From Ruania rhizosphaerae (lineage in GTDB: Bacteria; Actinomycetota; Actinomycetes; Actinomycetales; Beutenbergiaceae), in the NCBI RefSeq assembly GCF_009805705.1, contig NZ_VSMB01000002.1, forward strand, positions 310,001 to 374,000: a stretch of 64,000 nt of DNA, given 5' to 3'. The notes under the pieces were generated by a model that ran no database searches, was not told where the DNA came from, and was given only the letters and a program-made list of their open reading frames with translations. A program made the position numbers and the translations under genes. This document shows, piece by piece, positions 1 to 64,000 of the stretch (within the stretch, counting starts at the first letter, position 1; every line of letters starts with the position of its first letter).

Positions 1-98
1 TGGAGCGACCGGGCCCATCAGCTCGGCCACCCGGCCCGCCCGGGGCGTGGCTCGTGGCGCTGGAGCGCCCTGCCTCGCTGACCCGCCGCCGACCCACA

Positions 99-233
99 CC
101 GGTAGGCGCCACCCGTCGTCGCACTCACGCCGCTACACCGACAACAACTGGCACCCACCGACACCCGCCACCCCGGTAGGCGCCATCAATCGTCGCGACA
201 ACTCCGCGATACCGACGACGCCTGGCACCTACC
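99..233. repeat. two imperfect ~74-bp tandem units, each an inverted pair
   Basis: CCGGTAGGCGCCA occurs at 99-111 and again at 173-185. Each copy is followed about 40-50 bases later by the near-reverse complement TGGCACC(C/T)ACC, at 149-159 and 223-233, and the sequence between them is also similar, so each unit can form a long-armed hairpin. The units lie just past the 3' end of the leftward sugar isomerase gene. I see no credible coding frame in bases 1-251. A terminator or structural repeat is possible. Confidence 0.5.
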
Positions 234-251
234 CAGCAGGCATCTACCGGC

Positions 252-1124
252 TCAGAACATCTCGGCGAACCCGAGTTCGACGAGCCGCTCGCGGGACATG
301 GTCAGCGAGTCGAACGGGTCCCGGCCGTAGGTGGCGTCCTGCTCGATGAGCAGATGCGCCGCACCGGCATCGATTCCTGCCCGCACGATCGCTGCCCAGT
401 CGAGTGTCCCCTGCCCGACCTCGGCGAACTGCACGGGCTGTGTGAGGTGCTGTTGCACAGCCGAACGGTCACCGTCTGCGAGCGCCTCGAACGCCTCGGC
501 CGGGGGAAGGCTCACCCGGAAGTCCTTCAGGTGCACCAGGTCGACCGACCCCGCGAGCCGCTCGAGCGTGCGAACGGGGTCGTGCCCGCCGCGCTGCACC
601 CAATAGACGTCGACCTCGAGCCACAGGTTCGGTGCCTCGGTGCGGATGGTCTCCAGCACCTCCCGGTGACCGAGCCGAGCGAACTCGATGTGGTGGTTGT
701 GGTAGGACAGCCGGATGCCGTCATCGGCGAGCCGGCGGGCCATCTCGTCGGCGTCGCGGCAGAAGCTGAGGAGTGCCTGCTCATCACGCAACGCAGGAAA
801 CGGCATCATCCCGATCCGGATCCGTTCGCATCCGAGGCGCCGGGCTGAGGCCACGAGGTGGTCGTAGTCGCTCAGCAGGGACGGGTTGGCACCGCCGCCG
901 GCCTCCATGGTGCCCGACAGCGCCGCATAGCTCAGGCCGAGCTCGTCCCGACCGCGGGCGAAACTGTCCAGGTTCTCGCTGGTGAGCGGCACCTGGGAGA
1001 CCTCGATGTTCGGCAGCCCGATCTCGCTGAGCCGTTGCAACACCGCAGGCAAGCCGAGCTCGTCCACCTCCTGCCGCACGGTCATGAGCTGAACGCCGAT
1101 CCTGGCTGGAGTGTGAGCAGTCAT
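252..1124 (-). CDS. sugar phosphate isomerase/epimerase family protein
   Basis: This 290-residue protein has the pattern of the AP-endonuclease-2/xylose isomerase-like TIM barrel: an opening strand IGVQLMTVRQE, a metal-site block SYHNHHIEF in the middle, LWLEVDVYWV, LVHLKDF, EVGQGTLDW and a closing IEQD. In this family such residues (His, Glu, Asp, Glu) bind a divalent metal and isomerise, epimerise or dehydrate sugars, keto-inositols and related compounds. The length is complete for the family and there is no signal peptide, so it is cytosolic. The start is the ATG at 1124. It stands alone; the nearest sugar genes are the DUF4127/ABC locus 2-14 kb away, to which it may contribute. The substrate cannot be told from sequence. 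Confidence 0.85.
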   Translation of the reverse strand: MTAHTPARIGVQLMTVRQEVDELGLPAVLQRLSEIGLPNIEVSQVPLTSENLDSFARGRDELGLSYAALSGTMEAGGGANPSLLSDYDHLVASARRLGCERIRIGMMPFPALRDEQALLSFCRDADEMARRLADDGIRLSYHNHHIEFARLGHREVLETIRTEAPNLWLEVDVYWVQRGGHDPVRTLERLAGSVDLVHLKDFRVSLPPAEAFEALADGDRSAVQQHLTQPVQFAEVGQGTLDWAAIVRAGIDAGAAHLLIEQDATYGRDPFDSLTMSRERLVELGFAEMF

Positions 1125-1232
1125 ACGCCCATCTCTACCGGTGGCGAGGTACTGGGGGAAGTGGTTGCCCTCTGTTGCCGACGGCCGAGCACCACCGCCC
1201 CCGCTTCACCACCGGCCCAGCCACCGCACTGA

Positions 1233-1286
1233 CCGCACTGACCGGATCGACACAGGCGTGTGAGCTCCCGCACCATGCTGCCGCAG
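1233..1286 (-). promoter_or_regulatory. dispersed upstream element, copy 1
   Basis: This block closely resembles 46595-46649 and shares its core with 36219-36267. It contains GACCGGATCGACACAGG, then CCCGCACCATGCTGCCGCAG. It lies about 110 bases upstream of the sugar isomerase start at 1124. The other two copies lie a similar distance upstream of leftward genes and in the same orientation. The function is unknown; a promoter or regulator site is inferred. Confidence 0.45.
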
Positions 1287-1325
1287 ACCGACGTATTCCG
1301 GTCGATCCGGCCAGCGTCCGACCGG

Positions 1326-1331
1326 TAGCGT
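1326..1331 (+). promoter_or_regulatory. -10 hexamer of a leaderless promoter
   Basis: TAGCGT begins exactly 12 bases before the ATG at 1338, which would place the transcription start at or next to the start codon. No Shine-Dalgarno sequence is present before this ATG. The same geometry recurs at several genes in the window. Confidence 0.5.
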
Positions 1332-1337
1332 GCCCGC

Positions 1338-3065
1338 ATGACCGGCACCCCCGCCCCCGAGTCCCACCCAGACACCGCGGCCCACCCAGGCACCGCGGCC
1401 CGCCCGCGCACCGCGACCGACGATGTCGCCGACGCCTACGTCCGCACGCTCGCCGACCTCAGTCCGATGTTCGCCACCGAGGCCGGCCTCCCCGGCCGCG
1501 AGGACGCTCTCGACGACCACTCCCCCGAAGGCCTCGCCGCATTCACCCAGGCTGCACGCGAGACGCTCACTGCCCTGGACGCAGCCACCCCCGCTGACGA
1601 GGTGGACCGGGTGACCCAGCACGCGATGCGGGAGCGGCTGGGACTGGAGATCGAGCTGGCCGAAGCGGGTGAGGACTTCGCGGACCTGAACGTGATCGCC
1701 TCCCCGGTGCAGACGATCCGCGAGGTCTTCGACCTCATGCCCACCGACTCCGCCGAGGCGTGGGCAACGATCGCCGCCCGGATGCAGGCGGTGCCAGGCG
1801 CGATCGACGGCTATGTGGAGTCCCTTCGCCACGGCGCTTCCCAGGGCCGGGTGGCTGCGATCCGCCAGGTGGAAGCGTGTATCACCGAGGCCGACGGGCT
1901 CGCCGGGGCGGAGGGGTTCTGGCAACAGCTGGCCGACGGCGCACGCATCGATGGCCAAGCACCTCCCGATGAGGTCGTGGCCGCCCTGGCGCAAGGAGCC
2001 GCGGCAGCTCGCGCAGGCTACGCCGCCTTGGCGGATGCCCTCCGGGAGCTGGCTCCGCTTGCCCCGGTGAGGGACGCCGTCGGGAGGGAGCGGTACGAGC
2101 GGTTCTCCCGGACGTTCGTGGGCGCCGAGGTGGACCTCGACGAGACCTATGAATGGGGCCTGGCTGAGCTGGAGTCGATCGTCGCCGAGCAGCAGGTGCT
2201 CGCGGAGAAGATCAGCGGGCCGGGAGCGAGTATCGAGCAGGCCATGGCCGAGCTGGACGCTGATCCGGATCGCACCCTGCACGGCACCGAGGCGCTGCGG
2301 GAGTGGATGCAGACCACCGCCGACGAGGCAGTGGCCGCCCTGGCCGGAACCCAGTTCGACATCCCGGACCCGGTGCGCACCATCGAATGCTGCATCGCAC
2401 CCACCGAGAGCGGCGGCATCTACTACACGCCACCGAGCAGCGACTTCTCCCGCCCGGGGCGGATGTGGTGGGCGGTGCCGTCGGGAGTAACGGAGTTCGC
2501 CACCTGGCGGGAGAAGACGACCGTTTATCACGAGGGGGTACCCGGCCATCACCTGCAGGTCGGGCAGACCATCTATCGCGCGGAGACCCTCAACGACTGG
2601 CGGCGGATGGCCTGCTGGGTGAGCGGCCACGGCGAGGGATGGGCGCTCTACGCGGAACGGCTCATGCAGGACCTCGGCTTCCTGGACGACCCGGCCGATG
2701 CGATCGGGATGCTGGACGGGCAGCGGCTGCGCGCCGCCCGCGTGGTCATCGATATCGGCGTGCACCTGGGAAAGCCGTGCCCGCCGCAGTGGGGCGGCGG
2801 GACCTGGGATGCCGAGAAGGCCTGGCCGTTCCTGGACGCCAACGTGAACATGCCCGAGGGGTTCAAGCGGTTCGAGCTGAACCGCTACCTCGGTTGGCCC
2901 GGGCAGGCGCCGTCGTACAAGGTGGGCCAGCGGCTGTGGGAGCAGCTGCGCGAGGAGACCCGCACCCAGGAGGGAGCCGAATTCGACCTGGCACGCTTCC
3001 ACCGGCGCGCCCTGGATGTGGGGTCGGTGGGACTGGACACCTTGCGGATGGCGCTGCTCGGCTGA
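1338..3065 (+). CDS. DUF885 family protein (putative metallopeptidase)
   Basis: The 575-residue protein carries the DUF885 signature: TVYHEGVPGHHLQVGQ near residue 396, a HExxxGH-like zinc motif, followed by SGHGEGWALYAERL, which supplies further conserved Glu residues, and ELNRYLGWPGQAPSYKVGQ near the C-terminus. Members are full-length at about 550-600 residues and are thought to be peptidases with a gluzincin-like helical fold, but few have been characterised. There is no obvious signal peptide. The start is the ATG at 1338, with a -10 TAGCGT 12 bases upstream and no ribosome binding site. It is monocistronic and convergent with the next gene; only 86 bases separate the stops, and I saw no strong terminator there. 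Confidence 0.85.
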   Translation: MTGTPAPESHPDTAAHPGTAARPRTATDDVADAYVRTLADLSPMFATEAGLPGREDALDDHSPEGLAAFTQAARETLTALDAATPADEVDRVTQHAMRERLGLEIELAEAGEDFADLNVIASPVQTIREVFDLMPTDSAEAWATIAARMQAVPGAIDGYVESLRHGASQGRVAAIRQVEACITEADGLAGAEGFWQQLADGARIDGQAPPDEVVAALAQGAAAARAGYAALADALRELAPLAPVRDAVGRERYERFSRTFVGAEVDLDETYEWGLAELESIVAEQQVLAEKISGPGASIEQAMAELDADPDRTLHGTEALREWMQTTADEAVAALAGTQFDIPDPVRTIECCIAPTESGGIYYTPPSSDFSRPGRMWWAVPSGVTEFATWREKTTVYHEGVPGHHLQVGQTIYRAETLNDWRRMACWVSGHGEGWALYAERLMQDLGFLDDPADAIGMLDGQRLRAARVVIDIGVHLGKPCPPQWGGGTWDAEKAWPFLDANVNMPEGFKRFELNRYLGWPGQAPSYKVGQRLWEQLREETRTQEGAEFDLARFHRRALDVGSVGLDTLRMALLG

Positions 3066-3151
3066 GTTGCGGCCGGGGCACCGCGCCTGGTGCCCCGGCC
3101 CTCGTAGCGCGACCACGGTCGTCGCCGCTCACGACCTCCCGAGCACTCCCA

Positions 3152-4909
3152 TCACGGGCGTGCCCCGGGTCTCCGACCTGCCGCCTCTCGCCAGTCCGGG
3201 GGTACCTGCGGGTGCGCCCCGGCGGTCACCGGGCCCGGCCCGTCGTGGGCGTATCCCACGGTGGCGAGCAGTCCCAGACCGTTGTGGGCGATGGGGAGGG
3301 TGCCTTCGGTGAGGATGCACATGTGCTCGGTCGTGTCACCGTCACCGTCGACGTCGTCCCCGTCGCGTCCAGGCAGGGCCATCGGCATCAACGATCGGTC
3401 CTGGATCGCGACGAGCGCATAGTCCTCGGCCGCGACCAGTCGTTCGTAGCCGTGGGCGAACTTGTCCGGGACGAGGTCGGCGCGCACGTCGGCGAGGATG
3501 CCGAATCCGACGATGTCGTAGTACTTGGCCTCCGCCGTCGTGAGATCGGTACCGGAGGAGCGCACGTAGCCGCCGAACGAGAGATGCGGGTCGTAGTCCC
3601 ACGGGTCGCCGGTGCCGGTGGTGCCCTGGTTGTCGGGCGGGTAGTACGGGTCCACAGCGCCGGCGTGGGTGTCGTCCACGCAGTTCAGCGGGTCGGTGCT
3701 GGACGCCGTGTGCGTTCCGGGGATGCTCGTGTAGCGCTCGTAGTGATCCCCGACGGCGGCCGTCGCCGATGCCTGCCCGTTGACTTCCCGCTCGTACCGG
3801 TACAGGGAGGCCATGGCGTACTCAATCATGTCCGTACCGAGAGATCCTCCGGATGGGAGGCCATCGACGTAGTCGCACGCGCCCTTCCGGTGCCAGCGGT
3901 TGTCCTTACAGTTGGCGCTGTTCGCGGACATCGCCACGATCCGGTTCTGCGCGGTGGCGGGTGAGTCGAAGTCTGCCGTGTACCAGTCGGTGCCGAGGTC
4001 CAGACCTTCCTCCAGGAACGCCCGACCGTCCGCAGCGGCAGCTGCGTAACGGCCATCGGTGCTGCCGAGGGCGTGCTCGAGCTCGGAGAGGAACTCCACG
4101 GCGGTCATGTTCCACAGCGACATGGTGGCGAACAGGTTGTTCCAGCTGGAGACCTGGTCGAAGAAGCCGCCCGGAGGTGCGGTGGGCTGCCCGGTGTTGT
4201 CCAGGAACGGCTCCGCACCGTAGGACTCGTAGTAGTCCCGGGGATCCTGCATCCGCAGCAGGAACTCACCGATGTCGACGGCGGCACTGGCGTAGGCGGG
4301 TTCCGCGGTCAGTTCGTAGGCCGCGAGCAGGGCACGGCCGCAGGACGCGTTGCCGAAGGTGGTGTAGTACAGCTGGCTGCCGCCGAGCGAGCTGGCCACG
4401 GCACCGTCGAACAGGTCGTCTCGGTCCGGGTTCGGATCGGCTTGGTAGGCCAGCACGGCGTCGGCGAACTCGGCGATCGCGTTGCGCTCGTCCAGGTACA
4501 GCGAGCTCCTGCCCTGCCACGCGGCGCGTGCCGGGAAGTACCGGGAGAGGAACTCCAGCGACGAGCAAGCCGCCGTGCTCTGCTGCACGTCCACCTCCAG
4601 GCACGGGTCGGTCTCGGTGCAGGAGCCGATGGATGAGCCGTACACGTACCTCAGCTTGCGCATCAGACCGTTGCGGTGTTCACCGTCGTCCCTGCGCAGG
4701 ATCCAGCTGGCGTAGGTATCCAGCGCCGGTCCGCTCGCAGAAGTGGTCGTGAGCCAGGCGGTTGCGGACATCGTGGTGGCGAACCCGGGCTCGGGCACCG
4801 ATGCCGCGGTGGCAGTCCCAGGCCCGCCCGCGGGCAGGCCGCCCGCGACACCCAGCAGTGCCGCGAGCAACCCGGTAGCTACCAGTCCGTGCCAGCGCCG
4901 GCGGCTCAT
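3152..4909 (-). CDS. secreted protein of unknown function, co-operonic with DUF4127
   Basis: I do not recognise a named family. The first ~35 residues form a Sec signal peptide (RRR, then a long Leu/Ala/Gly-rich core, ending TATAASVPE). The mature part is rich in Trp, Tyr, Asp and Asn, and helical stretches such as EFADAVLAYQAD, RALLAAYELT and DIGEFLLRMQDP give it the look of an alpha/alpha-toroid carbohydrate-active protein; that is inference. Near residue 545 is a calcium-loop-like stretch DGDDVDGDGDTTEH. About seven Cys suggest extracellular disulfides. Its ATG overlaps the stop of the upstream DUF4127 gene (ATGA), so the two are translationally coupled. It may act on, or bind, the same extracellular substrate. 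Confidence 0.6.
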   Translation of the reverse strand: MSRRRWHGLVATGLLAALLGVAGGLPAGGPGTATAASVPEPGFATTMSATAWLTTTSASGPALDTYASWILRRDDGEHRNGLMRKLRYVYGSSIGSCTETDPCLEVDVQQSTAACSSLEFLSRYFPARAAWQGRSSLYLDERNAIAEFADAVLAYQADPNPDRDDLFDGAVASSLGGSQLYYTTFGNASCGRALLAAYELTAEPAYASAAVDIGEFLLRMQDPRDYYESYGAEPFLDNTGQPTAPPGGFFDQVSSWNNLFATMSLWNMTAVEFLSELEHALGSTDGRYAAAAADGRAFLEEGLDLGTDWYTADFDSPATAQNRIVAMSANSANCKDNRWHRKGACDYVDGLPSGGSLGTDMIEYAMASLYRYEREVNGQASATAAVGDHYERYTSIPGTHTASSTDPLNCVDDTHAGAVDPYYPPDNQGTTGTGDPWDYDPHLSFGGYVRSSGTDLTTAEAKYYDIVGFGILADVRADLVPDKFAHGYERLVAAEDYALVAIQDRSLMPMALPGRDGDDVDGDGDTTEHMCILTEGTLPIAHNGLGLLATVGYAHDGPGPVTAGAHPQVPPDWREAAGRRPGARP

Positions 4910-6657
4910 CGCCGGGCCTCCGTGACCAGCTCCGTTGTCAGCTCCGGCTCTGCCGCGAGCTCACCGGTACGCAGCCAGGGCAGGAAGATGTTCCACTCGG
5001 CCACCTCACGGGCGCTGAGAGTGAGGGACTGACCGTCGACTGTGCCCACCGGGCGTGGCACGTCGGCAAAGTGCTCGTCGAAGATCCCTTGCGCCTGCGG
5101 CGTGGTGTGCTCGCGTGCGTAGGCGTCGATCTCGTCGTAATAGGTCGCGATGATCTGCGGGTTGGGCTCCCCGAGCGCCGAGGCGTAGGCGGTGGTGTCG
5201 GCCCGCACGTAGTTCCGGTAGGCGTTCGTCTGCACCCATTCGGAGAGAGTGAGCTCGACCGTGTGCTCTGCCGCCTCACGCAGCAGCTCGGTACGCCAGG
5301 CGAGGATGGGGCTCGCCGACGACTGCGCACCACCCGGACCGACATCGCCCGCCTCGGCACGCTGCAGCAGCGCGTGGCGGCTCAGTGACTGGGAGATCGG
5401 GATGCCGATGTTCCATCCGGAGTAGGAGTCGAGACTTCCGCGCTGGATCTCCTCGTCCAGGAGGTTCATCAGGCGCCGGTCGGTGTGGCCCGCGATGGCG
5501 TCATCGCCGAGTGCGACCGTGTGCCCGTCGTCGAGGTAGTGGACGATCCGATCGGCGAACGGTTCGACGGAGTCCTGATTGCCTCCTGTGTTGGCCATCA
5601 GCACCACATCGGCGTCGTCGACATCCTCGGTGATCCGGCCACCGATGGTGTGCACGTATCCGTGAATGAGGTCCTGGTAGCGAATGTTCTGGTACGGAGC
5701 GGTCCACTCGGCGCCATGGACGCGGGAGTACTCCACATAGACGGCGGGCTCTGTCCCGGCCTCCTCGACGGCGATCTTCGCCAGCAGCAGAGAGGCGACG
5801 ACGTCGGCCCCGGGGTAGAGCACCACCCGGTCCTGAACACCTAGCTCGGCGATGCGCGCCGCGAGGGCCTCGGCCTCGGGGCGGTGTAGTCCGGTGCCGG
5901 AGGCGTCGTCCTGGCCGATGATCAGATAGTCGAAGATGCCCTCGGCCGCCCACTCGATCATCCGCAGGTTGATCCGGTGGTTGCGCGCCCGGGTCTCCAG
6001 GTAGGCGGTGCGGACCTCCTCAGGGATCTGTGCCTCCAGCTCCTCCAGCCGGGGTCGCTTCTCCTCCTGGCCGAGGTTCTCCACCTCGTCGAGCACTGTC
6101 GCCCAGAGCCGTATCTCGGTGCGCCACGGCCCCTCCGGGGTGAGCCGCATGATCGTGTCGAAGGCGTAGAGTCGCTCGCCCGGGTTCTCCTCGCGGACCT
6201 GGCGTACCGCCTCCAGGTTCGCCATCGCCTGGTCTTCGCTGACGGCGCTGTCACGGGAGTGCAGCAGGCCCCCGTAGGCGAGCATCGGCAGTGCGATGAT
6301 CGCGTCGTCGGCCTGGTCGGCCGCGCGAGTCAGCCACTCGCCGGCTTGTGCTCCGTCACCCGGAGTGAAGTGGCGTCCAAGCACATCCGACTCGGGCGTG
6401 AGGACCTCGTAACCAGCGCCACCACCCAGTTTCAACGGGGCATACCAGGTGTAGGGCCGGTCGTCGAGAGGAAGCAGCGCAACCTCACCGAGACTGTTGT
6501 TGCCAGGCGGGAGCCCGTCTCCCTCCCAGACCGTTCGCGAGTCCGGAACGGGTGTTGCCGCCGCGGGCACGGCGACAGCCGCAAGAGCGGCGGCGAGCGC
6601 CATGGCGATAGCGCGGCCGGCGAGCATCGGGACGGGGCGTTTCGATCGAACGAACAT
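4906..6657 (-). CDS. secreted DUF4127 family protein
   Basis: This is the first of two DUF4127 proteins here (583 residues). The chosen ATG at 6657 is preceded by GAGGAG five to six bases away and opens a signal peptide (positive N-terminus, then MLAGRAIAMALAAALAAVAV, cut near AAATP). Family motifs in order: LLPLDDRPYTW, LPMLAYGGLL, EVENLG, NHRINLRMIEW, IIGQDDASGTG, YPGADVVASLLL, VYVEYSR, APYQNIRYQDL, LMANTGG, ALGDDAIAG and GWNIGIPISQS. No biochemical role is established for the family as far as I know; the conserved Asp-rich motifs and sugar-import context suggest a carbohydrate-related hydrolase or lyase. It is the first gene of a leftward operon divergent from a LacI gene, with a shared inverted operator sequence between them. 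Confidence 0.8.
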   Translation of the reverse strand: MFVRSKRPVPMLAGRAIAMALAAALAAVAVPAAATPVPDSRTVWEGDGLPPGNNSLGEVALLPLDDRPYTWYAPLKLGGGAGYEVLTPESDVLGRHFTPGDGAQAGEWLTRAADQADDAIIALPMLAYGGLLHSRDSAVSEDQAMANLEAVRQVREENPGERLYAFDTIMRLTPEGPWRTEIRLWATVLDEVENLGQEEKRPRLEELEAQIPEEVRTAYLETRARNHRINLRMIEWAAEGIFDYLIIGQDDASGTGLHRPEAEALAARIAELGVQDRVVLYPGADVVASLLLAKIAVEEAGTEPAVYVEYSRVHGAEWTAPYQNIRYQDLIHGYVHTIGGRITEDVDDADVVLMANTGGNQDSVEPFADRIVHYLDDGHTVALGDDAIAGHTDRRLMNLLDEEIQRGSLDSYSGWNIGIPISQSLSRHALLQRAEAGDVGPGGAQSSASPILAWRTELLREAAEHTVELTLSEWVQTNAYRNYVRADTTAYASALGEPNPQIIATYYDEIDAYAREHTTPQAQGIFDEHFADVPRPVGTVDGQSLTLSAREVAEWNIFLPWLRTGELAAEPELTTELVTEARR

Positions 6658-6765
6658 GTGCGCTCCTCGCATAGGACGGCAGTGTCTGTACGGGCAACGC
6701 CGCAGGGAGCAATCCTGGTGGTGAAACACCGCCTGCGACGACCATTCGCATGGAACAGCGTCATC

Positions 6766-6780
6766 CGTAAAACTGCAAGA
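6766..6780 (-). promoter_or_regulatory. candidate LacI-family operator, left site
   Basis: The reverse complement reads TCTTGCAGTTTTACG, identical over 15 bases to 6909-6923 on the other strand. TTGCAG within it could also be the -35 of the leftward DUF4127 promoter, with TTCCAT 17 bases on as a weak -10. It lies 109-123 bases upstream of the DUF4127 start. Confidence 0.55.
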
Positions 6781-6908
6781 GGTTGCTCTCGCCCCCTCGA
6801 GCGGACCGGCCCGGCGATACCTCACCGTCAGCGACGGTTATCGGCACACTTTGCGCCAGAAGTGACCGGTGACACATCGCAGACTCACTAAAGATCTCCG
6901 CAGATACG

Positions 6909-6923
6909 TCTTGCAGTTTTACG
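6909..6923 (+). promoter_or_regulatory. candidate LacI-family operator, right site
   Basis: TCTTGCAGTTTTACG here is the inverted partner of 6766-6780, 143 bases apart. It continues into GTTTTACGCAAAAC (6916-6929), which has a CG centre and matching GTTTT/AAAAC arms, as is usual for LacI-family operators. TTGCAG, 17 bases, TTCAGT then forms a promoter ending just before the LacI ATG, so the site would support autorepression. Confidence 0.55.
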
Positions 6924-6947
6924 CAAAACGGTATTCAGTGGGCGACC

Positions 6948-8015
6948 ATGACGACCACAAGCCACGAGAACGGCCGCCGCTCAGGCACGTCTCGTCGGCC
7001 CACGCAGGCCGACGTGGCGCGCCTAGCCGGCGTCAGCCAGACGACGGTCTCCCTGGTGCTCAGCGGATCCGGTGCAGCCCAGCACCGCGTCGGCGAGACG
7101 GTCCGCGAGCGAGTACTCCGAGCGATCGAACTCACCGGATACGTCGCGAACCCAGTGGCACAGTCACTCGCGGGCGGACGTACCTCGATCATCGGCGTCT
7201 ACACCTACGAGCCGGTGTTCCCGCACGATGCGGGCAACTTCTACTACCCCTTCCTGGAGGGAATGGAGGACGAGGCACAGCGGCTCGGCGTGGACCTGCT
7301 GCTGTTCACCTCGATGGCTCCGTCGAACCGGGCTCTGATCGGCGGGGCCGGGATCCGCCGACTGCGAGTAGCCGACGGCTGCGTCCTGCTCGGTCGCCAC
7401 AGCTCACCAGACGACCTCGCCGAACTCGTCCGCCTGGACTTCCCGTTCGCCTTCGTCGGGCGCCGTGAGACGCCCGCCGGAGAGGTACCGTTCGCGGGAG
7501 CGGCCTACGAGGATGCCACGGCGAGCATCGTCGACCATCTGCTGGAGCTGGGACACCGTCGCATCGCGCTCGTGAACGGCTACACCGGTCACGAGTCAGT
7601 GGAGGACCGTGCCCGCGGGTACCGGCGCGCGATGTCAGCGGCCGGGCTCCAGCCGGTGACATTCGACCAAGGCGATCGCGACGCGGGCGACCTGCTCAAC
7701 GCCCTCACCTCGAGCGGCATGACCGCGGCTGCGGTCGCCTCCGACATCTCGGGTGCACTGCGGCGCACCGCGCTCGACCGCGGGCTCAGCGTCCCCGGCG
7801 ACCTCTCCCTCGTCCGGCTCGGTGATCCCGAGGTCGGCGAAGAAGCGGACGTTGACTGGACCGGGTTCCTCATCCCACGTATGCAGATGGGCGCCGAAGC
7901 GCTGCGCATCGTCGCCCAGCGGCTGGCCGGCGACGAGGACGCCGACGCACAGAGATTCATCTCGTGCACCGTCGTCGACGGCACCACCGCGGGGCCCCTC
8001 GCTCCCCTGGCTTGA
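6948..8015 (+). CDS. LacI family transcriptional regulator
   Basis: The N-terminus has a classic LacI helix-turn-helix, QADVARLAGVSQTTVSLVL, followed by a hinge ending in ANPVAQSLAGGRTSIIGVY and a periplasmic-binding-protein-like sensor domain (residues ~75-350), where GHRRIALVNGY marks the second subdomain. The 355-residue length is typical. The ligand is probably the sugar or breakdown product handled by the adjacent importer. It is the first gene of the rightward series, 34 bases before the FAD oxidoreductase, and divergent from the DUF4127 operon. The ATG at 6948 has no clear Shine-Dalgarno sequence. Paired 15-base sites in the divergent region are its likely operators. Confidence 0.9.
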   Translation: MTTTSHENGRRSGTSRRPTQADVARLAGVSQTTVSLVLSGSGAAQHRVGETVRERVLRAIELTGYVANPVAQSLAGGRTSIIGVYTYEPVFPHDAGNFYYPFLEGMEDEAQRLGVDLLLFTSMAPSNRALIGGAGIRRLRVADGCVLLGRHSSPDDLAELVRLDFPFAFVGRRETPAGEVPFAGAAYEDATASIVDHLLELGHRRIALVNGYTGHESVEDRARGYRRAMSAAGLQPVTFDQGDRDAGDLLNALTSSGMTAAAVASDISGALRRTALDRGLSVPGDLSLVRLGDPEVGEEADVDWTGFLIPRMQMGAEALRIVAQRLAGDEDADAQRFISCTVVDGTTAGPLAPLA

Positions 8016-8049
8016 CGGCCACACACCAGCACTACGAAAGGGCACACAC

Positions 8050-9663
8050 GTGCGCGAAGCGCAGACACAGGTTCTCGTCGTCGGAGGTGGACTCGGCGGT
8101 GTCGCAGCAGCACTGGCCGCCGCAGACCACGGCGCCGACGTGATCCTCACCGAGGAGTACGACTGGCTCGGCGGCCAGTCCACCTCACAAGCCGTCCCCC
8201 CCGACGAGCACTCATGGATCGAGAGCTTCGGCTGCACGGCGCGCTACCGCCGCTTCCGGGACGGGATCCGGGACCACTACCGCGAGCACTACCCACTCAC
8301 TGCCGCCGCCCGAGCACGCCCCGACCTCAATCCCGGTGCAGGCTGGGTCTCCAAGCTCTGCCACGAACCGCGCGTCGCCGTCGCTGTGATCGATGAGATG
8401 CTCGCCGCGCATCGCGCCACAGGCAAGATCCAGGTGATCCAGCCGGTACGGCCGATTGCCGCCACCATGGACGGCGCGCAGGTGCGCACCGTCGAGTTGG
8501 AGGACGTCCGAACCGGAGCCCGCACCACAGTGGCCGCGGACTATGTCGTCGACGCCACCGAGACCGGAGAGCTGCTGCCCCTGACCGGTACCGACTACGT
8601 CCTCGGTTTCGAATCCCGCGGCGAGACCGGCGAACCAAGTGCTCCGGACGAGTCCCAGCCGGAGAACGTGCAGGCGATGAGCGTCTGCTTCGCGGTCGAC
8701 CACGTCGATGGCGATCACACCATCGAGCGCCCGGAGCAGTACGACTACTGGCGCGCCTACACCACCGACTACTGGGGTGCGAACCTGCTCAGCTGGAGCG
8801 CCCCTCATCCGCGCACCCTGGAGATCGTGCACCGTCACTTCTCCCCGAACCCGGGTGATGACCCGCTCACGGTCGCCGCTGACCAGGCCGTCAATGCCGG
8901 AGACGGGAACCTGTGGACGTTCCGCCGGATCCTCGCCCGGGACATGTTCGCACCCGGCGCCTACGACAGCGACATCACGCTCGTGAACTGGCCGAGTATC
9001 GACTACTTCGACGGACCGCTCATCGACGTCCCCGCCGATGTCGCGGCCCAGCGCCTGCACGACGCCAAGCAGCTGAGCCTGTCGATGCTGTACTGGATGC
9101 AGACCGAGGCGCCACGCCCCGACGGCGGCGCCGGCTGGCCGGGTCTGCGGCTGCGCGGTGACGTCGTCGGCACCGACGACGGCCTCGCGATGGCGCCCTA
9201 CCACCGGGAGAGCCGGCGCATCCGGGCGCTCGAGACCATCCGCGAACAGGACGTCTCCCTCGCTGTCCGGGGTGATCGGGGCGCCCGCCGCTACCCCGAC
9301 AGCGTAGGGATCGGCATGTATCGCATCGACCTGCACCCCTCCACCGGCGGAGACAACTACATCGACGTCGGTGCAGAGCCCTTCGAGATCCCGCTCGGCG
9401 CACTGATCCCGCAGCAGACCACGAACCTGCTTGCTGGATGCAAGAACATCGGCACCACACACATCACCAACGGTTGCTATCGCCTGCACCCCGTGGAGTG
9501 GAACATCGGCGAGGCGGCCGGCCTGCTTGCCGCGGAGTGCCTGAAGCAGGGCACCACCCCCCACCAGGTGCACGGCAGTGCACCGCTCACCGCAGACCTG
9601 CAATCCGCACTGATCGCCGACGGTGTTGAGCTGCACTGGCCCGACGGCGTCCAGGGCTACTGA
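8050..9663 (+). CDS. FAD-dependent oxidoreductase (FAD_oxidored type)
   Basis: The protein (537 residues) opens directly with a dinucleotide-binding Rossmann motif, VLVVGGGLGGVAAALAAADH, ending in an acidic residue (LTEE) that would bind the FAD ribose, then DWLGGQSTSQAVPPDE. A second FAD contact, LLAGCKNIGTTHITNGCYRL, lies near the C-terminus and precedes EWNIGEAAGLLAAECL. This fits the PF12831-type flavoproteins often found in sugar-utilisation clusters; the substrate is unknown and it probably oxidises or reduces an imported carbohydrate in the cytosol. The start is the GTG at 8050, with GAAAGGG seven bases upstream; longer in-frame starts would overlap the LacI gene. Confidence 0.85.
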   Translation: MREAQTQVLVVGGGLGGVAAALAAADHGADVILTEEYDWLGGQSTSQAVPPDEHSWIESFGCTARYRRFRDGIRDHYREHYPLTAAARARPDLNPGAGWVSKLCHEPRVAVAVIDEMLAAHRATGKIQVIQPVRPIAATMDGAQVRTVELEDVRTGARTTVAADYVVDATETGELLPLTGTDYVLGFESRGETGEPSAPDESQPENVQAMSVCFAVDHVDGDHTIERPEQYDYWRAYTTDYWGANLLSWSAPHPRTLEIVHRHFSPNPGDDPLTVAADQAVNAGDGNLWTFRRILARDMFAPGAYDSDITLVNWPSIDYFDGPLIDVPADVAAQRLHDAKQLSLSMLYWMQTEAPRPDGGAGWPGLRLRGDVVGTDDGLAMAPYHRESRRIRALETIREQDVSLAVRGDRGARRYPDSVGIGMYRIDLHPSTGGDNYIDVGAEPFEIPLGALIPQQTTNLLAGCKNIGTTHITNGCYRLHPVEWNIGEAAGLLAAECLKQGTTPHQVHGSAPLTADLQSALIADGVELHWPDGVQGY

Positions 9664-9725
9664 GCCCCGCCATACCCGACCCGGCCGTCTGCATCCGCAG
9701 CGGTCATCCCCAAAGAGGAGTCACC

Positions 9726-11018
9726 ATGGTTCACCGCAGATCCGTCTCAGCCCTCGCCTCGCTCGTGCTCGCCGGCACCCTGGCCGCGTGCGGCAGTGGT
9801 ACCAGCGACACGTCCGAGGACGCCACACCCGACGGTCCTGTCGATCTCCGCATGACCGTCTGGACAGCCGACGAGGGGCATCTGGGCCTGTTCCAGGAGA
9901 TCGCCGATGCTTATGTCGCCGACCACCCTGACGAGGTCTCGTCGGTGACCTTCGAAACGATCCCGTTCGAGGACTACACGACCACCCTCACTACGCAGCT
10001 GGCCGGCGGCAACACGCCCGACCTGGCGTGGGTCTTCGAGAGCAACGCCCCCGAGTTCGTCTCCAGCGGCGCCCTCGCGGAGATCGGCGGCACACTGGAG
10101 GCTACTGACGGCTACGAGTACGAGGACCTTCTCGGTTCGGCACTCGACCTGTGGAGCAACGATGACGGCCTCTACGCCTACCCCTTCTCCAACTCGCCGT
10201 TCGTGATGTTCGTGAACACCGACCGGATCGCCGAGGCTGGGCAAACGCAGCCGTCGGAACTGCATGCCGGCGGTGAGTGGACCTACGACAGCGCACGGGA
10301 CATCTCCGCGGCAACCGTCGAGGACCTGGGCGGCGCCGGCCTGGTCGTCCGCGACTTCGACTACACCGCGTGGTCCAACCTGGCCTCGGTCTGGGGCGCC
10401 TGGGGCGCGCAGCCATGGAGCGCCGACGGCACCACCTGCGAGTTCGACTCCCCGGAGATGGTCGACGCCCTTTCCTGGTTCCACGACGCCGTGTACACCC
10501 AGGGCGCGATCCCCGGGCCCGGTACCGCTGCTGACTTCTTCTCCGGCGACACGACGATGACGATCACACAGATCTCTCGTGCGTCCGCCCTGGACGGGTC
10601 TTTCGAGTGGGACATCGTGCCGCTGCCCACGGGACCGGCCGGACAGCCCGGCGTGATCGGCCAAGCCGGGATCGGCGTGCTCGCCAATGGCGAGAACCCC
10701 GGGGCGGCCGCGAACTTCCTCGCTCACTTCACGAACCCGGAGAACGCCAGTCAGCTCTCCCAGTACTTCCCGCCGCCGCGGACCTCGCTGCTGACCACCG
10801 AGAGCCTCGCCGAGGGGAACCCCGCGTTCGACGAGCGGCAGCTGGAGATCGTCGTCGAGGCGATCGACGGCGCGGCCACCAAGCCCTCGCACGTGAACTA
10901 CGCACAGGTCGACACGGCCACTCGCAGCGCGCTGGACGCGCTGTGGACCGAGACCGGTGATGCCGCAGCGGTGGCGACCGAGGTGTGCGCCGCGATCGAC
11001 CCGCTGCTGCAGGACTGA
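9726..11018 (+). CDS. ABC transporter sugar-binding lipoprotein
   Basis: This is a 430-residue solute-binding protein of the family 1 (carbohydrate) type. A lipoprotein signal ends in LAAC with Cys22 as the lipidation site, followed by a Gly/Ser/Thr/Asp linker. The mature protein begins VDLRMTVWTADE and includes GGNTPDLAWVFESNAPEF, typical of cluster-B sugar receptors. GAGGAG lies six to seven bases before the ATG. It precedes two permease genes in the order binding protein-permease-permease, with only a 6-base gap to the next gene. No ATPase gene is present, so a shared MsiK-type ATPase encoded elsewhere is the likely energiser. Confidence 0.9.
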   Translation: MVHRRSVSALASLVLAGTLAACGSGTSDTSEDATPDGPVDLRMTVWTADEGHLGLFQEIADAYVADHPDEVSSVTFETIPFEDYTTTLTTQLAGGNTPDLAWVFESNAPEFVSSGALAEIGGTLEATDGYEYEDLLGSALDLWSNDDGLYAYPFSNSPFVMFVNTDRIAEAGQTQPSELHAGGEWTYDSARDISAATVEDLGGAGLVVRDFDYTAWSNLASVWGAWGAQPWSADGTTCEFDSPEMVDALSWFHDAVYTQGAIPGPGTAADFFSGDTTMTITQISRASALDGSFEWDIVPLPTGPAGQPGVIGQAGIGVLANGENPGAAANFLAHFTNPENASQLSQYFPPPRTSLLTTESLAEGNPAFDERQLEIVVEAIDGAATKPSHVNYAQVDTATRSALDALWTETGDAAAVATEVCAAIDPLLQD

Positions 11019-11024
11019 CCTGAC

Positions 11025-11942
11025 ATGACATCTGTCCCCACCCTCCCGGCCCGCCGGCGCACCATGCGCTGGCGGGACCGGGACGCCCTCTACGGCTACC
11101 TGTTCAGCGCACCAGCGGTGCTCGGCAGCCTCGCCTTCGTGATCGCGCCGCTGATCGCCGTCGTGTGGTACTCGCTGCACGAGTGGAACGTGCTCGCGAA
11201 CACGTTCACCTTCATCGGCGGTGAGAACTACACGCGGATGCTCACCGACGCGGCCCTGCACGACTCGCTCTGGGCGAGTCTGTGGTTCTCCCTCGGGGTG
11301 CTCGTGCTGAACATGACGCTTGCGCTCGCGCTGGCCGTGCTGCTGAACCAGCACCTGCCGGGGACCACCCTGTTCCGGGTGCTGTTCTTCTCCCCGGTGG
11401 TGGTCTCGCTGGTGGCATGGACGATCGTGTGGGGGTTCCTGCTGCAGGCCGACAACGGGGTGAACGCCTTCCTCGCCGCACTCGGGGTGACCGGCCCGAA
11501 CTGGCTGCGCGGGAGCGTCACGGCGATGATCGCCGTGGTCGTGGTGCAGGTGTTCAAGAACGTCGGATTGAACATGGTGCTGTTCCTGGCCGCCCTGCAA
11601 GGGGTTCCGGAGGACATCGGTGAGGCGGCACGGCTCGACGGCGCTGGCGCGTGGCGGCGGTTCACCTCGATCACGCTGCCGATGATCAGCCCCACGATGC
11701 TGCTGGTGGGGATCCTGACCCTCGTCGGTTCGCTCGAGACGTTCGCTCTGATCGACGTGCTCACCGACGGCGGTCCGGGCACCTCCACCACCGTGCTGGT
11801 CTTCTACCTGTACCGGCAGGCCTTCGAGTTCAACCAGTTCGGCTACGCCAGCGCGATCGCCGTGCTGCTGTTCGTCATCGTCCTGGCCCTGACCCTGCTG
11901 CAGTGGCAGACGCGCAAGAAGTGGGTGTTCCATGAGTCCTGA
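11025..11942 (+). CDS. ABC transporter permease, sugar type (MalF/UgpA-like)
   Basis: The 305-residue protein has about six membrane helices, starting with LFSAPAVLGSLAFVIAPLIA, and the cytoplasmic EAA loop EAARLDGAGAWRRFTSITLP (residues ~200-220) that docks the ATPase. It ends in a short basic tail, WQTRKKWVFHES. This is the larger-loop permease of a carbohydrate importer and would pair with the next gene product. It starts six bases after the binding-protein stop and overlaps the next gene by 11 bases, so the three are one operon. Confidence 0.92.
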   Translation: MTSVPTLPARRRTMRWRDRDALYGYLFSAPAVLGSLAFVIAPLIAVVWYSLHEWNVLANTFTFIGGENYTRMLTDAALHDSLWASLWFSLGVLVLNMTLALALAVLLNQHLPGTTLFRVLFFSPVVVSLVAWTIVWGFLLQADNGVNAFLAALGVTGPNWLRGSVTAMIAVVVVQVFKNVGLNMVLFLAALQGVPEDIGEAARLDGAGAWRRFTSITLPMISPTMLLVGILTLVGSLETFALIDVLTDGGPGTSTTVLVFYLYRQAFEFNQFGYASAIAVLLFVIVLALTLLQWQTRKKWVFHES

Positions 11943-12873
11943 CCAGCTCACGAAGCCGCCGACGGCGCAGCCCTCCCCAGGTGCACGCCGTCCCGTCGGG
12001 CGCCACTCCCCCAGGCCACGCCGCGGGAAGCGCCCGCCACGCGCCGAGCACCTCGGCCGTGCGGCGCTGGTGTTCCTGATGGTCCTGCTGGCCGTGCCGT
12101 TCGTGTTCCCGACCTGGTGGATGGCATCGTCCAGTCTGAAGACCACCAGCGAGATCCTGCGGATCCCGCCGACGGTCTGGGCCGAGTCACCGACCCTGGC
12201 GCCTTACCGCGACGTGTTCACACTGCAGCCGTTCGCCCAGCAGTACATGAACAGCCTGTACATCGCCGTGGCCGTCACGATCGGCACGATCGCGGTGGCC
12301 GCGCTCGCCGGCTACGCCTTCGCCCGGATCCGCTTCCCCGGGGCGAACGCCCTCTTCGTGATCGTGCTGATCGGGATGCTGGTGCCCTCGGAGGTGACGA
12401 TCGTCCCGCTGTTCCGGATGGTGAACACCCTCGGTCTGATCGACACGCACTGGCCGCTCATCGTGATCCCGGTGCTGGGTGCACCAAGCGTACTCGCGAC
12501 GTTCATCATGCGGCAGTTCTTCATCACCTTCCCGGGCGAGCTCGAGGAGGCGGGCCGGATGGACGGCCTGACCCGATTCGGCATCTTCGCCCGGATCGCG
12601 TTCCCACTCGCCCGCTCGGCCGTGGCTGCGGTCGCGATCTTCACCTTCCTGAAGTCCTGGAACCTCTACCTCGAACCGATCGTCTACCTGTCCTCGAAGG
12701 AGAACTTCACCCTTCCACAAGCGCTCACCCAGTACGTGGACGCCTACGGCGGACCGATCTGGAACGTCCAGCTCGCCGCCACCACCCTCACTGTGATCCC
12801 GGTGCTGATCGTGTTCGTGATCGCGCAGCGCCAGTTCATTCAGGGCCTGGCCAACACCGGGCTCAAGGGCTGA
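11932..12873 (+). CDS. ABC transporter permease, sugar type (MalG/UgpE-like)
   Basis: This is the second permease of the importer (313 residues). After a Pro/Arg-rich cytoplasmic N-terminus of ~35 residues come six helices (ALVFLMVLLAVPFVFPTWWM is the first) and the EAA loop EAGRMDGLTRFGIFARIAFP. The C-terminal region FVIAQRQFIQGLANTGLKG is the conserved end of this subfamily. Its start codon lies inside the preceding permease gene. The long disordered N-terminal extension is a little unusual but is common in high-GC actinobacteria. Confidence 0.92.
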   Translation: MSPDQLTKPPTAQPSPGARRPVGRHSPRPRRGKRPPRAEHLGRAALVFLMVLLAVPFVFPTWWMASSSLKTTSEILRIPPTVWAESPTLAPYRDVFTLQPFAQQYMNSLYIAVAVTIGTIAVAALAGYAFARIRFPGANALFVIVLIGMLVPSEVTIVPLFRMVNTLGLIDTHWPLIVIPVLGAPSVLATFIMRQFFITFPGELEEAGRMDGLTRFGIFARIAFPLARSAVAAVAIFTFLKSWNLYLEPIVYLSSKENFTLPQALTQYVDAYGGPIWNVQLAATTLTVIPVLIVFVIAQRQFIQGLANTGLKG

Positions 12874-12933
12874 GGCACCGCCTCCTGCCTGCCGAGAGCC
12901 GGACGGCACCGTTGCCGCCCGGGAAAGGACACC

Positions 12934-15354
12934 ATGCGCAACCTCACCGCCCTCCTGACCACCGCCGGCCTGCTCGCCACCTCGCTGGTCGCCGTGAGCC
13001 CGGCCCACGCCGGTCCACCCGAACATGCCGGACCGCCACCGTCCCTCGGTGATATCGCCGTCGTCCCGCTCGACGACCGCCCCTTCCCCGCTGTGACCCC
13101 CGTGGAGATGGCCGCCATCGGCGGCCACACCGCCCTCACCCCGGAGACCGACCTCCTGGGTGAGTTCTTCGACCACGGGGATGCAGACGCCGTCGGCAAC
13201 TGGTGGGAGAGCGCGGCACCGGACGCGGATGCCTCCGTACTCGCCCTGCCGATGCTGGCCTACGGCGGCCTGGTTGCCTCCCGGACCTGTGCCACGGATC
13301 TGGAGACCGCGCGGGAGCGTCTGCAGGTCGTCGAGGAGGTCGCAGCCGCGAACCCGGAGCAGCCCATCTACGCCTTCGACGTGATCCAGCGCCTGACCAT
13401 CGCCCCCACCTCCGGGTACCCAGGGATGTACTCGGGGCCGGTGCGCCAGTGGGCGGAACTGATGGACCAGGTGGAGAACCTCGGTCGCGAGGACCTGCGG
13501 GCCGAGTACGAGGAACTCGCAGCTGAGATCCCGGAGGAGATCAAGAGCGACTACCTGTGCGCCCGCTCCCGCAACCACCAGATCAACCGGGACATGATCC
13601 ACCTCGCCGCCGAGGGCACCATCGACGTCCTCGTGCTGGGGCAGGACGACGCGAGCGAGTTCGGGCCGCATCGCGCTGAGAAGGCCGCGCTGGCGGCCCT
13701 GATCGCCGAGCTCGGTATCGAGGACCGGGTGAAGATCTACCCGGGCGCCGACGTGCTCGGCGCCCTGCTCACCGCCAAGCTGGTGGTGGAGCGCCTGGGC
13801 GTTCAGCCCAGCGTCGCGGTGGAGTGGTCGCGGACCCCCGGTGAGGACTGGGTGGCGCCGTACCAGGATGTGCCCTATGCCGATCTGGTGGACGAGTACA
13901 TCGCCACTCTCGGCGCTGAGCGCGCCGAGGCTGCCGAGTCCGACGTGCTGCTGATGGCCAACACCGCCGGTGCCGGTTCTCTCGACCCGTTCGTCGACCG
14001 GATCCATGAGGAGGTGGCCCGCGGACGGCTCGTGGCCGTGGGAGACGACGCGGTGGCCGGTGTGGTCGATCCGGAGCTGCGGAACCTGCTTGCCCCTCGC
14101 ATCGATCTGGCCCAACTCGGCGGCTGGTCCGGCTGGAACGTTGGCATCTCCCTCTCCCAGGCGGTCGTGCGGGCGGCGTTCCTGGAGGCGAGCCGCCAGT
14201 CTCCGCTGCTCGCCGGGAGCGCCCACACCCAGGGGGCTCCGGTGCTGCGAGCACGGCAGGCACTGCTGCTGGAGTCGGCCACCGCGCACCAACGGCTGCT
14301 CGTCGAAGAACTCGTGCACACCGACCTGTACCGCAACCACGTGCGGACCGCCGTCCGCAACTACGCCGTGGCCGAGGGGGATGACCCACAGCACATCACC
14401 ACCGCGTTTGAGGGTGCGAACGCCCTCGCCACCGACCGCACGGCGGAACTGGCCACACCATGGTTCGCCGAGGAATTCACCGGTACCCCCGTGCGACTGG
14501 GCAGCGACGGCACCACCGAACGGACCGCCGTCGTGGGTTCGTTGGACTCCCTCGACCTGCACCTGGGCTGGCCGCGGTACCAGGAGCTCGACGTCTTCCC
14601 TCAGATCACCCTCACTGAGGGTGAGGCAGCCGCGCCGGTCGCGGTCGCGATGCTCCCCGCCTCCAGCGAGATCCGCCCGGAGACCGAGGTCGCGCTCGAC
14701 CTGACCGCCGTCCTGCGCAACGACACCGCGTCTGTACGCGAGGTCGAGGTCGCCGTCAATGCACCGCAAGGCTGGACGACGGCGGAGGCCACCACGGTCT
14801 CGCTCGAACCGTTCGAGGTCCGCGAGCTGGCCGTCGAGGTCACGACGGCGCCACTCGCCCCGGAGCAGCCAGCCACCGTGGAGATCGTGGTCACCCCGGC
14901 TGACCACGGCGAGAGCGCCAGCGCCACAAGCACGATCACCGCCGTCTGGCGCAACGTGGCCCTGGCATCCAGCGGCGCCACCGTGGACGCCTCGGGCTGG
15001 TGGAGCCAGTACGCGCCGGAACGGGCGATCGACGGCAACACCACCAGCACCGGAAGTAGGTGGCTCACCGAGGCCACGCCGCCGCACTGGCTCGAGGTGA
15101 CCTTCGCAGCACCGGAGACGATCGACTCGGTGCAGTTGCACCAGTACGGCGGCTACCTGCTGGAGGACTACGCGATCTCCGCCGAAGTGGATGGTCAGTG
15201 GCAGGTGGTCAGGGAGGTGACGGCGAACTCCGAGGTCACCCCGTTGCACCAGTTCGATCCGGTCGAAGCCACGGCCGTGCGGCTGGATATCACGGCAACC
15301 CGGGACGGTCGCGTGCGGCTGTATGAGCTCGAGGTCACCTGCCGGAGCTGTTGA
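12934..15354 (+). CDS. secreted DUF4127 protein with C-terminal discoidin-like domain
   Basis: This second DUF4127 protein (806 residues) starts with a signal peptide (LLTTAGLLATSLVAVSPAHA) after AAAGGA. Residues ~30-540 carry the same motifs as the first copy: VVPLDDRPFP, LPMLAYGGLV, QVENLG, NHQINRDMI, VLGQDDASEFG, YPGADVLGALL, VEWSR, APYQDVPYADL, LMANTAG, AVGDDAVAG and GWNVGISLSQA. The rest differs: an Ig-like or NEW3-like beta module (EVEVAVNAPQGWTTAE) and a terminal F5/8 type C-like module (VALASSGATVDASGWWSQY to VRLYELEV), which usually binds glycans. It would act outside the cell at a polysaccharide or glycoconjugate. It closes the rightward operon, 60 bases after the permease. Confidence 0.82.
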   Translation: MRNLTALLTTAGLLATSLVAVSPAHAGPPEHAGPPPSLGDIAVVPLDDRPFPAVTPVEMAAIGGHTALTPETDLLGEFFDHGDADAVGNWWESAAPDADASVLALPMLAYGGLVASRTCATDLETARERLQVVEEVAAANPEQPIYAFDVIQRLTIAPTSGYPGMYSGPVRQWAELMDQVENLGREDLRAEYEELAAEIPEEIKSDYLCARSRNHQINRDMIHLAAEGTIDVLVLGQDDASEFGPHRAEKAALAALIAELGIEDRVKIYPGADVLGALLTAKLVVERLGVQPSVAVEWSRTPGEDWVAPYQDVPYADLVDEYIATLGAERAEAAESDVLLMANTAGAGSLDPFVDRIHEEVARGRLVAVGDDAVAGVVDPELRNLLAPRIDLAQLGGWSGWNVGISLSQAVVRAAFLEASRQSPLLAGSAHTQGAPVLRARQALLLESATAHQRLLVEELVHTDLYRNHVRTAVRNYAVAEGDDPQHITTAFEGANALATDRTAELATPWFAEEFTGTPVRLGSDGTTERTAVVGSLDSLDLHLGWPRYQELDVFPQITLTEGEAAAPVAVAMLPASSEIRPETEVALDLTAVLRNDTASVREVEVAVNAPQGWTTAEATTVSLEPFEVRELAVEVTTAPLAPEQPATVEIVVTPADHGESASATSTITAVWRNVALASSGATVDASGWWSQYAPERAIDGNTTSTGSRWLTEATPPHWLEVTFAAPETIDSVQLHQYGGYLLEDYAISAEVDGQWQVVREVTANSEVTPLHQFDPVEATAVRLDITATRDGRVRLYELEVTCRSC

Positions 15355-15359
15355 TCGCA

Positions 15360-15415
15360 CGAGTTGCCAGTCGTGGTCCGTGTGGAGGTCTGCACGGACC
15401 ACGACTGGCAACTCG
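15360..15415 (+). terminator. perfect 23-bp hairpin after the DUF4127 operon
   Basis: Bases 15360-15382 are exactly complementary to 15393-15415, with a 10-base loop, six bases after the stop codon. There is no T-tract after it. It probably ends the rightward sugar operon, or blocks RNA decay, before maf. Confidence 0.6.
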
Positions 15416-15446
15416 CGCACACCGCCGACGGCGTAAGGTCACCCAT

Positions 15447-16139
15447 GTGAGCGCTCCCACCCTCATCCTCGCCTCTGCCTCCCCAGCCCGGGCAGCCCTG
15501 CTGCGGACGGCCGGCATCGAGCCCGACATCCAGCCGGCTGACGTCGACGAGGAGGCGCTTCTCGCTGCCGCAGCCCGCGAGTCGGGAGGACATGCCGTCC
15601 CCGTCCGTGAAGCCGTGGCCCTGCTCGCCCGCGCGAAGGCCGAGGCGGTGGCCAGTCTGCTCGCAACTACCGACGCTGCGGCCCCTGCTGACCTGACCCA
15701 CCGCACGGACCCAGCCGGCGAACTCGAGGAGGGGGACGCCGTCGTGATCGGTTGTGACTCGCTACTCGAGCTGGACGGTGAGGCCCTGGGCAAACCGTAC
15801 GAACCCGAGCGCGCACGCGCGCGCTGGCGCCAGATGCGTGGACGTTCAGGAACCCTGCACACCGGGCACCACCTGATCCGCGGAGTTGACCACGTTCACG
15901 CGGTCTCCAGCACCGTGGTGCACTTCGCCGAGCTCACCGACGCCGAGATCGACGCCTACGTGGCCACCGGAGAACCCCTGTCGGTCGCCGGGGCGTTCAC
16001 ACTCGACGGCTTCGGCGGCGCGTTCGTGACGGGCGTCGAGGGCGACCCGCACGGCGTGGTCGGGCTGAGCCTGCCGCTGGTGCGGGTGCTGCTGGCGGAT
16101 CTGGGATTGGCATGGACAGACTTCTGGAGAGTCACCTGA
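15447..16139 (+). CDS. maf: Maf-like nucleoside triphosphate pyrophosphatase
   Basis: The protein (230 residues) begins with the Maf signature LILASASPARAALLRTAGI and contains CDSLLELDGE (the substrate-handling Asp region), GKPYEPERARARW and a C-terminal VTGVEGDPHGVVGLSLPLV. Maf enzymes hydrolyse non-canonical or methylated nucleotides to monophosphates in the cytosol. The start is the GTG at 15447: AAGG lies eight bases upstream, and TAAGGT 13 bases upstream could alternatively be a leaderless -10. Upstream in-frame codons lie in the terminator hairpin and are not credible. Maf next to accA is a common actinobacterial neighbourhood. Confidence 0.9.
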   Translation: MSAPTLILASASPARAALLRTAGIEPDIQPADVDEEALLAAAARESGGHAVPVREAVALLARAKAEAVASLLATTDAAAPADLTHRTDPAGELEEGDAVVIGCDSLLELDGEALGKPYEPERARARWRQMRGRSGTLHTGHHLIRGVDHVHAVSSTVVHFAELTDAEIDAYVATGEPLSVAGAFTLDGFGGAFVTGVEGDPHGVVGLSLPLVRVLLADLGLAWTDFWRVT

Positions 16140-16462
16140 CCGAAGACGAGGCACCACCACCCCACCCCCGTCACAACTGAGCCGACGTGACCAACGCATG
16201 ACCGGCGACACACGTCGCCTTTGTGTCACCCGGACTACAGTTCCTCCCGGACACCGGGCGAAGCGCCGACACATTTGTCGGTAACCTACAAAATCGCGAG
16301 GACCCACTTGAGCGCGCGAACAGACTTCCGCTGCCCGGGCGCCGTGGTTGGGTAGGACGAACCTTCGAGTACTAGCGTGGGCTGACGCCCATCGCGTCGC
16401 TGGATCGTCGGTGCCCGCAACGCCCGGCCCAGCTGCCTGACCGATGAACACGAGGAGAATGC
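16140..16462 (+). promoter_or_regulatory. accA3 upstream region with a 19-bp palindrome at 16274-16292
   Basis: This 323-base gap holds no credible gene. TTTGTCGGTAACCTACAAA (16274-16292) is a palindrome with one mismatched pair and is AT-rich against its surroundings; it also contains a possible -10 (TAACCT). Closer to the gene, TACTAG at 16370-16375 is a second weak -10, and GAGGAG lies before the ATG. An operator for a TetR- or GntR-like lipid regulator is inferred only. Confidence 0.4.
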
Positions 16463-18298
16463 ATGTCGACGAGCGCAGCGCCGGAAGCATCGAAGGCCCG
16501 ATGCGGCAAAGTGCTCATCGCCAACCGCGGCGAGATCGCCGTCCGGGTTGCGCGCGCCTGCCGCGACGCGGGCCTCGCCTCCGTCGGTGTCTACGCCGAC
16601 TCCGACCGTGACGCCCAGCATGTGCAACTGGTCGACGAGGCGTTCGCGCTCCACGGCTCCCGGGCCGCCGAGACCTACCTGGACATCGACAAGATCCTCG
16701 ACGTCGCCCGACGATCCGGCGCGGACTCCGTGCACCCGGGTTACGGCTTCCTCTCCGAGAACGCCGATTTCGCCCGCGCGGTGATCAACGCCGGTCTCAT
16801 CTGGATCGGACCGCCGCCGGCCGCCATCGACGCCCTCGGCGACAAGGTCAGCGCGCGGCACATCGCCCAGCGCGCCGGTGCCCCACTGGTCGCCGGAACC
16901 CCGGATCCGGTGTCCGATGCCGGCGAGGTGCATGCCTTTGCGACCGAGCACGGTCTGCCGATCGCGATCAAGGCGGCCTTCGGAGGCGGCGGACGCGGCC
17001 TGAAGGTCGCGCGCACCGCCGAGGACATCGACGGCATGTTCGACTCCGCCGTCCGGGAAGCCACCGCCGCGTTCGGCCGGGGTGAGTGCTTCGTCGAGCG
17101 CTTCCTCGACCGCCCCCGCCACGTGGAGACCCAGTGCCTCGCGGATGCCCACGGCACCGTCGTCGTGGTCTCCACCCGCGACTGCACTCTGCAGCGCCGC
17201 CACCAGAAGCTGGTGGAGGAGGCGCCCGCACCGTTCCTCTCCCCGGAGCAGGACGCCCAGTTGCGCGAGGCGTCGATTGCGATCCTGAAGGAGGCCGGTT
17301 ACCGCGGCGCCGGTACGTGCGAGTTCCTCATCGGCACTGACGGAACGATCTCCTTCCTCGAAGTCAACACCCGCCTGCAGGTGGAGCACTGCGTGAGCGA
17401 GGAGATCGCGGGGATCGACCTCGTCCGTGAGCAGTTCCGCATCGCCGACGGCGAAGAGCTCGGCTACACCGAGGTCACCACCCGCGGGCACTCGCTGGAG
17501 TTCCGCATCAACGGTGAGGACCCGTTCGGCAACTTCCTCCCCTCCCCCGGCACGATCAGCTCCCTGCGCTGGCCCTCGGGACCGGGTGTGCGCGTGGATT
17601 CGGGCATCGTCGCCGGTGACACCATCTCCGGTGCGTTCGACTCGATGCTGGCCAAGGTCATCGTCACCGGTGCCACCCGCACCGAGGCACTGCAGCGGGC
17701 CCGTCGCGCGATCAGCGAGACCGAGGTCACCGGCATCCCCACCGTGCTGCCCTTCTTCCGTGCCGTGCTCGCCGACCCGGAGTTCGCGGCCGACCGGCTC
17801 GAGGACTTCTCCGTCTACACCACCTGGATCGAGAACGAGTTCGCCGCGCGGCTCGCCGCCCAGGCCGAGGGCGCCACACCCGTCCCCGCCGCTGCACCGG
17901 CCGAAGCAGACAGTGACGTCGAGCGGGTTGTCGTCGAGGTCGGCGGCAAGCGCCTCGAGGTGGTCCTGCCCGCAGGTCTGAGCATCGGCGGCGCCGGCAA
18001 GGGACGTCAGGCCCGCCGCCCCGCGCGCCGCTCCAACGGCAAGTCCGCCGCCGCGGTCGCCGGGGGCAACGCACTCGCTTCCCCCATGCAGGGAACCATC
18101 GTGAAGGTGGCCGTGGCCGACGGTGAGCTCGTCGCCGAGGGCGACCTCGTGGTCGTGCTGGAGGCGATGAAGATGGAGCAACCGCTGGTCGCACACCGGG
18201 CCGGCCGGGTGCACGGCCTCAGTGCCGCGGTCGGGCAGACCGTCAGCTCCGGCTCGGTGATCTGCCAGATCGACGAGATGCCCGAGTCCGGCGACTGA
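16463..18298 (+). CDS. accA3: acyl-CoA carboxylase alpha subunit (biotin carboxylase + BCCP)
   Basis: This 611-residue biotin-dependent carboxylase subunit has an N-terminal biotin carboxylase domain ([20 protein letters not shown], the Gly-rich ATP-grasp loop [11 protein letters not shown], and [11 protein letters not shown] near residue 300), then a linker rich in Ala and Arg, and a C-terminal biotinyl domain with EAMKMEQP; the biotinylated Lys is near residue 570. It carboxylates biotin using ATP and bicarbonate and serves acetyl- or propionyl-CoA carboxylase with separate AccD subunits, which are not in this window. The start is the ATG at 16463 after GAGGAG. Other biotin carboxylase fusions have the same order, so the acyl-CoA specificity depends on the partner. 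Confidence 0.93.
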
Positions 18299-18321
18299 CT
18301 CGACCACGCGGAGACCGGTGC

Positions 18322-18381
18322 CACGAGGGTGGCCTGAGTGTCGTTCGCGAAGCCGATCAGGACACTCAGGCCACCCTCGTG
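18322..18381 (+). terminator. perfect 21-bp hairpin after accA3
   Basis: Bases 18322-18342 are exactly complementary to 18361-18381, with an 18-base loop, 24 bases past the accA3 stop. No U-tract follows. It separates accA3 from the NUDIX gene promoter, whose -10 lies 17 bases downstream. Confidence 0.6.
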
Positions 18382-18397
18382 AGCCGGATGACGCAAG

Positions 18398-18403
18398 TAC
18401 CCT
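18398..18403 (+). promoter_or_regulatory. -10 hexamer of a leaderless promoter
   Basis: TACCCT begins 12 bases before the GTG at 18410. No Shine-Dalgarno sequence is present. It sits just beyond the accA3 hairpin, as expected for an independent promoter. Confidence 0.45.
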
Positions 18404-18409
18404 GATCAC

Positions 18410-19324
18410 GTGCCCGACCAGCGCCCCCACCCCAGCCGCCCAACCGACTGGCGCCCCGAGGGCCCGTGGGAGGGCTGGGTGGAGTGCGGTTGCGGTGCGC
18501 GCCACTGGGGGCACAGCGGCGCCGCCGGCCTGCTGATCCTGGACGCAGGTGACGGGCGCGGGAACTGGACGGACGCCGTCGGGCGGGTTCTCCTGCAGCA
18601 CCGCGCCAGCTGGACGCACTTCGGCGACACCTGGGGCATCCCCGGGGGCGCCCTGCGCCCGGGCGAGACGCCGTGGGCAGGTGCGGTGCGGGAGGCCGTC
18701 GAGGAGGCTGGCGTCGACCCCACCTCGCTGACGCTGCTCGCCACCCGCACCCTCACCCACCCCGACTGGAGCTACACCACCGCCCTGGCCCTGGCCACAG
18801 GCCCGCTGACGGCGCACCCCACCGACGCCGAGAGCGCCGACATCCAGTGGGTCACCCAGGCGGACGTGACCGGCCGGTCGCTACTGCCCGCCTTCGCCGA
18901 CGCCTGGCCGACGCTGCGCGAGATGCTCACGCGCCGGCCAGCGCTGGTGGTCGATGCGGCCAATGTGGTCGGCTCCCGGCCGGACGGCTGGTGGAAGGAC
19001 CGCGCCGGCGCCACCGAGCGCCTGCTGGCGCGGTTGGAAACCCTGGCCCACGACGGCGTCCCTTCAGCCGTGCTGGATCTGCCCGGTGATCTGTGGTGGC
19101 CGGAGCTCGTGCTCGTCACCGAGGGGGCGGCGCGGGCGGCCGGGCCCGGGGATCGGGTCCGGGTGGTGGCGGCGCCCGGTGAGGGGGACGACGAGATCGT
19201 CGCCCAGGTGCGGGCGCTGCGCGAGGCCGGTGCGGATCCGGTGGTCGTGGCCACGGCGGACCGAGGGTTGATCGCCCGGGTGAGCGCGCTGGGCGCCGGG
19301 CACACGGGCCCGCGCAGCGTGTAG
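18410..19324 (+). CDS. NUDIX hydrolase fused to a PIN/NYN-like domain
   Basis: Residues ~1-165 form a NUDIX hydrolase with a perfect NUDIX box ([20 protein letters not shown], then AGV at residues ~79-101). Preceding Cys residues in [12 protein letters not shown] may bind zinc. Residues ~175-304 are a second domain opening [19 protein letters not shown], with late motifs [11 protein letters not shown] and [14 protein letters not shown]; this is the acidic pattern of a PIN/NYN ribonuclease fold. A nucleotide-pyrophosphatase plus RNase-like protein is implied, possibly for RNA-end or nucleotide quality control; no specific substrate is shown. The start is the GTG at 18410, apparently leaderless. 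It lies 46 bases before dapD, which has its own promoter. Confidence 0.8.
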
Positions 19325-19358
19325 CGGGCAGCGGTCGGCTCAGGCAGGCAGCGCTCGG

Positions 19359-19364
19359 TAGTCT
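19359..19364 (+). promoter_or_regulatory. -10 hexamer of the dapD leaderless promoter
   Basis: TAGTCT begins 12 bases before the dapD ATG at 19371, the same spacing as at 1326, 18398, 22675, 38626 and 63748. No Shine-Dalgarno sequence precedes the ATG. Confidence 0.5.
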
Positions 19365-19370
19365 GGACCC

Positions 19371-20318
19371 ATGACACGCACCGCCTGGGGAATCGGACTC
19401 GCCACCATCACCACCGACGACCAGACGCTCGACGTCTGGTACCCGAACCCTGGGCTGGGGGACGAACCCGCGCAGAGCAGCGGGCCCTATGGCGTGCCCG
19501 CCGATCTGGCCTCGCTCGCGACGATCGACCGGGCGCGCGGCACCCGCCAGGTGGTCGAGCACCGCAGCATCGATCTGGACGCCGCACCGGCCGACACCGC
19601 AGACGCCTACCTGCGCCTGCACCTACTCTCCCACCGGCTCGTGCAGCCGAACTCGATCAACCTGGACGGACTGTTCGGGGTGCTGCCGAACGTGGTGTGG
19701 ACCTCCGCCGGGCCGTGCGCGGTGGCCGACTTCGAGAAGACCCGGCTGTCGCTGCGCGTGGCGCGCAAGGGCGCGCCGATCACCGTCTACGGGGTGGACA
19801 AGTTCCCCCGGATGGTCGACTACGTGATGCCGACCGGGGTGCGGATCGCCGACGCCGACCGGGTCCGGCTGGGTGCCCACCTCGCCGAGGGCACCACGGT
19901 GATGCACGAAGGGTTCGTGAACTTCAACGCCGGTACGCTCGGCGCCTCGATGGTGGAGGGCCGCATATCCCAGGGTGTGGTGGTCGGTGACGGGTCGGAT
20001 ATCGGCGGCGGCGCCTCGATCATGGGCACGCTCTCGGGTGGCGGCACCCACAAGATCGCCATCGGCCGGCGCTGCCTGCTCGGCGCGAACGCCGGTCTGG
20101 GGATCTCCCTCGGCGACGACTGCGTGGTGGAGGCAGGTCTCTACCTGACGGCCGGGACGAAGGTGACGCTCGCCGGTTCCAAGGATCTCGTGACCGCGCG
20201 CGATCTCTCCGGCACCCCCAACCTGCTGTTCCGCCGCAACTCCACCACCGGTGCGGTGGAGGCGATCGAACGCAGCGGCGCGGGGATCGAGCTGAACTCC
20301 GCGCTGCATGCCCAGTAG
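19371..20318 (+). CDS. dapD: tetrahydrodipicolinate N-succinyltransferase
   Basis: The 315-residue protein is the actinobacterial type of DapD, which transfers succinyl from succinyl-CoA to tetrahydrodipicolinate in meso-diaminopimelate/lysine synthesis. The N-terminal half ([20 protein letters not shown], and [17 protein letters not shown]) is family-specific. The C-terminal half is a left-handed beta-helix of hexapeptide repeats ([40 protein letters not shown]). The enzyme is a cytosolic trimer. dapC, which encodes the next enzyme of the succinylase route, is at 40.4-41.5 kb, so the pathway genes are scattered. It overlaps the next gene by 11 bases. Confidence 0.95.
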
Positions 20319-21210
20319 ACGCTCGCGTACCCGGCGGGTGGTGCGGCGGGCGGTCGTGCTGCTCGCCGCGCTGGGACTCGTGGTCGCTGGTGGCGTGATC
20401 GTGCTGAACCGCGTGAACGACGCCCCACCGATCGTGCAGCGGTGCATCGCCTCCGACGGTGACCGGTCCGCAGCCCTCGATCCGGAGCAGTCCGGCAATG
20501 CGGCGCTGATCGCGGCGATCACGCTCGAACGGGAGCTGCCTGCGCGGGCGCTGACGATCGCGTTGGCGACCGTGATGCAGGAGTCGCGGGCGCGCAACCT
20601 CGACTACGGCGACCGCGACTCGTTGGGCATGTTCCAGCAGCGCCCCTCCCAGGGCTGGGGCAGCGAGGAGCAGGTGCAGGACCCGCACTACGCCACGCAC
20701 GCCTTCTACGACGCGCTGGTGCGGGTGGACGGCTATCAGGACATGGAGATCACGGTCGCCGCGCAGGAGGTACAGCGCTCGGGCTTCCCGGACGCCTACG
20801 CCCAGCACGAGACGCTGGCGCGGCTGTTCGCCTCGTCGTTGACCGGGTATACCTCGGGTGGGGTCATCTGCCGGCTCGCACCGGCGAGCCCGGTGGAGCA
20901 GGCGGAACTCGTGGAGGTGCTGCAGGCCCGGCTGGCCCTCGACCTGCCCTCGCTCACCGCCTCGCAGGAGGACCACGACGGCGCAGCTCACCTCCTCATC
21001 GACGTCACCGCCCTCGGGGGTGAGCCGGAGCGGCTGGGCTGGGCGGTGGCGTCGTGGGCAGTGATGACGGCGCAGGTCACGGGCGCCTCGGAGGTGTCGG
21101 TGGCAGGGCAACGCTGGCTGCGTGAAGACGGCGCGGATGCGGCGTGGGAGCCGGTGCCGGAGGGGCACCCGGCGGTGGGCGACCCGGTGGGGATCGTTCG
21201 GGTGAGCTGA
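20308..21210 (+). CDS. membrane-anchored lysozyme-like protein, function unknown
   Basis: The protein (300 residues) has a basic N-terminus ([13 protein letters not shown]) and one membrane segment ([19 protein letters not shown]), so the rest should be outside the cell. The extracellular part looks like a lysozyme-fold domain: [20 protein letters not shown] (the Glu in MQES is a candidate catalytic residue), [15 protein letters not shown] and [10 protein letters not shown]. Relatives are widespread in actinobacteria and are generally annotated as hypothetical. A peptidoglycan-related role is inferred. Its start lies inside dapD, so it is translationally coupled; that link to a DAP gene is consistent with a cell-wall role. 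Confidence 0.65.
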
Positions 21211-21258
21211 CGCCGCTGGGCGGCCGGCGGGCAGATGTGCGGACCCGGCCCCACGGCC

Positions 21259-21400
21259 CAGGGGCCGAAAGATAGACCCTTTCACCGCTCATGGGCCGAA
21301 AGATCGACCCCTCGACGGACGAGGCACCGCAGCACGAACGCGCGGGGCCCGAAACTCGGGGTCAACCCGCTTCACGGGCCGAAAGATCGGCCCCTGGAGG
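21259..21400. repeat. intergenic GGGCCGAAAGATCGGCCC repeat family, locus A
   Basis: Three hairpin-like units lie between convergent genes: GGGGCCGAAAGATAGACCC near 21260, GGGCCGAAAGATCGACCCC near 21294, and a two-part unit (GGGGCCCGAAACTCGGGG at 21344-21361, then GGGCCGAAAGATCGGCCC at 21377-21394). The two-part form recurs at 22.76 kb and twice at 38.7-38.9 kb. Self-complementary arms around an AAAG or AAGA loop suggest RNA hairpins acting as terminators or REP-like elements. Confidence 0.6.
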
Positions 21401-21412
21401 GTGAGAACCGGA

Positions 21413-22663
21413 TCATGGGCCCAGCAGCGCCAGCGGAACGACCGCGACACCGTCGGCTCGACGGTAGGCGGTCTTCCCCGTCGTGATCACCACGAGGTCC
21501 ACGACCCGGTCGGGAAGCTGGTCGCGCAGCCACGTCAGGTGCCGCACATCAGATCCGGTCACCTCCGGTGCGAGTTTGATCTCGATCCCGAGGAGCTGAC
21601 CGTCGACCCCCTCTAGGACGAGGTCGACCTCACGTTCTCCTCCGCGCAGGCGGAGATGGCTCACCGTCGCCTCGGCTGCTTGGGCGATCACGCGAACGCC
21701 CAGGGTCACGAGAGATTCGAAGAGTGGACCCGCCATGTGCGATCCCGGCGACCCGAGCAGCGCCGTGGCCGAGAGGTTGAGCAGTCGCGCCGCGAGCGCT
21801 GGATCGGCCAGCTGGTGCTTGGACGCCTGCTGCAGCCGCCGGATGGGGTTATTGGCGGGGATCCAACCGGGGACCGGATCGAGCAGCCAGAGCTGACTGA
21901 GGTGGTCGCGGTAGGCAATCGTCGTCGTCTTGGCCGGCTGTGTGCCGTCACCCGCGGTGGTCGCGTCAAGGATCTTCGAGTAGGCGGTCGTCGTCGAGGA
22001 GGCCGCCGCATATGCCGACAACCACCGTCGAAGGGTCTGCGGCCGCCGTACCTCGTAGCCCAGGTCGGGCAGGTCGCGATCAATGACGCGGTGGAGGTAG
22101 GCGTCGAGGAGGCCGCGACGCAGCCGTGGGGCTGCAGTCATGATTCCGGGAAGGCCGCTGTCGACCACAGCATCTGCGTAGTCGCCAAGTGCGAACGTCG
22201 TCGTGCCTTCAACCGGCTCTGCCCGGCTGGCTAGAAGGGCCGACAACGACACCGTAGGCGTCACCAGCCCGCGTTCGTGCAGCCCCATCGGCCGCATCCG
22301 CAACGACAGGATGCGCCCTGCTCCGCTGTGCGTCCCCGCCGGGCTCGCAGGGGTCGCCGATCCCGTCAGGAGGAACCGGCCCGGCGGGTCCCCTGCGTCG
22401 ACACGGCGCCTCACTGAGTCCCACACCTGCGGAAGCTTCTGCCACTCGTCGAGCAGGAGGGTTCCGTCCGGCGACGACGCAAGTTCGAAGTCTGCACGCG
22501 CGACCTCTCGTTGAGCTGGGTCGTCCAAGTACCAGACGGCAGTCGACCGGCGCCTCGCCGTGTCAGTCTTCCCGACACCTTTGGGACCGTCGAGAGCGAT
22601 GGCTGGCGCGATTGGCAACAACTCATCGAGCTCACGATCGATCGTGCGCGGCAGATACTCCAC
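21413..22663 (-). CDS. AAA ATPase with DUF4143 domain
   Basis: The 416-residue protein starts with a family motif (LPRTIDRELDELL) and a Walker A, ALDGPKGVGKTDTARR (residues ~22-37), with a Walker B at GTLLLDEWQ near residue 90. Residues ~190-380 form the DUF4143 part, ending in ERGEVDLVLEG-like nuclease-fold sequence (here GGEREVDLVLEGVDGQLLGI, then EIKL). Such proteins are solitary ATPases of unclear function, often linked with mobile or defence-type contexts. The start is GTG 22663, with -10 TAGCGT 12 bases upstream inside the iterons. It has no operon partners, and its neighbours belong to unrelated systems. Confidence 0.85.
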   Translation of the reverse strand: MEYLPRTIDRELDELLPIAPAIALDGPKGVGKTDTARRRSTAVWYLDDPAQREVARADFELASSPDGTLLLDEWQKLPQVWDSVRRRVDAGDPPGRFLLTGSATPASPAGTHSGAGRILSLRMRPMGLHERGLVTPTVSLSALLASRAEPVEGTTTFALGDYADAVVDSGLPGIMTAAPRLRRGLLDAYLHRVIDRDLPDLGYEVRRPQTLRRWLSAYAAASSTTTAYSKILDATTAGDGTQPAKTTTIAYRDHLSQLWLLDPVPGWIPANNPIRRLQQASKHQLADPALAARLLNLSATALLGSPGSHMAGPLFESLVTLGVRVIAQAAEATVSHLRLRGGEREVDLVLEGVDGQLLGIEIKLAPEVTGSDVRHLTWLRDQLPDRVVDLVVITTGKTAYRRADGVAVVPLALLGP

Positions 22664-22669
22664 GATCTC

Positions 22670-22738
22670 ACGCTACCTCTTGCGGTAGCTCTACGCTACC
22701 TTTTGCGGCACTTCTACGCTACCTCTTGCGGTAGCACG
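22670..22738 (-). promoter_or_regulatory. three 23-bp iterons in the AAA/DUF4143 promoter
   Basis: Copies start at 22670, 22693 and 22716 with an exact 23-base period; the core is ACGCTACCTCTTGCGGTAGC. Each contains an imperfect dyad (GCTACC/GGTAGC, except copy 2, which has GGCACT) and, on the minus strand, GGTAGCGT. The TAGCGT of the proximal copy (22675-22670) is 12 bases from the GTG start, so a protein bound here would cover the promoter. Autoregulation is inferred. Confidence 0.65.
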
Positions 22739-22763
22739 CGCAGACGACGCAATCCGATTCACC

Positions 22764-22836
22764 CAGGGGCCCGAAACTCAGGGTCAACCCGCTTCATGGG
22801 TCGAAAGTTCGACCCCTGGGAGGGGTCGGAGCGTCG
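22764..22836. repeat. intergenic GGGCCGAAAG hairpin repeat family, locus B
   Basis: One two-part unit: GGGGCCCGAAACTCAGGG followed after ~14 bases by GGGTCGAAAGTTCGACCC. The second part is a hairpin with fully paired arms. It ends three bases before the stop of the leftward LysR gene, that is, just downstream of it, which suits a terminator role. Confidence 0.6.
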
Positions 22837-22838
22837 AA

Positions 22839-23786
22839 TCAGCCGCCCTCGCCGCTCGTGCGGGTGCCCACCGTCCGGATCGACTCGGTCACCGGCGGCA
22901 CCGGCGCCGTAGTGGTCATGAAATCGAGCAGCGCCTGGGTCGCTGCGGACAGGCGCCGCCCGCTGGGCCAGTAGACCGAGACGTCTCGTACCGCACCCGG
23001 ATGATCGATGTCCTTCACAGCGAGGTTGCCCACGCGGGAGACGTGCAGCGCCAGGGCCGTCGTGATCCCGATCCCGAGGCCAGCCCGGACCAGCTCGATC
23101 AGCGACTGCGGGTGGGAGACCTCGTAGGCGAGCGTCGGTGGTTCACCGAGATCGCGCCAGAGTGGGTGAGAGAGCAGGCTGTCGAGCCGGTAGTGGCCCG
23201 TCATGATCAGCGGTTGCCCGAGCAGCGCCTGCGGCGGCACCACGTCAACGGCTCCCAGATGGTGGGAGGAGTCGGCGATGACTTTGAGTCGCTCCTGCCA
23301 GAGCGGTTCGGAGAAGAACTGACTGCTCGACAGCGGCGGCGTGGTCTGCCGTAGGAAAAGATTCACCTCGCCACTGAGCGCGGCCTGCTCGAGATAGGCA
23401 CCACCGAGTTCGACCAGGTGCACTCGTACCAGCGGGTGGTTCTGGTGGAACCGTTCCAGCAGCGACGGAATGTACCCGGCCGTGGCACTCGGGTAGGTGC
23501 CGAGCCGAACCGTCCCTCTCCGCGCACCGAGCACATCCGAGACACTGCCGCGCGCCGATTCGATCTGGTCGAGCACGGCGCGGGCATGGTGCAGCAACGC
23601 CCGGCCCGACTCGGTGAGCTCGACAGGTCGGCGGCCGCGATCGAGCAGTTCAGCCCCCAGCTCACGTTCCAGCGCTGAGACCTGAGCACTGACAGTGGGC
23701 TGCGAGCAGTAGAGCACGTCCGCCGCTTTGGCGAATCCGCCGTTCTCGACGACCGCGACGAACGTCTCCAGCCACCGGATCTCCAC
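22839..23786 (-). CDS. LysR family transcriptional regulator
   Basis: The 315-residue protein has an N-terminal winged helix-turn-helix (FAKAADVLYCSQPTVSAQVS, then ALERELGAELLDR) and a C-terminal effector-binding domain (TVRLGTYPSATAGYIPSLLE onward). Length and layout are normal. It is divergent from the dehydratase-to-oxidase operon at 23.9-33.5 kb, so it most likely activates that operon in response to a pathway intermediate. The start is GTG 23786, preceded by GGGAGGAGG. A TAG-N9-CTA dyad inside GATA-N14-TATC in the shared promoter region is a plausible binding site. Confidence 0.9.
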   Translation of the reverse strand: MEIRWLETFVAVVENGGFAKAADVLYCSQPTVSAQVSALERELGAELLDRGRRPVELTESGRALLHHARAVLDQIESARGSVSDVLGARRGTVRLGTYPSATAGYIPSLLERFHQNHPLVRVHLVELGGAYLEQAALSGEVNLFLRQTTPPLSSSQFFSEPLWQERLKVIADSSHHLGAVDVVPPQALLGQPLIMTGHYRLDSLLSHPLWRDLGEPPTLAYEVSHPQSLIELVRAGLGIGITTALALHVSRVGNLAVKDIDHPGAVRDVSVYWPSGRRLSAATQALLDFMTTTAPVPPVTESIRTVGTRTSGEGG

Positions 23787-23828
23787 GGTTTCCTCCTCCC
23801 GTCAGCCGTTCCTACAATCAGTTTCTCC

Positions 23829-23882
23829 GATACTAGCAATCCACACTATCTCTTGGACTTGCGCGTACAACGTCCGTAGCGT
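23829..23882 (+). promoter_or_regulatory. LysR-type site and promoter for the 23.9-33.5 kb operon
   Basis: GATACTAGCAATCCACACTA (with TC to follow, ending at 23850) carries TAG-N9-CTA within GATA-N14-TATC. TTGGAC (23853-23858), an 18-base spacer and TAGCGT (23877-23882) follow as a plausible -35/-10. The activator site would sit immediately upstream of the -35, the usual LysR arrangement. Confidence 0.45.
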
Positions 23883-23938
23883 GCTCCTCGTCGGCAACGA
23901 AGCCAGATGCCGGCACCAAACGAGTCGAAGAGGACAAC

Positions 23939-25087
23939 GTGACGACAATCTCGAGGATCGACGTCGGAACGGCGATCGTGCCGCTGCCCGTAGCCACCGG
24001 ATTCTCCAGCCGCACCGTGACCCAGCGCGAGTACACCCTGGTCCGCGTGACCGGGGACGACGGTGTCACCGGTATCGGCTTCTGCTATCCGGGCCACACC
24101 GCTGCATCAGTCGCCACCGCTGCCGTCCGCGACCTGCTCGGGCCGGTACTGCTGGGCCAGGACGCCCACCTCGCGACCGGCCTGTGGGACCGGATGTACC
24201 AGGAGTCGCTGCTGCACGGGCGCACCGGTTCGGTGATGCGGGCCCTCTCCGCTCTCGACATCGCCATCTGGGACCGCAACGCCCGCGCCGCGGGTCTCCC
24301 ACTGCACAAGTACCTCGGTGGCCACAGCGACCGCGTCCCCGCCTACGCGAGCGGGGGCTACTACGTCGAGGGGAAGGGCCCGGACGGGCTCGCCGAGGAG
24401 ATCCGCGGCTACACCGCCCTCGGGTTCACCGCCGCGAAGATCAAGGTCGGTCGCCACTCCCCCGCCGAGGATGCCGACCGGCTCGCCGCCGCCCGCGACG
24501 TGCTCGGGCCGGACGGGTTGCTGATGCTCGACGCCAACAACGCCTGGCGTGACGTCCCGACCGCCCTGCAGGCACTGCGCCGCTGGGAGACCTACGACCC
24601 GTACTGGATCGAGGAACCATTCGGCCCGGACGACATCGCCAACCACGCCCGCCTCGCCGAGCGCACTCCGATCACCGTCGCGACCGGCGAGATCGAGGCC
24701 GGCCGGTGGCGCACCAAGGAGCTCATCGACGCCGGCGGGGCCCTCATCCTCCAGCAGGATGCGGCCGTGTGCGGCGGGATCACCGAGCTCACCCGGATCG
24801 CCCACCTCGCCGATGCCTCCGGGGTGACCCTGGCGCCGCACTGGTTCCACGACCTGCACGCACCCCTCGTCGGCGCCTACAGCAGCGCCCGGTTCGTCGA
24901 GTACTTCGCCGGCGATGCGGTGCACAATTTCTCCCGGCTCATCGACAACCAGCTCCGGGTCGATGGTGGCGAACTCCTCTTGCACGAGACGCCCGGCCTC
25001 GGCTTCGACTTCACCGACGAGGCACTGCGCGAGTACCTCGTCGACGGCTGGCACAGCCTCACCCGCGAAGGAGCACTGATCGCATGA
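23939..25087 (+). CDS. enolase-superfamily (mandelate racemase/muconate lactonizing-like) dehydratase
   Basis: This 382-residue protein has the MR/MLE layout: an N-terminal capping domain (~1-125) and a barrel with the K-x-K base (AAKIKVGR), metal ligands DANNAW, EEPFG and TGEIEAG, and a late HWFHDLHAPL. Family members abstract the proton next to a carboxylate; in sugar-acid clusters they dehydrate aldonic or uronic acids to 2-keto-3-deoxy acids. The exact substrate is not visible. It is first in the operon, with GTG 23939 after GAAGAGGAC, and its stop overlaps the next ATG (ATGA). Confidence 0.88.
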   Translation: MTTISRIDVGTAIVPLPVATGFSSRTVTQREYTLVRVTGDDGVTGIGFCYPGHTAASVATAAVRDLLGPVLLGQDAHLATGLWDRMYQESLLHGRTGSVMRALSALDIAIWDRNARAAGLPLHKYLGGHSDRVPAYASGGYYVEGKGPDGLAEEIRGYTALGFTAAKIKVGRHSPAEDADRLAAARDVLGPDGLLMLDANNAWRDVPTALQALRRWETYDPYWIEEPFGPDDIANHARLAERTPITVATGEIEAGRWRTKELIDAGGALILQQDAAVCGGITELTRIAHLADASGVTLAPHWFHDLHAPLVGAYSSARFVEYFAGDAVHNFSRLIDNQLRVDGGELLLHETPGLGFDFTDEALREYLVDGWHSLTREGALIA

Positions 25088-26550
25088 GCATCACCACCGC
25101 CCCGGACCCACTCCGGACCCTGATCGACGGCACCTGGGTCGCAGGCGATCTCGGCACCCTCGACTCGGTCAACCCGGCAGACGCACGTGACGTCGTCGCA
25201 CGAGTTCCCGCGCTGAGCGCCGCCCAGGCCACGGCCGCAGTGACCGCAGCAGCCCGCGCCCTGCCCAGCTGGCGGGCCACGAGCAGCATCGACCGCGGCA
25301 AGGTGCTCTTCGCGGCGGCCGCCGGGATCCGTGACCGCGCCGGTGAGCTGCGCGATCTGATCGTCCGCGAGATGGGCAAGTCGCCTGCCGAGGCAACGAT
25401 CGAGGTCGAGCGCAGCGCGGAGATGCTCGAGTTCAACGCGGGACTGGCACGCCTGCCCTACGGTGACGTGATCCCGGACCGCCGGCCAGAGGTGTCGGCG
25501 TGGACCACCCACGAGCCGATCGGCGTGGTCCTGGCGATCACGCCGTGGAACGACCCGCTGATGGTGCCCTGCCGCAAGCTCGGGCCCGCCCTGGTGCTCG
25601 GGAACACGGCTGTGCTCAAGCCGTCCCCGGACACACCGGCCGTGGCGCTCGTTCTCGCCGAGATCTTCGCCGCCGCGGGCCTTCCCGACGGCGTGGTGAA
25701 CGTCGTCACGGGAGACGTCACCGAGGTGGGGGACGCCCTCGTGAACGACCTCCGCATCGCCGGGATCACGTTCACCGGGTCCACCGCGACCGGTCACCAT
25801 CTCAGCCACGCCGTGGCGGGGCGACCGACCCGGCTGCAGACCGAGATGGGTGGCAAGAACTCCGCCGTCATCATGTCCGACGCGGATGTGACGGCCTCGC
25901 TGGAGGCCCTCATCCCTGCCATCTTCGGCCAGACCGGGCAACGGTGTACCGCCGTCAGCCGGCTGCTGGTGCACTCCTCCCGCGTGGCGGAGGTCGAGGC
26001 TCAGCTGGCCGAGCGCGCCCGCGCCATCGGGCTGGGTCATCAGGGCGAGGGCACCACGATCGGTCCGGTGGTCAACGACCGGCAACTGCAGAAGGTGCTT
26101 GGCATGATCGGCACGGCCGAGCAGGAAGGTGCCACGATAGCCGTCGGCGGTGACCGTCCCATTGACGGCGACCTCGGCATGGGTTGCTACGTCACCCCCA
26201 CAGTGCTCACCTCGGTGACCACTCAGATGCGCATCTGGTCCGAGGAGGTCTTCGGTCCGGTCGTCGCGGTGGTCGCCTTCGACGAGCTCGATCAGGCGAT
26301 CGAGATGGTCAACGACACCGAATACGGGCTCGCGGCAGGCATCTTCACGAAGGACCTCGCCACCGCCCACCGCTTCGTCGAGCGGGTCGACGCCGGCCAG
26401 GTGGTGATCAACCTGCCACCCAGCGGCTGGGACGTGCACCAACCGTTCGGCGGGTTCAAGGAATCCGGCTCACCGTTCAAGGAGCACGGCCTCGACGGAC
26501 TGGCCTTCTATCGCCGGATCAAGACCGCCGCCATGAACATCGCTCACTGA
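25084..26550 (+). CDS. NAD(P)-dependent aldehyde dehydrogenase
   Basis: The protein (488 residues) is a full-length aldehyde dehydrogenase: ITPWNDPLMVPCRKLGPAL for the cofactor site, FTGSTATGHHL, the Glu motif LQTEMGGKNSAVI, the catalytic Cys in GQTGQRCTAVSRLLV, EEVFGPVVAVV, and the terminal HQPFGGFKESG. It oxidises an aldehyde, probably a semialdehyde or the aldehyde from the aldolase step, to an acid in the cytosol. It resembles the alpha-ketoglutarate/succinate semialdehyde branch, but specificity cannot be read. The ATG at 25084 overlaps the dehydratase stop by four bases, so longer in-frame starts inside the dehydratase gene are rejected. Confidence 0.9.
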   Translation: MSITTAPDPLRTLIDGTWVAGDLGTLDSVNPADARDVVARVPALSAAQATAAVTAAARALPSWRATSSIDRGKVLFAAAAGIRDRAGELRDLIVREMGKSPAEATIEVERSAEMLEFNAGLARLPYGDVIPDRRPEVSAWTTHEPIGVVLAITPWNDPLMVPCRKLGPALVLGNTAVLKPSPDTPAVALVLAEIFAAAGLPDGVVNVVTGDVTEVGDALVNDLRIAGITFTGSTATGHHLSHAVAGRPTRLQTEMGGKNSAVIMSDADVTASLEALIPAIFGQTGQRCTAVSRLLVHSSRVAEVEAQLAERARAIGLGHQGEGTTIGPVVNDRQLQKVLGMIGTAEQEGATIAVGGDRPIDGDLGMGCYVTPTVLTSVTTQMRIWSEEVFGPVVAVVAFDELDQAIEMVNDTEYGLAAGIFTKDLATAHRFVERVDAGQVVINLPPSGWDVHQPFGGFKESGSPFKEHGLDGLAFYRRIKTAAMNIAH

Positions 26551-26572
26551 CGATCCAGAACGGACCACCCCC

Positions 26573-27484
26573 ATGACCAACCCGCCCCTGTACATCCTCG
26601 CCTTCGACCACCGCGTCTCCCTGAACAAGATGTTCGGCCCGCACGGCAGCACCTACGCAGGTGCGAACGGCTCCACCACCGTCGACTACAGCCTGCTGAA
26701 GGAGATCATCTACGACGGCCTCCTCACCGCCCTCCCGGCCCTATCCCTGTCCACCTCGGACGTGGGAATCCTGGTGGACGAGGAGTTCGGCGCCGGCGTG
26801 GCCCGCCGCGCCCGCCAGGACGGCGTCCTGCTGGCCATGCCGGCGGAGAAGAGCATGGCCAAGATCTTCGAGCTCGAGTACGGCGACGAGTTCGCCAGTC
26901 ACATCGAGGAGTTCGACCCGGACCAGGTCAAGATCCTGGCGTTCAAGGACACCTCGCAGCCGGAGGAGGACGCGCGCCTGAGCCGCACTCGGCTGGCCGA
27001 GCTCTCGGACTGGCTGGCCCCACGCCGTCAGAAGTTCATGGTCGAGATTCTCGTGACCCCCACGGCCGAGCACCTGGAGTCCGTGGGCGGGTCCACCGAA
27101 CGGTTCGAGGAGGAGATCCGGCCGCGGCTGATGTGCGAGGCGATCGCCGAGTTGCAGGCCGGCGGCGTGGAGGCCGATGTCTGGAAGGTCGAGGGCCTGC
27201 ACTCCGAGGCCGCCTACCGTGAGGTGGTCACCCAAGCCACTGACGGCGGCCGCACCCACGCGCAGACCATCATCCTCGGGCGTGGGGCGCCTGAGGAGAC
27301 CGTACGCGGCTGGCTGCGTATGGGAGCTGCAGTCCCGGGGTTGGACGGGTTCGCGATCGGTCGTTCCACCTGGAGCGACGCGGTGACCGCGTTCATGGAC
27401 GGCCACCTCGACAGGACCGGCGCGGCACAGCAGATCGGACGCAACTTCGCCGAGTACGTCACCGTCTTCCGGGAGCAGCGATGA
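26573..27484 (+). CDS. DUF2090 (IolC C-terminal-like) aldolase-type protein
   Basis: The 303-residue protein begins PPLYILAFDHRVSLNKMFGP, the signature of DUF2090, the domain fused to the C-terminus of IolC-type kinases and related to sugar-phosphate aldolases such as LacD. Further marks are LVDEEFGAGVARRAR, DQVKILAFKDTS, FMVEILVTP, VWKVEGL and IILGRGAPEETVRGWL, which suggest a TIM barrel binding a phosphorylated keto-deoxy sugar acid. Here it is a separate protein followed at once by a kinase, the reverse of the IolC fusion, so it probably cleaves the phosphorylated product of that kinase. It overlaps the kinase start by four bases. Confidence 0.78.
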   Translation: MTNPPLYILAFDHRVSLNKMFGPHGSTYAGANGSTTVDYSLLKEIIYDGLLTALPALSLSTSDVGILVDEEFGAGVARRARQDGVLLAMPAEKSMAKIFELEYGDEFASHIEEFDPDQVKILAFKDTSQPEEDARLSRTRLAELSDWLAPRRQKFMVEILVTPTAEHLESVGGSTERFEEEIRPRLMCEAIAELQAGGVEADVWKVEGLHSEAAYREVVTQATDGGRTHAQTIILGRGAPEETVRGWLRMGAAVPGLDGFAIGRSTWSDAVTAFMDGHLDRTGAAQQIGRNFAEYVTVFREQR

Positions 27485-28899
27485 GAGGTGAGCTCCTGCT
27501 GGGTGTCGATGTGGGCAGCACCTCGATCAAGGTGCAGGCCGTCGACGCCGGCGGCGTACGCCGCTCCCTCGTCTCTGCACCCACCCCGTGGACTGGGCCG
27601 GCCGGTGCCCGCCATGCCGAGGCGGACGCTCTGCTCGGGATCGTGCTCCGGCAGATGCGGATGGCCAAGGACCAGGCCGGTGGCGGGCGGATCGCCGGGA
27701 TCGGACTCACCGGATTCGCCGAGTCCGGGGTCATGATCGACGCCGCCGGAACCGCGCTCACGCCCGTGCTGCCGTGGTACGACCTCAATGGCGACGACAT
27801 CATCGCCGATCTCGCCGGCGGCATCGGGCACCGTACATTCAGCGGCGTCACCGGGCTGGCGGTCAACCACAAGCCCAGCATCATGAAGTTCCGCTGGTTC
27901 GCCCGCAACTGCGCCGAACCTCGGCGCTGGGCTCGATGGCTGAGCGTCGAGGAGTGGATCGCCTACGCACTGACCGGTGAGCAGGCGACCGAGATGTCGC
28001 TGGCCAGCCGGACCGGGTTGTTCGACGTACTCAAGGCCACTGAGGCCGAGGACGTGCTCGACAGCCTGGATCTGCCGCGAGGACTGCTCGCTCCACTCGT
28101 CCACGCCGGCGAGCGGGTGGGTACCGTCACCGGCGCACACCCCTCCTTGGATCGCGCCGCGGTGACCATCGCCGGGATGGACCACCTCGCCGCCAGCGTC
28201 GGCCTCGGTGCCACCGGGGCCGGTGACATGATCGATTCGTGCGGAACCGGTGAATCCATCATCCGCCGCCTCGGCGCGGGGAACCTGACCCGTGAGCAGG
28301 TGGCCGATGCCGTGGACGCGGAGATCGCCATCGGCCGCGACGTCCTCCCGGACTCCCTACAGGGGATGTGCAGCCTGCGATCGGGGATCGGGCTGTGGCG
28401 CTTCATGAAGCTGCTCGGCCTGGGCGAGTCCGACCTGGACCACCTGGACGAGGAGGCATTCGACCTCGTGCTCGGCCCGGACGACCCGCACGTCGACGAG
28501 ATCTGGCTCGAACGCGCGACCTTGACCAACATCGGCTACGAACCTCGCCCTGCGATGGTGTGGCGAGCTGCCGTGGAGTGCATCGGGCGCCGCGCGGCCG
28601 AGCTCGCCGACCGACTGGACGCTCTGGCCGGCCCGCGGACCCAGCTGGTACTCACCGGCGGCGGGCTCCGGACCCGGACGATGCGCAAGGTGCGCGCGGA
28701 CCACATGGGTCCATATCACATCCCTGAGGTGGATGAGGCGACCAGTCGCGGCGCTGCGGAGCTCGCAGCCGTGGCAGCGGGCCTGCGGCCTGCGTTCGAG
28801 CTCAACCCCCGGCCATCGCCAGGGGCCGCACCCGGTGCCGAGGTCGGAGTCGAAGCAGGCACCGAATCGGACGACGCCGTGTTCTCCGCCCCACACTGA
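27481..28899 (+). CDS. FGGY family carbohydrate kinase
   Basis: The protein (472 residues) has the ASKHA-fold FGGY features: LLGVDVGSTSIKVQAVDA (phosphate 1), GIGLTGFAESGVMID, VEEWIAYALTGEQATEMS, and VLTGGGLRTRTMRKVRADHM (adenosine site) with ATSRGAAELAAVAAG near the end. It phosphorylates a sugar, polyol or keto-deoxy acid with ATP. The last ~30 residues are a low-complexity Pro/Ala/Glu tail. The ATG at 27481 overlaps the stop of the DUF2090 gene, so the two steps are tightly coupled. Substrate unknown. Confidence 0.88.
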   Translation: MRGELLLGVDVGSTSIKVQAVDAGGVRRSLVSAPTPWTGPAGARHAEADALLGIVLRQMRMAKDQAGGGRIAGIGLTGFAESGVMIDAAGTALTPVLPWYDLNGDDIIADLAGGIGHRTFSGVTGLAVNHKPSIMKFRWFARNCAEPRRWARWLSVEEWIAYALTGEQATEMSLASRTGLFDVLKATEAEDVLDSLDLPRGLLAPLVHAGERVGTVTGAHPSLDRAAVTIAGMDHLAASVGLGATGAGDMIDSCGTGESIIRRLGAGNLTREQVADAVDAEIAIGRDVLPDSLQGMCSLRSGIGLWRFMKLLGLGESDLDHLDEEAFDLVLGPDDPHVDEIWLERATLTNIGYEPRPAMVWRAAVECIGRRAAELADRLDALAGPRTQLVLTGGGLRTRTMRKVRADHMGPYHIPEVDEATSRGAAELAAVAAGLRPAFELNPRPSPGAAPGAEVGVEAGTESDDAVFSAPH

Positions 28900-29000
28900 C
28901 GCATCCAGATGGCCTCCCGACTGCCCGACGCCCTCCGGGGATCGGGCCACACGGCCTCAACCGAATACTGACCCCGATCCCCACACCCAACCCCAACCAC

Positions 29001-29012
29001 GCACACCTGTGC
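29001..29012 (+). promoter_or_regulatory. 12-bp dyad before the second sugar ABC operon
   Basis: GCACACCTGTGC has matching GCACA/TGTGC arms around CC, 29 bases before the ATG at 29041. The 141-base gap between the kinase and binding-protein genes is the largest in this operon, so internal control or an RNA hairpin here is possible. The evidence is weak. Confidence 0.3.
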
Positions 29013-29040
29013 AACGACGCAACGAAAGGTGGATACGTCG

Positions 29041-30354
29041 ATGAGGACACACATGAGAAGGGGCACCGCACTCGCAGCGGGCCTGACCGCCGTCGGGCTC
29101 GGACTCACTGCCTGTGGCTCCGGCTCCGGCGAAGGCAACGACGGCGGCGCACCCGCCGAGGTGACTCCCGCCGGTGAGGACGAGACCGTCGACATCACGA
29201 TCTGGTTCGGCCGGGAAGACTTCCAGCCGGCCGACGGTTTCGAATCCTTCAACGCCGAGCACCCGAACATCAACGTCACGGCGGACGTTATCCCGCTGGA
29301 GCAGGCGCCGACCGACTTCATCCGCCAGTATCGCGCCGACGACGCCCCCGACATCCTCCAGGCTCCGTTCGAGTCGGCCACAGTCCTCTACGCGCAGGAT
29401 GTGCTGATGGATATCACCCCGATCAAGGAGGCGTGGGCCGAGGAGAACCCCGAGAACTACGACGCCCTCCTGGACGTGGCGTGGGACGTGGCCGAGTGGG
29501 ACGGCGTCCCGCATGGGGTCGCAACGTCGATCGGTTCGATCTGGCTCACCTACCGCTCCGACTGGCTCGATGAGGCCGGACTTGACGTCCCTGAGACCTA
29601 TGACGACGTGCTGGCGGCCGCCGCTGAACTCACCGAGGACGGCCGCTACGGCTTCGCCTACCCCGGGTCGCGGGACGGCACGCCCATGGACCGCTTCATG
29701 CGCCCGTTCCTCGCGATGGGTGGACAGGTCGACGACGCCGGCACTCCGCAGCTGGACTCCGAGGCCGGGGTCTACGCCCTGGAGTTCCTGCAGGAGCTCG
29801 TGCGATCTGGCGCCGTCAGCTCGGAGACCCTCGCCTGGGGGCACGCCGACGAGCGTGGCTCCTTCATCGGCAGCAGCTCGGCGATGTTCCACAACGGCAT
29901 GAACATCATGCCGGAGATCGACCAGGCGCTGGAGTACGGCGAACAGTGGGACGTAGCGCCGATGCCGTACCGGCCCGGCGCCGAGGACGAGCACCGGGCA
30001 ACCGTACGGGCATGGCCGTACTACGTCAGTGCTGCCACCGAGCACCCCTACGAGGTGGGGCTTGTGCTGCAGTACCTCGCGAGCGCCGAGGTCCAGTCCG
30101 AGATCGGGCTGCGTTACCAGTCGCCGTCGTCGGCTGCGGTCCTGCACGACCCGGCCTTCCTGGAGCAGCAGCCGTGGCTCGAGGAGCTGTTGCCCGCTGT
30201 GGAGGAGATGGAGGCTCTGCCGGTGCACCAGCGTCAACCGGAGGTGCACGAGATCCTCTTCGACGCCACCCAGGAAGTGCTGCAGAACCCCGACGCCGAC
30301 GCCGCTGCGGTCGCCGCCACCTATCAGGCGCAGCTCGACGCGCTCAACGAGTGA
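29041..30354 (+). CDS. ABC transporter sugar-binding lipoprotein
   Basis: This 437-residue family 1 solute-binding protein has a lipoprotein signal ending LTAC with Cys25, then a Gly/Glu/Ala linker and a mature start at DITIWFGREDF. YRADDAPDILQAPFESATV is typical of sugar receptors. The start chosen is the ATG at 29041, because AAAGGTGG lies eight bases upstream; the GTG at 29029 would overlap that ribosome binding site. It probably captures the sugar acid or polyol degraded by the upstream enzymes. No ATPase is encoded nearby. Confidence 0.9.
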   Translation: MRTHMRRGTALAAGLTAVGLGLTACGSGSGEGNDGGAPAEVTPAGEDETVDITIWFGREDFQPADGFESFNAEHPNINVTADVIPLEQAPTDFIRQYRADDAPDILQAPFESATVLYAQDVLMDITPIKEAWAEENPENYDALLDVAWDVAEWDGVPHGVATSIGSIWLTYRSDWLDEAGLDVPETYDDVLAAAAELTEDGRYGFAYPGSRDGTPMDRFMRPFLAMGGQVDDAGTPQLDSEAGVYALEFLQELVRSGAVSSETLAWGHADERGSFIGSSSAMFHNGMNIMPEIDQALEYGEQWDVAPMPYRPGAEDEHRATVRAWPYYVSAATEHPYEVGLVLQYLASAEVQSEIGLRYQSPSSAAVLHDPAFLEQQPWLEELLPAVEEMEALPVHQRQPEVHEILFDATQEVLQNPDADAAAVAATYQAQLDALNE

Positions 30355-30421
30355 CCTGACGCCGGTGCTGCCGCGGGACATGCCCGCGGCAGCACCGGCT
30401 GCGACAACGGACGGACAAGTC

Positions 30422-31333
30422 ATGACACAGATCGACGCGAGGCAGACCGTTCCCCGCCGCAGATCGCGGCGGGAGCGCGGTGAGCGCTTCTACCCCTACC
30501 TGTTCCTGGCGCCGGCGATCGTGCTGATCGTCGCGGTGCTGGCCTATCCCGTGCTGAAGGGCATCCGGGACACGTTCTTCCGGATCGACCTGTACCAGAT
30601 CGGTGAACCATTCATCGGGCTGGAGAACTACATCGAGGTCCTGCGGGACCCGATCTTCCTCAACTCCCTCACGCGCTCGGTCGTCTTCGTGGTGGCCACC
30701 GTGGTTGTCGGCACCGCGATGTCGATGGCGTTCGCCCTCGCCCTGCATCACATCGGGTTCGGGACCCGGGCCTTCAGGGCCGTCTCGCTCGTGCCCTACC
30801 TCGTCTCCGGTGTGGCCTCCGGTGTGATGTTCCGCTTCCTGTTCACCAGTGAGGGCGGGCTGGTCCCCTACGTGATGGACGTGTTCGGGATCGAGAGCAG
30901 CCTCTCGCTCGCCTCACCCGCCCAGGCCATGATCATCGTGATCATCGCCAACATCTGGCACATCACACCGTTCGCCACCCTGATCGTGCTCGGCGGGCTG
31001 CAGATGATGAACAAGGAGATGCTCGAGGCCGCGCGGATCGACGGGGCCAACTCCTGGCAGAGCTTCACTGCCGTGGTCCTGCCGTCCCTGGCACCCCAGG
31101 TGGCCCTGACGCTGGTGTGGCTGACCTTCGCGAGCTTCAACATCTTCGACCTGATCATGCCGTTGACCGGCGGCGGACCCAACCGGGCCACCGATGTGCT
31201 CGCGATCTACATGTACAGCCTCGGATTCACCGAGCTGAACTACTCGAAGGCCTCAGTGGTGATGGTGTGCCTGCTCGTGATCAATACGGCACTCAGCGGT
31301 CTCTACCTGAAGATCTTCCCGAAGGACGACTGA
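30422..31333 (+). CDS. ABC transporter permease, sugar type (MalF/UgpA-like)
   Basis: The protein (303 residues) has a basic N-terminus (RRRSRRERGERFYPY), about six helices beginning LFLAPAIVLIVAVLAYPVL, and the EAA loop EAARIDGANSWQSFTAVVLP. The ATG at 30422 begins the conserved part; in-frame upstream codons lie inside the binding-protein gene. One base separates its stop from the next ATG. It pairs with that second permease to form the membrane channel of the importer. Confidence 0.92.
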   Translation: MTQIDARQTVPRRRSRRERGERFYPYLFLAPAIVLIVAVLAYPVLKGIRDTFFRIDLYQIGEPFIGLENYIEVLRDPIFLNSLTRSVVFVVATVVVGTAMSMAFALALHHIGFGTRAFRAVSLVPYLVSGVASGVMFRFLFTSEGGLVPYVMDVFGIESSLSLASPAQAMIIVIIANIWHITPFATLIVLGGLQMMNKEMLEAARIDGANSWQSFTAVVLPSLAPQVALTLVWLTFASFNIFDLIMPLTGGGPNRATDVLAIYMYSLGFTELNYSKASVVMVCLLVINTALSGLYLKIFPKDD

Positions 31334-31334
31334 C

Positions 31335-32246
31335 ATGACGACTCTCTCGACGCCACCCACCCGGTCAGGACCACGACGCCAGTCGCCAGTGGTGACGCAC
31401 CGCGCCGCCCGCCCGCGCTGGGCAGTGGCCGTCCGGCGCAACTGGCTCGCCACCGCCGCCATCGTGGTGCTGATGGTGTGGACCCTGGCACCATTTCTGT
31501 GGTCCGTCTCGGCAGCGTTCACCCCACGCCTGGAGATCTTCACCGATCCGGGTCTCATCCCGGCCAACCCGACCATCGAGGCGTTTCGCACGGTGATCGA
31601 GTTCGACGGATTCTGGCGCTACCTCCTCAACAGCGCGATCCTGGCCGTCACCTCGACCTTCTTCTCGGTGATCGTTGCCGCGATGGCCGGCTACGCCTTC
31701 GCCCGCTACGCCTTCCGGATGCGGCACCTGCTTCTCGCGCTCGTGCTCGTGCCCCGCCTGGTCCCCCGGGTCAGCCTCGTCATCCCGCTCTACCAGATCT
31801 TGGAGCGGGTCGGGATGCTGAACACCTACACCGCCCTCATCGTGATCTACACGGCCACGGCCGTTCCGCTGGCCACCTGGATCATGGCCGGTTTCATCAG
31901 GGCCGTCCCGGTCGAGCTGGAGGAGGCTGCCTCGATCGACGGTGCGGGGATCGTCACCCGGTTCGTCCGCATCATCCTGCCGCTCTCGATCCCCGCGATC
32001 GTCACAGTGGCCGTACTCGGCTTCCGCGAGGCATGGAACGAGTTCCCGTTCGTCCTGGCGTTCACCAGCGAGCAGGGCATGCGCACCATGTCCTACCAGC
32101 TGTTCCTGCTCCAGGACACGCTCGGGGTCCCGGACTGGCCGGTGATCCAGGCGTTCTCGCTGATGTCGATCCTGCCGGTGCTGCTGATCTACCTCCGGTT
32201 CGAGAAGAAGATCGTCAGCGGCCTGATGGGAGGAGCGCTGAAGTGA
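31335..32246 (+). CDS. ABC transporter permease, sugar type (MalG/UgpE-like)
   Basis: This second permease (303 residues) has six helices, starting with TAAIVVLMVWTLAPFLWSVS, and the EAA loop EAASIDGAGIVTRFVRIILP. The C-terminus LIYLRFEKKIVSGLMGGALK matches the MalG-type end. The stop overlaps the GTG of the oxidase gene (GTGA), tying transport to the last enzyme of the operon. The ATPase is presumably a shared MsiK-type protein. Confidence 0.92.
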   Translation: MTTLSTPPTRSGPRRQSPVVTHRAARPRWAVAVRRNWLATAAIVVLMVWTLAPFLWSVSAAFTPRLEIFTDPGLIPANPTIEAFRTVIEFDGFWRYLLNSAILAVTSTFFSVIVAAMAGYAFARYAFRMRHLLLALVLVPRLVPRVSLVIPLYQILERVGMLNTYTALIVIYTATAVPLATWIMAGFIRAVPVELEEAASIDGAGIVTRFVRIILPLSIPAIVTVAVLGFREAWNEFPFVLAFTSEQGMRTMSYQLFLLQDTLGVPDWPVIQAFSLMSILPVLLIYLRFEKKIVSGLMGGALK

Positions 32247-33490
32247 GTGCTGGCGGGGCGAGCAGCACCCGGTACGACGCGGTAGTCGTCGGGGCCGGCA
32301 TCGTCGGCCTGGCCACGGCCCGGGAGCTCCTCGCCCGCCGCCCGGCCGGCCGGGTGCTAGTGGTCGAGAAGGAAGACCGGATCGCAGCTCACCAGACCAG
32401 TCACAACTCGGGCGTGATCCACGCCGGGGTGTACTACGCACCGGGGTCCCTGAAGGCACGCCTGTGCCGGGCCGGGGCGCGGGCGACGAAGGAGTTCTGC
32501 GCTGAGCACCGGATCCCGCTGCGCACCACCGGCAAGCTGGTCGTGGCGACGAACGAGCGTGAACTGGCGCGCCTGGACGGTCCGGACGGCCTGGAGCAGC
32601 GTTCCCGGGCAAACGGACTCACCGTCGAGCGCCTCGGGTCGGCGGAGCTGGCGGAGCGGGAACCGATGGTCCGGGGGCTGGGCGCCCTGTGGGTCCCCGA
32701 TTCGGGCATCGTCTCCTACTCCCGGGTGGCGGAGGCGCTGGCAGAGGACATCCTGCGCGAGGGCGGGTCACTGCGCCTGAATACTCGAGTGACCGGGATC
32801 GAGGAGAAGCCGAGGGAGGTCCGGCTCCGGGTCCAGGGTGCCGTCACCGACGACGAGGAGATCATCGTGGCCGATCGCCTGGTCGTGTGCGCGGGACTGC
32901 AGTCGGACCGGCTCGCTGCACTCGGCGGACTCGGGGGCGGGTTCTCGATCATCCCCTTCCGGGGCGAGTACTTCCACCTGCCTCCCGAGCGGTCCGATGT
33001 GGTGTCCTCGCTGATCTACCCGGTGCCCGATCCTGGGCTCCCGTTCCTCGGCGTCCACCTCAGCCCGACGATCGATGGGCTCGTGACTGTCGGCCCGAAC
33101 GCCGTGCTGGGTGCGGCGCGCGAGGGGTACCGCAAGTACTCCCTGTCGCCGGCCGACCTGCGGGACATCGCCGGGTTCCCAGGGAGTTGGCGAATGGCCA
33201 GGGGGAAAGTGCGCACCGGTCTACGGGAGATGCGCAACTCGACCTTCCGGCGCGGATACCTGCGCGAGTGCCGCAGGTATCTGCCGGATCTTGGGGTGCG
33301 TGACCTACAGCCTGCGACGGCGGGGATCCGTGCGCAGGCCGTCCGCTCCGACGGCACCCTCGTCGACGACTTCCTGTGGCGCTCCAGCGAGCGGCAGCTG
33401 CACGTGTGCAATGCCCCCTCCCCCGCTGCAACCGCTGCGATGCCGATCGCCTCGATGATCGCGGACAGGTTCTGGCCGACCGAACCTTGA
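32243..33490 (+). CDS. lhgO: L-2-hydroxyglutarate oxidase-like FAD enzyme
   Basis: The 415-residue flavoprotein opens with the Rossmann motif DAVVVGAGIVGLATARELL and LVVEKEDRIAAHQTSHNSGV, then IHAGVYYAPGSLKARLCRAG, all typical of LhgO/DAO-type enzymes. A later NAPSPAATAAMPIASMIADR closes the FAD site. LhgO oxidises L-2-hydroxyglutarate to 2-oxoglutarate, passing electrons to the respiratory chain. In this sugar-acid operon a different 2-hydroxy acid is possible. GTG 32243 overlaps the permease stop by four bases. It is the last gene, followed by a 33-bp palindrome. Confidence 0.82.
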   Translation: MSAGGASSTRYDAVVVGAGIVGLATARELLARRPAGRVLVVEKEDRIAAHQTSHNSGVIHAGVYYAPGSLKARLCRAGARATKEFCAEHRIPLRTTGKLVVATNERELARLDGPDGLEQRSRANGLTVERLGSAELAEREPMVRGLGALWVPDSGIVSYSRVAEALAEDILREGGSLRLNTRVTGIEEKPREVRLRVQGAVTDDEEIIVADRLVVCAGLQSDRLAALGGLGGGFSIIPFRGEYFHLPPERSDVVSSLIYPVPDPGLPFLGVHLSPTIDGLVTVGPNAVLGAAREGYRKYSLSPADLRDIAGFPGSWRMARGKVRTGLREMRNSTFRRGYLRECRRYLPDLGVRDLQPATAGIRAQAVRSDGTLVDDFLWRSSERQLHVCNAPSPAATAAMPIASMIADRFWPTEP

Positions 33491-33502
33491 GTAGGACCTC
33501 TC

Positions 33503-33535
33503 CTTGCTCAAGTTTTCTGAGAAAGCTTGAGCAAG
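33503..33535. repeat. 33-bp near-perfect palindrome after lhgO
   Basis: The arms CTTGCTCAAGTTTTCT and AGAAAGCTTGAGCAAG are complementary at 15 of 16 positions (the odd pair would be U-G in RNA) around a single central G. It lies 13 bases past the lhgO stop, in a locally AT-richer stretch that also borders a degraded Fic gene. It may be an operon terminator or a recombination/operator site. Confidence 0.6.
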
Positions 33536-33682
33536 ATCGGGTGCATGCTCCCGATCCGCCGTTCGATCACGTCGAGGACCACTGGGTCGCCGAGTCTGAT
33601 GGCATGAGGAGTCGATCCGCGATGGCGGCCGCCTCGGGCCCCTATCGTTCCACTGTTCCCGCACGTATCCAACGTCCGGACC

Positions 33683-34054
33683 ATGGAGGTCGCGCTCCGA
33701 CTCGCCGATCGATTCGACATTGACGCGATCCTCCAGATGCACCGGACATTGCTGATCGGTCAGGCAGGGGCCGAGATCCACGCCGGACAGTGGAGGGATC
33801 AGCTCGTATGGATCGGTACCTCCAGCGTCGGCCCACGTGGAGCAAGCCATGTGGCACCTCAGGCTCCGCTCGTGCCGGCCGCGATGGACGACCTGGCGCA
33901 GTTCACCCGTCGGAACCATCTCCCCATCCTCGTCCAGGTGGCAATCGCCCACGCACAGTTCGAGAACATCCATCCGTTCGTCAACGGCAATGGGCGGACT
34001 GGACGGGCCATCACGGTCCTCGACCAGTACGCACAGAGGTTGATCCGCCGCTGA
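33683..34054 (+). pseudogene. Fic-domain protein remnant
   Basis: About 120 residues match the middle of Fic/Filamentation-type AMP-transferases: MEVALRLADRFDIDAILQMH, EIHAGQWRDQLVWIGTS, AAMDDLAQFTRR, and the active motif HPFVNGNGRTGR. The in-frame codons just before 33683 (HVSNVRT) also look family-like, but a TGA at 33605 stops the frame. Intact Fic proteins of this type are ~370 residues; the N-terminal inhibitory part and everything after TGRA are missing, and the tail ITVLDQYAQRLIRR looks like out-of-frame sequence. This is a decayed gene, possibly left by a mobile or toxin-type locus. Toxic activity is unlikely. Confidence 0.7.
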
Positions 34055-34094
34055 AGCCGGCTCGGTGAGTGAGTGACGCTCAGCGCCGAGGTTC

Positions 34095-34541
34095 TCAGCG
34101 TCCCGAACTACTGAGCGCCTCACTCTCCTCATCGCTCAGCAGCCGCGACCGGATCAGGAACCGCACCCCCTCGGGTGCTTCGACGCTGAACCCGGCACCC
34201 CTGCCGGGCACCACGTCGATGGTCAGATGGGTGTGCCGCCAGTACTCGAACTGCGTGCGGCTCATCCACACTGGCACGGTGAACGTGGGCTCACCCCCGG
34301 ACTCCACACCCGCCCCGGCCTGCACCACCAGATCACCCAGGTGCACATCCGCCTCGGAGGTGAGGAAGTCGCCCTGCGGGTAGCACATGGGCGACGACCC
34401 GTCACAGCACCCACCGGACTGGTGGAACATCAGCTCCCCATGCCGCTCTCGCAACCGCACCAGCAGGTCGGCGGCGGCCTGGGTGAGATCCACCCGATGG
34501 GCCTCGACCTGCGGGAGGTGACCTGCGCCGTCGTGATTCAT
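34095..34541 (-). CDS. DUF779 family protein
   Basis: The 148-residue protein carries the DUF779 pattern: LRERHGELMFHQSGGCCDGS, then SPMCYPQGDFLTSEADVHLG and FEYWRHTHLTIDVVPGRGAG. The Cys cluster CC...C could bind a metal. DUF779 genes are regularly found after acetaldehyde-type aldehyde dehydrogenase genes, as here, where it lies 67 bases downstream of one on the same strand. A supporting role in aldehyde oxidation is inferred; no activity is established to my knowledge. The start is the ATG at 34541, and the length is usual. Confidence 0.88.
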   Translation of the reverse strand: MNHDGAGHLPQVEAHRVDLTQAAADLLVRLRERHGELMFHQSGGCCDGSSPMCYPQGDFLTSEADVHLGDLVVQAGAGVESGGEPTFTVPVWMSRTQFEYWRHTHLTIDVVPGRGAGFSVEAPEGVRFLIRSRLLSDEESEALSSSGR

Positions 34542-34608
34542 CGCGTGCCTCTCGTGGAAACCGGTGCGCAGGCGAGGGTCATGCCCGGCCGCCTGCGCAC
34601 CCGGCAGA

Positions 34609-36132
<1,524 letters not shown>

Positions 36133-36218
36133 GGGGATGTGCCTCCTCGCAGTCCTCACGAGCGCGTCCTCGCGCCCGTGTGTGAGCACGGTAGGGCGGC
36201 GGGGGTTGCATCCACGTT

Positions 36219-36267
36219 GCAGTGACGCGACCGACACAGATGCGTGGGGCCGCGCACACTGTTGCAG
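36219..36267 (-). promoter_or_regulatory. dispersed upstream element, copy 2
   Basis: GACCGACACAGATGCGT followed by CCGCGCA and TTGCAG matches copy 3 (46595-46649) with a three-base deletion and copy 1 (1233-1286) more loosely. It lies ~90 bases upstream of the leftward aldehyde dehydrogenase start, in the same relative orientation as the other copies. Confidence 0.45.
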
Positions 36268-36356
36268 CGCCGGTACGCCGCCGTGTCGGTCCGGTCAGCG
36301 AAGTGTGGCGGCACGCCAGCGGCAGCACCGGGGAGGGCCCGAAGGAGTCTGCGCGA

Positions 36357-37640
36357 TCAGGCGAGATCGGTCTCGAGCACGCTGAGATGCGCGAGCGCCC
36401 GGACCGCCTGAGGGCTGCCCGGCGCAGCAGCGGTGAGCAGGGCGCGCCACGCCGGCAGATCGTCGCGGCCGTCGGTCGTACCAGTCCAGCGATCCAGTGC
36501 CTCCACCGAGCCCGAGGTCACGACGGCGGAACGCACCTCTGCGGACAACTCGGCCCGGATCCGCTCCACCCCGGGCGCCACGGAGCGGGGCAGCACTGGC
36601 GCCCGATAGGCGCTCACAGCCGCAGTCACGTCCCCGGCAGCGAGGTGGCTGCGCACTCGCTGAATGTCGGTGCACAGTGATCGGGTCAGCCGGTAGGGGC
36701 GAGATCCGGCCAGCAACCCCTCCGGCAACTGGCGGCCCACACGCCGCAGGCGCGAGATCTCCGCCCGGACTGTCACCTCGGACAGCTCCCGGCTGTCCAG
36801 ATGAACCGCCAGCTCCTCACCGGTGAGCCCGTCCGGGTGCTCGGAAAGAAGAGTCAGGATCTCGGCATGACGAAGGGAGAGGTGAGGGTCGCCGTCGGGG
36901 GTGTGCAGGAGCGGATCCCCGAGCAGGCGCACCTCGGTGCGCTCAGACTCGAAGGCATGGGGAGAGGTGGCGGCAAGTTCGCGTTCGATCGTTCCCGCGG
37001 CAGCCCGGACGAGGGAGAGCATCATGCGTGAGCCGGCCGGTTCACCACCAGTGATGTCGAGTACCCCGAGCACGCGACCGGTGGGATCGTGAATCGGAGC
37101 GGCCACGCAGTTGAGGGAGCGCACCGGGCGCGCGAAGTGCTCGGCCCCGAGAACCTGCACGGCCCGGCGCGTGGCAAGCGCAGTGCCGGGGGCGTTGGTG
37201 CCCACCTGCTCCTCCCGCCACAGCGCGCCCTCGACGAAACCGACCCGGTCGACCGTGCTGCGGGTGCCGTGGCTTCCCTCGACCCACAACAGCCGGCCGA
37301 CGTCGTCCGAGATGGCGACCACGAGACCGTCGCTGGTGGCGGCCCCGACCAGCAGCTCCCGCACCACGGGCATCACCCCCGCGAGCGGGTGCTGGCTGCG
37401 ATAGGCATCGAGATCATCGCCGGGCAGACCGAGGATGGCAGTGGCCGACTCCGGGTCCAGACCGCTGCCGCGTGAGCGCCGCCACGAGTCAGCCACCACG
37501 GGATCCACGAAGGGCGGAAGCTCGCCGGAGCCGAGGAAGGCGTCCATCGCGGCCTGGACCGACCTGGCGTCGTGGCGCACAGGCAGCATGTCCTGCACGC
37601 GGCTCCCGCGCGTGGGAACGGGCCTCGCCCTCGACGCCAT
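36357..37640 (-). CDS. GAF-domain transcriptional regulator
   Basis: The 427-residue protein resembles the N-terminal half of AcoR-type activators: VVADSWRRSRGSGLDPESA, then a GAF sensor (residues ~85-230; LLWVEGSHGTRSTVDRVGF, EEQVGTNAPGTALATRRAVQ, NCVAAPIHDPTGRVLGVLDI). It lacks the AAA+ sigma-54 domain. Instead the C-terminal part (LSLRHAEILTLLSEHPDGLT, EVTVRAEISRLRRVG) looks like a winged-helix DNA-binding domain followed by a short helical tail. It probably senses the aldehyde or alcohol and controls the downstream aldehyde dehydrogenase. The start is the ATG at 37640, with TACCCT 13 bases upstream and no ribosome binding site; longer in-frame starts run into the neighbour's region. Confidence 0.85.
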   Translation of the reverse strand: MASRARPVPTRGSRVQDMLPVRHDARSVQAAMDAFLGSGELPPFVDPVVADSWRRSRGSGLDPESATAILGLPGDDLDAYRSQHPLAGVMPVVRELLVGAATSDGLVVAISDDVGRLLWVEGSHGTRSTVDRVGFVEGALWREEQVGTNAPGTALATRRAVQVLGAEHFARPVRSLNCVAAPIHDPTGRVLGVLDITGGEPAGSRMMLSLVRAAAGTIERELAATSPHAFESERTEVRLLGDPLLHTPDGDPHLSLRHAEILTLLSEHPDGLTGEELAVHLDSRELSEVTVRAEISRLRRVGRQLPEGLLAGSRPYRLTRSLCTDIQRVRSHLAAGDVTAAVSAYRAPVLPRSVAPGVERIRAELSAEVRSAVVTSGSVEALDRWTGTTDGRDDLPAWRALLTAAAPGSPQAVRALAHLSVLETDLA

Positions 37641-37647
37641 GTCTCTG

Positions 37648-37653
37648 AGGGTA
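37648..37653 (-). promoter_or_regulatory. -10 hexamer of a leaderless promoter
   Basis: On the minus strand TACCCT begins 13 bases before the ATG of the GAF regulator (37640). No Shine-Dalgarno sequence lies between them. Confidence 0.4.
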
Positions 37654-37825
37654 GATGACGGGTCCGGCACCTGCCAGCACTCTTCCCGGCGCAGGCTTCC
37701 GAAGCCTCCCCCCAACGGCCCCGGGAAGCCCGTCCGTACCGGCTCTGCACATGTCGAACGCTGACGTGTGCGTTCACCTCGCCGGACGCCGCACAAACCC
37801 AGCGTTCGACGACGGGTGGTACCCG

Positions 37826-38614
37826 TCAGGGGGTGGGCAGGAACGGGTGCCACCCGTTCAGCCAGGGGAACGGCACTGTGGCCAGCACCGAGGCGACCAC
37901 ACCTGCGATGAGGAAGGCCCAGCCGCCGGTCAGTCGCCGATCCTGGCCCTCGGGGTTCGGGACCGGCTCGCGCCCGGCCGAGGCGAGACGTGCGCTGTGC
38001 CACAGCGGGCGTGGTTCGAACAGGAGGAACGCCAACCAGAGCACCGGGATGGCGGCGCCGAGCCAGAACCAGGCCCATCGGGTGGCAAACCAGGGTTGGG
38101 GCCCGGTGGCAAGCACGATCAGGAGGCCGGCACCGGCGAACAGGGCTGGGAGCGTGGACCAGCCGCCGATCAGGTTGGCGAGCCAGCCGTCGTTGTCGAT
38201 GAATCCGGTTGAGGGAGAGATGATCGTCACGGCGACGCCGTCGGCGTGTGCCCACTCCACGAGCCCGGCGGCTTCGTCGACGTCTTCGCGCCAGCTGTAT
38301 TCATAGCGAGCGTGGGAGTCGAACAGCCCGGAGTCCCACCGGACGGCGAACGTTCCCTCGGCCTGGTCGGCAGGACGTTCGATGGTCATCGCCGACACGT
38401 CACCCGCAGTGAGGTCGGCGCGCAATTCGTCCAGCGAGCTGGCGTGCGGACGAGTGACTTCGTTGCTGCCCGCCACGACGAGCAGCACCAGCAGCACGAT
38501 CCGCACCACCACGCGCGTCATCGGCGAGGCGCCGGCCGGTGCCGTACGCGTCTCGTGCTGCCCTGTCCCGTTCACCCGCGCCCCATGCGACTCCTGGACC
38601 TGTCCCCCATGCAT
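37826..38614 (-). CDS. small integral membrane protein, function unknown
   Basis: I do not recognise a family. The 262-residue protein has an N-terminal hydrophobic segment (VVVRIVLLVLLVVAGSNEV), a ~110-residue polar domain (SSLDELRADLTAGDVSAMTI to VTIISPSTGF), two or three helices in the second half (WSTLPALFAGAGLLIVLATG, WFWLGAAIPVLWLAFLLF) and a last one (GWAFLIAGVVASVLATVPF). The start at ATG 38614 is supported by TACCGT 12 bases upstream; ATG 38521 is an alternative that begins at the first helix but has no signal before it. It is not obviously linked to its neighbours. Confidence 0.6.
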   Translation of the reverse strand: MHGGQVQESHGARVNGTGQHETRTAPAGASPMTRVVVRIVLLVLLVVAGSNEVTRPHASSLDELRADLTAGDVSAMTIERPADQAEGTFAVRWDSGLFDSHARYEYSWREDVDEAAGLVEWAHADGVAVTIISPSTGFIDNDGWLANLIGGWSTLPALFAGAGLLIVLATGPQPWFATRWAWFWLGAAIPVLWLAFLLFEPRPLWHSARLASAGREPVPNPEGQDRRLTGGWAFLIAGVVASVLATVPFPWLNGWHPFLPTP

Positions 38615-38620
38615 CCATCC

Positions 38621-38626
38621 ACGGTA
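38621..38626 (-). promoter_or_regulatory. -10 hexamer of a leaderless promoter
   Basis: TACCGT on the minus strand begins 12 bases before the ATG at 38614 and decides in favour of the longer start of the membrane protein gene. Confidence 0.4.
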
Positions 38627-38727
38627 CTGCCGATGATCTCAGCCGGCGAGGGAACCGCGATGGACGCGCTCGTGGACCAGCGCACCACGGCAGAGCCACG
38701 CCCACGCCCGGGCCACCCTCGTCCACC

Positions 38728-38890
38728 GGGCCCGAAGTTCAGGGTGAAACCCGAGAAGGGGCCGAAAGTTCGGCCCGCGGAGGGGCTGAGCGTGCGACTG
38801 GCAGCAACCACCCGCCCCGTCAGCGCTCCAGGGGCCCGAAGTTCAGGGTCAAACCCGAGAAGGGGCCGAAAGTTCGGCCCGCGGAGCGGG
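38728..38890. repeat. intergenic GGGCCGAAAG hairpin repeat family, locus C (two copies)
   Basis: Two ~54-base direct copies start at 38728 and 38832 and differ at one base in the shared part. Each has GGGCCCGAAGTTCAGGGT followed by GGGGCCGAAAGTTCGGCCC. They occupy most of the 325-base gap between the membrane protein gene and the 3' end of gltA, that is, just downstream of leftward gltA. No gene is visible in the rest of this gap. Confidence 0.7.
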
Positions 38891-38939
38891 GCGGGCCCGC
38901 TCAACGGGTGGGTGGTGCCGGACGGCGGGATGGCCCCGA

Positions 38940-40235
38940 TCAGCGCTCGGCGACGGGCACGTAGTCGCGAGCCGAGTAGCCCGTGTACACCTGGCGCGGG
39001 CGGCCGATCTTCGTGGTCGGGTCGTTCATCATCTCCCGCCACTGGGCAATCCAGCCCGGCGCCCGGCCCACCGCGAACAGCGGGGTGAACATGTTGGTGG
39101 GGAAGCCCATGGCCTTGTAGATCAGGCCGGTGTAGAAGTCCACGTTCGGGTAGAGCTTGCGCTGGATGAAGTAGTCGTCGGAGAGGGCGATCTCTTCCAG
39201 GCGCATAGCGATCTCGAGCTGCTCGTCGCTCTTGCCGAGCTTCTTGAGCACGGTGTCGGCCACACTCTTCACGATCGCGGCGCGCGGGTCGTAGTTCTTG
39301 TACACCCGGTGGCCGAAGCCCATCAGGCGTACGCCCTTCTCCTTGTTCTTGACCCGGGTCATGAACGTGTCAACGTCGTCGTCACTGGACTGGATGTCGT
39401 TCAACATCGCGAGCACAGCCTCGTTCGCACCGCCGTGCAGCGGGCCGGAGAGTGCGCCGATACCCGCCGAGACGCTCGCGTACAGGTTCGCGTGCGCGGA
39501 CCCGACGATCCGCACCGTGGAGGTGGAGCAGTTCTGCTCGTGATCGGCGTGCAGGATCAGCAGCAGGTTGAGGGCCTTCACCAGCTCCGGGTCGGTCTCG
39601 TACCCGCCACCATTGGCGAAGCTCATCCGCAGGAAGTCCTGGACGTAACCGAGGGAGGTGTCCGGGCCGATCATCTCCTCACCGCGGGAGCGGCGGAAGG
39701 CGTAGGCGGCGATCGTGGGCAGCTTCGCCAACAACAGCACCGTGGCCAGCTCGACCGCCTCGGGGTCGAACGGGTCGACGCTCTCCGGGTAGTAGCCGGG
39801 CAGCGCGGACACGGCCGAGGAGAGCACCGCCATCGGGTGCGCGTCCTGCGGGAAAGCGCCGATCAGGGCCTTGAAGTTGTCGTGCAGGTGCGTGTGGCGC
39901 TCGATCCGCTCGGTGAACGCCGAGAGCTCGGACTCCGTCGGCAGTTCGCCCTTGATCAGCAGGTAGGCGACCTCGAGGAAGGAGGACTGCTCGGCGAGCT
40001 GCTCGATCGGGTAGCCGCGGTAGCGGAGGATGCCGGCGTCACCGTCGATGTAGGTGATCTTCGACTCGCAGCTCGCGGTGTTCATGAACCCGGAGTCGAG
40101 GGTGACCAGGCCGGTCTCCTTGAGCAGGTTCGAGATATGGACGCCGTCGTTGCCCTCCACTGCCGGGACGCGCGCGAACTCCAGTTCGTGGTCGTCCACA
40201 CGGAACGTGGCGGGGGTGAGGGTGGCGTCGGACAT
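38940..40235 (-). CDS. gltA: citrate synthase
   Basis: The 431-residue protein is a type II (hexameric-class) citrate synthase: ITYIDGDAGILRYRGYPIEQ near residue 60, the active-site region LHGGANEAVLAML, the second conserved block MGFGHRVYKNYDPRAAIVK, and the Asp region PNVDFYTGLIYKAMGFP. It condenses oxaloacetate and acetyl-CoA at the head of the TCA cycle in the cytosol. The start is the ATG at 40235 after GGAAGGG. It is monocistronic, with repeat hairpins downstream and an inverted repeat in its promoter region. Confidence 0.96.
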   Translation of the reverse strand: MSDATLTPATFRVDDHELEFARVPAVEGNDGVHISNLLKETGLVTLDSGFMNTASCESKITYIDGDAGILRYRGYPIEQLAEQSSFLEVAYLLIKGELPTESELSAFTERIERHTHLHDNFKALIGAFPQDAHPMAVLSSAVSALPGYYPESVDPFDPEAVELATVLLLAKLPTIAAYAFRRSRGEEMIGPDTSLGYVQDFLRMSFANGGGYETDPELVKALNLLLILHADHEQNCSTSTVRIVGSAHANLYASVSAGIGALSGPLHGGANEAVLAMLNDIQSSDDDVDTFMTRVKNKEKGVRLMGFGHRVYKNYDPRAAIVKSVADTVLKKLGKSDEQLEIAMRLEEIALSDDYFIQRKLYPNVDFYTGLIYKAMGFPTNMFTPLFAVGRAPGWIAQWREMMNDPTTKIGRPRQVYTGYSARDYVPVAER

Positions 40236-40296
40236 GGGCGTCCCTTCCTAGCGTCAAGAAGATCGTCTCTTCGGGCTCCCAGTCGAGTCCGATAGC

Positions 40297-40346
40297 AAAG
40301 ATTCCCTACACAACGTACCTGCGGATCGTGGAGTTCGGGAAATCTT
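40297..40346 (-). promoter_or_regulatory. inverted repeat in the gltA upstream region
   Basis: AAAGATTCCC (40297-40306) and GGGAAATCTT (40337-40346) are inverted copies with a one-base slip, 30 bases apart, 60-110 bases upstream of the gltA start. The segment is AT-richer than its surroundings. It could be an operator for gltA or a terminator for dapC, whose stop is at 40374. Confidence 0.4.
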
Positions 40347-40373
40347 CGTAGGTATCCCTCATCACAGGCGTCA

Positions 40374-41504
40374 TCACCGGGCCAAGCGGTCCACAGCCTG
40401 GTCGATCTGCGCGTCCGGCGCGGTCAGCGCCACCCGTACGTGGTCGTCGCTGACAGCCCCGTAGAACTCGCCCGGACCCACGAGGATCCCACGCTCGGCG
40501 AAGTCGCTGAGCATCGACCAGCAGTCCCCGCCGCCGTCAGCAGGTCGTACCCACAGGTACAGGCCGGCTTCGGAGTGGTCCACGGCGTAGCCCGCTCCGG
40601 TCAGGGCCTCCAGCAGAGCCTCCCGACGGCGCAGGTACCGTTCCCGCTGAGCGTCCACATGCGTGTGGTCACCCAAGGCCGCGATCGTGGCGGCCTGCAC
40701 CGGTGCCGGCACCATCATCCCCATGTGCCGGCGCAGCTGCAGGATGCCGTGCACCAGGGCCGCGTCACCGGCGGCGAAGGCAGCCCGGTAGCCGGCCAGG
40801 TTCGACTGCTTCGACAGCGAATACACCACCAGCAGACCAGCGTGGTCTCCCCCGCTGACATCCGGCCGCAGCAGGCACGGCACACCACCGCCGGACGGTT
40901 CGGTCCAGGGCTGGACCCACGGCAGCTCGGCGTAGCACTCGTCCGAGGCGACCACGGCACCCAGCTCACGTGCCGCCGTCACCACGCCCCGCAGGTGCTC
41001 GGCGCCGAGCACTGCGCCGGTGGGGTTGGAGGGCGAGTTCACCCAGACCAGACGCACGGCCGGGTTGCCCGCCCAGGCTGCGACGTCATCGGCCACCAGC
41101 ACCTGCGCCCCGGCCAGGCGCGCCCCGACGGCGTAGGTCGGGTAGGCCACGGACGGCACCACGACGATGTCGTCGGGCCCCAGGCCGAGCAGCGAGGGCA
41201 GCGTGGCGACCAGTTCTTTCGACCCCACCGTCGGCAGGACGCCATCGGGGTCGAGCTCGGGCACACCGCGCCGCTCACGGAACCACGAGGCCACGGCCTC
41301 CCGCAGGGCAGGGGTGCCGTGCGCCGTCGGGTATCCGGGGGCATCGGCGGCGGCCGTCAGGGCATCCCGCACCACCTGCGGGGTCGGATCCACCGGCGTA
41401 CCGATCGACAGGTCCACCAGTCCGCCCGGATGCTGGCTAGCTCGGTCCCGGAAGGGAACGACCGCATCCCAGGGGTAGGCGTCGGTGAGCTGGACGAAGC
41501 CCAC
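40374..41504 (-). CDS. dapC: succinyldiaminopimelate transaminase
   Basis: The protein (376 residues) is a PLP-dependent class I aminotransferase: LSIGTPVDPTPQVVRDALTA, GYPTAHGTPALREAVASWF, SPSNPTGAVL, SDECYAEL, and the PLP-binding Lys in VVYSLSKQSNLAGYRAAFAA. Position after fdxA and the DapC-type N-terminus support N-succinyl-LL-2-amino-6-oxopimelate transamination in lysine/meso-DAP synthesis, after DapD. The start is the GTG at 41504, five bases after the ferredoxin stop; longer in-frame starts lie inside the ferredoxin gene. fdxA-dapC pairs are common in actinobacteria. Confidence 0.9.
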   Translation of the reverse strand: MGFVQLTDAYPWDAVVPFRDRASQHPGGLVDLSIGTPVDPTPQVVRDALTAAADAPGYPTAHGTPALREAVASWFRERRGVPELDPDGVLPTVGSKELVATLPSLLGLGPDDIVVVPSVAYPTYAVGARLAGAQVLVADDVAAWAGNPAVRLVWVNSPSNPTGAVLGAEHLRGVVTAARELGAVVASDECYAELPWVQPWTEPSGGGVPCLLRPDVSGGDHAGLLVVYSLSKQSNLAGYRAAFAAGDAALVHGILQLRRHMGMMVPAPVQAATIAALGDHTHVDAQRERYLRRREALLEALTGAGYAVDHSEAGLYLWVRPADGGGDCWSMLSDFAERGILVGPGEFYGAVSDDHVRVALTAPDAQIDQAVDRLAR

Positions 41505-41509
41505 GAGGA

Positions 41510-41830
41510 CTACTCGGCCTGCGGCGGCAGCGCGCTGATGATCGGGTGGTCCTTGGGGATCAGGCCGAGCTTGGCGGCGCCGCCGGGTGAGCCGATGTCG
41601 TCGAAGAAGTCGACGTTCGCCTTGTAGTACTCGGCCCACTGCTCGGGTACGTCGTCCTCGTAGTAGATCGCCTCGACGGGGCAGACCGGCTCGCAGGCAC
41701 CACAGTCCACGCACTCGTCGGGGTGGATGTACAGGGACCGTTCACCCTCATAGATGCAGTCGACCGGGCACTCGTCGATACAGGCCTTGTCCTTGACATC
41801 CACGCAGGGCTGCGCGATCACGTACGTCAC
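41510..41830 (-). CDS. fdxA: ferredoxin, FdxA 7Fe type
   Basis: The 106-residue protein has the two iron-sulfur motifs of bacterial 7Fe/8Fe ferredoxins: [17 protein letters not shown] near the N-terminus and [15 protein letters not shown] next, followed by the longer C-terminal extension typical of FdxA ([16 protein letters not shown]). It is a soluble electron carrier holding one [3Fe-4S] and one [4Fe-4S] cluster, probably serving oxidoreductases or P450s. GTG 41830 follows GGAAGGA at a normal distance. It is the first gene of a two-gene operon with dapC. Confidence 0.95.
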
Positions 41831-41917
41831 GGGCGATTCCTTCCATCACGGGGGCACTGGCCCGATCAGAGCCAGGCCAGATGCGGTGAGCACCGCAGTG
41901 CACCGGCATGCTCTGTC

Positions 41918-41923
41918 TAGTAT
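41918..41923 (+). promoter_or_regulatory. -10 hexamer before a leaderless small ORF
   Basis: TAGTAT begins 11 bases before the ATG at 41929. It would start a transcript at or near that ATG and run on into the 76-residue gene at 41987. Confidence 0.4.
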
Positions 41924-41928
41924 CCAGC

Positions 41929-41994
41929 ATGAAGGCGCTGCCTTGCGATCTGAGCACCGATCCACTCCGAGGAATGAGACACATCGATGGTTGA
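41929..41994 (+). CDS. possible 21-residue leaderless leader peptide
   Basis: The ATG at 41929 opens MKALPCDLSTDPLRGMRHID plus a Gly and ends at TGA 41992-41994, overlapping the ATG of the next gene (41987) by eight bases in another frame. The -10 TAGTAT just upstream and the overlap suggest a translated leader that couples ribosomes to the downstream gene, but a short frame like this can arise by chance. One Cys at position 6 is the only feature of note. Confidence 0.3.
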   Translation: MKALPCDLSTDPLRGMRHIDG

Positions 41995-42217
41995 CCGCTC
42001 TGCCGAACCGGCCCGTTGGCGATCCTGGCGGGCCGGCGAACGCGTCGTGGTGCGGTTCCGGCTGCCCGAAGGGGGCCTGACCGATGCGCTCGGCGAACTG
42101 CTGCGGGTTGACGATTCCGGAGTCGAGGTGGAGACCCGGCGGGGCCCGGTCGCTGTGCCCGCGGAGGCGATCGTGCTCGCGAAGCGGGTGCCGCCGCCTC
42201 CACCGCGGCGCCGGTGA
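41987..42217 (+). CDS. stand-alone Rv0428c-type SH3-like domain protein
   Basis: This small basic protein (76 residues) has GERVVVRFRLPEGGLTDALG, then ELLRVDDSGVEVETRRGPVA and a poly-Pro/Arg end. It looks like the N-terminal SH3-like domain found in actinobacterial Rv0428c-type GNAT acetyltransferases, here without the acetyltransferase part. No partner acetyltransferase gene is adjacent. Whether it binds one in trans, or is a remnant, is not known. The start is the ATG at 41987, inside the end of a possible leader peptide. It is convergent with the VanW-type gene, 19 bases away. Confidence 0.6.
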   Translation: MVDRSAEPARWRSWRAGERVVVRFRLPEGGLTDALGELLRVDDSGVEVETRRGPVAVPAEAIVLAKRVPPPPPRRR

Positions 42218-42236
42218 CCGCGCCCCGGGCGAGGCG

Positions 42237-44468
42237 CTAGTCCTCGCTGGAGTCCTCGTCGGGTTCCTCAGTCGGCTCCTCACCGCAGATCACGCGGTTC
42301 CACGGGGAGTAGGTGTGGCTGTAGGAGTCATCCTCGACCACGTCACCATCGCGGGTGACCGTGCGGCTGACGGTGACGCTGAAGCCCTGTTGGCCGCCGG
42401 GCTCGGCGTGGCACTGCGGGTCCGGGTTGTACAGCGTCTGCGGCTGGGTGAAGTTGTACCGGCCGCTGACGTCGATGGTCACGTCGAAGACGTCGGTGCC
42501 CCACATCGTCACCACCACGTGGGAGTCTGTGACATAGGCCTGGATCAGCACCCCGTAGCCGGTGTTGTTCTCGAACACCATGTCGATGCTGGGGTCGAAG
42601 ACCGTCGCCTCGCGGCCCTCCGGGTAACGGGAGAACCAGCGCGAGTGCGGCTGGTGAGTGATGTCGGTCAGCCCGGACTCGTAGGCAGCGTTGAAGGTGG
42701 TCGTCGACACCTGGGAGAGGCCGCCGCCGATGGCGTCGCTGTGGAAGCCGTTCACCACCACGCCCGAGACCGTGTAGCCGTTGGCGGTGCTGATCGGGCG
42801 GAGTGCCTCCAGCAGGGAGAACTGCTCGTCGGGCTTCAGCAGGGTGCCGTTGATGTGGGCAGTGCCCGCGATCAGGTTCTCGGTACGAACGGGGTCGGAC
42901 GGGTAGGGCGTGCGGTAGGTGCCGATCACCTCGGTCACCCCGAGCGCCTCCGCGTCCTCGGTGGAGAACTCCGGTTCCGTCTGCGCCAGCTCGACGGCGG
43001 CCGTGCGCTCCTCGGCATCGCTCGCCACCGCAGCGCTCGCCACCGCGTCAGCCAACTCGGCCGGGTCCAGGCCGGTCCCGGTGACAGCCGGGATGATCGT
43101 GGGCTCGCCATCGTCGAGCACGATCTGAGCGTCCTGCGGACTCTCCCCCACAGACGGCACGCGTTCGGTGATGAGATTCGCGAGCGGTTCACCGTCGAGC
43201 ACCAGCGTCAGAACGGATCCGTCTGCCTGCATGGCGGCGGCTGCTGCCACCTCGTCCGCACTGAGCTCCGCCGTCTCGCCGTTGACCTCCACGGTCACCG
43301 GTCCGGAGAGCATCGGTTCGACCTGGGTCGTCATCGCGTCCTCGATGACGGCATCGTCGATGGTCGGCGTCAGGACGGTGGCGGGGAGTTCGATCGTGCC
43401 GTCTGCGGTGAGCCATTCCTCGGCCAGGACCTCGGCGGCGGCGTCGACATCGAGGCCGGTACCATCCACAGGTTCGGTGATCTCGGGTTCACCATCGGAG
43501 AAGTCGATCGCCCCTTCCACTGGTGGTTCGTCGAGGTTCTCGGCCAGTCCGCTCAGCGCGCCGGTGAGAGCCTCGTCGTCGACGTCAAGAACGGGCGGCT
43601 GCTCGCCCATTCCGAACAGGTGCCCGAAGACCCTCCGCGGGTCGAGAGTGAAGCCGGTGACGGAGTCGACGGTGGCGGTGGTGTCGAGCGCAAGGCCCGC
43701 ACTGGTGGGATCGACCTCGGCGGTGATCTGACCGAAGGAGACATCCACGGGTGCGGTCGTCTCCTCGGCGAGCCCCTCGGTGAGGACCCGTTCGGCCTCG
43801 TCGATCGGCAGGCCGGAGATGTTGACACCGGCCACCGTCGTATCGCCTGGTACCCGGTCGCCGAGATACCAGGCGCCGGCCACGTACCCGCCACCGAGCA
43901 GCACGAGTGCACCGGCGGCGATGAGGACAGCGCGGCGCCCGCGGCGCCGCTTCTTCTTGGTGGGTGTCACGTCGGTCTCGTCCGGGATGGGGTCGGGCTG
44001 AGCCGGGAGCACGATGGTCTCGGGCTCGTCGGCAGGGACGTCAGCGTCGCTCGCCGGCTGAGGTTCGGGCTCGGGGTCGGGGTTCGAGTCCGGGTCCGGG
44101 TCGCGAGCCTCGTCGAACGCCACATCGGGCTCGACGCCCGGCGCGGGGTCGGTCTCGAGTTCAGTTTCCGAAGCGGGGTCGGTCTCCGGTTCCGGATCGA
44201 TATCAGAATCGAGCTCTGGCTCAGGCTCACCCTCGGGCTCCGGTTCAGGCGCATCCTCAGGGTCCGGTTCGGTCCCGTCAGACTCGGGATCCACCTCGGA
44301 CTCGGTGGCGCCCTCTGGCTCGCGCGCCGGTTGATCCTCACCTTCAGGGTGGTCGTCGGGCAGCTCCTCCGCAGGCTGGTCAGGCGCGCCATCGCCCGGC
44401 TCCGCACCGGTCTGCGCCTGTTCCGGATCCGTCCCCTCGCCCGGCTCCGGCGTCTCCTCGTCCCGCAC
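42237..44468 (-). CDS. VanW-domain cell-envelope protein with long acidic N-terminus
   Basis: Residues 1-~165 are a low-complexity acidic Glu/Pro/Asp/Thr region, probably cytoplasmic and disordered. A basic KKKRRRGRRA stop precedes one membrane helix (AVLIAAGALVLLGGGYVAGA). Outside follow two peptidoglycan-binding-like repeats (DTTVAGVNISGLPIDEAERV; later TAELSADEVAAAAAMQADGS) and a VanW domain (TAHINGTLLKPDEQFSLLEA, SGVVVNGFHSDAIGGGLSQV, HSRWFSRYPEGREATVFDP). VanW/YoaR-type proteins act at peptidoglycan in an unknown way. The second GTG (44468) is chosen because AAGGG lies seven bases before it; GTG 44474 is only one base from it. Its promoter region carries repeated GGTCACA motifs. Confidence 0.82.
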   Translation of the reverse strand: MRDEETPEPGEGTDPEQAQTGAEPGDGAPDQPAEELPDDHPEGEDQPAREPEGATESEVDPESDGTEPDPEDAPEPEPEGEPEPELDSDIDPEPETDPASETELETDPAPGVEPDVAFDEARDPDPDSNPDPEPEPQPASDADVPADEPETIVLPAQPDPIPDETDVTPTKKKRRRGRRAVLIAAGALVLLGGGYVAGAWYLGDRVPGDTTVAGVNISGLPIDEAERVLTEGLAEETTAPVDVSFGQITAEVDPTSAGLALDTTATVDSVTGFTLDPRRVFGHLFGMGEQPPVLDVDDEALTGALSGLAENLDEPPVEGAIDFSDGEPEITEPVDGTGLDVDAAAEVLAEEWLTADGTIELPATVLTPTIDDAVIEDAMTTQVEPMLSGPVTVEVNGETAELSADEVAAAAAMQADGSVLTLVLDGEPLANLITERVPSVGESPQDAQIVLDDGEPTIIPAVTGTGLDPAELADAVASAAVASDAEERTAAVELAQTEPEFSTEDAEALGVTEVIGTYRTPYPSDPVRTENLIAGTAHINGTLLKPDEQFSLLEALRPISTANGYTVSGVVVNGFHSDAIGGGLSQVSTTTFNAAYESGLTDITHQPHSRWFSRYPEGREATVFDPSIDMVFENNTGYGVLIQAYVTDSHVVVTMWGTDVFDVTIDVSGRYNFTQPQTLYNPDPQCHAEPGGQQGFSVTVSRTVTRDGDVVEDDSYSHTYSPWNRVICGEEPTEEPDEDSSED

Positions 44469-44542
44469 ACTCACGCCCTTCTGTTCGCCCCCGTCGTCTA
44501 CGGCCGCCCGGCGCAGTCTATCGACGCAATCGCGCTACTCGC

Positions 44543-44581
44543 TGTGACCATGCCCACCCCAACGGTCACAGCATGGTCACA
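44543..44581 (-). promoter_or_regulatory. repeated GTCACA boxes upstream of the VanW-type gene
   Basis: TGTGACCATG (44543-44552) and CATGGTCACA (44572-44581) form an exact 10-bp inverted repeat. In addition GGTCACAGCAT and GGTCACAACG are direct repeats 11 bases apart (44564 and 44575). Direct GTCACA-type repeats resemble, from memory, the reported MtrA response-regulator motif, which would suit a cell-wall gene. This is inference. Confidence 0.45.
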
Positions 44582-44598
44582 ACGTCTCGCGGTGGCAG

Positions 44599-45081
44599 TC
44601 AGTCGATCGTCATCATCCGGCTCATCCGGTGCACCAGCGCCCCGGTACGGTCAGACTGCGTCCCTGACGCCAAGACCCTGCCCACCACCACGTCGTGCGA
44701 GCCGGCCTCCTGGATCCACTCCGTCTCGGCCTCCACCCATGCGGCCGCGCTGTCGAGGATCGCCGCGCCGCTGTGCTCCCCGCGGTGAAAGGCCACCTGG
44801 TCAAGCTGCCCGCGCGTGGGCCGGCCCGGACTGGCCAGCCACTCCGCCTCCGCCCGGCCGGACCTGCTCACCACGCTCACCGCCCACCGGGTCACCGACT
44901 CCAGCGCCTCCCGCAACCTCGAGTCCTGGTGCACGCAGAACAACACGGTCGGAGGCTCCAGCGAAACCGAGACGACGGAGGTCGCCGTGATCGCGATGTC
45001 ATACCGGTCCCTGGCGGACACCACGCAAACGCCGGAGGTCAGCCGGGCCATCGCCGTCCGGAACATCTCAACGTCCGTCAC
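44599..45081 (-). CDS. flavin reductase family protein
   Basis: The 160-residue protein fits the FMN-binding split-barrel flavin reductases: FRTAMARLTSGVCVVSARDR, DIAITATSVVSVSLEPPTVL, FCVHQDSRLREAL and a late SHDVVVGRVL. Such proteins reduce FMN/FAD with NAD(P)H for a monooxygenase, or use bound flavin themselves. The N-terminal ATG lies 14 bases inside the end of the mshB-like gene, so translation is coupled, although a functional link to mycothiol is not evident. No partner monooxygenase is nearby. Confidence 0.85.
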   Translation of the reverse strand: MTDVEMFRTAMARLTSGVCVVSARDRYDIAITATSVVSVSLEPPTVLFCVHQDSRLREALESVTRWAVSVVSRSGRAEAEWLASPGRPTRGQLDQVAFHRGEHSGAAILDSAAAWVEAETEWIQEAGSHDVVVGRVLASGTQSDRTGALVHRMSRMMTID

Positions 45082-46528
45082 GGAACCACCTCGCAGGAAG
45101 CAACCCCGGCACTGCGGTCATCAGCACAGCCCCCAGCAACCAGATCGTGCCGATCGCCTCGTCCGTGACGACCACATCACCGCCGGGACGCACATACGCC
45201 AGGGCGATCACCGTGGCAGCCACCGCGACGGCGTGCACGATCACCCCGAGCCGGTCGGCGAAACTCCGGCTCAAGGTACCCGAGGCCACGATCGCCAGAA
45301 GAGCCAGGACCAGGCCGAACGGAGGCTCCCACCGGTGGAACGCCGTCGTGGCGGCTGCCATCACCACCCCGAGGACGGCCGTGAAGGCGCGCATCAGCAC
45401 CGCGTACCAGGCCGGCACCTCCTCCGCGTCCTCGCCAGGGACCATCACGGGAGAGACCTCACCGGACCCCTGCTGCGGCTCAGCTGCCGCGAGCGCACCG
45501 CGCAACGCGGTCGTGCTCCCCCACCCGGGAGCCACGGTCAGACCCACGTGGGCCGTGAACGGCTGCAGCACCTCGTTGCTCAGGGCGAACCATCCGAGCG
45601 CGCCGCCCCGCTCGGAGTACCCCTCGACGGATTCGCCGTCGATCTCCGCCAGCAACTGGGCGTCCTGGACCTGACTACGATGAGCGCGCATCGCTGCCGC
45701 GACACGACCGGCTACATCAGCGGTGTCCACCACCAGGTCCACCTGCGCATCCGGGCGCACGATGGTCGCCATCTCAGCGTCCGGATCAGCAACCGTCAGC
45801 GCCCGGCCGAGGCTTGTCAGGCGAGGCCGGGACGGCGTCGTGGCCAGCCATGCGGCAGCAGCCCGCGCGGACGATTCCGGCCGCACCACCCAGGCGGCCA
45901 CAGGCACACGCCAGGGCTCAAGATCAGCGCACGGGTCGTCGTCGGCCATGGGTTCGAGCTGTTCCTCGGCGGCGAGCTCGAGGCTCCGCCGCATCAGCTC
46001 GTGCATCCGGATGTGATCGGGATGGCCGTAACCTCCACCCGGTTCGTCGGAGAGGACCAGGTGGGGTCGCAGCCGGCGGATGTGCGCAGCCAGTAGCCGT
46101 GCGGCCACCGCGGAATCCTGCGTGGTGAGAGCGTCGCGCCCGGCGGCGGGGTCGGGGATTGCGCGTACGCGGGAGTCGCCGTCCCACTGCATCCCGGAGT
46201 CGGTGTAGCGTTCCCGACGGCGTCCGGTGAGCCCCGGAAGAGCGTCCAGGAAGGTGTGGCCCGCCACGCCCAACGCATCGAGCGCCCCGGCGAGCTCGGC
46301 CACGCGCACCTCGGCCAAGGCTGGGCCGTCACCCTCCAGGTGGGCGATGTCGCCAGGGATCACCTCACCGCGCTCACCCCGGTTGGCGGTGACCACGTGC
46401 ACCTCGGCCCCACGGGCGAGCCAGGCGAGGATCCCACCACCGGTGAGGGTTTCATCGTCGGGATGGGCGAAGCCGGCGAGCACGCGCAGCCGCTCCGGCT
46501 CCGGCTCCGGCGAGAAGGAAGTCACCAC
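45068..46528 (-). CDS. mshB: MshB-type PIG-L deacetylase fused to a C-terminal membrane domain
   Basis: Residues ~1-300 match N-acetyl-glucosaminyl-inositol deacetylase MshB, a zinc enzyme of mycothiol synthesis: VLAGFAHPDDETLTGGGILA (His, Asp, Asp of AHPDD) and GGGYGHPDHIRMHELM (second His motif), TANRGERGEV between them. After a ~60-residue Glu/Pro linker come about four helices (FTAVLGVVMAAATTAF, PFGLVLALLAIVASG, VIVHAVAVAATVIALAYV, IGTIWLLGAVLMTAVPGLL) like the separate DUF6113 membrane protein often next to mshB. The start is GTG 46528 or GTG 46525, both close after GGAGG. The fusion would place the deacetylase at the membrane. Confidence 0.85.
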   Translation of the reverse strand: MVTSFSPEPEPERLRVLAGFAHPDDETLTGGGILAWLARGAEVHVVTANRGERGEVIPGDIAHLEGDGPALAEVRVAELAGALDALGVAGHTFLDALPGLTGRRRERYTDSGMQWDGDSRVRAIPDPAAGRDALTTQDSAVAARLLAAHIRRLRPHLVLSDEPGGGYGHPDHIRMHELMRRSLELAAEEQLEPMADDDPCADLEPWRVPVAAWVVRPESSARAAAAWLATTPSRPRLTSLGRALTVADPDAEMATIVRPDAQVDLVVDTADVAGRVAAAMRAHRSQVQDAQLLAEIDGESVEGYSERGGALGWFALSNEVLQPFTAHVGLTVAPGWGSTTALRGALAAAEPQQGSGEVSPVMVPGEDAEEVPAWYAVLMRAFTAVLGVVMAAATTAFHRWEPPFGLVLALLAIVASGTLSRSFADRLGVIVHAVAVAATVIALAYVRPGGDVVVTDEAIGTIWLLGAVLMTAVPGLLPARWFRDGR

Positions 46529-46594
46529 CCCATCCTCCCTCAGGACGGGCCGTGCTCCATCGCATGCACCTGGCCGCAGTCCGTTCTGCACCGG

Positions 46595-46649
46595 CCGCAC
46601 TTGACCGGAGCGACACAGATGCGTCGAACCGCGCAGCATGCTGCTGCAG
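46595..46649 (-). promoter_or_regulatory. dispersed upstream element, copy 3
   Basis: Contains TTGACCGGAGCGACACAGAT, then GCGTCGAACCGCGCA and the 12-bp perfect palindrome GCAGCATGCTGC. It is nearly the same as 1233-1286 and shares the core with 36219-36267. It lies ~70 bases upstream of the mshB start. Confidence 0.5.
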
Positions 46650-46734
46650 ATGGTCGCCACGATGTCGATGCCGTCACGAGCCGGTATCAGGACTGCCGGC
46701 AGCGCGCGATCCCAGCCTTCCGCGCTGCCGCCGC

Positions 46735-46783
46735 GGGCCTAATAATCGACCCCTGAGCGGTTCAGGGGTCGATTATTAGGCCC
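46735..46783 (-). terminator. 22-bp perfect hairpin downstream of typA
   Basis: 46735-46756 is exactly complementary to 46762-46783, with loop GCGGT. The arm GGGCCTAATAATCGACCCCT resembles the GGGCCGAAAGATCGACCCCT unit at 21.3 kb, so it may belong to the same repeat family (locus D). It follows the typA stop by ~110 bases on the minus strand. Confidence 0.6.
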
Positions 46784-46895
46784 CTGAAGGGGGCTCGCGC
46801 CGTCCGGGCCGTCCGGGCCGCCGGGGCACACCGCGGGCGTGCCAGCGACCTCAGCCCTCACCGGCGACCGCAGGCCCGGCGCCCGCGGCTGCCGG

Positions 46896-48809
46896 TCAGA
46901 CCTTGCGCCGAGCAGCCTTGGTGCGCTCATGCTGGTTGAGGATGACCTTGCGGATGCGCACCGACTCGGGTGTGACCTCGACGCACTCGTCGTCCCGGGC
47001 GAACTCGAGAGACTCCTCCAGGGTGAGCGTGCGCGGCGGAGTGAGGTTCTCGAACGACTCTGCCGTGGCGGAGCGGATGTTGTTGAGCTTCTTCTCCTTG
47101 GTGATGTTGACGTCCATGTCGTCACCGCGGGAGTTCTCCCCGACGATCATGCCCTCGTACACCTCGGACGTGGGCTGGATGAAGAATGAGCCCCGCTCCT
47201 GCAGGTTCAGCATCGCGAACGGAGTCGCCACGCCGGCGCGGTCGGCCACCAGTGAACCGGACGTGCGGAACTCGATCTCGCCGGCCCACGGCTCGTACCC
47301 CTCGGAGATGGAGTGCGCGATCCCGGTGCCGCGGGTGTCGGTGAGGAACCGGGTGCGGAACCCGATCAGCCCGCGTGCGGGCACGACGAACTCCATCCGA
47401 ATCCAGCCGGTGCCGTGGTTGACCATGGTCTCCATGCGACCCTTGCGCGCGGCCAGCAGCTGAGTGACCGCGCCGAGGTACTCCTCCGGAACATCGATGG
47501 TCATCCGCTCCATCGGCTCGCAGAGCTTGCCGTCGATCTCGCGCGTGACCACCTGCGGCTTGCCGACGGTCAGCTCGAAGCCCTCGCGGCGCATCTGCTC
47601 GACCAGGATTGCCAAGGCCAGCTCACCACGGCCCTGCACCTCCCAGGCGTCCGGACGCTCGGTCGGCAGCACCTTGAGCGAGACGTTACCGATGAGCTCG
47701 CGATCGAGCCGGTCCTTGACCTGTCGCGCGGTGACCTTTGCACCCTTGACCCGGCCGGCCAGCGGGGAGGTGTTGATCCCGATGGTCATCGAGATCGCGG
47801 GGTCGTCCACGGTGATCAGCGGCAGCGGGCGCGGGTCGTCCGGGTCCGTGAGGGTCTCACCGATCGTGATCTCCTCGATCCCGGCCACGGCCACGATGTC
47901 ACCAGCACTCGCGGACTCGGCCGGCACCCGGTCGAGCGCCTGGGTGCGCAGCAGCTCGCTGATGCGCACATTCTTCAGAGTGCCGTCCTTGCGCGCCCAC
48001 GCGACGGTCTGGCCCTTCTTGATCGTCCCGCCGCGGATACGCAGCAGCGCCAGCCGGCCCAGGAATGGGGACGCGTCGAGGTTGGTCACATGCGCCTGCA
48101 GGGGTGCGTCGGCGTCGTAGGTGGGCGCGGGGATCTTCTCCAGCACGGTCTGGAACAGCGGCTCCAGGTCCGGTGAGTCCGGCAGCTCGCCGTCACCAGG
48201 CTGAGTCACGCTCGCCCGGCCAGCCTTCGCCGAGGCGTAGACGACCGGAACGTCCAGGACGGCGTCCAGGTCCAGGTCGGGGACGTCGTCGGACATGTCC
48301 GAGGCGAGGGAGAGCAGCAGATCCTGGGTCTCCGAGACAACCTCCGAGATCCGTGAGTCCGGGCGGTCCACCTTGTTGACCACGAGGATCACCGGCAGGT
48401 GCGCGGCCAGCGCCTTACGCAGCACGAACCGCGTCTGCGGCAGCGGACCCTCGGAGGAGTCCACCAGCAGCACCACACCGTCGACCATCGACAGGCCGCG
48501 CTCGACCTCGCCACCGAAGTCGGCGTGGCCGGGTGTGTCGATCACGTTGATGATGACCTGCGGATGGCCGGTGGAGGCGGCCGACGGCCCGGAGTAGGCG
48601 ATCGCGGTGTTCTTGGCGAGGATCGTGATCCCCTTCTCCCGCTCCAGATCGCCGGAGTCCATCGCTCGTTCGTCGACGTGGTCGTGATCGCCGAAGGCAC
48701 CGGACTGCCAGAGCATGGCGTCGACCAGGGTGGTCTTGCCGTGGTCGACGTGGGCCACGATGGCCACGTTGCGCAGGTCGGTGCGGGAAGCGAGGGTGGG
48801 CACACTCAT
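46896..48809 (-). CDS. typA: ribosome-associated translational GTPase TypA/BipA
   Basis: The 637-residue protein is a full-length TypA/BipA: G1 NVAIVAHVDHGKTTLVDAML, switch region EREKGITILAKNTAI, G3 DTPGHADFGGEVERGL, G4 VVNKVDRPDSR, followed by the EF-G-like domains (EPMERMTIDVPEEYLGAVTQ; GLIGFRTRFLTDTRGTGI) and the TypA-specific C-terminal domain. It binds the ribosome under stress or cold and helps assembly. The start is the ATG at 48809, with only a weak upstream ribosome binding site. It is monocistronic, with hairpins on both sides. Confidence 0.95.
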   Translation of the reverse strand: MSVPTLASRTDLRNVAIVAHVDHGKTTLVDAMLWQSGAFGDHDHVDERAMDSGDLEREKGITILAKNTAIAYSGPSAASTGHPQVIINVIDTPGHADFGGEVERGLSMVDGVVLLVDSSEGPLPQTRFVLRKALAAHLPVILVVNKVDRPDSRISEVVSETQDLLLSLASDMSDDVPDLDLDAVLDVPVVYASAKAGRASVTQPGDGELPDSPDLEPLFQTVLEKIPAPTYDADAPLQAHVTNLDASPFLGRLALLRIRGGTIKKGQTVAWARKDGTLKNVRISELLRTQALDRVPAESASAGDIVAVAGIEEITIGETLTDPDDPRPLPLITVDDPAISMTIGINTSPLAGRVKGAKVTARQVKDRLDRELIGNVSLKVLPTERPDAWEVQGRGELALAILVEQMRREGFELTVGKPQVVTREIDGKLCEPMERMTIDVPEEYLGAVTQLLAARKGRMETMVNHGTGWIRMEFVVPARGLIGFRTRFLTDTRGTGIAHSISEGYEPWAGEIEFRTSGSLVADRAGVATPFAMLNLQERGSFFIQPTSEVYEGMIVGENSRGDDMDVNITKEKKLNNIRSATAESFENLTPPRTLTLEESLEFARDDECVEVTPESVRIRKVILNQHERTKAARRKV

Positions 48810-48985
48810 TCAGGCGGTCGCTCTCAGGTGGGAAATGCGCCAAGATCGCGGACCGGGCGCAGACGCGCGCCCGGCCGGGCGCTGGACCTCAGTGTACTGG
48901 CACGGAGCCGATCGCCCAGGACCGGCGTGGGTAACCGCCATCACCGCACCGCACGTCCGCCACCCAGGCACCACCCCGGCTGGCA

Positions 48986-49061
48986 TCTGACATACCTCCG
49001 GCAGTCTGACCCACCTCTACCCCCTGCCGGCGGTGGGTCAGACTTCCGAAGGTGTGTCAGA
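48986..49061 (-). terminator. long hairpin (30-base arms) after the oligopeptide ABC ATPase
   Basis: 48986-49015 pairs with 49032-49061 at 27 of 30 positions around a 16-base loop; both arms contain the repeated half TCTGAC(A/C). It lies 33 bases past the ATPase stop on the minus strand, so it probably ends that operon before typA. There is no U-tract. Confidence 0.6.
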
Positions 49062-49093
49062 CCGCGAGAGAGGCATGGTCGACTCCCCGGCCG

Positions 49094-50878
49094 CTACAGC
49101 TCCGTGCGCGGTCCCCGGCGGTGCTGCACCTCGTACTGCTCCTCCGCCGCCAGCTCGGCAGCAGCCTCGGCGAGCAGTTGGTCGCGGCGCTCGCGCCGCA
49201 CCTTCTGCTCCGCCGGGTCGGGAACCGGTACGGCGGCGATGAGGCGCTGGGTGTAGGGATCCTGCGGGTGGTGCACGACCTGCGCGGTAGACCCGATCTC
49301 GGCGAGCTTGCCGTGGTGCATCACCGCGATCCGATTGGAGAGCATCTCCACCACGGCCAGGTCGTGGCTGATGAACAGGCAGGCGAACCCGTGCTCGCGC
49401 TGCAGCTCGGAGAACAACTCCAGCACGTTCGCCTGCACCGACACATCAAGTGCGGAGGTCGGCTCGTCGGCCACCAGGATCGTGGGCTCCAGGCTGAGGG
49501 CGCGCGCGATACCCACCCGCTGGCGCTGACCGCCGGAGAGCTCGTGCGGGTAGCGGTTGCGCATCGAGCGCGGCAGCTCCACCTGGTCCAGCAGCACATC
49601 GATCTTCTTGGTGAGCTCGGCGCCCTTGATCCCGGTGTGCAGGTACAGCGGCTCCCCGATCGACTCCCCGATCGGCAGCCGCGGGTTCAGCGAGGAACCC
49701 GGATCCTGGAAGACGATCCCGACCCGCTTGCGCAGGGCGCGCAGGTCCTTCGGCGATATCCCGACCATGTCCCGGTCGTCGATCCGCAGGCTTCCGCCCG
49801 TCACCGGCAGCAACCCGACGACGGCCCGCCCGATGGTGGTCTTACCCGATCCGGACTCCCCCACCAGTCCGACGACCTCGCCGGCACCGATCGTGAGGCT
49901 GACGCCGTCCACCGCCCGGAACGCCGGAGTACGTCCGCGCTTGGGGTACTCGATGATCATGTCCTCGGCGATCATCACCGGCTCCCCGGTGACCGCTGCC
50001 GGCTGCTCGGGACGAGCCGCCGGCGCTCCTTCGCGCACCTCGGTGGCACTCACGCCGCCCAGGTGGGGCACGGCGCCCAGCAGTTCCTTGGTGTACTCGT
50101 GCTGGGGGCGGGAGAAGATCTCCTCGGCCGTGCCGCTCTCGACCACCTCACCGCGGCGCATCACGATGATCTTGTCCGCCATATCGGCCACGACACCCAT
50201 ATCGTGCGTGATAAGCACGATGCCGGAGTCGATGCGGTTGCGCAGGTCGCGCATCAACTTGAGGATCTCGGCCTGCACGGTCACATCGAGCGCCGTGGTG
50301 GGCTCGTCGGCGATCAGCAGTTTCGGATCGCACGCCAGCGACTGGGCGATCATCGCGCGCTGGCGCTGCCCGCCGGAGAGCTGGTGCGGGTAGGAGTTGA
50401 ACCGGGTGGCCGGGTCGGGCATCTCGACCAGGGTGAGGAGTTCGATCGCTCGTTCCTTGGCGGCAGCCGGCCCCATGTCGATGTGGGTACGCAGTGTCTC
50501 CACGATCTGGAAGCCGATCGGGTAGACCGGGTTCAGCGCGGTCATCGGTTCCTGGAAGATCACGGCCATCTCGTTACCGCGGATCCGCCGCATCGGTGCC
50601 CCGGTCAGGCCGATCAGCTCGGTCTCACCGAGCTTCGCACTGCCGGTGGCGCGTCCGTTCGTCGGGAGCAGGCCCAGCAGTGACATCGACGACTGCGATT
50701 TACCGGATCCGGACTCACCGACGATCGCGAGCACCTCACCGGGGTGGACGTCGTAGGAGACGCCGGTGGCGGCCGGGAACCATTCGCCCTCGACGAAGAA
50801 GTCGACGCTGAGGTCGCGCACCGTGAGGATCGGCTCGGCGGTGGCCACGGGCTGCTCCGGGGCTGTCTGCGTGCTCAC
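49094..50878 (-). CDS. oligopeptide ABC transporter ATPase (DppD-DppF fusion)
   Basis: Two complete ATPase domains lie in one 594-residue chain. The first (to ~residue 280) has Walker A VGESGSGKSQSSMSLLG, signature LSGGQRQRAMIAQSLAC and Walker B LLIADEPTTALD. The second has VGESGSGKTTIGRAVVGLLP, LSGGQRQRVGIARALSLEP and ILVADEPTSALD, and ends in the oligopeptide-type Cys-poor tail EQKVRRERRDQLL. It drives the importer encoded upstream (binding protein, two permeases). The start is GTG 50878 with GGAAGGAG upstream. A separate rightward gene (50950-51540) lies between it and the permeases, so it has its own promoter region. Confidence 0.92.
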   Translation of the reverse strand: MSTQTAPEQPVATAEPILTVRDLSVDFFVEGEWFPAATGVSYDVHPGEVLAIVGESGSGKSQSSMSLLGLLPTNGRATGSAKLGETELIGLTGAPMRRIRGNEMAVIFQEPMTALNPVYPIGFQIVETLRTHIDMGPAAAKERAIELLTLVEMPDPATRFNSYPHQLSGGQRQRAMIAQSLACDPKLLIADEPTTALDVTVQAEILKLMRDLRNRIDSGIVLITHDMGVVADMADKIIVMRRGEVVESGTAEEIFSRPQHEYTKELLGAVPHLGGVSATEVREGAPAARPEQPAAVTGEPVMIAEDMIIEYPKRGRTPAFRAVDGVSLTIGAGEVVGLVGESGSGKTTIGRAVVGLLPVTGGSLRIDDRDMVGISPKDLRALRKRVGIVFQDPGSSLNPRLPIGESIGEPLYLHTGIKGAELTKKIDVLLDQVELPRSMRNRYPHELSGGQRQRVGIARALSLEPTILVADEPTSALDVSVQANVLELFSELQREHGFACLFISHDLAVVEMLSNRIAVMHHGKLAEIGSTAQVVHHPQDPYTQRLIAAVPVPDPAEQKVRRERRDQLLAEAAAELAAEEQYEVQHRRGPRTEL

Positions 50879-50949
50879 GCGGCACGCTCCTTCCTACGGT
50901 GCTGGTCATGCTGGCCGTGTCGGCCGCGATGACGGGCGAATGAGACCAT

Positions 50950-51540
50950 GTGGCGATGGGAGCCACTCTCACGTTCCGGTCCCCGGTCGGTCGCCTGCTC
51001 ACCGTGGCGATCGGCGCGGCAGGGGTGCTGCTGGTCGGGTATGCGATGGTGCTGGACGGACCGTTCGCGCTGTGGCAGACCGGCCCGACGGCGCTGCTCG
51101 TCCTCGCCCTGGTGTGGTCCCTGTTCTGGGAACCCCAGGTGGAGGTCTCCGACGGCGGCATCACGGTGGTCAACATCCTGCGCACCGTGCATGTGCCGTG
51201 GCCGGAGTTCACAGCCGCGGAGACCCGCTGGTCGCTGGAGATCCGCGCCGGCGATCTGACGGTGACCGCCTGGGCGGTACCGGCCAGCAGTGGGACCGGG
51301 GCGCGTCTGGCCGCCCGTCGACGTGGGCGATCCGGCGACAGCGCCTCCGGATCGGGCGCCGAGGCTGCCGCGCTGGCCATCGGGGAGCGTCGTGCTGCAC
51401 TGGCCGAGGCGGGCCATTTGCGTGGCGCCCGTCGTGGCGCAGTTCCCCCGCGGGTCACCTGGAATCGAGCGCAGGTTGCGATCCTGCCCACGACGGCGGC
51501 CCTCGCCCTGGCGTCGTGGCTCACCACTGGCCTGCTCTGA
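50950..51540 (+). CDS. PH-domain-like membrane protein
   Basis: This 196-residue protein begins with two helices (LLTVAIGAAGVLLVGYAMVL; TALLVLALVWSLFW), then QVEVSDGGITVVNILRTVHV and PWPEFTAAETRWSLEI, the pattern of bacterial PH-like (bPH) domains, and a C-terminal helix (VAILPTTAALALASWLTTGL). The middle is Ala/Arg-rich. Function is unknown. It reads against the oligopeptide transporter genes on either side, with 71 and 65 base gaps. The start may be GTG 50950 or ATG 50956. Confidence 0.7.
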   Translation: MAMGATLTFRSPVGRLLTVAIGAAGVLLVGYAMVLDGPFALWQTGPTALLVLALVWSLFWEPQVEVSDGGITVVNILRTVHVPWPEFTAAETRWSLEIRAGDLTVTAWAVPASSGTGARLAARRRGRSGDSASGSGAEAAALAIGERRAALAEAGHLRGARRGAVPPRVTWNRAQVAILPTTAALALASWLTTGLL

Positions 51541-51605
51541 GCAGGCGACAGGCGGCTGCGCAGCCTGGGTGGTGAACCCGGGCTCACGTCCTCTCACCTG
51601 CACCG

Positions 51606-52652
51606 TCATGACGTCGCCACCGAACTGCTCTGGTGCTCGCGCCGGGTGGCCTTGGCCATGGCGCGGGCGGAGGGGAGGCGCTTCTGCCGTGGGTCGAAGG
51701 CATCCCGGAGGCCGTCGCCGATGAAGTTGATGCACAGCACGATGGTGATGATGAACATGCCGGGCCACCAGAACAGCCAGGGACGGGTGCTGAAGGAGCT
51801 CTGGTAGTCGCTGATCATCCGGCCCAGCGAGATCGTCGGCTCCTTGATGCCGAAGTCCAGGTAGCTCAGTGCCGCCTCCAGCAGGATGGCCGCACTCATC
51901 AGCAGGGTGACGGTCACGATGATCACACCCATCGCGTTGGGCAGGATGTGCTTGAAGATGATGCGCGAGTTGCTGGCGCCTGCCACCCGGGCGGCGTCGA
52001 CGAACTCCCGCTCGCGCAGGCTCAGGAACTCTCCGCGCACGAGACGCGCGAGCGTGGTCCAGGTGATCGCCCCGAGCACCAGGGCCAGCGGCACCGCACT
52101 GGCGGAGCCCACCAGCTTGCCGAGCACGGCGCCGATCACCAGTAGCGGCATGGTGATGAACAGGTCGGTGATGCGCATCAGGAGCGTGTCGGTGAATCCG
52201 CGGAAGAACCCGGAGAGGGCGCCGACGAGCACGCCGATCACGGTAGCCACTGCGCCGACGACGACCATGATCACCATGGTGGTCTGCACACCTTTCATGG
52301 TGCGGGCGAAGATGTCGCGACCGATGGTGTCCTGACCGAAGGGGTGGTTGCCGATCGCGAAGCCCGCCTCACTCCACGGCATCGTGAGCGTCGGCGTACC
52401 GCCGGCGTTCTCGAGGGCCATGGTCTCGGCCGGATTGTACTGCCACCAGCCGCCGACGTACCAGCCGAAGACGGGGAACCCGATCGAGGTCAGCGACAGC
52501 AGTGCCACCAGGATCAGCGCCACGAGGGCGACGATGGCGCCACGGTGGTGGAAGAAGCGCTCGCGGACGATCTTGCCCTGCGACTTGCCCTCGACCGCCT
52601 TGAGCTCGATGGCATTCTCGGCCTGCTCGGTGGGTTCAGGTTGGGAGGTCAT
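51606..52652 (-). CDS. oligopeptide ABC transporter permease (DppC-like)
   Basis: The 348-residue protein has a polar N-terminus ending REERFFHHRG-like (here RERFFHHRGAIVALVALILV), six helices, and the EAA-type loop VDAARVAGASNSRIIFKHIL. The C-terminal INFIGDGLRDAFDPRQKRLP is the DppC/OppC signature. The extra-cytoplasmic segment SEAGFAIGNHPFGQDTIGRD is also typical. Its start overlaps the stop of the DppB-like permease by four bases. It pairs with that protein in the importer. Confidence 0.93.
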   Translation of the reverse strand: MTSQPEPTEQAENAIELKAVEGKSQGKIVRERFFHHRGAIVALVALILVALLSLTSIGFPVFGWYVGGWWQYNPAETMALENAGGTPTLTMPWSEAGFAIGNHPFGQDTIGRDIFARTMKGVQTTMVIMVVVGAVATVIGVLVGALSGFFRGFTDTLLMRITDLFITMPLLVIGAVLGKLVGSASAVPLALVLGAITWTTLARLVRGEFLSLREREFVDAARVAGASNSRIIFKHILPNAMGVIIVTVTLLMSAAILLEAALSYLDFGIKEPTISLGRMISDYQSSFSTRPWLFWWPGMFIITIVLCINFIGDGLRDAFDPRQKRLPSARAMAKATRREHQSSSVATS

Positions 52653-54187
52653 GCGTTCACCCGGATCCGTGGGTCGAGGACGGCGTAGATCAGGTCGGCG
52701 ACGATATTCGCGACGATGGCGAGGAACGCCACGATGATCAGATAGGCCATCACTGGTTCGATGTCGTTCTCGTCGAGGTGGCGCAGGAACATCTGCCCCA
52801 TCCCGGGCCGGTTGAAGATGTTCTCGGTGATGATGGCGCCACCGATGAGCGTGATGATGTCGATCGGGACGATCGTGGCCATCGGGATGAGCGAGTTACG
52901 GAAACCGTGCCGCATCACGACCGTGCGCTCGGTGAGCCCCTTCGCGCGCGCGGTGCGGATGTAGTCCTGGTTCATCACCTCCAGCATGCTGCCGCGTGCG
53001 TAGCGGGTGTACCCGGCGAAGGAGAGCAGCATGAGGGAGATGGTCGGCAACAGCAGGTGGGTGTACTGATCGAGCGTCGTCACCCAGAAGTCGCCCTCGA
53101 GGTTCGGAGTGCGATCACCGATGGTGGCGATCGGGCGACCCCGGATGATGTTGGAGGCCATGTAGTCGTCCCAGACCTGCATCACCCGGTCGATGAATAT
53201 CAGTGTCGCGACGGGTACCGCAGTCAGCGCACCGGTGCGGGCCGAGATGCGCCAGTCCGGCCCCCGGAACAGCAGGCCCACCCCGGCGCCGACGAGAGCC
53301 GCAAGCACGCCCAACCCGAGGGCCGTCGCCCAGTTCATCACGCCCCAGGCGCCGAGGTAGTAGAACCCGAACTGCATCGGGTACCACAGCGCGATTCCCA
53401 GGACGGCGACGGTGAGGGAGGTGTAGAGAGCGCGGCGGTTGCGCAGCCCGCTGGAGAGGGTCGTCACCCCGAGTGCGATGGCGAGCGAGGAAACGGCCAG
53501 CAACACCGGGCCGATGTTCGGCTGGCTCCACCAGTCGGTGAGTTGGATGTAGAGCAGGACGGCGATGGTCACGCCCGCAGCGCTGGCGCCGACCGTCAGC
53601 CGTCGTCTGACGTCGCCACCGAAAGCGAGCGACCACACCAACCCCATGACGAGGGCGATCCCGAGGATCACTGGTATTGCGATGACCGGGTCACGCAGGA
53701 AGTCGTTGTACCCGATGGCGCCCCACTGTTTGAGCAGCACTGCGATCCAGAAGGAGGGCAGCGAGTACAGCAGGAAGGAGAGGAAGGTGATGAGGTAGTC
53801 GAAGGTCGTGTACTGGCGCAGCGCCGAGACGATCCCCACCGCGATGCCGAGGAAGATCGCCAGGACGGTGGCGGCGGTGACCAGCTGGACGGTGGAGACG
53901 ATCGCGGCGGCCAGGATGTCGGCGACGTCGCGACCGGTGGTCCATGCGGTCCCCAAGTCGCCGGTGACGAAGGCACCCAGCCACCACAGGTAGCGCAGCA
54001 GCACTGGGTCATTCAGATTGAGCAGTTCGATCCGCTGCTCGATCTGCAGGTCCTTACTCGGATCGGTGCTCAGCCGCAGATCCTCCAGCGGGTCGATCGT
54101 GAAATCGACCAGGACATACATGATCAGCGACGACACGAACAGGATGCCGATGCCGATCAGCACGCGGCGCACGATGAAAGTCAGCAT
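52649..54187 (-). CDS. oligopeptide ABC transporter permease (DppB-like, enlarged)
   Basis: The N-terminus (FIVRRVLIGIGILFVSSLIM) and C-terminus (YTRYARGSMLEVMNQDYIRT, then FNRPGMGQMFLRHL and YAVLDPRIRVNA) are standard DppB. At 512 residues it is ~170 longer than usual, because residues ~180-330 hold an insertion with about four additional hydrophobic segments (VTIAVLLYIQLTDWW, VLLAVSSLAIALGV, LYTSLTVAVLGIALWY, ALGLGVLAALVGAGVGLL). Such enlarged forms occur in some actinobacteria. The start is the ATG at 54187, after a spaced GAGG. A hairpin separates it from the binding-protein gene. Confidence 0.9.
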   Translation of the reverse strand: MLTFIVRRVLIGIGILFVSSLIMYVLVDFTIDPLEDLRLSTDPSKDLQIEQRIELLNLNDPVLLRYLWWLGAFVTGDLGTAWTTGRDVADILAAAIVSTVQLVTAATVLAIFLGIAVGIVSALRQYTTFDYLITFLSFLLYSLPSFWIAVLLKQWGAIGYNDFLRDPVIAIPVILGIALVMGLVWSLAFGGDVRRRLTVGASAAGVTIAVLLYIQLTDWWSQPNIGPVLLAVSSLAIALGVTTLSSGLRNRRALYTSLTVAVLGIALWYPMQFGFYYLGAWGVMNWATALGLGVLAALVGAGVGLLFRGPDWRISARTGALTAVPVATLIFIDRVMQVWDDYMASNIIRGRPIATIGDRTPNLEGDFWVTTLDQYTHLLLPTISLMLLSFAGYTRYARGSMLEVMNQDYIRTARAKGLTERTVVMRHGFRNSLIPMATIVPIDIITLIGGAIITENIFNRPGMGQMFLRHLDENDIEPVMAYLIIVAFLAIVANIVADLIYAVLDPRIRVNA

Positions 54188-54298
54188 GGGTGAAGGAACC
54201 TCGTCAGGCGGCTCGGTCAGCCGTAGGTGCGGGGAGTCTACGCTGACTCTCTCCAGCGCGGGTGGCGATGACCGAGCGGTTGCGGGCGGTGCGGGCAG

Positions 54299-54334
54299 AC
54301 CTGGGGGTGCCGGCCGGAGCCGGCACCCCCAGGT
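54299..54334 (-). terminator. 16-bp GC-rich hairpin between binding-protein and permease genes
   Basis: ACCTGGGGGTGCCGGC, loop CGGA, and the exact complement. It lies 19 bases past the binding-protein stop (54353) and ~110 before the permease start. Such hairpins commonly stop or stabilise the 5' message, so that the binding protein is made in excess over the permeases. Confidence 0.7.
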
Positions 54335-54352
54335 GTCACGTCAGGGACGCGA

Positions 54353-56266
54353 TCAGGACTCTGCGTCCTCACCATCCTCGTCGCCGGTCAGATCCGTCTC
54401 CCACTCCCAGAAGTTCCAGAAGATCGTCGGGGAGATGGAGATCGGGTCCACACCCTGCAGGCGGGCGTTGAATCCGTGCACACCCGGGTGCTGGTAGAGG
54501 GTGACACCAAATCCCTGCTCGACGAGGATCGTCTCGACCTCGGCGAGGATCTCGGCCTGGCGTGCCGCGTCGGTCGTGACGGCGAGCTCGTCGTACAGCT
54601 CGTCCACGCGCTCGTCGCGGAAGTCACCGAAGTTGTTCCCGCCGCCGGTCTCGAAGTTCGCAGCCGACTCACTCACCGCGGTGGAGGTGGACTGCCAGCC
54701 GAACATCGAGGCGTCGTAGCCGCTCGGGTCAGCGAGCAGGGAGCCCCACTCACCGCTGGACTCGTCGATGATCTCGAACAGACCGTCCTGCTGGACGGAC
54801 TCGGTGATCAGCGCGAGCTGCTCCTGGCGCCGGACGTTCTCGGCCGCAGTGAGCACGCGCACCTGGATCGGCGTCTCCACCCCGGCGTCCTCGAGGAGCT
54901 GGGCGGCACCCTCACGGTCGAGCTCGAGCGGGAACAGCTCGTCCATGCCGTTCGCTCCGACGATCTGATCGTAGTTCGGCGACCCGGGAATCGCGGTGTA
55001 GGAGGACCGGACGTTGGCCTCGGGGTTGAGCGGGGAAATGATGCGATCCACGATGTCCTGCCGCGGGATGAGCTTCAGGAACGCCTGACGCACGGCCAGG
55101 GCGGTCTCCTCGTCCCCGTCGTAGGTGGCCGGGTCGAACGGGCCGTCGTTGGTGAACATCAGGTCGACGTGCTCGTAGACCGCGGCGTCATCGGTGATGA
55201 CGTCGAAGTCCCCACCGAGGGCTTCCAAGGCCTGCAGGGTGTCTGCGCTGGCCTGCGGGGAGATGAGGTCCAGTTCGCCGTTCTCCAAGGCCTGGACCTG
55301 CGCCATCGGGTCTTCGCTGTAGCGGACCGTGATGGTCTCGATCTGCGGCTGGTGATCGCCGGTGTAGTCTTCGCGCGCCTCCAGGGTGACGTACTGGTCG
55401 CGCACGAAGTCGGTCATGATGTAGGGGCCGCTGGACAGGTACAGCGACTCGTCCTCCGGCAGAGTGTCGCCGAAGGCGAAACCGTTGTTCCAGAAGTCCG
55501 AGATCGGGGCGAGCGCCTCGGCGTCGTTGTTGACGACGGCGTCGACGAAGGCGTCCTTGGCCTCCTGCGGGTCCTCGATGTCGAGGGCGTGCATGGCGAC
55601 CACGTGGGCCGGCACGCCAACGTCGAGGTTGTCCTCCCAGTCAGCGAACGGCTGCGAGTAGACGAAGGTGATCGTCTTGCCGTCCTCGGAGATCGTCGGA
55701 GTCTCCTCGATCAGGCCGATGTTGCCGGAGGTGAAGTTGAAGAAGACGTTGTTCTCAATCTCCTCCTGCGGCACTTCCTCACCGGCGTTCTCGGAGTCCT
55801 CCGGGTACAGCCAGACGACATTGCCCTCGTCGTCGAAGGACTGGACGAACTCCGCGGTGTTGAAGTGACCGCTCAGGGCCACCCAGCTGAGGAGCATGTC
55901 AGTGGCGTCCACCGGGGTGCCGTCCGACCAGGACGCGTCGTCGGTGAAGGTGTACTCGACCGTCAGCGGGTCCTCGCTGGTGACCTGGTACGAGGCGAAG
56001 GACTCGTTCGGGACGAGGTTGAGGTCGCCGTCGTAGTAGTTCACGTAGTCGTTCATCAAGTACCGGATGTTCGCGTTCGCGGTCGCGTTGCCGGTCGCGC
56101 TGTCCTCGTTGTACTCGTAGAACCCCTGGTTCCAGCCGACTGTCACGGCGGTGCCGGTGTCGAGCCCACTGTCGGTCGACGACGTGTCGGGGGTATCGCA
56201 CGCGCTCAGCACGAGCGCGCTGGCTGCCAACGTGGCAGCGACGGCGGTGATGCGCCTGATCTTCAC
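54353..56266 (-). CDS. oligopeptide ABC transporter substrate-binding lipoprotein (family 5)
   Basis: The 637-residue protein starts at GTG 56266, with AAAGGAGG at an ideal distance. A lipoprotein signal ends LSAC with Cys23, followed by a Thr/Ser/Asp linker. The mature part has family 5 features (LTVEYTFTDDASWSDGTPVD, SSGPYIMTDFVRDQYVTLEA) and ends in a Glu/Asp-rich tail. It binds peptides or similar solutes and feeds the DppB/DppC-like permeases downstream on the same strand. Slightly longer than usual (~550). A possible -10 TACAGT lies ~100 bases upstream, and a large inverted repeat lies further up. Confidence 0.92.
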   Translation of the reverse strand: MKIRRITAVAATLAASALVLSACDTPDTSSTDSGLDTGTAVTVGWNQGFYEYNEDSATGNATANANIRYLMNDYVNYYDGDLNLVPNESFASYQVTSEDPLTVEYTFTDDASWSDGTPVDATDMLLSWVALSGHFNTAEFVQSFDDEGNVVWLYPEDSENAGEEVPQEEIENNVFFNFTSGNIGLIEETPTISEDGKTITFVYSQPFADWEDNLDVGVPAHVVAMHALDIEDPQEAKDAFVDAVVNNDAEALAPISDFWNNGFAFGDTLPEDESLYLSSGPYIMTDFVRDQYVTLEAREDYTGDHQPQIETITVRYSEDPMAQVQALENGELDLISPQASADTLQALEALGGDFDVITDDAAVYEHVDLMFTNDGPFDPATYDGDEETALAVRQAFLKLIPRQDIVDRIISPLNPEANVRSSYTAIPGSPNYDQIVGANGMDELFPLELDREGAAQLLEDAGVETPIQVRVLTAAENVRRQEQLALITESVQQDGLFEIIDESSGEWGSLLADPSGYDASMFGWQSTSTAVSESAANFETGGGNNFGDFRDERVDELYDELAVTTDAARQAEILAEVETILVEQGFGVTLYQHPGVHGFNARLQGVDPISISPTIFWNFWEWETDLTGDEDGEDAES

Positions 56267-56402
56267 AGTTCCTCCTTTGGATGGCGGGGGGCTGCTCGCC
56301 CCGGGCCTGAGCCCGGATCGACCTGGTGGGTCGGACGAGTTGAGCGTTCGCCATGGACAACGGGAACTGTACACACGCCCCTGTGTGCGGCGACCCACCC
56401 AT

Positions 56403-56447
56403 GACAATCTTGTATCCGCATCGTTACCTAACGGATACCTGATTGTC
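56403..56447 (-). promoter_or_regulatory. nested inverted repeats upstream of the oligopeptide operon
   Basis: GACAATC-TT-GTATCCG (56403-56418) and CGGATAC-CT-GATTGTC (56432-56447) are complementary at 14 of 16 positions. The loop overlaps a second exact dyad, CGTTACCTAACG (56422-56433). The stretch is AT-rich and lies ~140 bases upstream of the binding-protein start. It is a candidate operator for a dimeric or tetrameric regulator. Confidence 0.5.
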
Positions 56448-59215
<2,768 letters not shown>

Positions 59216-59288
59216 CCGACCTCGCTCCGCAGGCTCACGTAGCCGTGAGGCTGCGCCGGGCTGACGCCGGCTGAGGCGACGCACAACA

Positions 59289-59331
59289 GAAATCCCTCGT
59301 CGATCTGGTGACCAGATCGACGAGGGATTTC
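59289..59331. terminator. bidirectional intrinsic terminator between icd and the lyase gene
   Basis: A perfect 43-base palindrome: 21-base arms around a single G (GAAATCCCTCGTCGATCTGG on the left). On both strands the GC-rich stem ends in GGGATTTCT and a short T-rich run, so it can stop transcription from both the rightward icd and the leftward lyase. It is the clearest U-tract terminator in the window. Confidence 0.8.
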
Positions 59332-59352
59332 TTCGTGTGGGCGCCTACCCGG

Positions 59353-61824
59353 TCAGCGGCTCGCGAACTTCACCCGGTGCTCGCCGCCGCGGCGCACGTC
59401 GGCGTCGACCGAGAGCACCAGCGGGGCCGTGGAGACTACCGTCACCGACTCATCCGCCTCGATGACGGCGTCGGGCACCTCGATCGGCAACTCGACCGTG
59501 AGCATGCCGCCGGCCTTCGTCGGCTGCGCCACGACCACCTCGACCTGACGCTTGGCGCGTCGGTTGGCGTTGCTGTGCGGGGGCGGGGTCTGCCGGTGAC
59601 CGACCGCGCACGGCCCGCTGACGGTGTACCCGCCATGGGTTCCTGCCTCGAAGAAGTGGCCCATGCGGGTCCCGTCGCCGGCCTGCACCAGGTGCGCGGC
59701 CGGCTCGGCGAGCACGACGGCGACCCCTGGCCGCTCCGCCTCGTCCGCCGTGGTCCGGGCGTCCGCGAGCGGGAGGATCTGGTAGGCGTACCAGTCACCG
59801 TCGCCGGTGTGTTCGCGTTCGATCCGCACGTAGTCGCGGCTGACCTCCTCGTCGGTCCCACCGGTGTCGGAGCCGTCGTTGATGGTCTTCCAGGTACCGG
59901 TGCGACGTTCGGACCGCACCTGCCAGGTGAGCGCGGCACCCGCAGCGTTCTCAGTGTCCTCAGTGTCCTCAGTGTCCTCAGTGGCGAGCGCGACGATACC
60001 GGCATGCCCGGCCACGTGCACCGCCGTGGCCGGCAGCGGGGTGTCGGTGAGCACCACGGCGTCGCCGTCGACCTGAACGGCTGGGATCTGCCCGACCGGG
60101 AAGGACCGGTTCTCGGCGATCGTGCGCGCTCCCGTTCCGGAGGAGTCGGTGATACCCGATCCGACGCAGACGATCCGGTCCTCCAGGTAGAACCAGGACT
60201 TGTTCGCGCGCAGGTTGCCGGAGAAGTTCCGCAGGTTCATCGCGGTGGTGCCCATCTCCCCGGCGACGGTGAGACCACCGGCGTAGGAGTTCTGAGCGCG
60301 CGGGATACCGGTACCGTCACCGAGGCCGGAGGTCCGCTCCTCCCCGGTCACGGTGATCCCCGGCAGGGCGTACGGGTCGACAGTAGGCCAGAAGTCGGCG
60401 GAGTACTGCGCCGAGTCCTCACGGTGGTACAGGAACATCATGCCGTCGCCCTGGTACCAGCCGAGGTTGTTCTCCCGGTTGCCCCACTCGTACCGCCCGA
60501 TCCGGGCCGAGGACGTGTTCACGACGGCGGCCCACTCGCCGCGGTGGTGGACGATGCGCTCCTGCTCGTAGGTGTTGGTGGTGCCCACACGAGGCTCCGC
60601 CGCCGTGATCGCTTCATCCTCGACGACGGCGAGACTACGGGCCGTAGCCGCCAGGGTCTGGTTGTTGGTCGCCAACGGCTGGTCCTCGGTCCGGTCCAGC
60701 CATCCCTTCACCATCGCCCGGTAGCGCGCCGCGTCGGCTGCCGGAGCGGAGTCGGCGAGTACGAGGATGGCCGAGGCGATGGCGAAGCCGGAGTGGAAGT
60801 CCTGCCCCTGCTGGCGTGAGACCGCCCGGCCGCGGGTGGTGTCCATGGTGCGCACGTCCCACTGGAAGGGCGCGAAGGTGAGGTCGATGGATTCGAACAG
60901 GTTGTTCACCTGCGGGTCGCTCACTGCCCACTGGCTTCCGGCGAGGAGCGCCAGCACCTCGGCCACGCCGGTGATCGCGACCCCACCGTAGGTGCCGGAG
61001 TAGGGCAGGTACCCGTGCTGGATGAAGGAACCGTCATCGTAGAAGCCGTCCCCGGAGCTGACACGCCCGAACACGCTGTTCGCGCCCCCGCCGGCAACGT
61101 CGGAGAGAGCGTCGCGGCCGAGGATGACGTCGGCTTCGTCCTCATCGATCAGTCCGCGCATGATGCACGAAAGCGCCTTGTCCACCCGGTTCGCGCCGGT
61201 CTCCTTCAGCCAGGTGTAGTCCCGCCGGACGTTCGGATCCGGGGCGTGGAACCGGACCGCGGCCAGCAGCAGGTCGACCACCTCGTCCGGGGCGTTCTCG
61301 CCGAGCAGGATCAGGGTGTCGGCCACGCGGCGCGGGAGGCCGATCTCCCAGAACCACCAGTTGCCGGGGCGGCTGCGGCCGGCACGGTACTGGCCGGAGA
61401 GGAACCAGAGAGCACCTTGGAGATCGGACAGGAGGTCGGGGTCCTGGTAGTACTCGCTGCCACCGGAAGCCCAAGCCGTGGCAAGGGTGGTGATCCGGTT
61501 GGCCGTGACTCCCATGTTCCCGACCTCGGCGGTGTTCGACGCCCCGTTGATCGGCAGGTCCGGCCACAGGTACCGCCGGCCCGATGCGCGGTTGAAGGTG
61601 GCGATCAGGTCGCTGGCCTCCGCGTCGATCGTCTGCCGTTTCTGCGCGAGCTCAGGGTGGGTCGCGGCGACATCGCCGCCGGTCAGGAACTCGCGACGCC
61701 GATCGACCAGCCCATCGAACGGTTCGGCCGCACGGGCCGAGGTGCTGGTGCCGATCGTGCCAGCAGCGGCGAGTGCTGCCGCGGCACCGACCAGGAAGGT
61801 CCGACGTGATGCTGTGAGATTCAT
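59353..61824 (-). CDS. polysaccharide lyase family 8 (hyaluronate/chondroitin/xanthan lyase-like)
   Basis: The protein (823 residues) starts with a Tat signal (SRRTFLVGAAAALAAAGTIG) and is exported. The alpha/alpha-toroid half contains PGNWWFWEIGLPRRVADTL, TGANRVDKALSCIMRGLID and the catalytic-type DGSFIQHGYLPYSGTYGGV (His and Tyr), then RGRAVSRQ; a beta-sandwich half follows. PL8 enzymes cleave uronic-acid glycosaminoglycans or xanthan by beta-elimination. ATG 61824 is chosen because GGAG lies eight bases upstream; ATG 61830 is only two bases from it. No unsaturated-glucuronyl hydrolase or importer is adjacent, so it may release substrate for systems elsewhere. Confidence 0.9.
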   Translation of the reverse strand: MNLTASRRTFLVGAAAALAAAGTIGTSTSARAAEPFDGLVDRRREFLTGGDVAATHPELAQKRQTIDAEASDLIATFNRASGRRYLWPDLPINGASNTAEVGNMGVTANRITTLATAWASGGSEYYQDPDLLSDLQGALWFLSGQYRAGRSRPGNWWFWEIGLPRRVADTLILLGENAPDEVVDLLLAAVRFHAPDPNVRRDYTWLKETGANRVDKALSCIMRGLIDEDEADVILGRDALSDVAGGGANSVFGRVSSGDGFYDDGSFIQHGYLPYSGTYGGVAITGVAEVLALLAGSQWAVSDPQVNNLFESIDLTFAPFQWDVRTMDTTRGRAVSRQQGQDFHSGFAIASAILVLADSAPAADAARYRAMVKGWLDRTEDQPLATNNQTLAATARSLAVVEDEAITAAEPRVGTTNTYEQERIVHHRGEWAAVVNTSSARIGRYEWGNRENNLGWYQGDGMMFLYHREDSAQYSADFWPTVDPYALPGITVTGEERTSGLGDGTGIPRAQNSYAGGLTVAGEMGTTAMNLRNFSGNLRANKSWFYLEDRIVCVGSGITDSSGTGARTIAENRSFPVGQIPAVQVDGDAVVLTDTPLPATAVHVAGHAGIVALATEDTEDTEDTENAAGAALTWQVRSERRTGTWKTINDGSDTGGTDEEVSRDYVRIEREHTGDGDWYAYQILPLADARTTADEAERPGVAVVLAEPAAHLVQAGDGTRMGHFFEAGTHGGYTVSGPCAVGHRQTPPPHSNANRRAKRQVEVVVAQPTKAGGMLTVELPIEVPDAVIEADESVTVVSTAPLVLSVDADVRRGGEHRVKFASR
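59948..59983 (-). repeat. 9-bp tandem repeat (four units) inside the lyase gene
   Basis: T(T/C)CTCAGTG repeats four times, encoding an acidic EDTEDTEDTEN loop in the beta-sandwich part. Unit gain or loss would keep the frame, so length may vary between strains. Confidence 0.7.
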
Positions 61825-61907
61825 TTTCATGGCTCCGTTACCTAGGTGAAAATTGCTCACTCGCACCGTAATGGAAGCTCCGCCGTCAGGCAAGCGCCTT
61901 CCAGGAG

Positions 61908-63050
61908 TCACTCCACCCGCTGCGCGAGGACGACGTACTCCTTGCCGGGACGATCCGGGGCGTCGCGCACCTCGCGGACCAGGAAGCCGCAACGGGCAAG
62001 TGACGTCGTCACCTGCTCACGGCTACGGAATCGCAGCGTGGACTCGGCCGGGATCGTGACTCCGTCGGCGAATCGTGTGTGGTTGCGGAAGGTGACCGTC
62101 TCGGCGCGTACGTCGAGCAGCTCGTGCCAGGACTCGACCCGGCCGATCCCGGGCACGTCGGCGGAAACAAGGGAGTCGCGGGCGTTCCACGACTCCCAGG
62201 CCCGGCGTTCGGGGATGCGCGTCTCGAACACCAGATATCCGCCGGGCCGTAGCAGCGAGGCGATCGCCCGCAGGTTCGCCTCCCATGCCTCATCCGTGAC
62301 GAACACCTGCGCCACATTGCCGGTCATCACGGCGAGATCGGCACCCGGGCCGGGGATCTCCCGCGCCGCGGCGGCGGCGTCGCCGTGAAGCCACGTCACC
62401 CGGTCCGCGTGCGGCTTGCGGCGTGCCACGTCCAGCGAGGCACCCGCGGGGTCCACGCCGACGACGTCGCATCCCCGGCCGGCGAGCACGGTGGCGAGCG
62501 TGCCGGTGCCGCAGCCCACGTCGAGCACTGATCGCGCGCCCAGCTCCTGTGCGATGTCCACGTAGAGGTTCAGATCAGACCGGTCCGGGTCCAACGCGTC
62601 GTACACGGCAGCGAGTCGGGCGTCGTCGAACACACCGTCTGAAGGCAGCGGCGTCTGAGGAAGCACCGCCACGGCCTCGACCTCGACAACCTGGCCGGGG
62701 TAGCCGAGCACAGTCACCCCCATGAGTGTCGAGGGCACGTCGTGGTCGCCGAACGCGGTCCGGACGACGTCCCACACCCGGACCAGGTCAGCCTGGTTCG
62801 AGGAGGCCACGAGCACGCGGTGGGAGACGATGTCCGTCAGGTCCGCGCCCAGATCCGCCAGAGCCTGACGCAGGTTCACCACGACGGCGTGGGCCTGGGC
62901 TTCGTAGTCCCCGGGCGCGATCGTGGTGCCTTCCGGGTCGAGCGGGCACGCGCCGGCCAGATGGACCAGGCGGGCCGTGGCGGGCACGGATGCCGCGTAG
63001 GCGTAGTCAGCGACGGCGAGGGACGGCGAGCGGTGCAGGCGAACGGTCAT
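61908..63050 (-). CDS. RidA-like domain fused to a class I SAM methyltransferase
   Basis: Residues ~1-125 resemble the RidA/YjgF family (VHLAGACPLDPEGTTIAPGD, NLRQALADLGADLTDIVSHR, PSTLMGVTVLGYPGQVVEVE), the last motif holding the usual Glu but with the family's key Arg not clear. Residues ~150-380 are a class I methyltransferase: LDVGCGTGTLATVLAGRGCD (SAM motif I), VVGVDPAGASLDVARRK, LRPGGYLVFET. Each half is otherwise a separate protein. The methyl acceptor is unknown. The start is the ATG at 63050, with TACTGT 13 bases upstream and no ribosome binding site. It stands alone. Confidence 0.78.
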   Translation of the reverse strand: MTVRLHRSPSLAVADYAYAASVPATARLVHLAGACPLDPEGTTIAPGDYEAQAHAVVVNLRQALADLGADLTDIVSHRVLVASSNQADLVRVWDVVRTAFGDHDVPSTLMGVTVLGYPGQVVEVEAVAVLPQTPLPSDGVFDDARLAAVYDALDPDRSDLNLYVDIAQELGARSVLDVGCGTGTLATVLAGRGCDVVGVDPAGASLDVARRKPHADRVTWLHGDAAAAAREIPGPGADLAVMTGNVAQVFVTDEAWEANLRAIASLLRPGGYLVFETRIPERRAWESWNARDSLVSADVPGIGRVESWHELLDVRAETVTFRNHTRFADGVTIPAESTLRFRSREQVTTSLARCGFLVREVRDAPDRPGKEYVVLAQRVE

Positions 63051-63057
63051 GGTGGCG

Positions 63058-63063
63058 ACAGTA
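63058..63063 (-). promoter_or_regulatory. -10 hexamer of a leaderless promoter
   Basis: TACTGT on the minus strand begins 13 bases before the ATG at 63050, with no Shine-Dalgarno sequence between. Confidence 0.4.
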
Positions 63064-63196
63064 GGACCGTCAGGCACGACGCCACGAGGCAATATCCGCC
63101 GCGACGTGCAATGGCTGTCACGGTTGGAGCGACTCCGAGACTATGCGGCTCCGTGATGCGGGGCGAGGCGTCCCGGGAGCAGCGGGGCCGGTTCGG

Positions 63197-63736
63197 TCAG
63201 GTCGCCGGAGATGGGGCGAAGGACGACCCGCGTTCGGCCAGCGCCTCACCGAGGATCCGCACCGCCTTCGGCCCGACGCCGTGCATGGCCAGCAGCTCTG
63301 CCTCGGAGCGCGTGGCCACCTGATCCAGCGTGGTGATCCCGGCGGCCGCGAGCGCCCGGGTGGCGGGCTTGCCGATGGCGGGCAGGTCTGTCGCGGCCGT
63401 TCCCGCCAGGGCGGCATCGTAGCACTCGCCCAGATCCACCGGCGCGCAGTGCCGCCAGGCGCGGGCCACCAGGGCATTCAGCTCCTGCCCGTTCACGGCG
63501 GCGAGCGGCACACGCACCCCGGTCACGAACGGGCCGCGCGTCATCGGAGCGCTGCCGGACAGGGCCCCGGCCACCTCCCGGACGGCATCGGCCGGGAGCC
63601 GAAGCTCAGCTTCGTCACCGTGTGCACTCGCGAAGATCGTCCCGCGGACGCTGAACGCGGGCATCCCGCCGTGCGTCTCCTCCTCGGCTTCGGGAAGATC
63701 CAGAGCCGCTCGGCGCAGCTGAGCCGTCGTCGTCAT
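63197..63736 (-). CDS. YjbR/MmcQ-like protein with C-terminal helix-hairpin-helix
   Basis: Residues ~1-115 look like the MmcQ/YjbR fold (LRRAALDLPEAEEETHGGMP, AFSVRGTIFASAHGDEAELR, VPLAAVNGQELNALVARAWR). Residues ~120-170 form a pair of helix-hairpin-helix motifs (LPAIGKPATRALAAAGITTL and LLAMHGVGPKAVRILGEAL), as in RNA polymerase alpha C-terminal and DNA-repair HhH domains. A nucleic-acid-binding role is inferred; neither part has catalytic residues I can name. The ATG at 63736 has TACGAT 12 bases upstream. It ends 144 bases before the RidA fusion start. Confidence 0.75.
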   Translation of the reverse strand: MTTTAQLRRAALDLPEAEEETHGGMPAFSVRGTIFASAHGDEAELRLPADAVREVAGALSGSAPMTRGPFVTGVRVPLAAVNGQELNALVARAWRHCAPVDLGECYDAALAGTAATDLPAIGKPATRALAAAGITTLDQVATRSEAELLAMHGVGPKAVRILGEALAERGSSFAPSPAT

Positions 63737-63742
63737 GATCCG

Positions 63743-63748
63743 ATCGTA
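63743..63748 (-). promoter_or_regulatory. -10 hexamer of a leaderless promoter
   Basis: TACGAT on the minus strand begins 12 bases before the ATG at 63736; no Shine-Dalgarno sequence follows. Confidence 0.45.
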
Positions 63749-63760
63749 GGCAGCCGCGCA

Positions 63761-64000
63761 TCACGACGGAACGGGCACACCCCGATCACCGAGCCAGCGC
63801 AGGAAGTCTTCGGCGTCGATGACGACCTTGCCGTACTCGCGCGCCTTCCGCGCTTTCCCGGACTGTGTGCCGGGCTCCGCAGTCACCAGCACGTCCGTGC
63901 GCGTCTTGGTGACCGAGGGCACCGGGCGCAGCCCCGCGGCCACGGCCAGCGCTTCCATCTCACCCCGTGCGAGCGCGTGTCCCGACGGTGTCAGCACCTC
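63761..64000 (-). CDS. BRCT-domain C-terminus, gene continues past the window
   Basis: The last ~79 residues of a leftward gene enter from the right edge, in frame to base 64000. LAVAAGLRPVPSVTKTRTDV, then LVTAEPGTQSGKARKAREYG and VVIDAEDFLRWL are typical of a BRCT domain (G...K..LV, then the K-x-R...G and W motifs). In actinobacteria such a C-terminus is common on DnaQ-like exonucleases; it also occurs in NAD-dependent ligases, but the ending here fits the exonuclease better. The N-terminal catalytic part is not visible. Confidence 0.65.
   Translation of the reverse strand, partial: EVLTPSGHALARGEMEALAVAAGLRPVPSVTKTRTDVLVTAEPGTQSGKARKAREYGKVVIDAEDFLRWLGDRGVPVPS

Follow-up and report, generated by a model that had tools for sequence, protein, structure and literature searches.

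A probable LacI-associated glycan-utilisation locus in Ruania rhizosphaerae and a possible link between DUF4127 and N-acetylmannosamine

What might a bacterium do with a locus in which two predicted secreted proteins of the anonymous DUF4127 family lie on either side of a LacI regulator, a flavoprotein, and a sugar importer? We address this question for positions 3152 to 15354 of a 64,000-nucleotide stretch of the Ruania rhizosphaerae genome (the window), which lies on contig C22 of a 4.4-Mb genome with three DUF4127 genes. The initial annotation had described these parts as one divergent locus, and the open reading frame list and Pfam searches recovered every one of them there. On the minus strand are U585 (3152-4909), a 585-amino-acid protein outside known families, and the single-domain protein DUF4127_A (4906-6657, in a reading frame that extends to 6825; PF13552, E 1.2e-103). 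The two genes share a 4-base ATGA overlap (4906-4909), in keeping with the coupling proposed for them. On the plus strand are the LacI-family regulator (6948-8015; PF00356 and PF13377), an FAD-dependent oxidoreductase that has no signal peptide (8050-9663; PF12831 FAD_oxidored, E 5.5e-104), a sugar-type ABC binding lipoprotein (9726-11018; SBP_bac_1/8, with a lipobox-like LAAC recognised by eye), two permeases (11025-11942 and 11932-12873; both PF00528 BPD_transp_1), and DUF4127_B (12934-15354; PF13552, E 4.9e-100). Both DUF4127 proteins score far above the curated cut-off of 27 bits (347.7 and 335.9 bits, over profile positions 1-485 and 1-487). DUF4127_B also matches PF00754 and PF22633; Pfam places a C-terminal F5/8 type C/NedA-like (CBM32-type) domain at residues 689-790, and a NEW3-like match at residues 585-644 is under the Pfam cut-off. 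Signal peptides are predicted by eye in U585 and in both DUF4127 proteins, with DUF4127_A read from 6657. From these we infer an extracellular location for all three, as the annotation had done.

The binding protein and the two permeases adjoin LacI, as in LacI-controlled CUT1-type importers. The best NCBIfam profiles are UgpA/GlcT/MalF for permease 1 and UgpE/GlcU/MalG for permease 2, all under cut-off. No ABC ATPase is present among the ten proteins encoded at 252-16139, whose Pfam families are all others, and the sole match to an ABC ATPase profile across the window is at 49094-50878. Downstream, the stretch 29053-33490 encodes another sugar-type ABC set, comprising a binding protein and two permeases, with an oxidoreductase-like gene behind it. 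On its other side the locus is flanked by a DUF885 gene (1338-3065) and an IolE-like TIM-barrel gene (252-1124), and the same two genes flank it in a relative of the same genus, G015.

DUF4127 occurs in 9 of 24 genomes of the window's family and, counting the window genome, in 7 of 396 genomes of a sample spread over the phylum Actinomycetota. After duplicates were merged, there were 11 distinct loci of the window's subfamily: the window, G015, four Occultella-type loci (G008, G009, G010, and G011), L037 (Micromonospora), L038 (Dactylosporangium), L039/L040 (Georgenia), L041 (a Microbacterium MAG), and L042 (an actinomycete MAG). LacI, the flavoprotein, the binding protein, both permeases, and DUF4127 occur together in 10 of the 11, a recurrence that the annotation had anticipated in related genomes. 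The exception is L037, which has LacI, both DUF4127 proteins, and U585 and has neither flavoprotein nor importer within its 22 kb. Wherever the flavoprotein was seen in these loci, LacI precedes it and the binding protein follows it. The description of two flanking DUF4127 proteins is accurate for the window and is not constant elsewhere: DUF4127_A is present in seven loci (window, G015, L037, L038, L040, L041, and L042), and the match in the remaining four is to DUF4127_B, at 44 to 45 percent. Full-length U585 is found in five (window, G015, L037, L038, and L041). The DUF4127_A/U585 arm is optional. In L041 these two proteins are fused in a single 1104-amino-acid reading frame. G009 carries a remnant (L017:4898-5986) in which an apparent internal deletion has brought the beginning of DUF4127_A into frame with the end of U585. 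In a tree, DUF4127_A and DUF4127_B form two sister groups. Micromonosporaceae are found in each, and the pair is therefore older than the families.

Both sides of the divergent promoter region carry a 14-mer, repeated exactly and in inverted orientation at 6766-6779 (minus strand, DUF4127_A side) and 6910-6923 (plus strand). These are its sole exact copies in the whole genome. In shuffles of the window, two matches at no more than 3 mismatches arose in 18 of 100; both real copies are exact. The copy at 6766-6779 is conserved in a same-genus relative (L016), and the other overlaps an operator-like palindrome, GTTTTACGCAAAAC (6916-6929), so that the two together span 6910-6929, just before LacI. 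In 8 of the 11 loci (window, G015, G008 to G011, Georgenia, and L041), the available stretch contains the motif GTTTTRCGYAAAAC once, immediately ahead of LacI. The motif is absent from the available stretches of L037, L038, and L042, where AT-rich palindromes centred on CG, recognised by eye, take its place. Under a strict definition of a palindrome, with 7 of 8 pairs matched within 16 bases, operator-like sites were recognised in 6 of the 12 regions, and the window, L016, L039, and L041 had none. The palindrome before LacI fits a putative LacI operator, to which LacI presumably binds, and the repeats on both sides make plausible the earlier proposal of a single regulator for the two arms. A whole-genome search at no more than 2 mismatches returned 5 sites, versus 9 for a reversed control, and hence points to no wider regulon. 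The GTG at 6825 is probably the wrong start for DUF4127_A, since the conserved operator-like copy at 6766-6779 would then fall within the gene; the ATG at 6657 is likelier, as it lines up with the gene start in L012/L016, from the same-genus relative. The flavoprotein starts near 8050 rather than at 7753.

Two further genes are found in sister loci. In G015, the left arm runs from U585 into a ROK kinase gene, whose ATG overlaps the U585 stop, and then into nanE, 4 bases past the ROK stop. After nanE come the DUF885 and IolE-like genes, in the order in which they stand beside U585 in the window. Given these shared flanking genes, the window differs from G015 by exactly the ROK-NanE segment. A six-frame scan found ROK and NanE in 4 of the 11 loci, within the same transcription unit: in G015, beside permease 2 in L038 and L042, and after the fused gene in L041, where the contig ends within NanE. 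The NanE of L038 is identified by NCBIfam above cut-off; the ROK proteins match its ManNAc kinase models below cut-off only. The window genome has 17 ROK matches, and among the 10 of these that were compared, the NanE-adjacent one is the closest to each of the four locus ROK proteins. Neither ROK nor NanE is present in the available stretches of the window locus, the four Occultella-type loci, L037, or Georgenia, and the window locus thereby lacks the pair expected of a nan operon. The window genome does have another NanE and ROK pair, head to head on contig C11, and the NanE of G015 is 60 percent identical to the C11 protein. No copy of the LacI site lies at this distant pair, which presumably replaces the two missing genes.

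The association with NanE extends across phyla. A scan of a genome collection with two peptide patterns, which makes for an uneven sample, gave 106 confirmed loci, and all counts out of 80 below refer to the best 80 of these. NanE was missed by gene calling in L042 and L041, and a six-frame recount raised it from 19 to 21 of 80 DUF4127 loci. N-Acylglucosamine 2-epimerase is present in 6 (with a further weak match in L091, a NanE locus), so that one or the other epimerase is found in 27 of 80 (25 by called genes) and neither in 53. About 0.2 NanE would be expected in the 1.43 Mb of these loci, judging from 17 strong matches in the 24 family genomes (about 104 Mb), a rough yardstick given that the taxa differ. 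By called genes, NanE lies within three genes of DUF4127 in 11 of 19 loci and in an unbroken same-strand run with it in 15 of 19. ROK is present in 20 loci (18 by called genes), RpiR in 16, GH20 in 8, PTS IIC in 6, NagA in 6, and NagB in 4, all by six frames, and GH38 in 6 (7 by called genes). The flavoprotein profile is found in 25, of which 13 also have either epimerase; this set is mixed, with at least two subtypes under one profile. On the DUF4127 tree, labelled from the older, lower NanE set of gene calls, the epimerase label is spread: well-supported branches require at least 10 changes, and none of 500 shuffles was as strongly clustered. A large group of Armatimonadota shows another neighbourhood, with a phosphoglycerate-mutase-like metalloenzyme and two orphans, c5 and c9. 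The c5 protein (234 amino acids), which has no Pfam or NCBIfam match, is the immediate neighbour of DUF4127 in 22 of the 80 loci, or 23 when six frames are scanned, most of them from Armatimonadota (L046-L076, L079, L082, and L096).

The neighbourhoods with NanE, 2-epimerase, and ROK suggest that DUF4127 may be an enzyme that helps release N-acetylmannosamine (ManNAc) or a ManNAc-containing sugar. The 53 loci with neither epimerase, the distinct Armatimonadota neighbourhood, the loci of the window's subfamily in which neither ROK nor NanE was seen, and the absence of the LacI site at the C11 pair speak against it. In a second explanation, the target of DUF4127 is a GlcNAc-type, GalNAc-type, or N-glycan-like structure, with NanE and ROK serving another part of that glycan and ManNAc only incidental. 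The GH20, GH38, NagA, and NagB counts favour it, as does the third DUF4127 of the window's genus (L021:9537-11015 and L022-L024), which is near NagB in all four of its loci and near NagA in two of them and has NanE in none. However, NanE or 2-epimerase is commoner across the 80 loci than GH20, NagA, or NagB, and the amino-sugar genes seen within the window's own subfamily are NanE and ROK. We regard an incidental role for ManNAc as doubtful, if a serious contender. The third DUF4127 of the genus is a single-domain protein without a signal peptide, and it is accompanied by a separate LacI and by an esterase-like protein encoded nearby.

Is DUF4127 an enzyme at all? In 93 sequences, D47, R49, S116, R117, R211, N214, D/E238, D239, D273, D371, W401, N402, and W546 (DUF4127_B numbering) are at least 95 percent conserved. 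The near-invariant D47, R49, D/E238, D239, D273, D371, W401, and N402 suggest an enzyme, and the conserved Asp pair D238/D239 recalls GH84. Single-sequence and profile searches of DUF4127 against solved-structure sequences gave no match (best E, 2.5). GH84, GH20, and NamZ (GH171) share an amino-sugar context with DUF4127. Profile comparison with these three gave hhalign probabilities of 0.0 to 0.7 percent, in a test of low power, since the GH20-GH84 control reached only 1.7 to 5.4 percent; comparison with MlrC, GHL10, GH38, NanE, and others, likewise of low power, found no relation. Pfam matches at E of 10 or less included DUF3263 (11 of 84; best E, 0.003) and GDSL (3 of 84; best E, 0.007), and no repeated family was worth following.

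U585 has no Pfam match at E 0.01 and no NCBIfam match, and by itself it matches no solved-structure sequence. Its profile weakly matches AprG (E 0.011 over 45 residues), and one of four members weakly matches glucuronyl C5-epimerase (E 0.052). Both are alpha/alpha-toroid enzymes, and neither match is significant; with the helical repeats of U585, they hint at an alpha/alpha-toroid. No literature on AprG was found in open-licence PubMed Central. One locus, G493 (L117:2-6585), has LacI and U585 without DUF4127, beside a pectate-lyase-like protein with a CBM32-type domain; it also has the same operator-like palindrome, with the motif GTTTTRCGYAAAAC, just before LacI. Comparison of the flavoprotein with solved structures gave Rossmann-only matches. 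In five Bacteroidota loci (L067, L069, L070, L073, and L081), the flavoprotein has an N-terminal signal sequence, Tat-like or of another type, which the window protein does not have. Hence the cytosolic redox step proposed in the annotation agrees with the window protein and is not general.

If DUF4127 and U585 were accessory binding or structural proteins rather than enzymes, the importer and flavoprotein could serve a plain or uronate-containing polysaccharide. The G493 locus is in keeping with such a role, as are a Georgenia neighbour that weakly matches pectin lyase and the presence of DUF4127 and U585 in L037 without an importer. The near-invariant acidic residues of DUF4127 argue against it. 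So does the situation in many Bacillota, where DUF4127 is a cytosolic single-domain protein beside PTS/ABC genes, sugar kinases, and epimerases. We consider the accessory role unlikely.

A sialic acid lyase of the NanA type could also supply ManNAc. Pfam identifies none among the ten window-locus genes. We collected 138 unclassified neighbours from NanE/2-epimerase loci and, leaving out 13, mostly long, searched 125. The DHDPS/NanA family is not among the top 25 families of this set, and hence is present in at most 2 of the 125. In 12 NanE/2-epimerase genomes, a DHDPS-family member lies within the locus only in L070, and it is distant (24 bits, with the contig assigned by its coordinates). A single member is present in the L101 genome and another in the L103 genome, either of which could be the enzyme of the lysine pathway, and the L083 genome, a MAG, gives no match to the family. 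These results suggest that ManNAc in the searched loci arises other than by an adjacent NanA, with NanA elsewhere possible in most genomes. That DUF4127 itself replaces or supplements NanA, or handles a modified nonulosonic acid, would suit both the L083 genome and the Bacteroidota loci, which are nan-operon-like (2-epimerase, MFS, ROK, and SusC/SusD) with no NanA-type lyase near, but an exported DUF4127 with a CBM32-type domain suits a polymer and not an aldolase substrate, and the Bacteroidota MFS scores as GluP-like, so that we think such a sialic acid system very improbable.

The reading we prefer, and which we hold with about even confidence, is a LacI-controlled glycan-utilisation system. 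In it, a glycan containing N-acetylhexosamine would be attacked extracellularly by the exported DUF4127_A, DUF4127_B, and U585, with DUF4127_B held on the glycan by its CBM32-type domain. The binding protein and the permease pair would import the product, with energy from an ATPase whose gene lies elsewhere. The cytosolic flavoprotein would then carry out some redox step, and the ROK kinase and NanE would convert N-acetylmannosamine to ManNAc-6-P and on to GlcNAc-6-P. The glycan or glycoconjugate utilisation suggested in the annotation is thereby narrowed, most probably, to an N-acetylhexosamine glycan whose breakdown gives N-acetylmannosamine. A broader proposal is distinctly more tentative: DUF4127 may be an unrecognised carbohydrate-active family that cleaves ManNAc-containing linkages and releases ManNAc or ManNAc-ended sugars, acting as a secreted protein in Actinomycetota and Bacteroidota and in the cytosol in many Bacillota, and U585 may be a second new enzyme, a partner acting on the same polymer.

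As a system, the locus is of a known kind, that of LacI/ABC glycan utilisation. Actinobacterial LacI-controlled CUT1 operons likewise have a binding lipoprotein, two permeases, LacI, secreted carbohydrate proteins, and no ATPase in the operon. The window locus differs from them in that its catalytic candidates are DUF4127 and U585 rather than known glycoside hydrolases and that the flavoprotein has its fixed place in the gene order. The nan operons for sialic acid and N-acetylmannosamine have the ROK kinase and NanE in common with the sister loci, whereas the window locus has no NanA, ROK, or NanE and has DUF4127.

Neither DUF4127 nor PF13552 was found in open-licence PubMed Central, in agreement with the annotation's view that the family has no assigned function, and the word mannosaminidase was not found there in any form. 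As far as that literature shows, a link between DUF4127 and N-acetylmannosamine has not been described. DUF4127 spans many phyla, and its link to NanE, 2-epimerase, and ROK gives an anonymous family a concrete assay. It bears on how bacteria may recycle ManNAc-containing glycans of the cell wall, capsule, or host when no sialic acid lyase is encoded close by.
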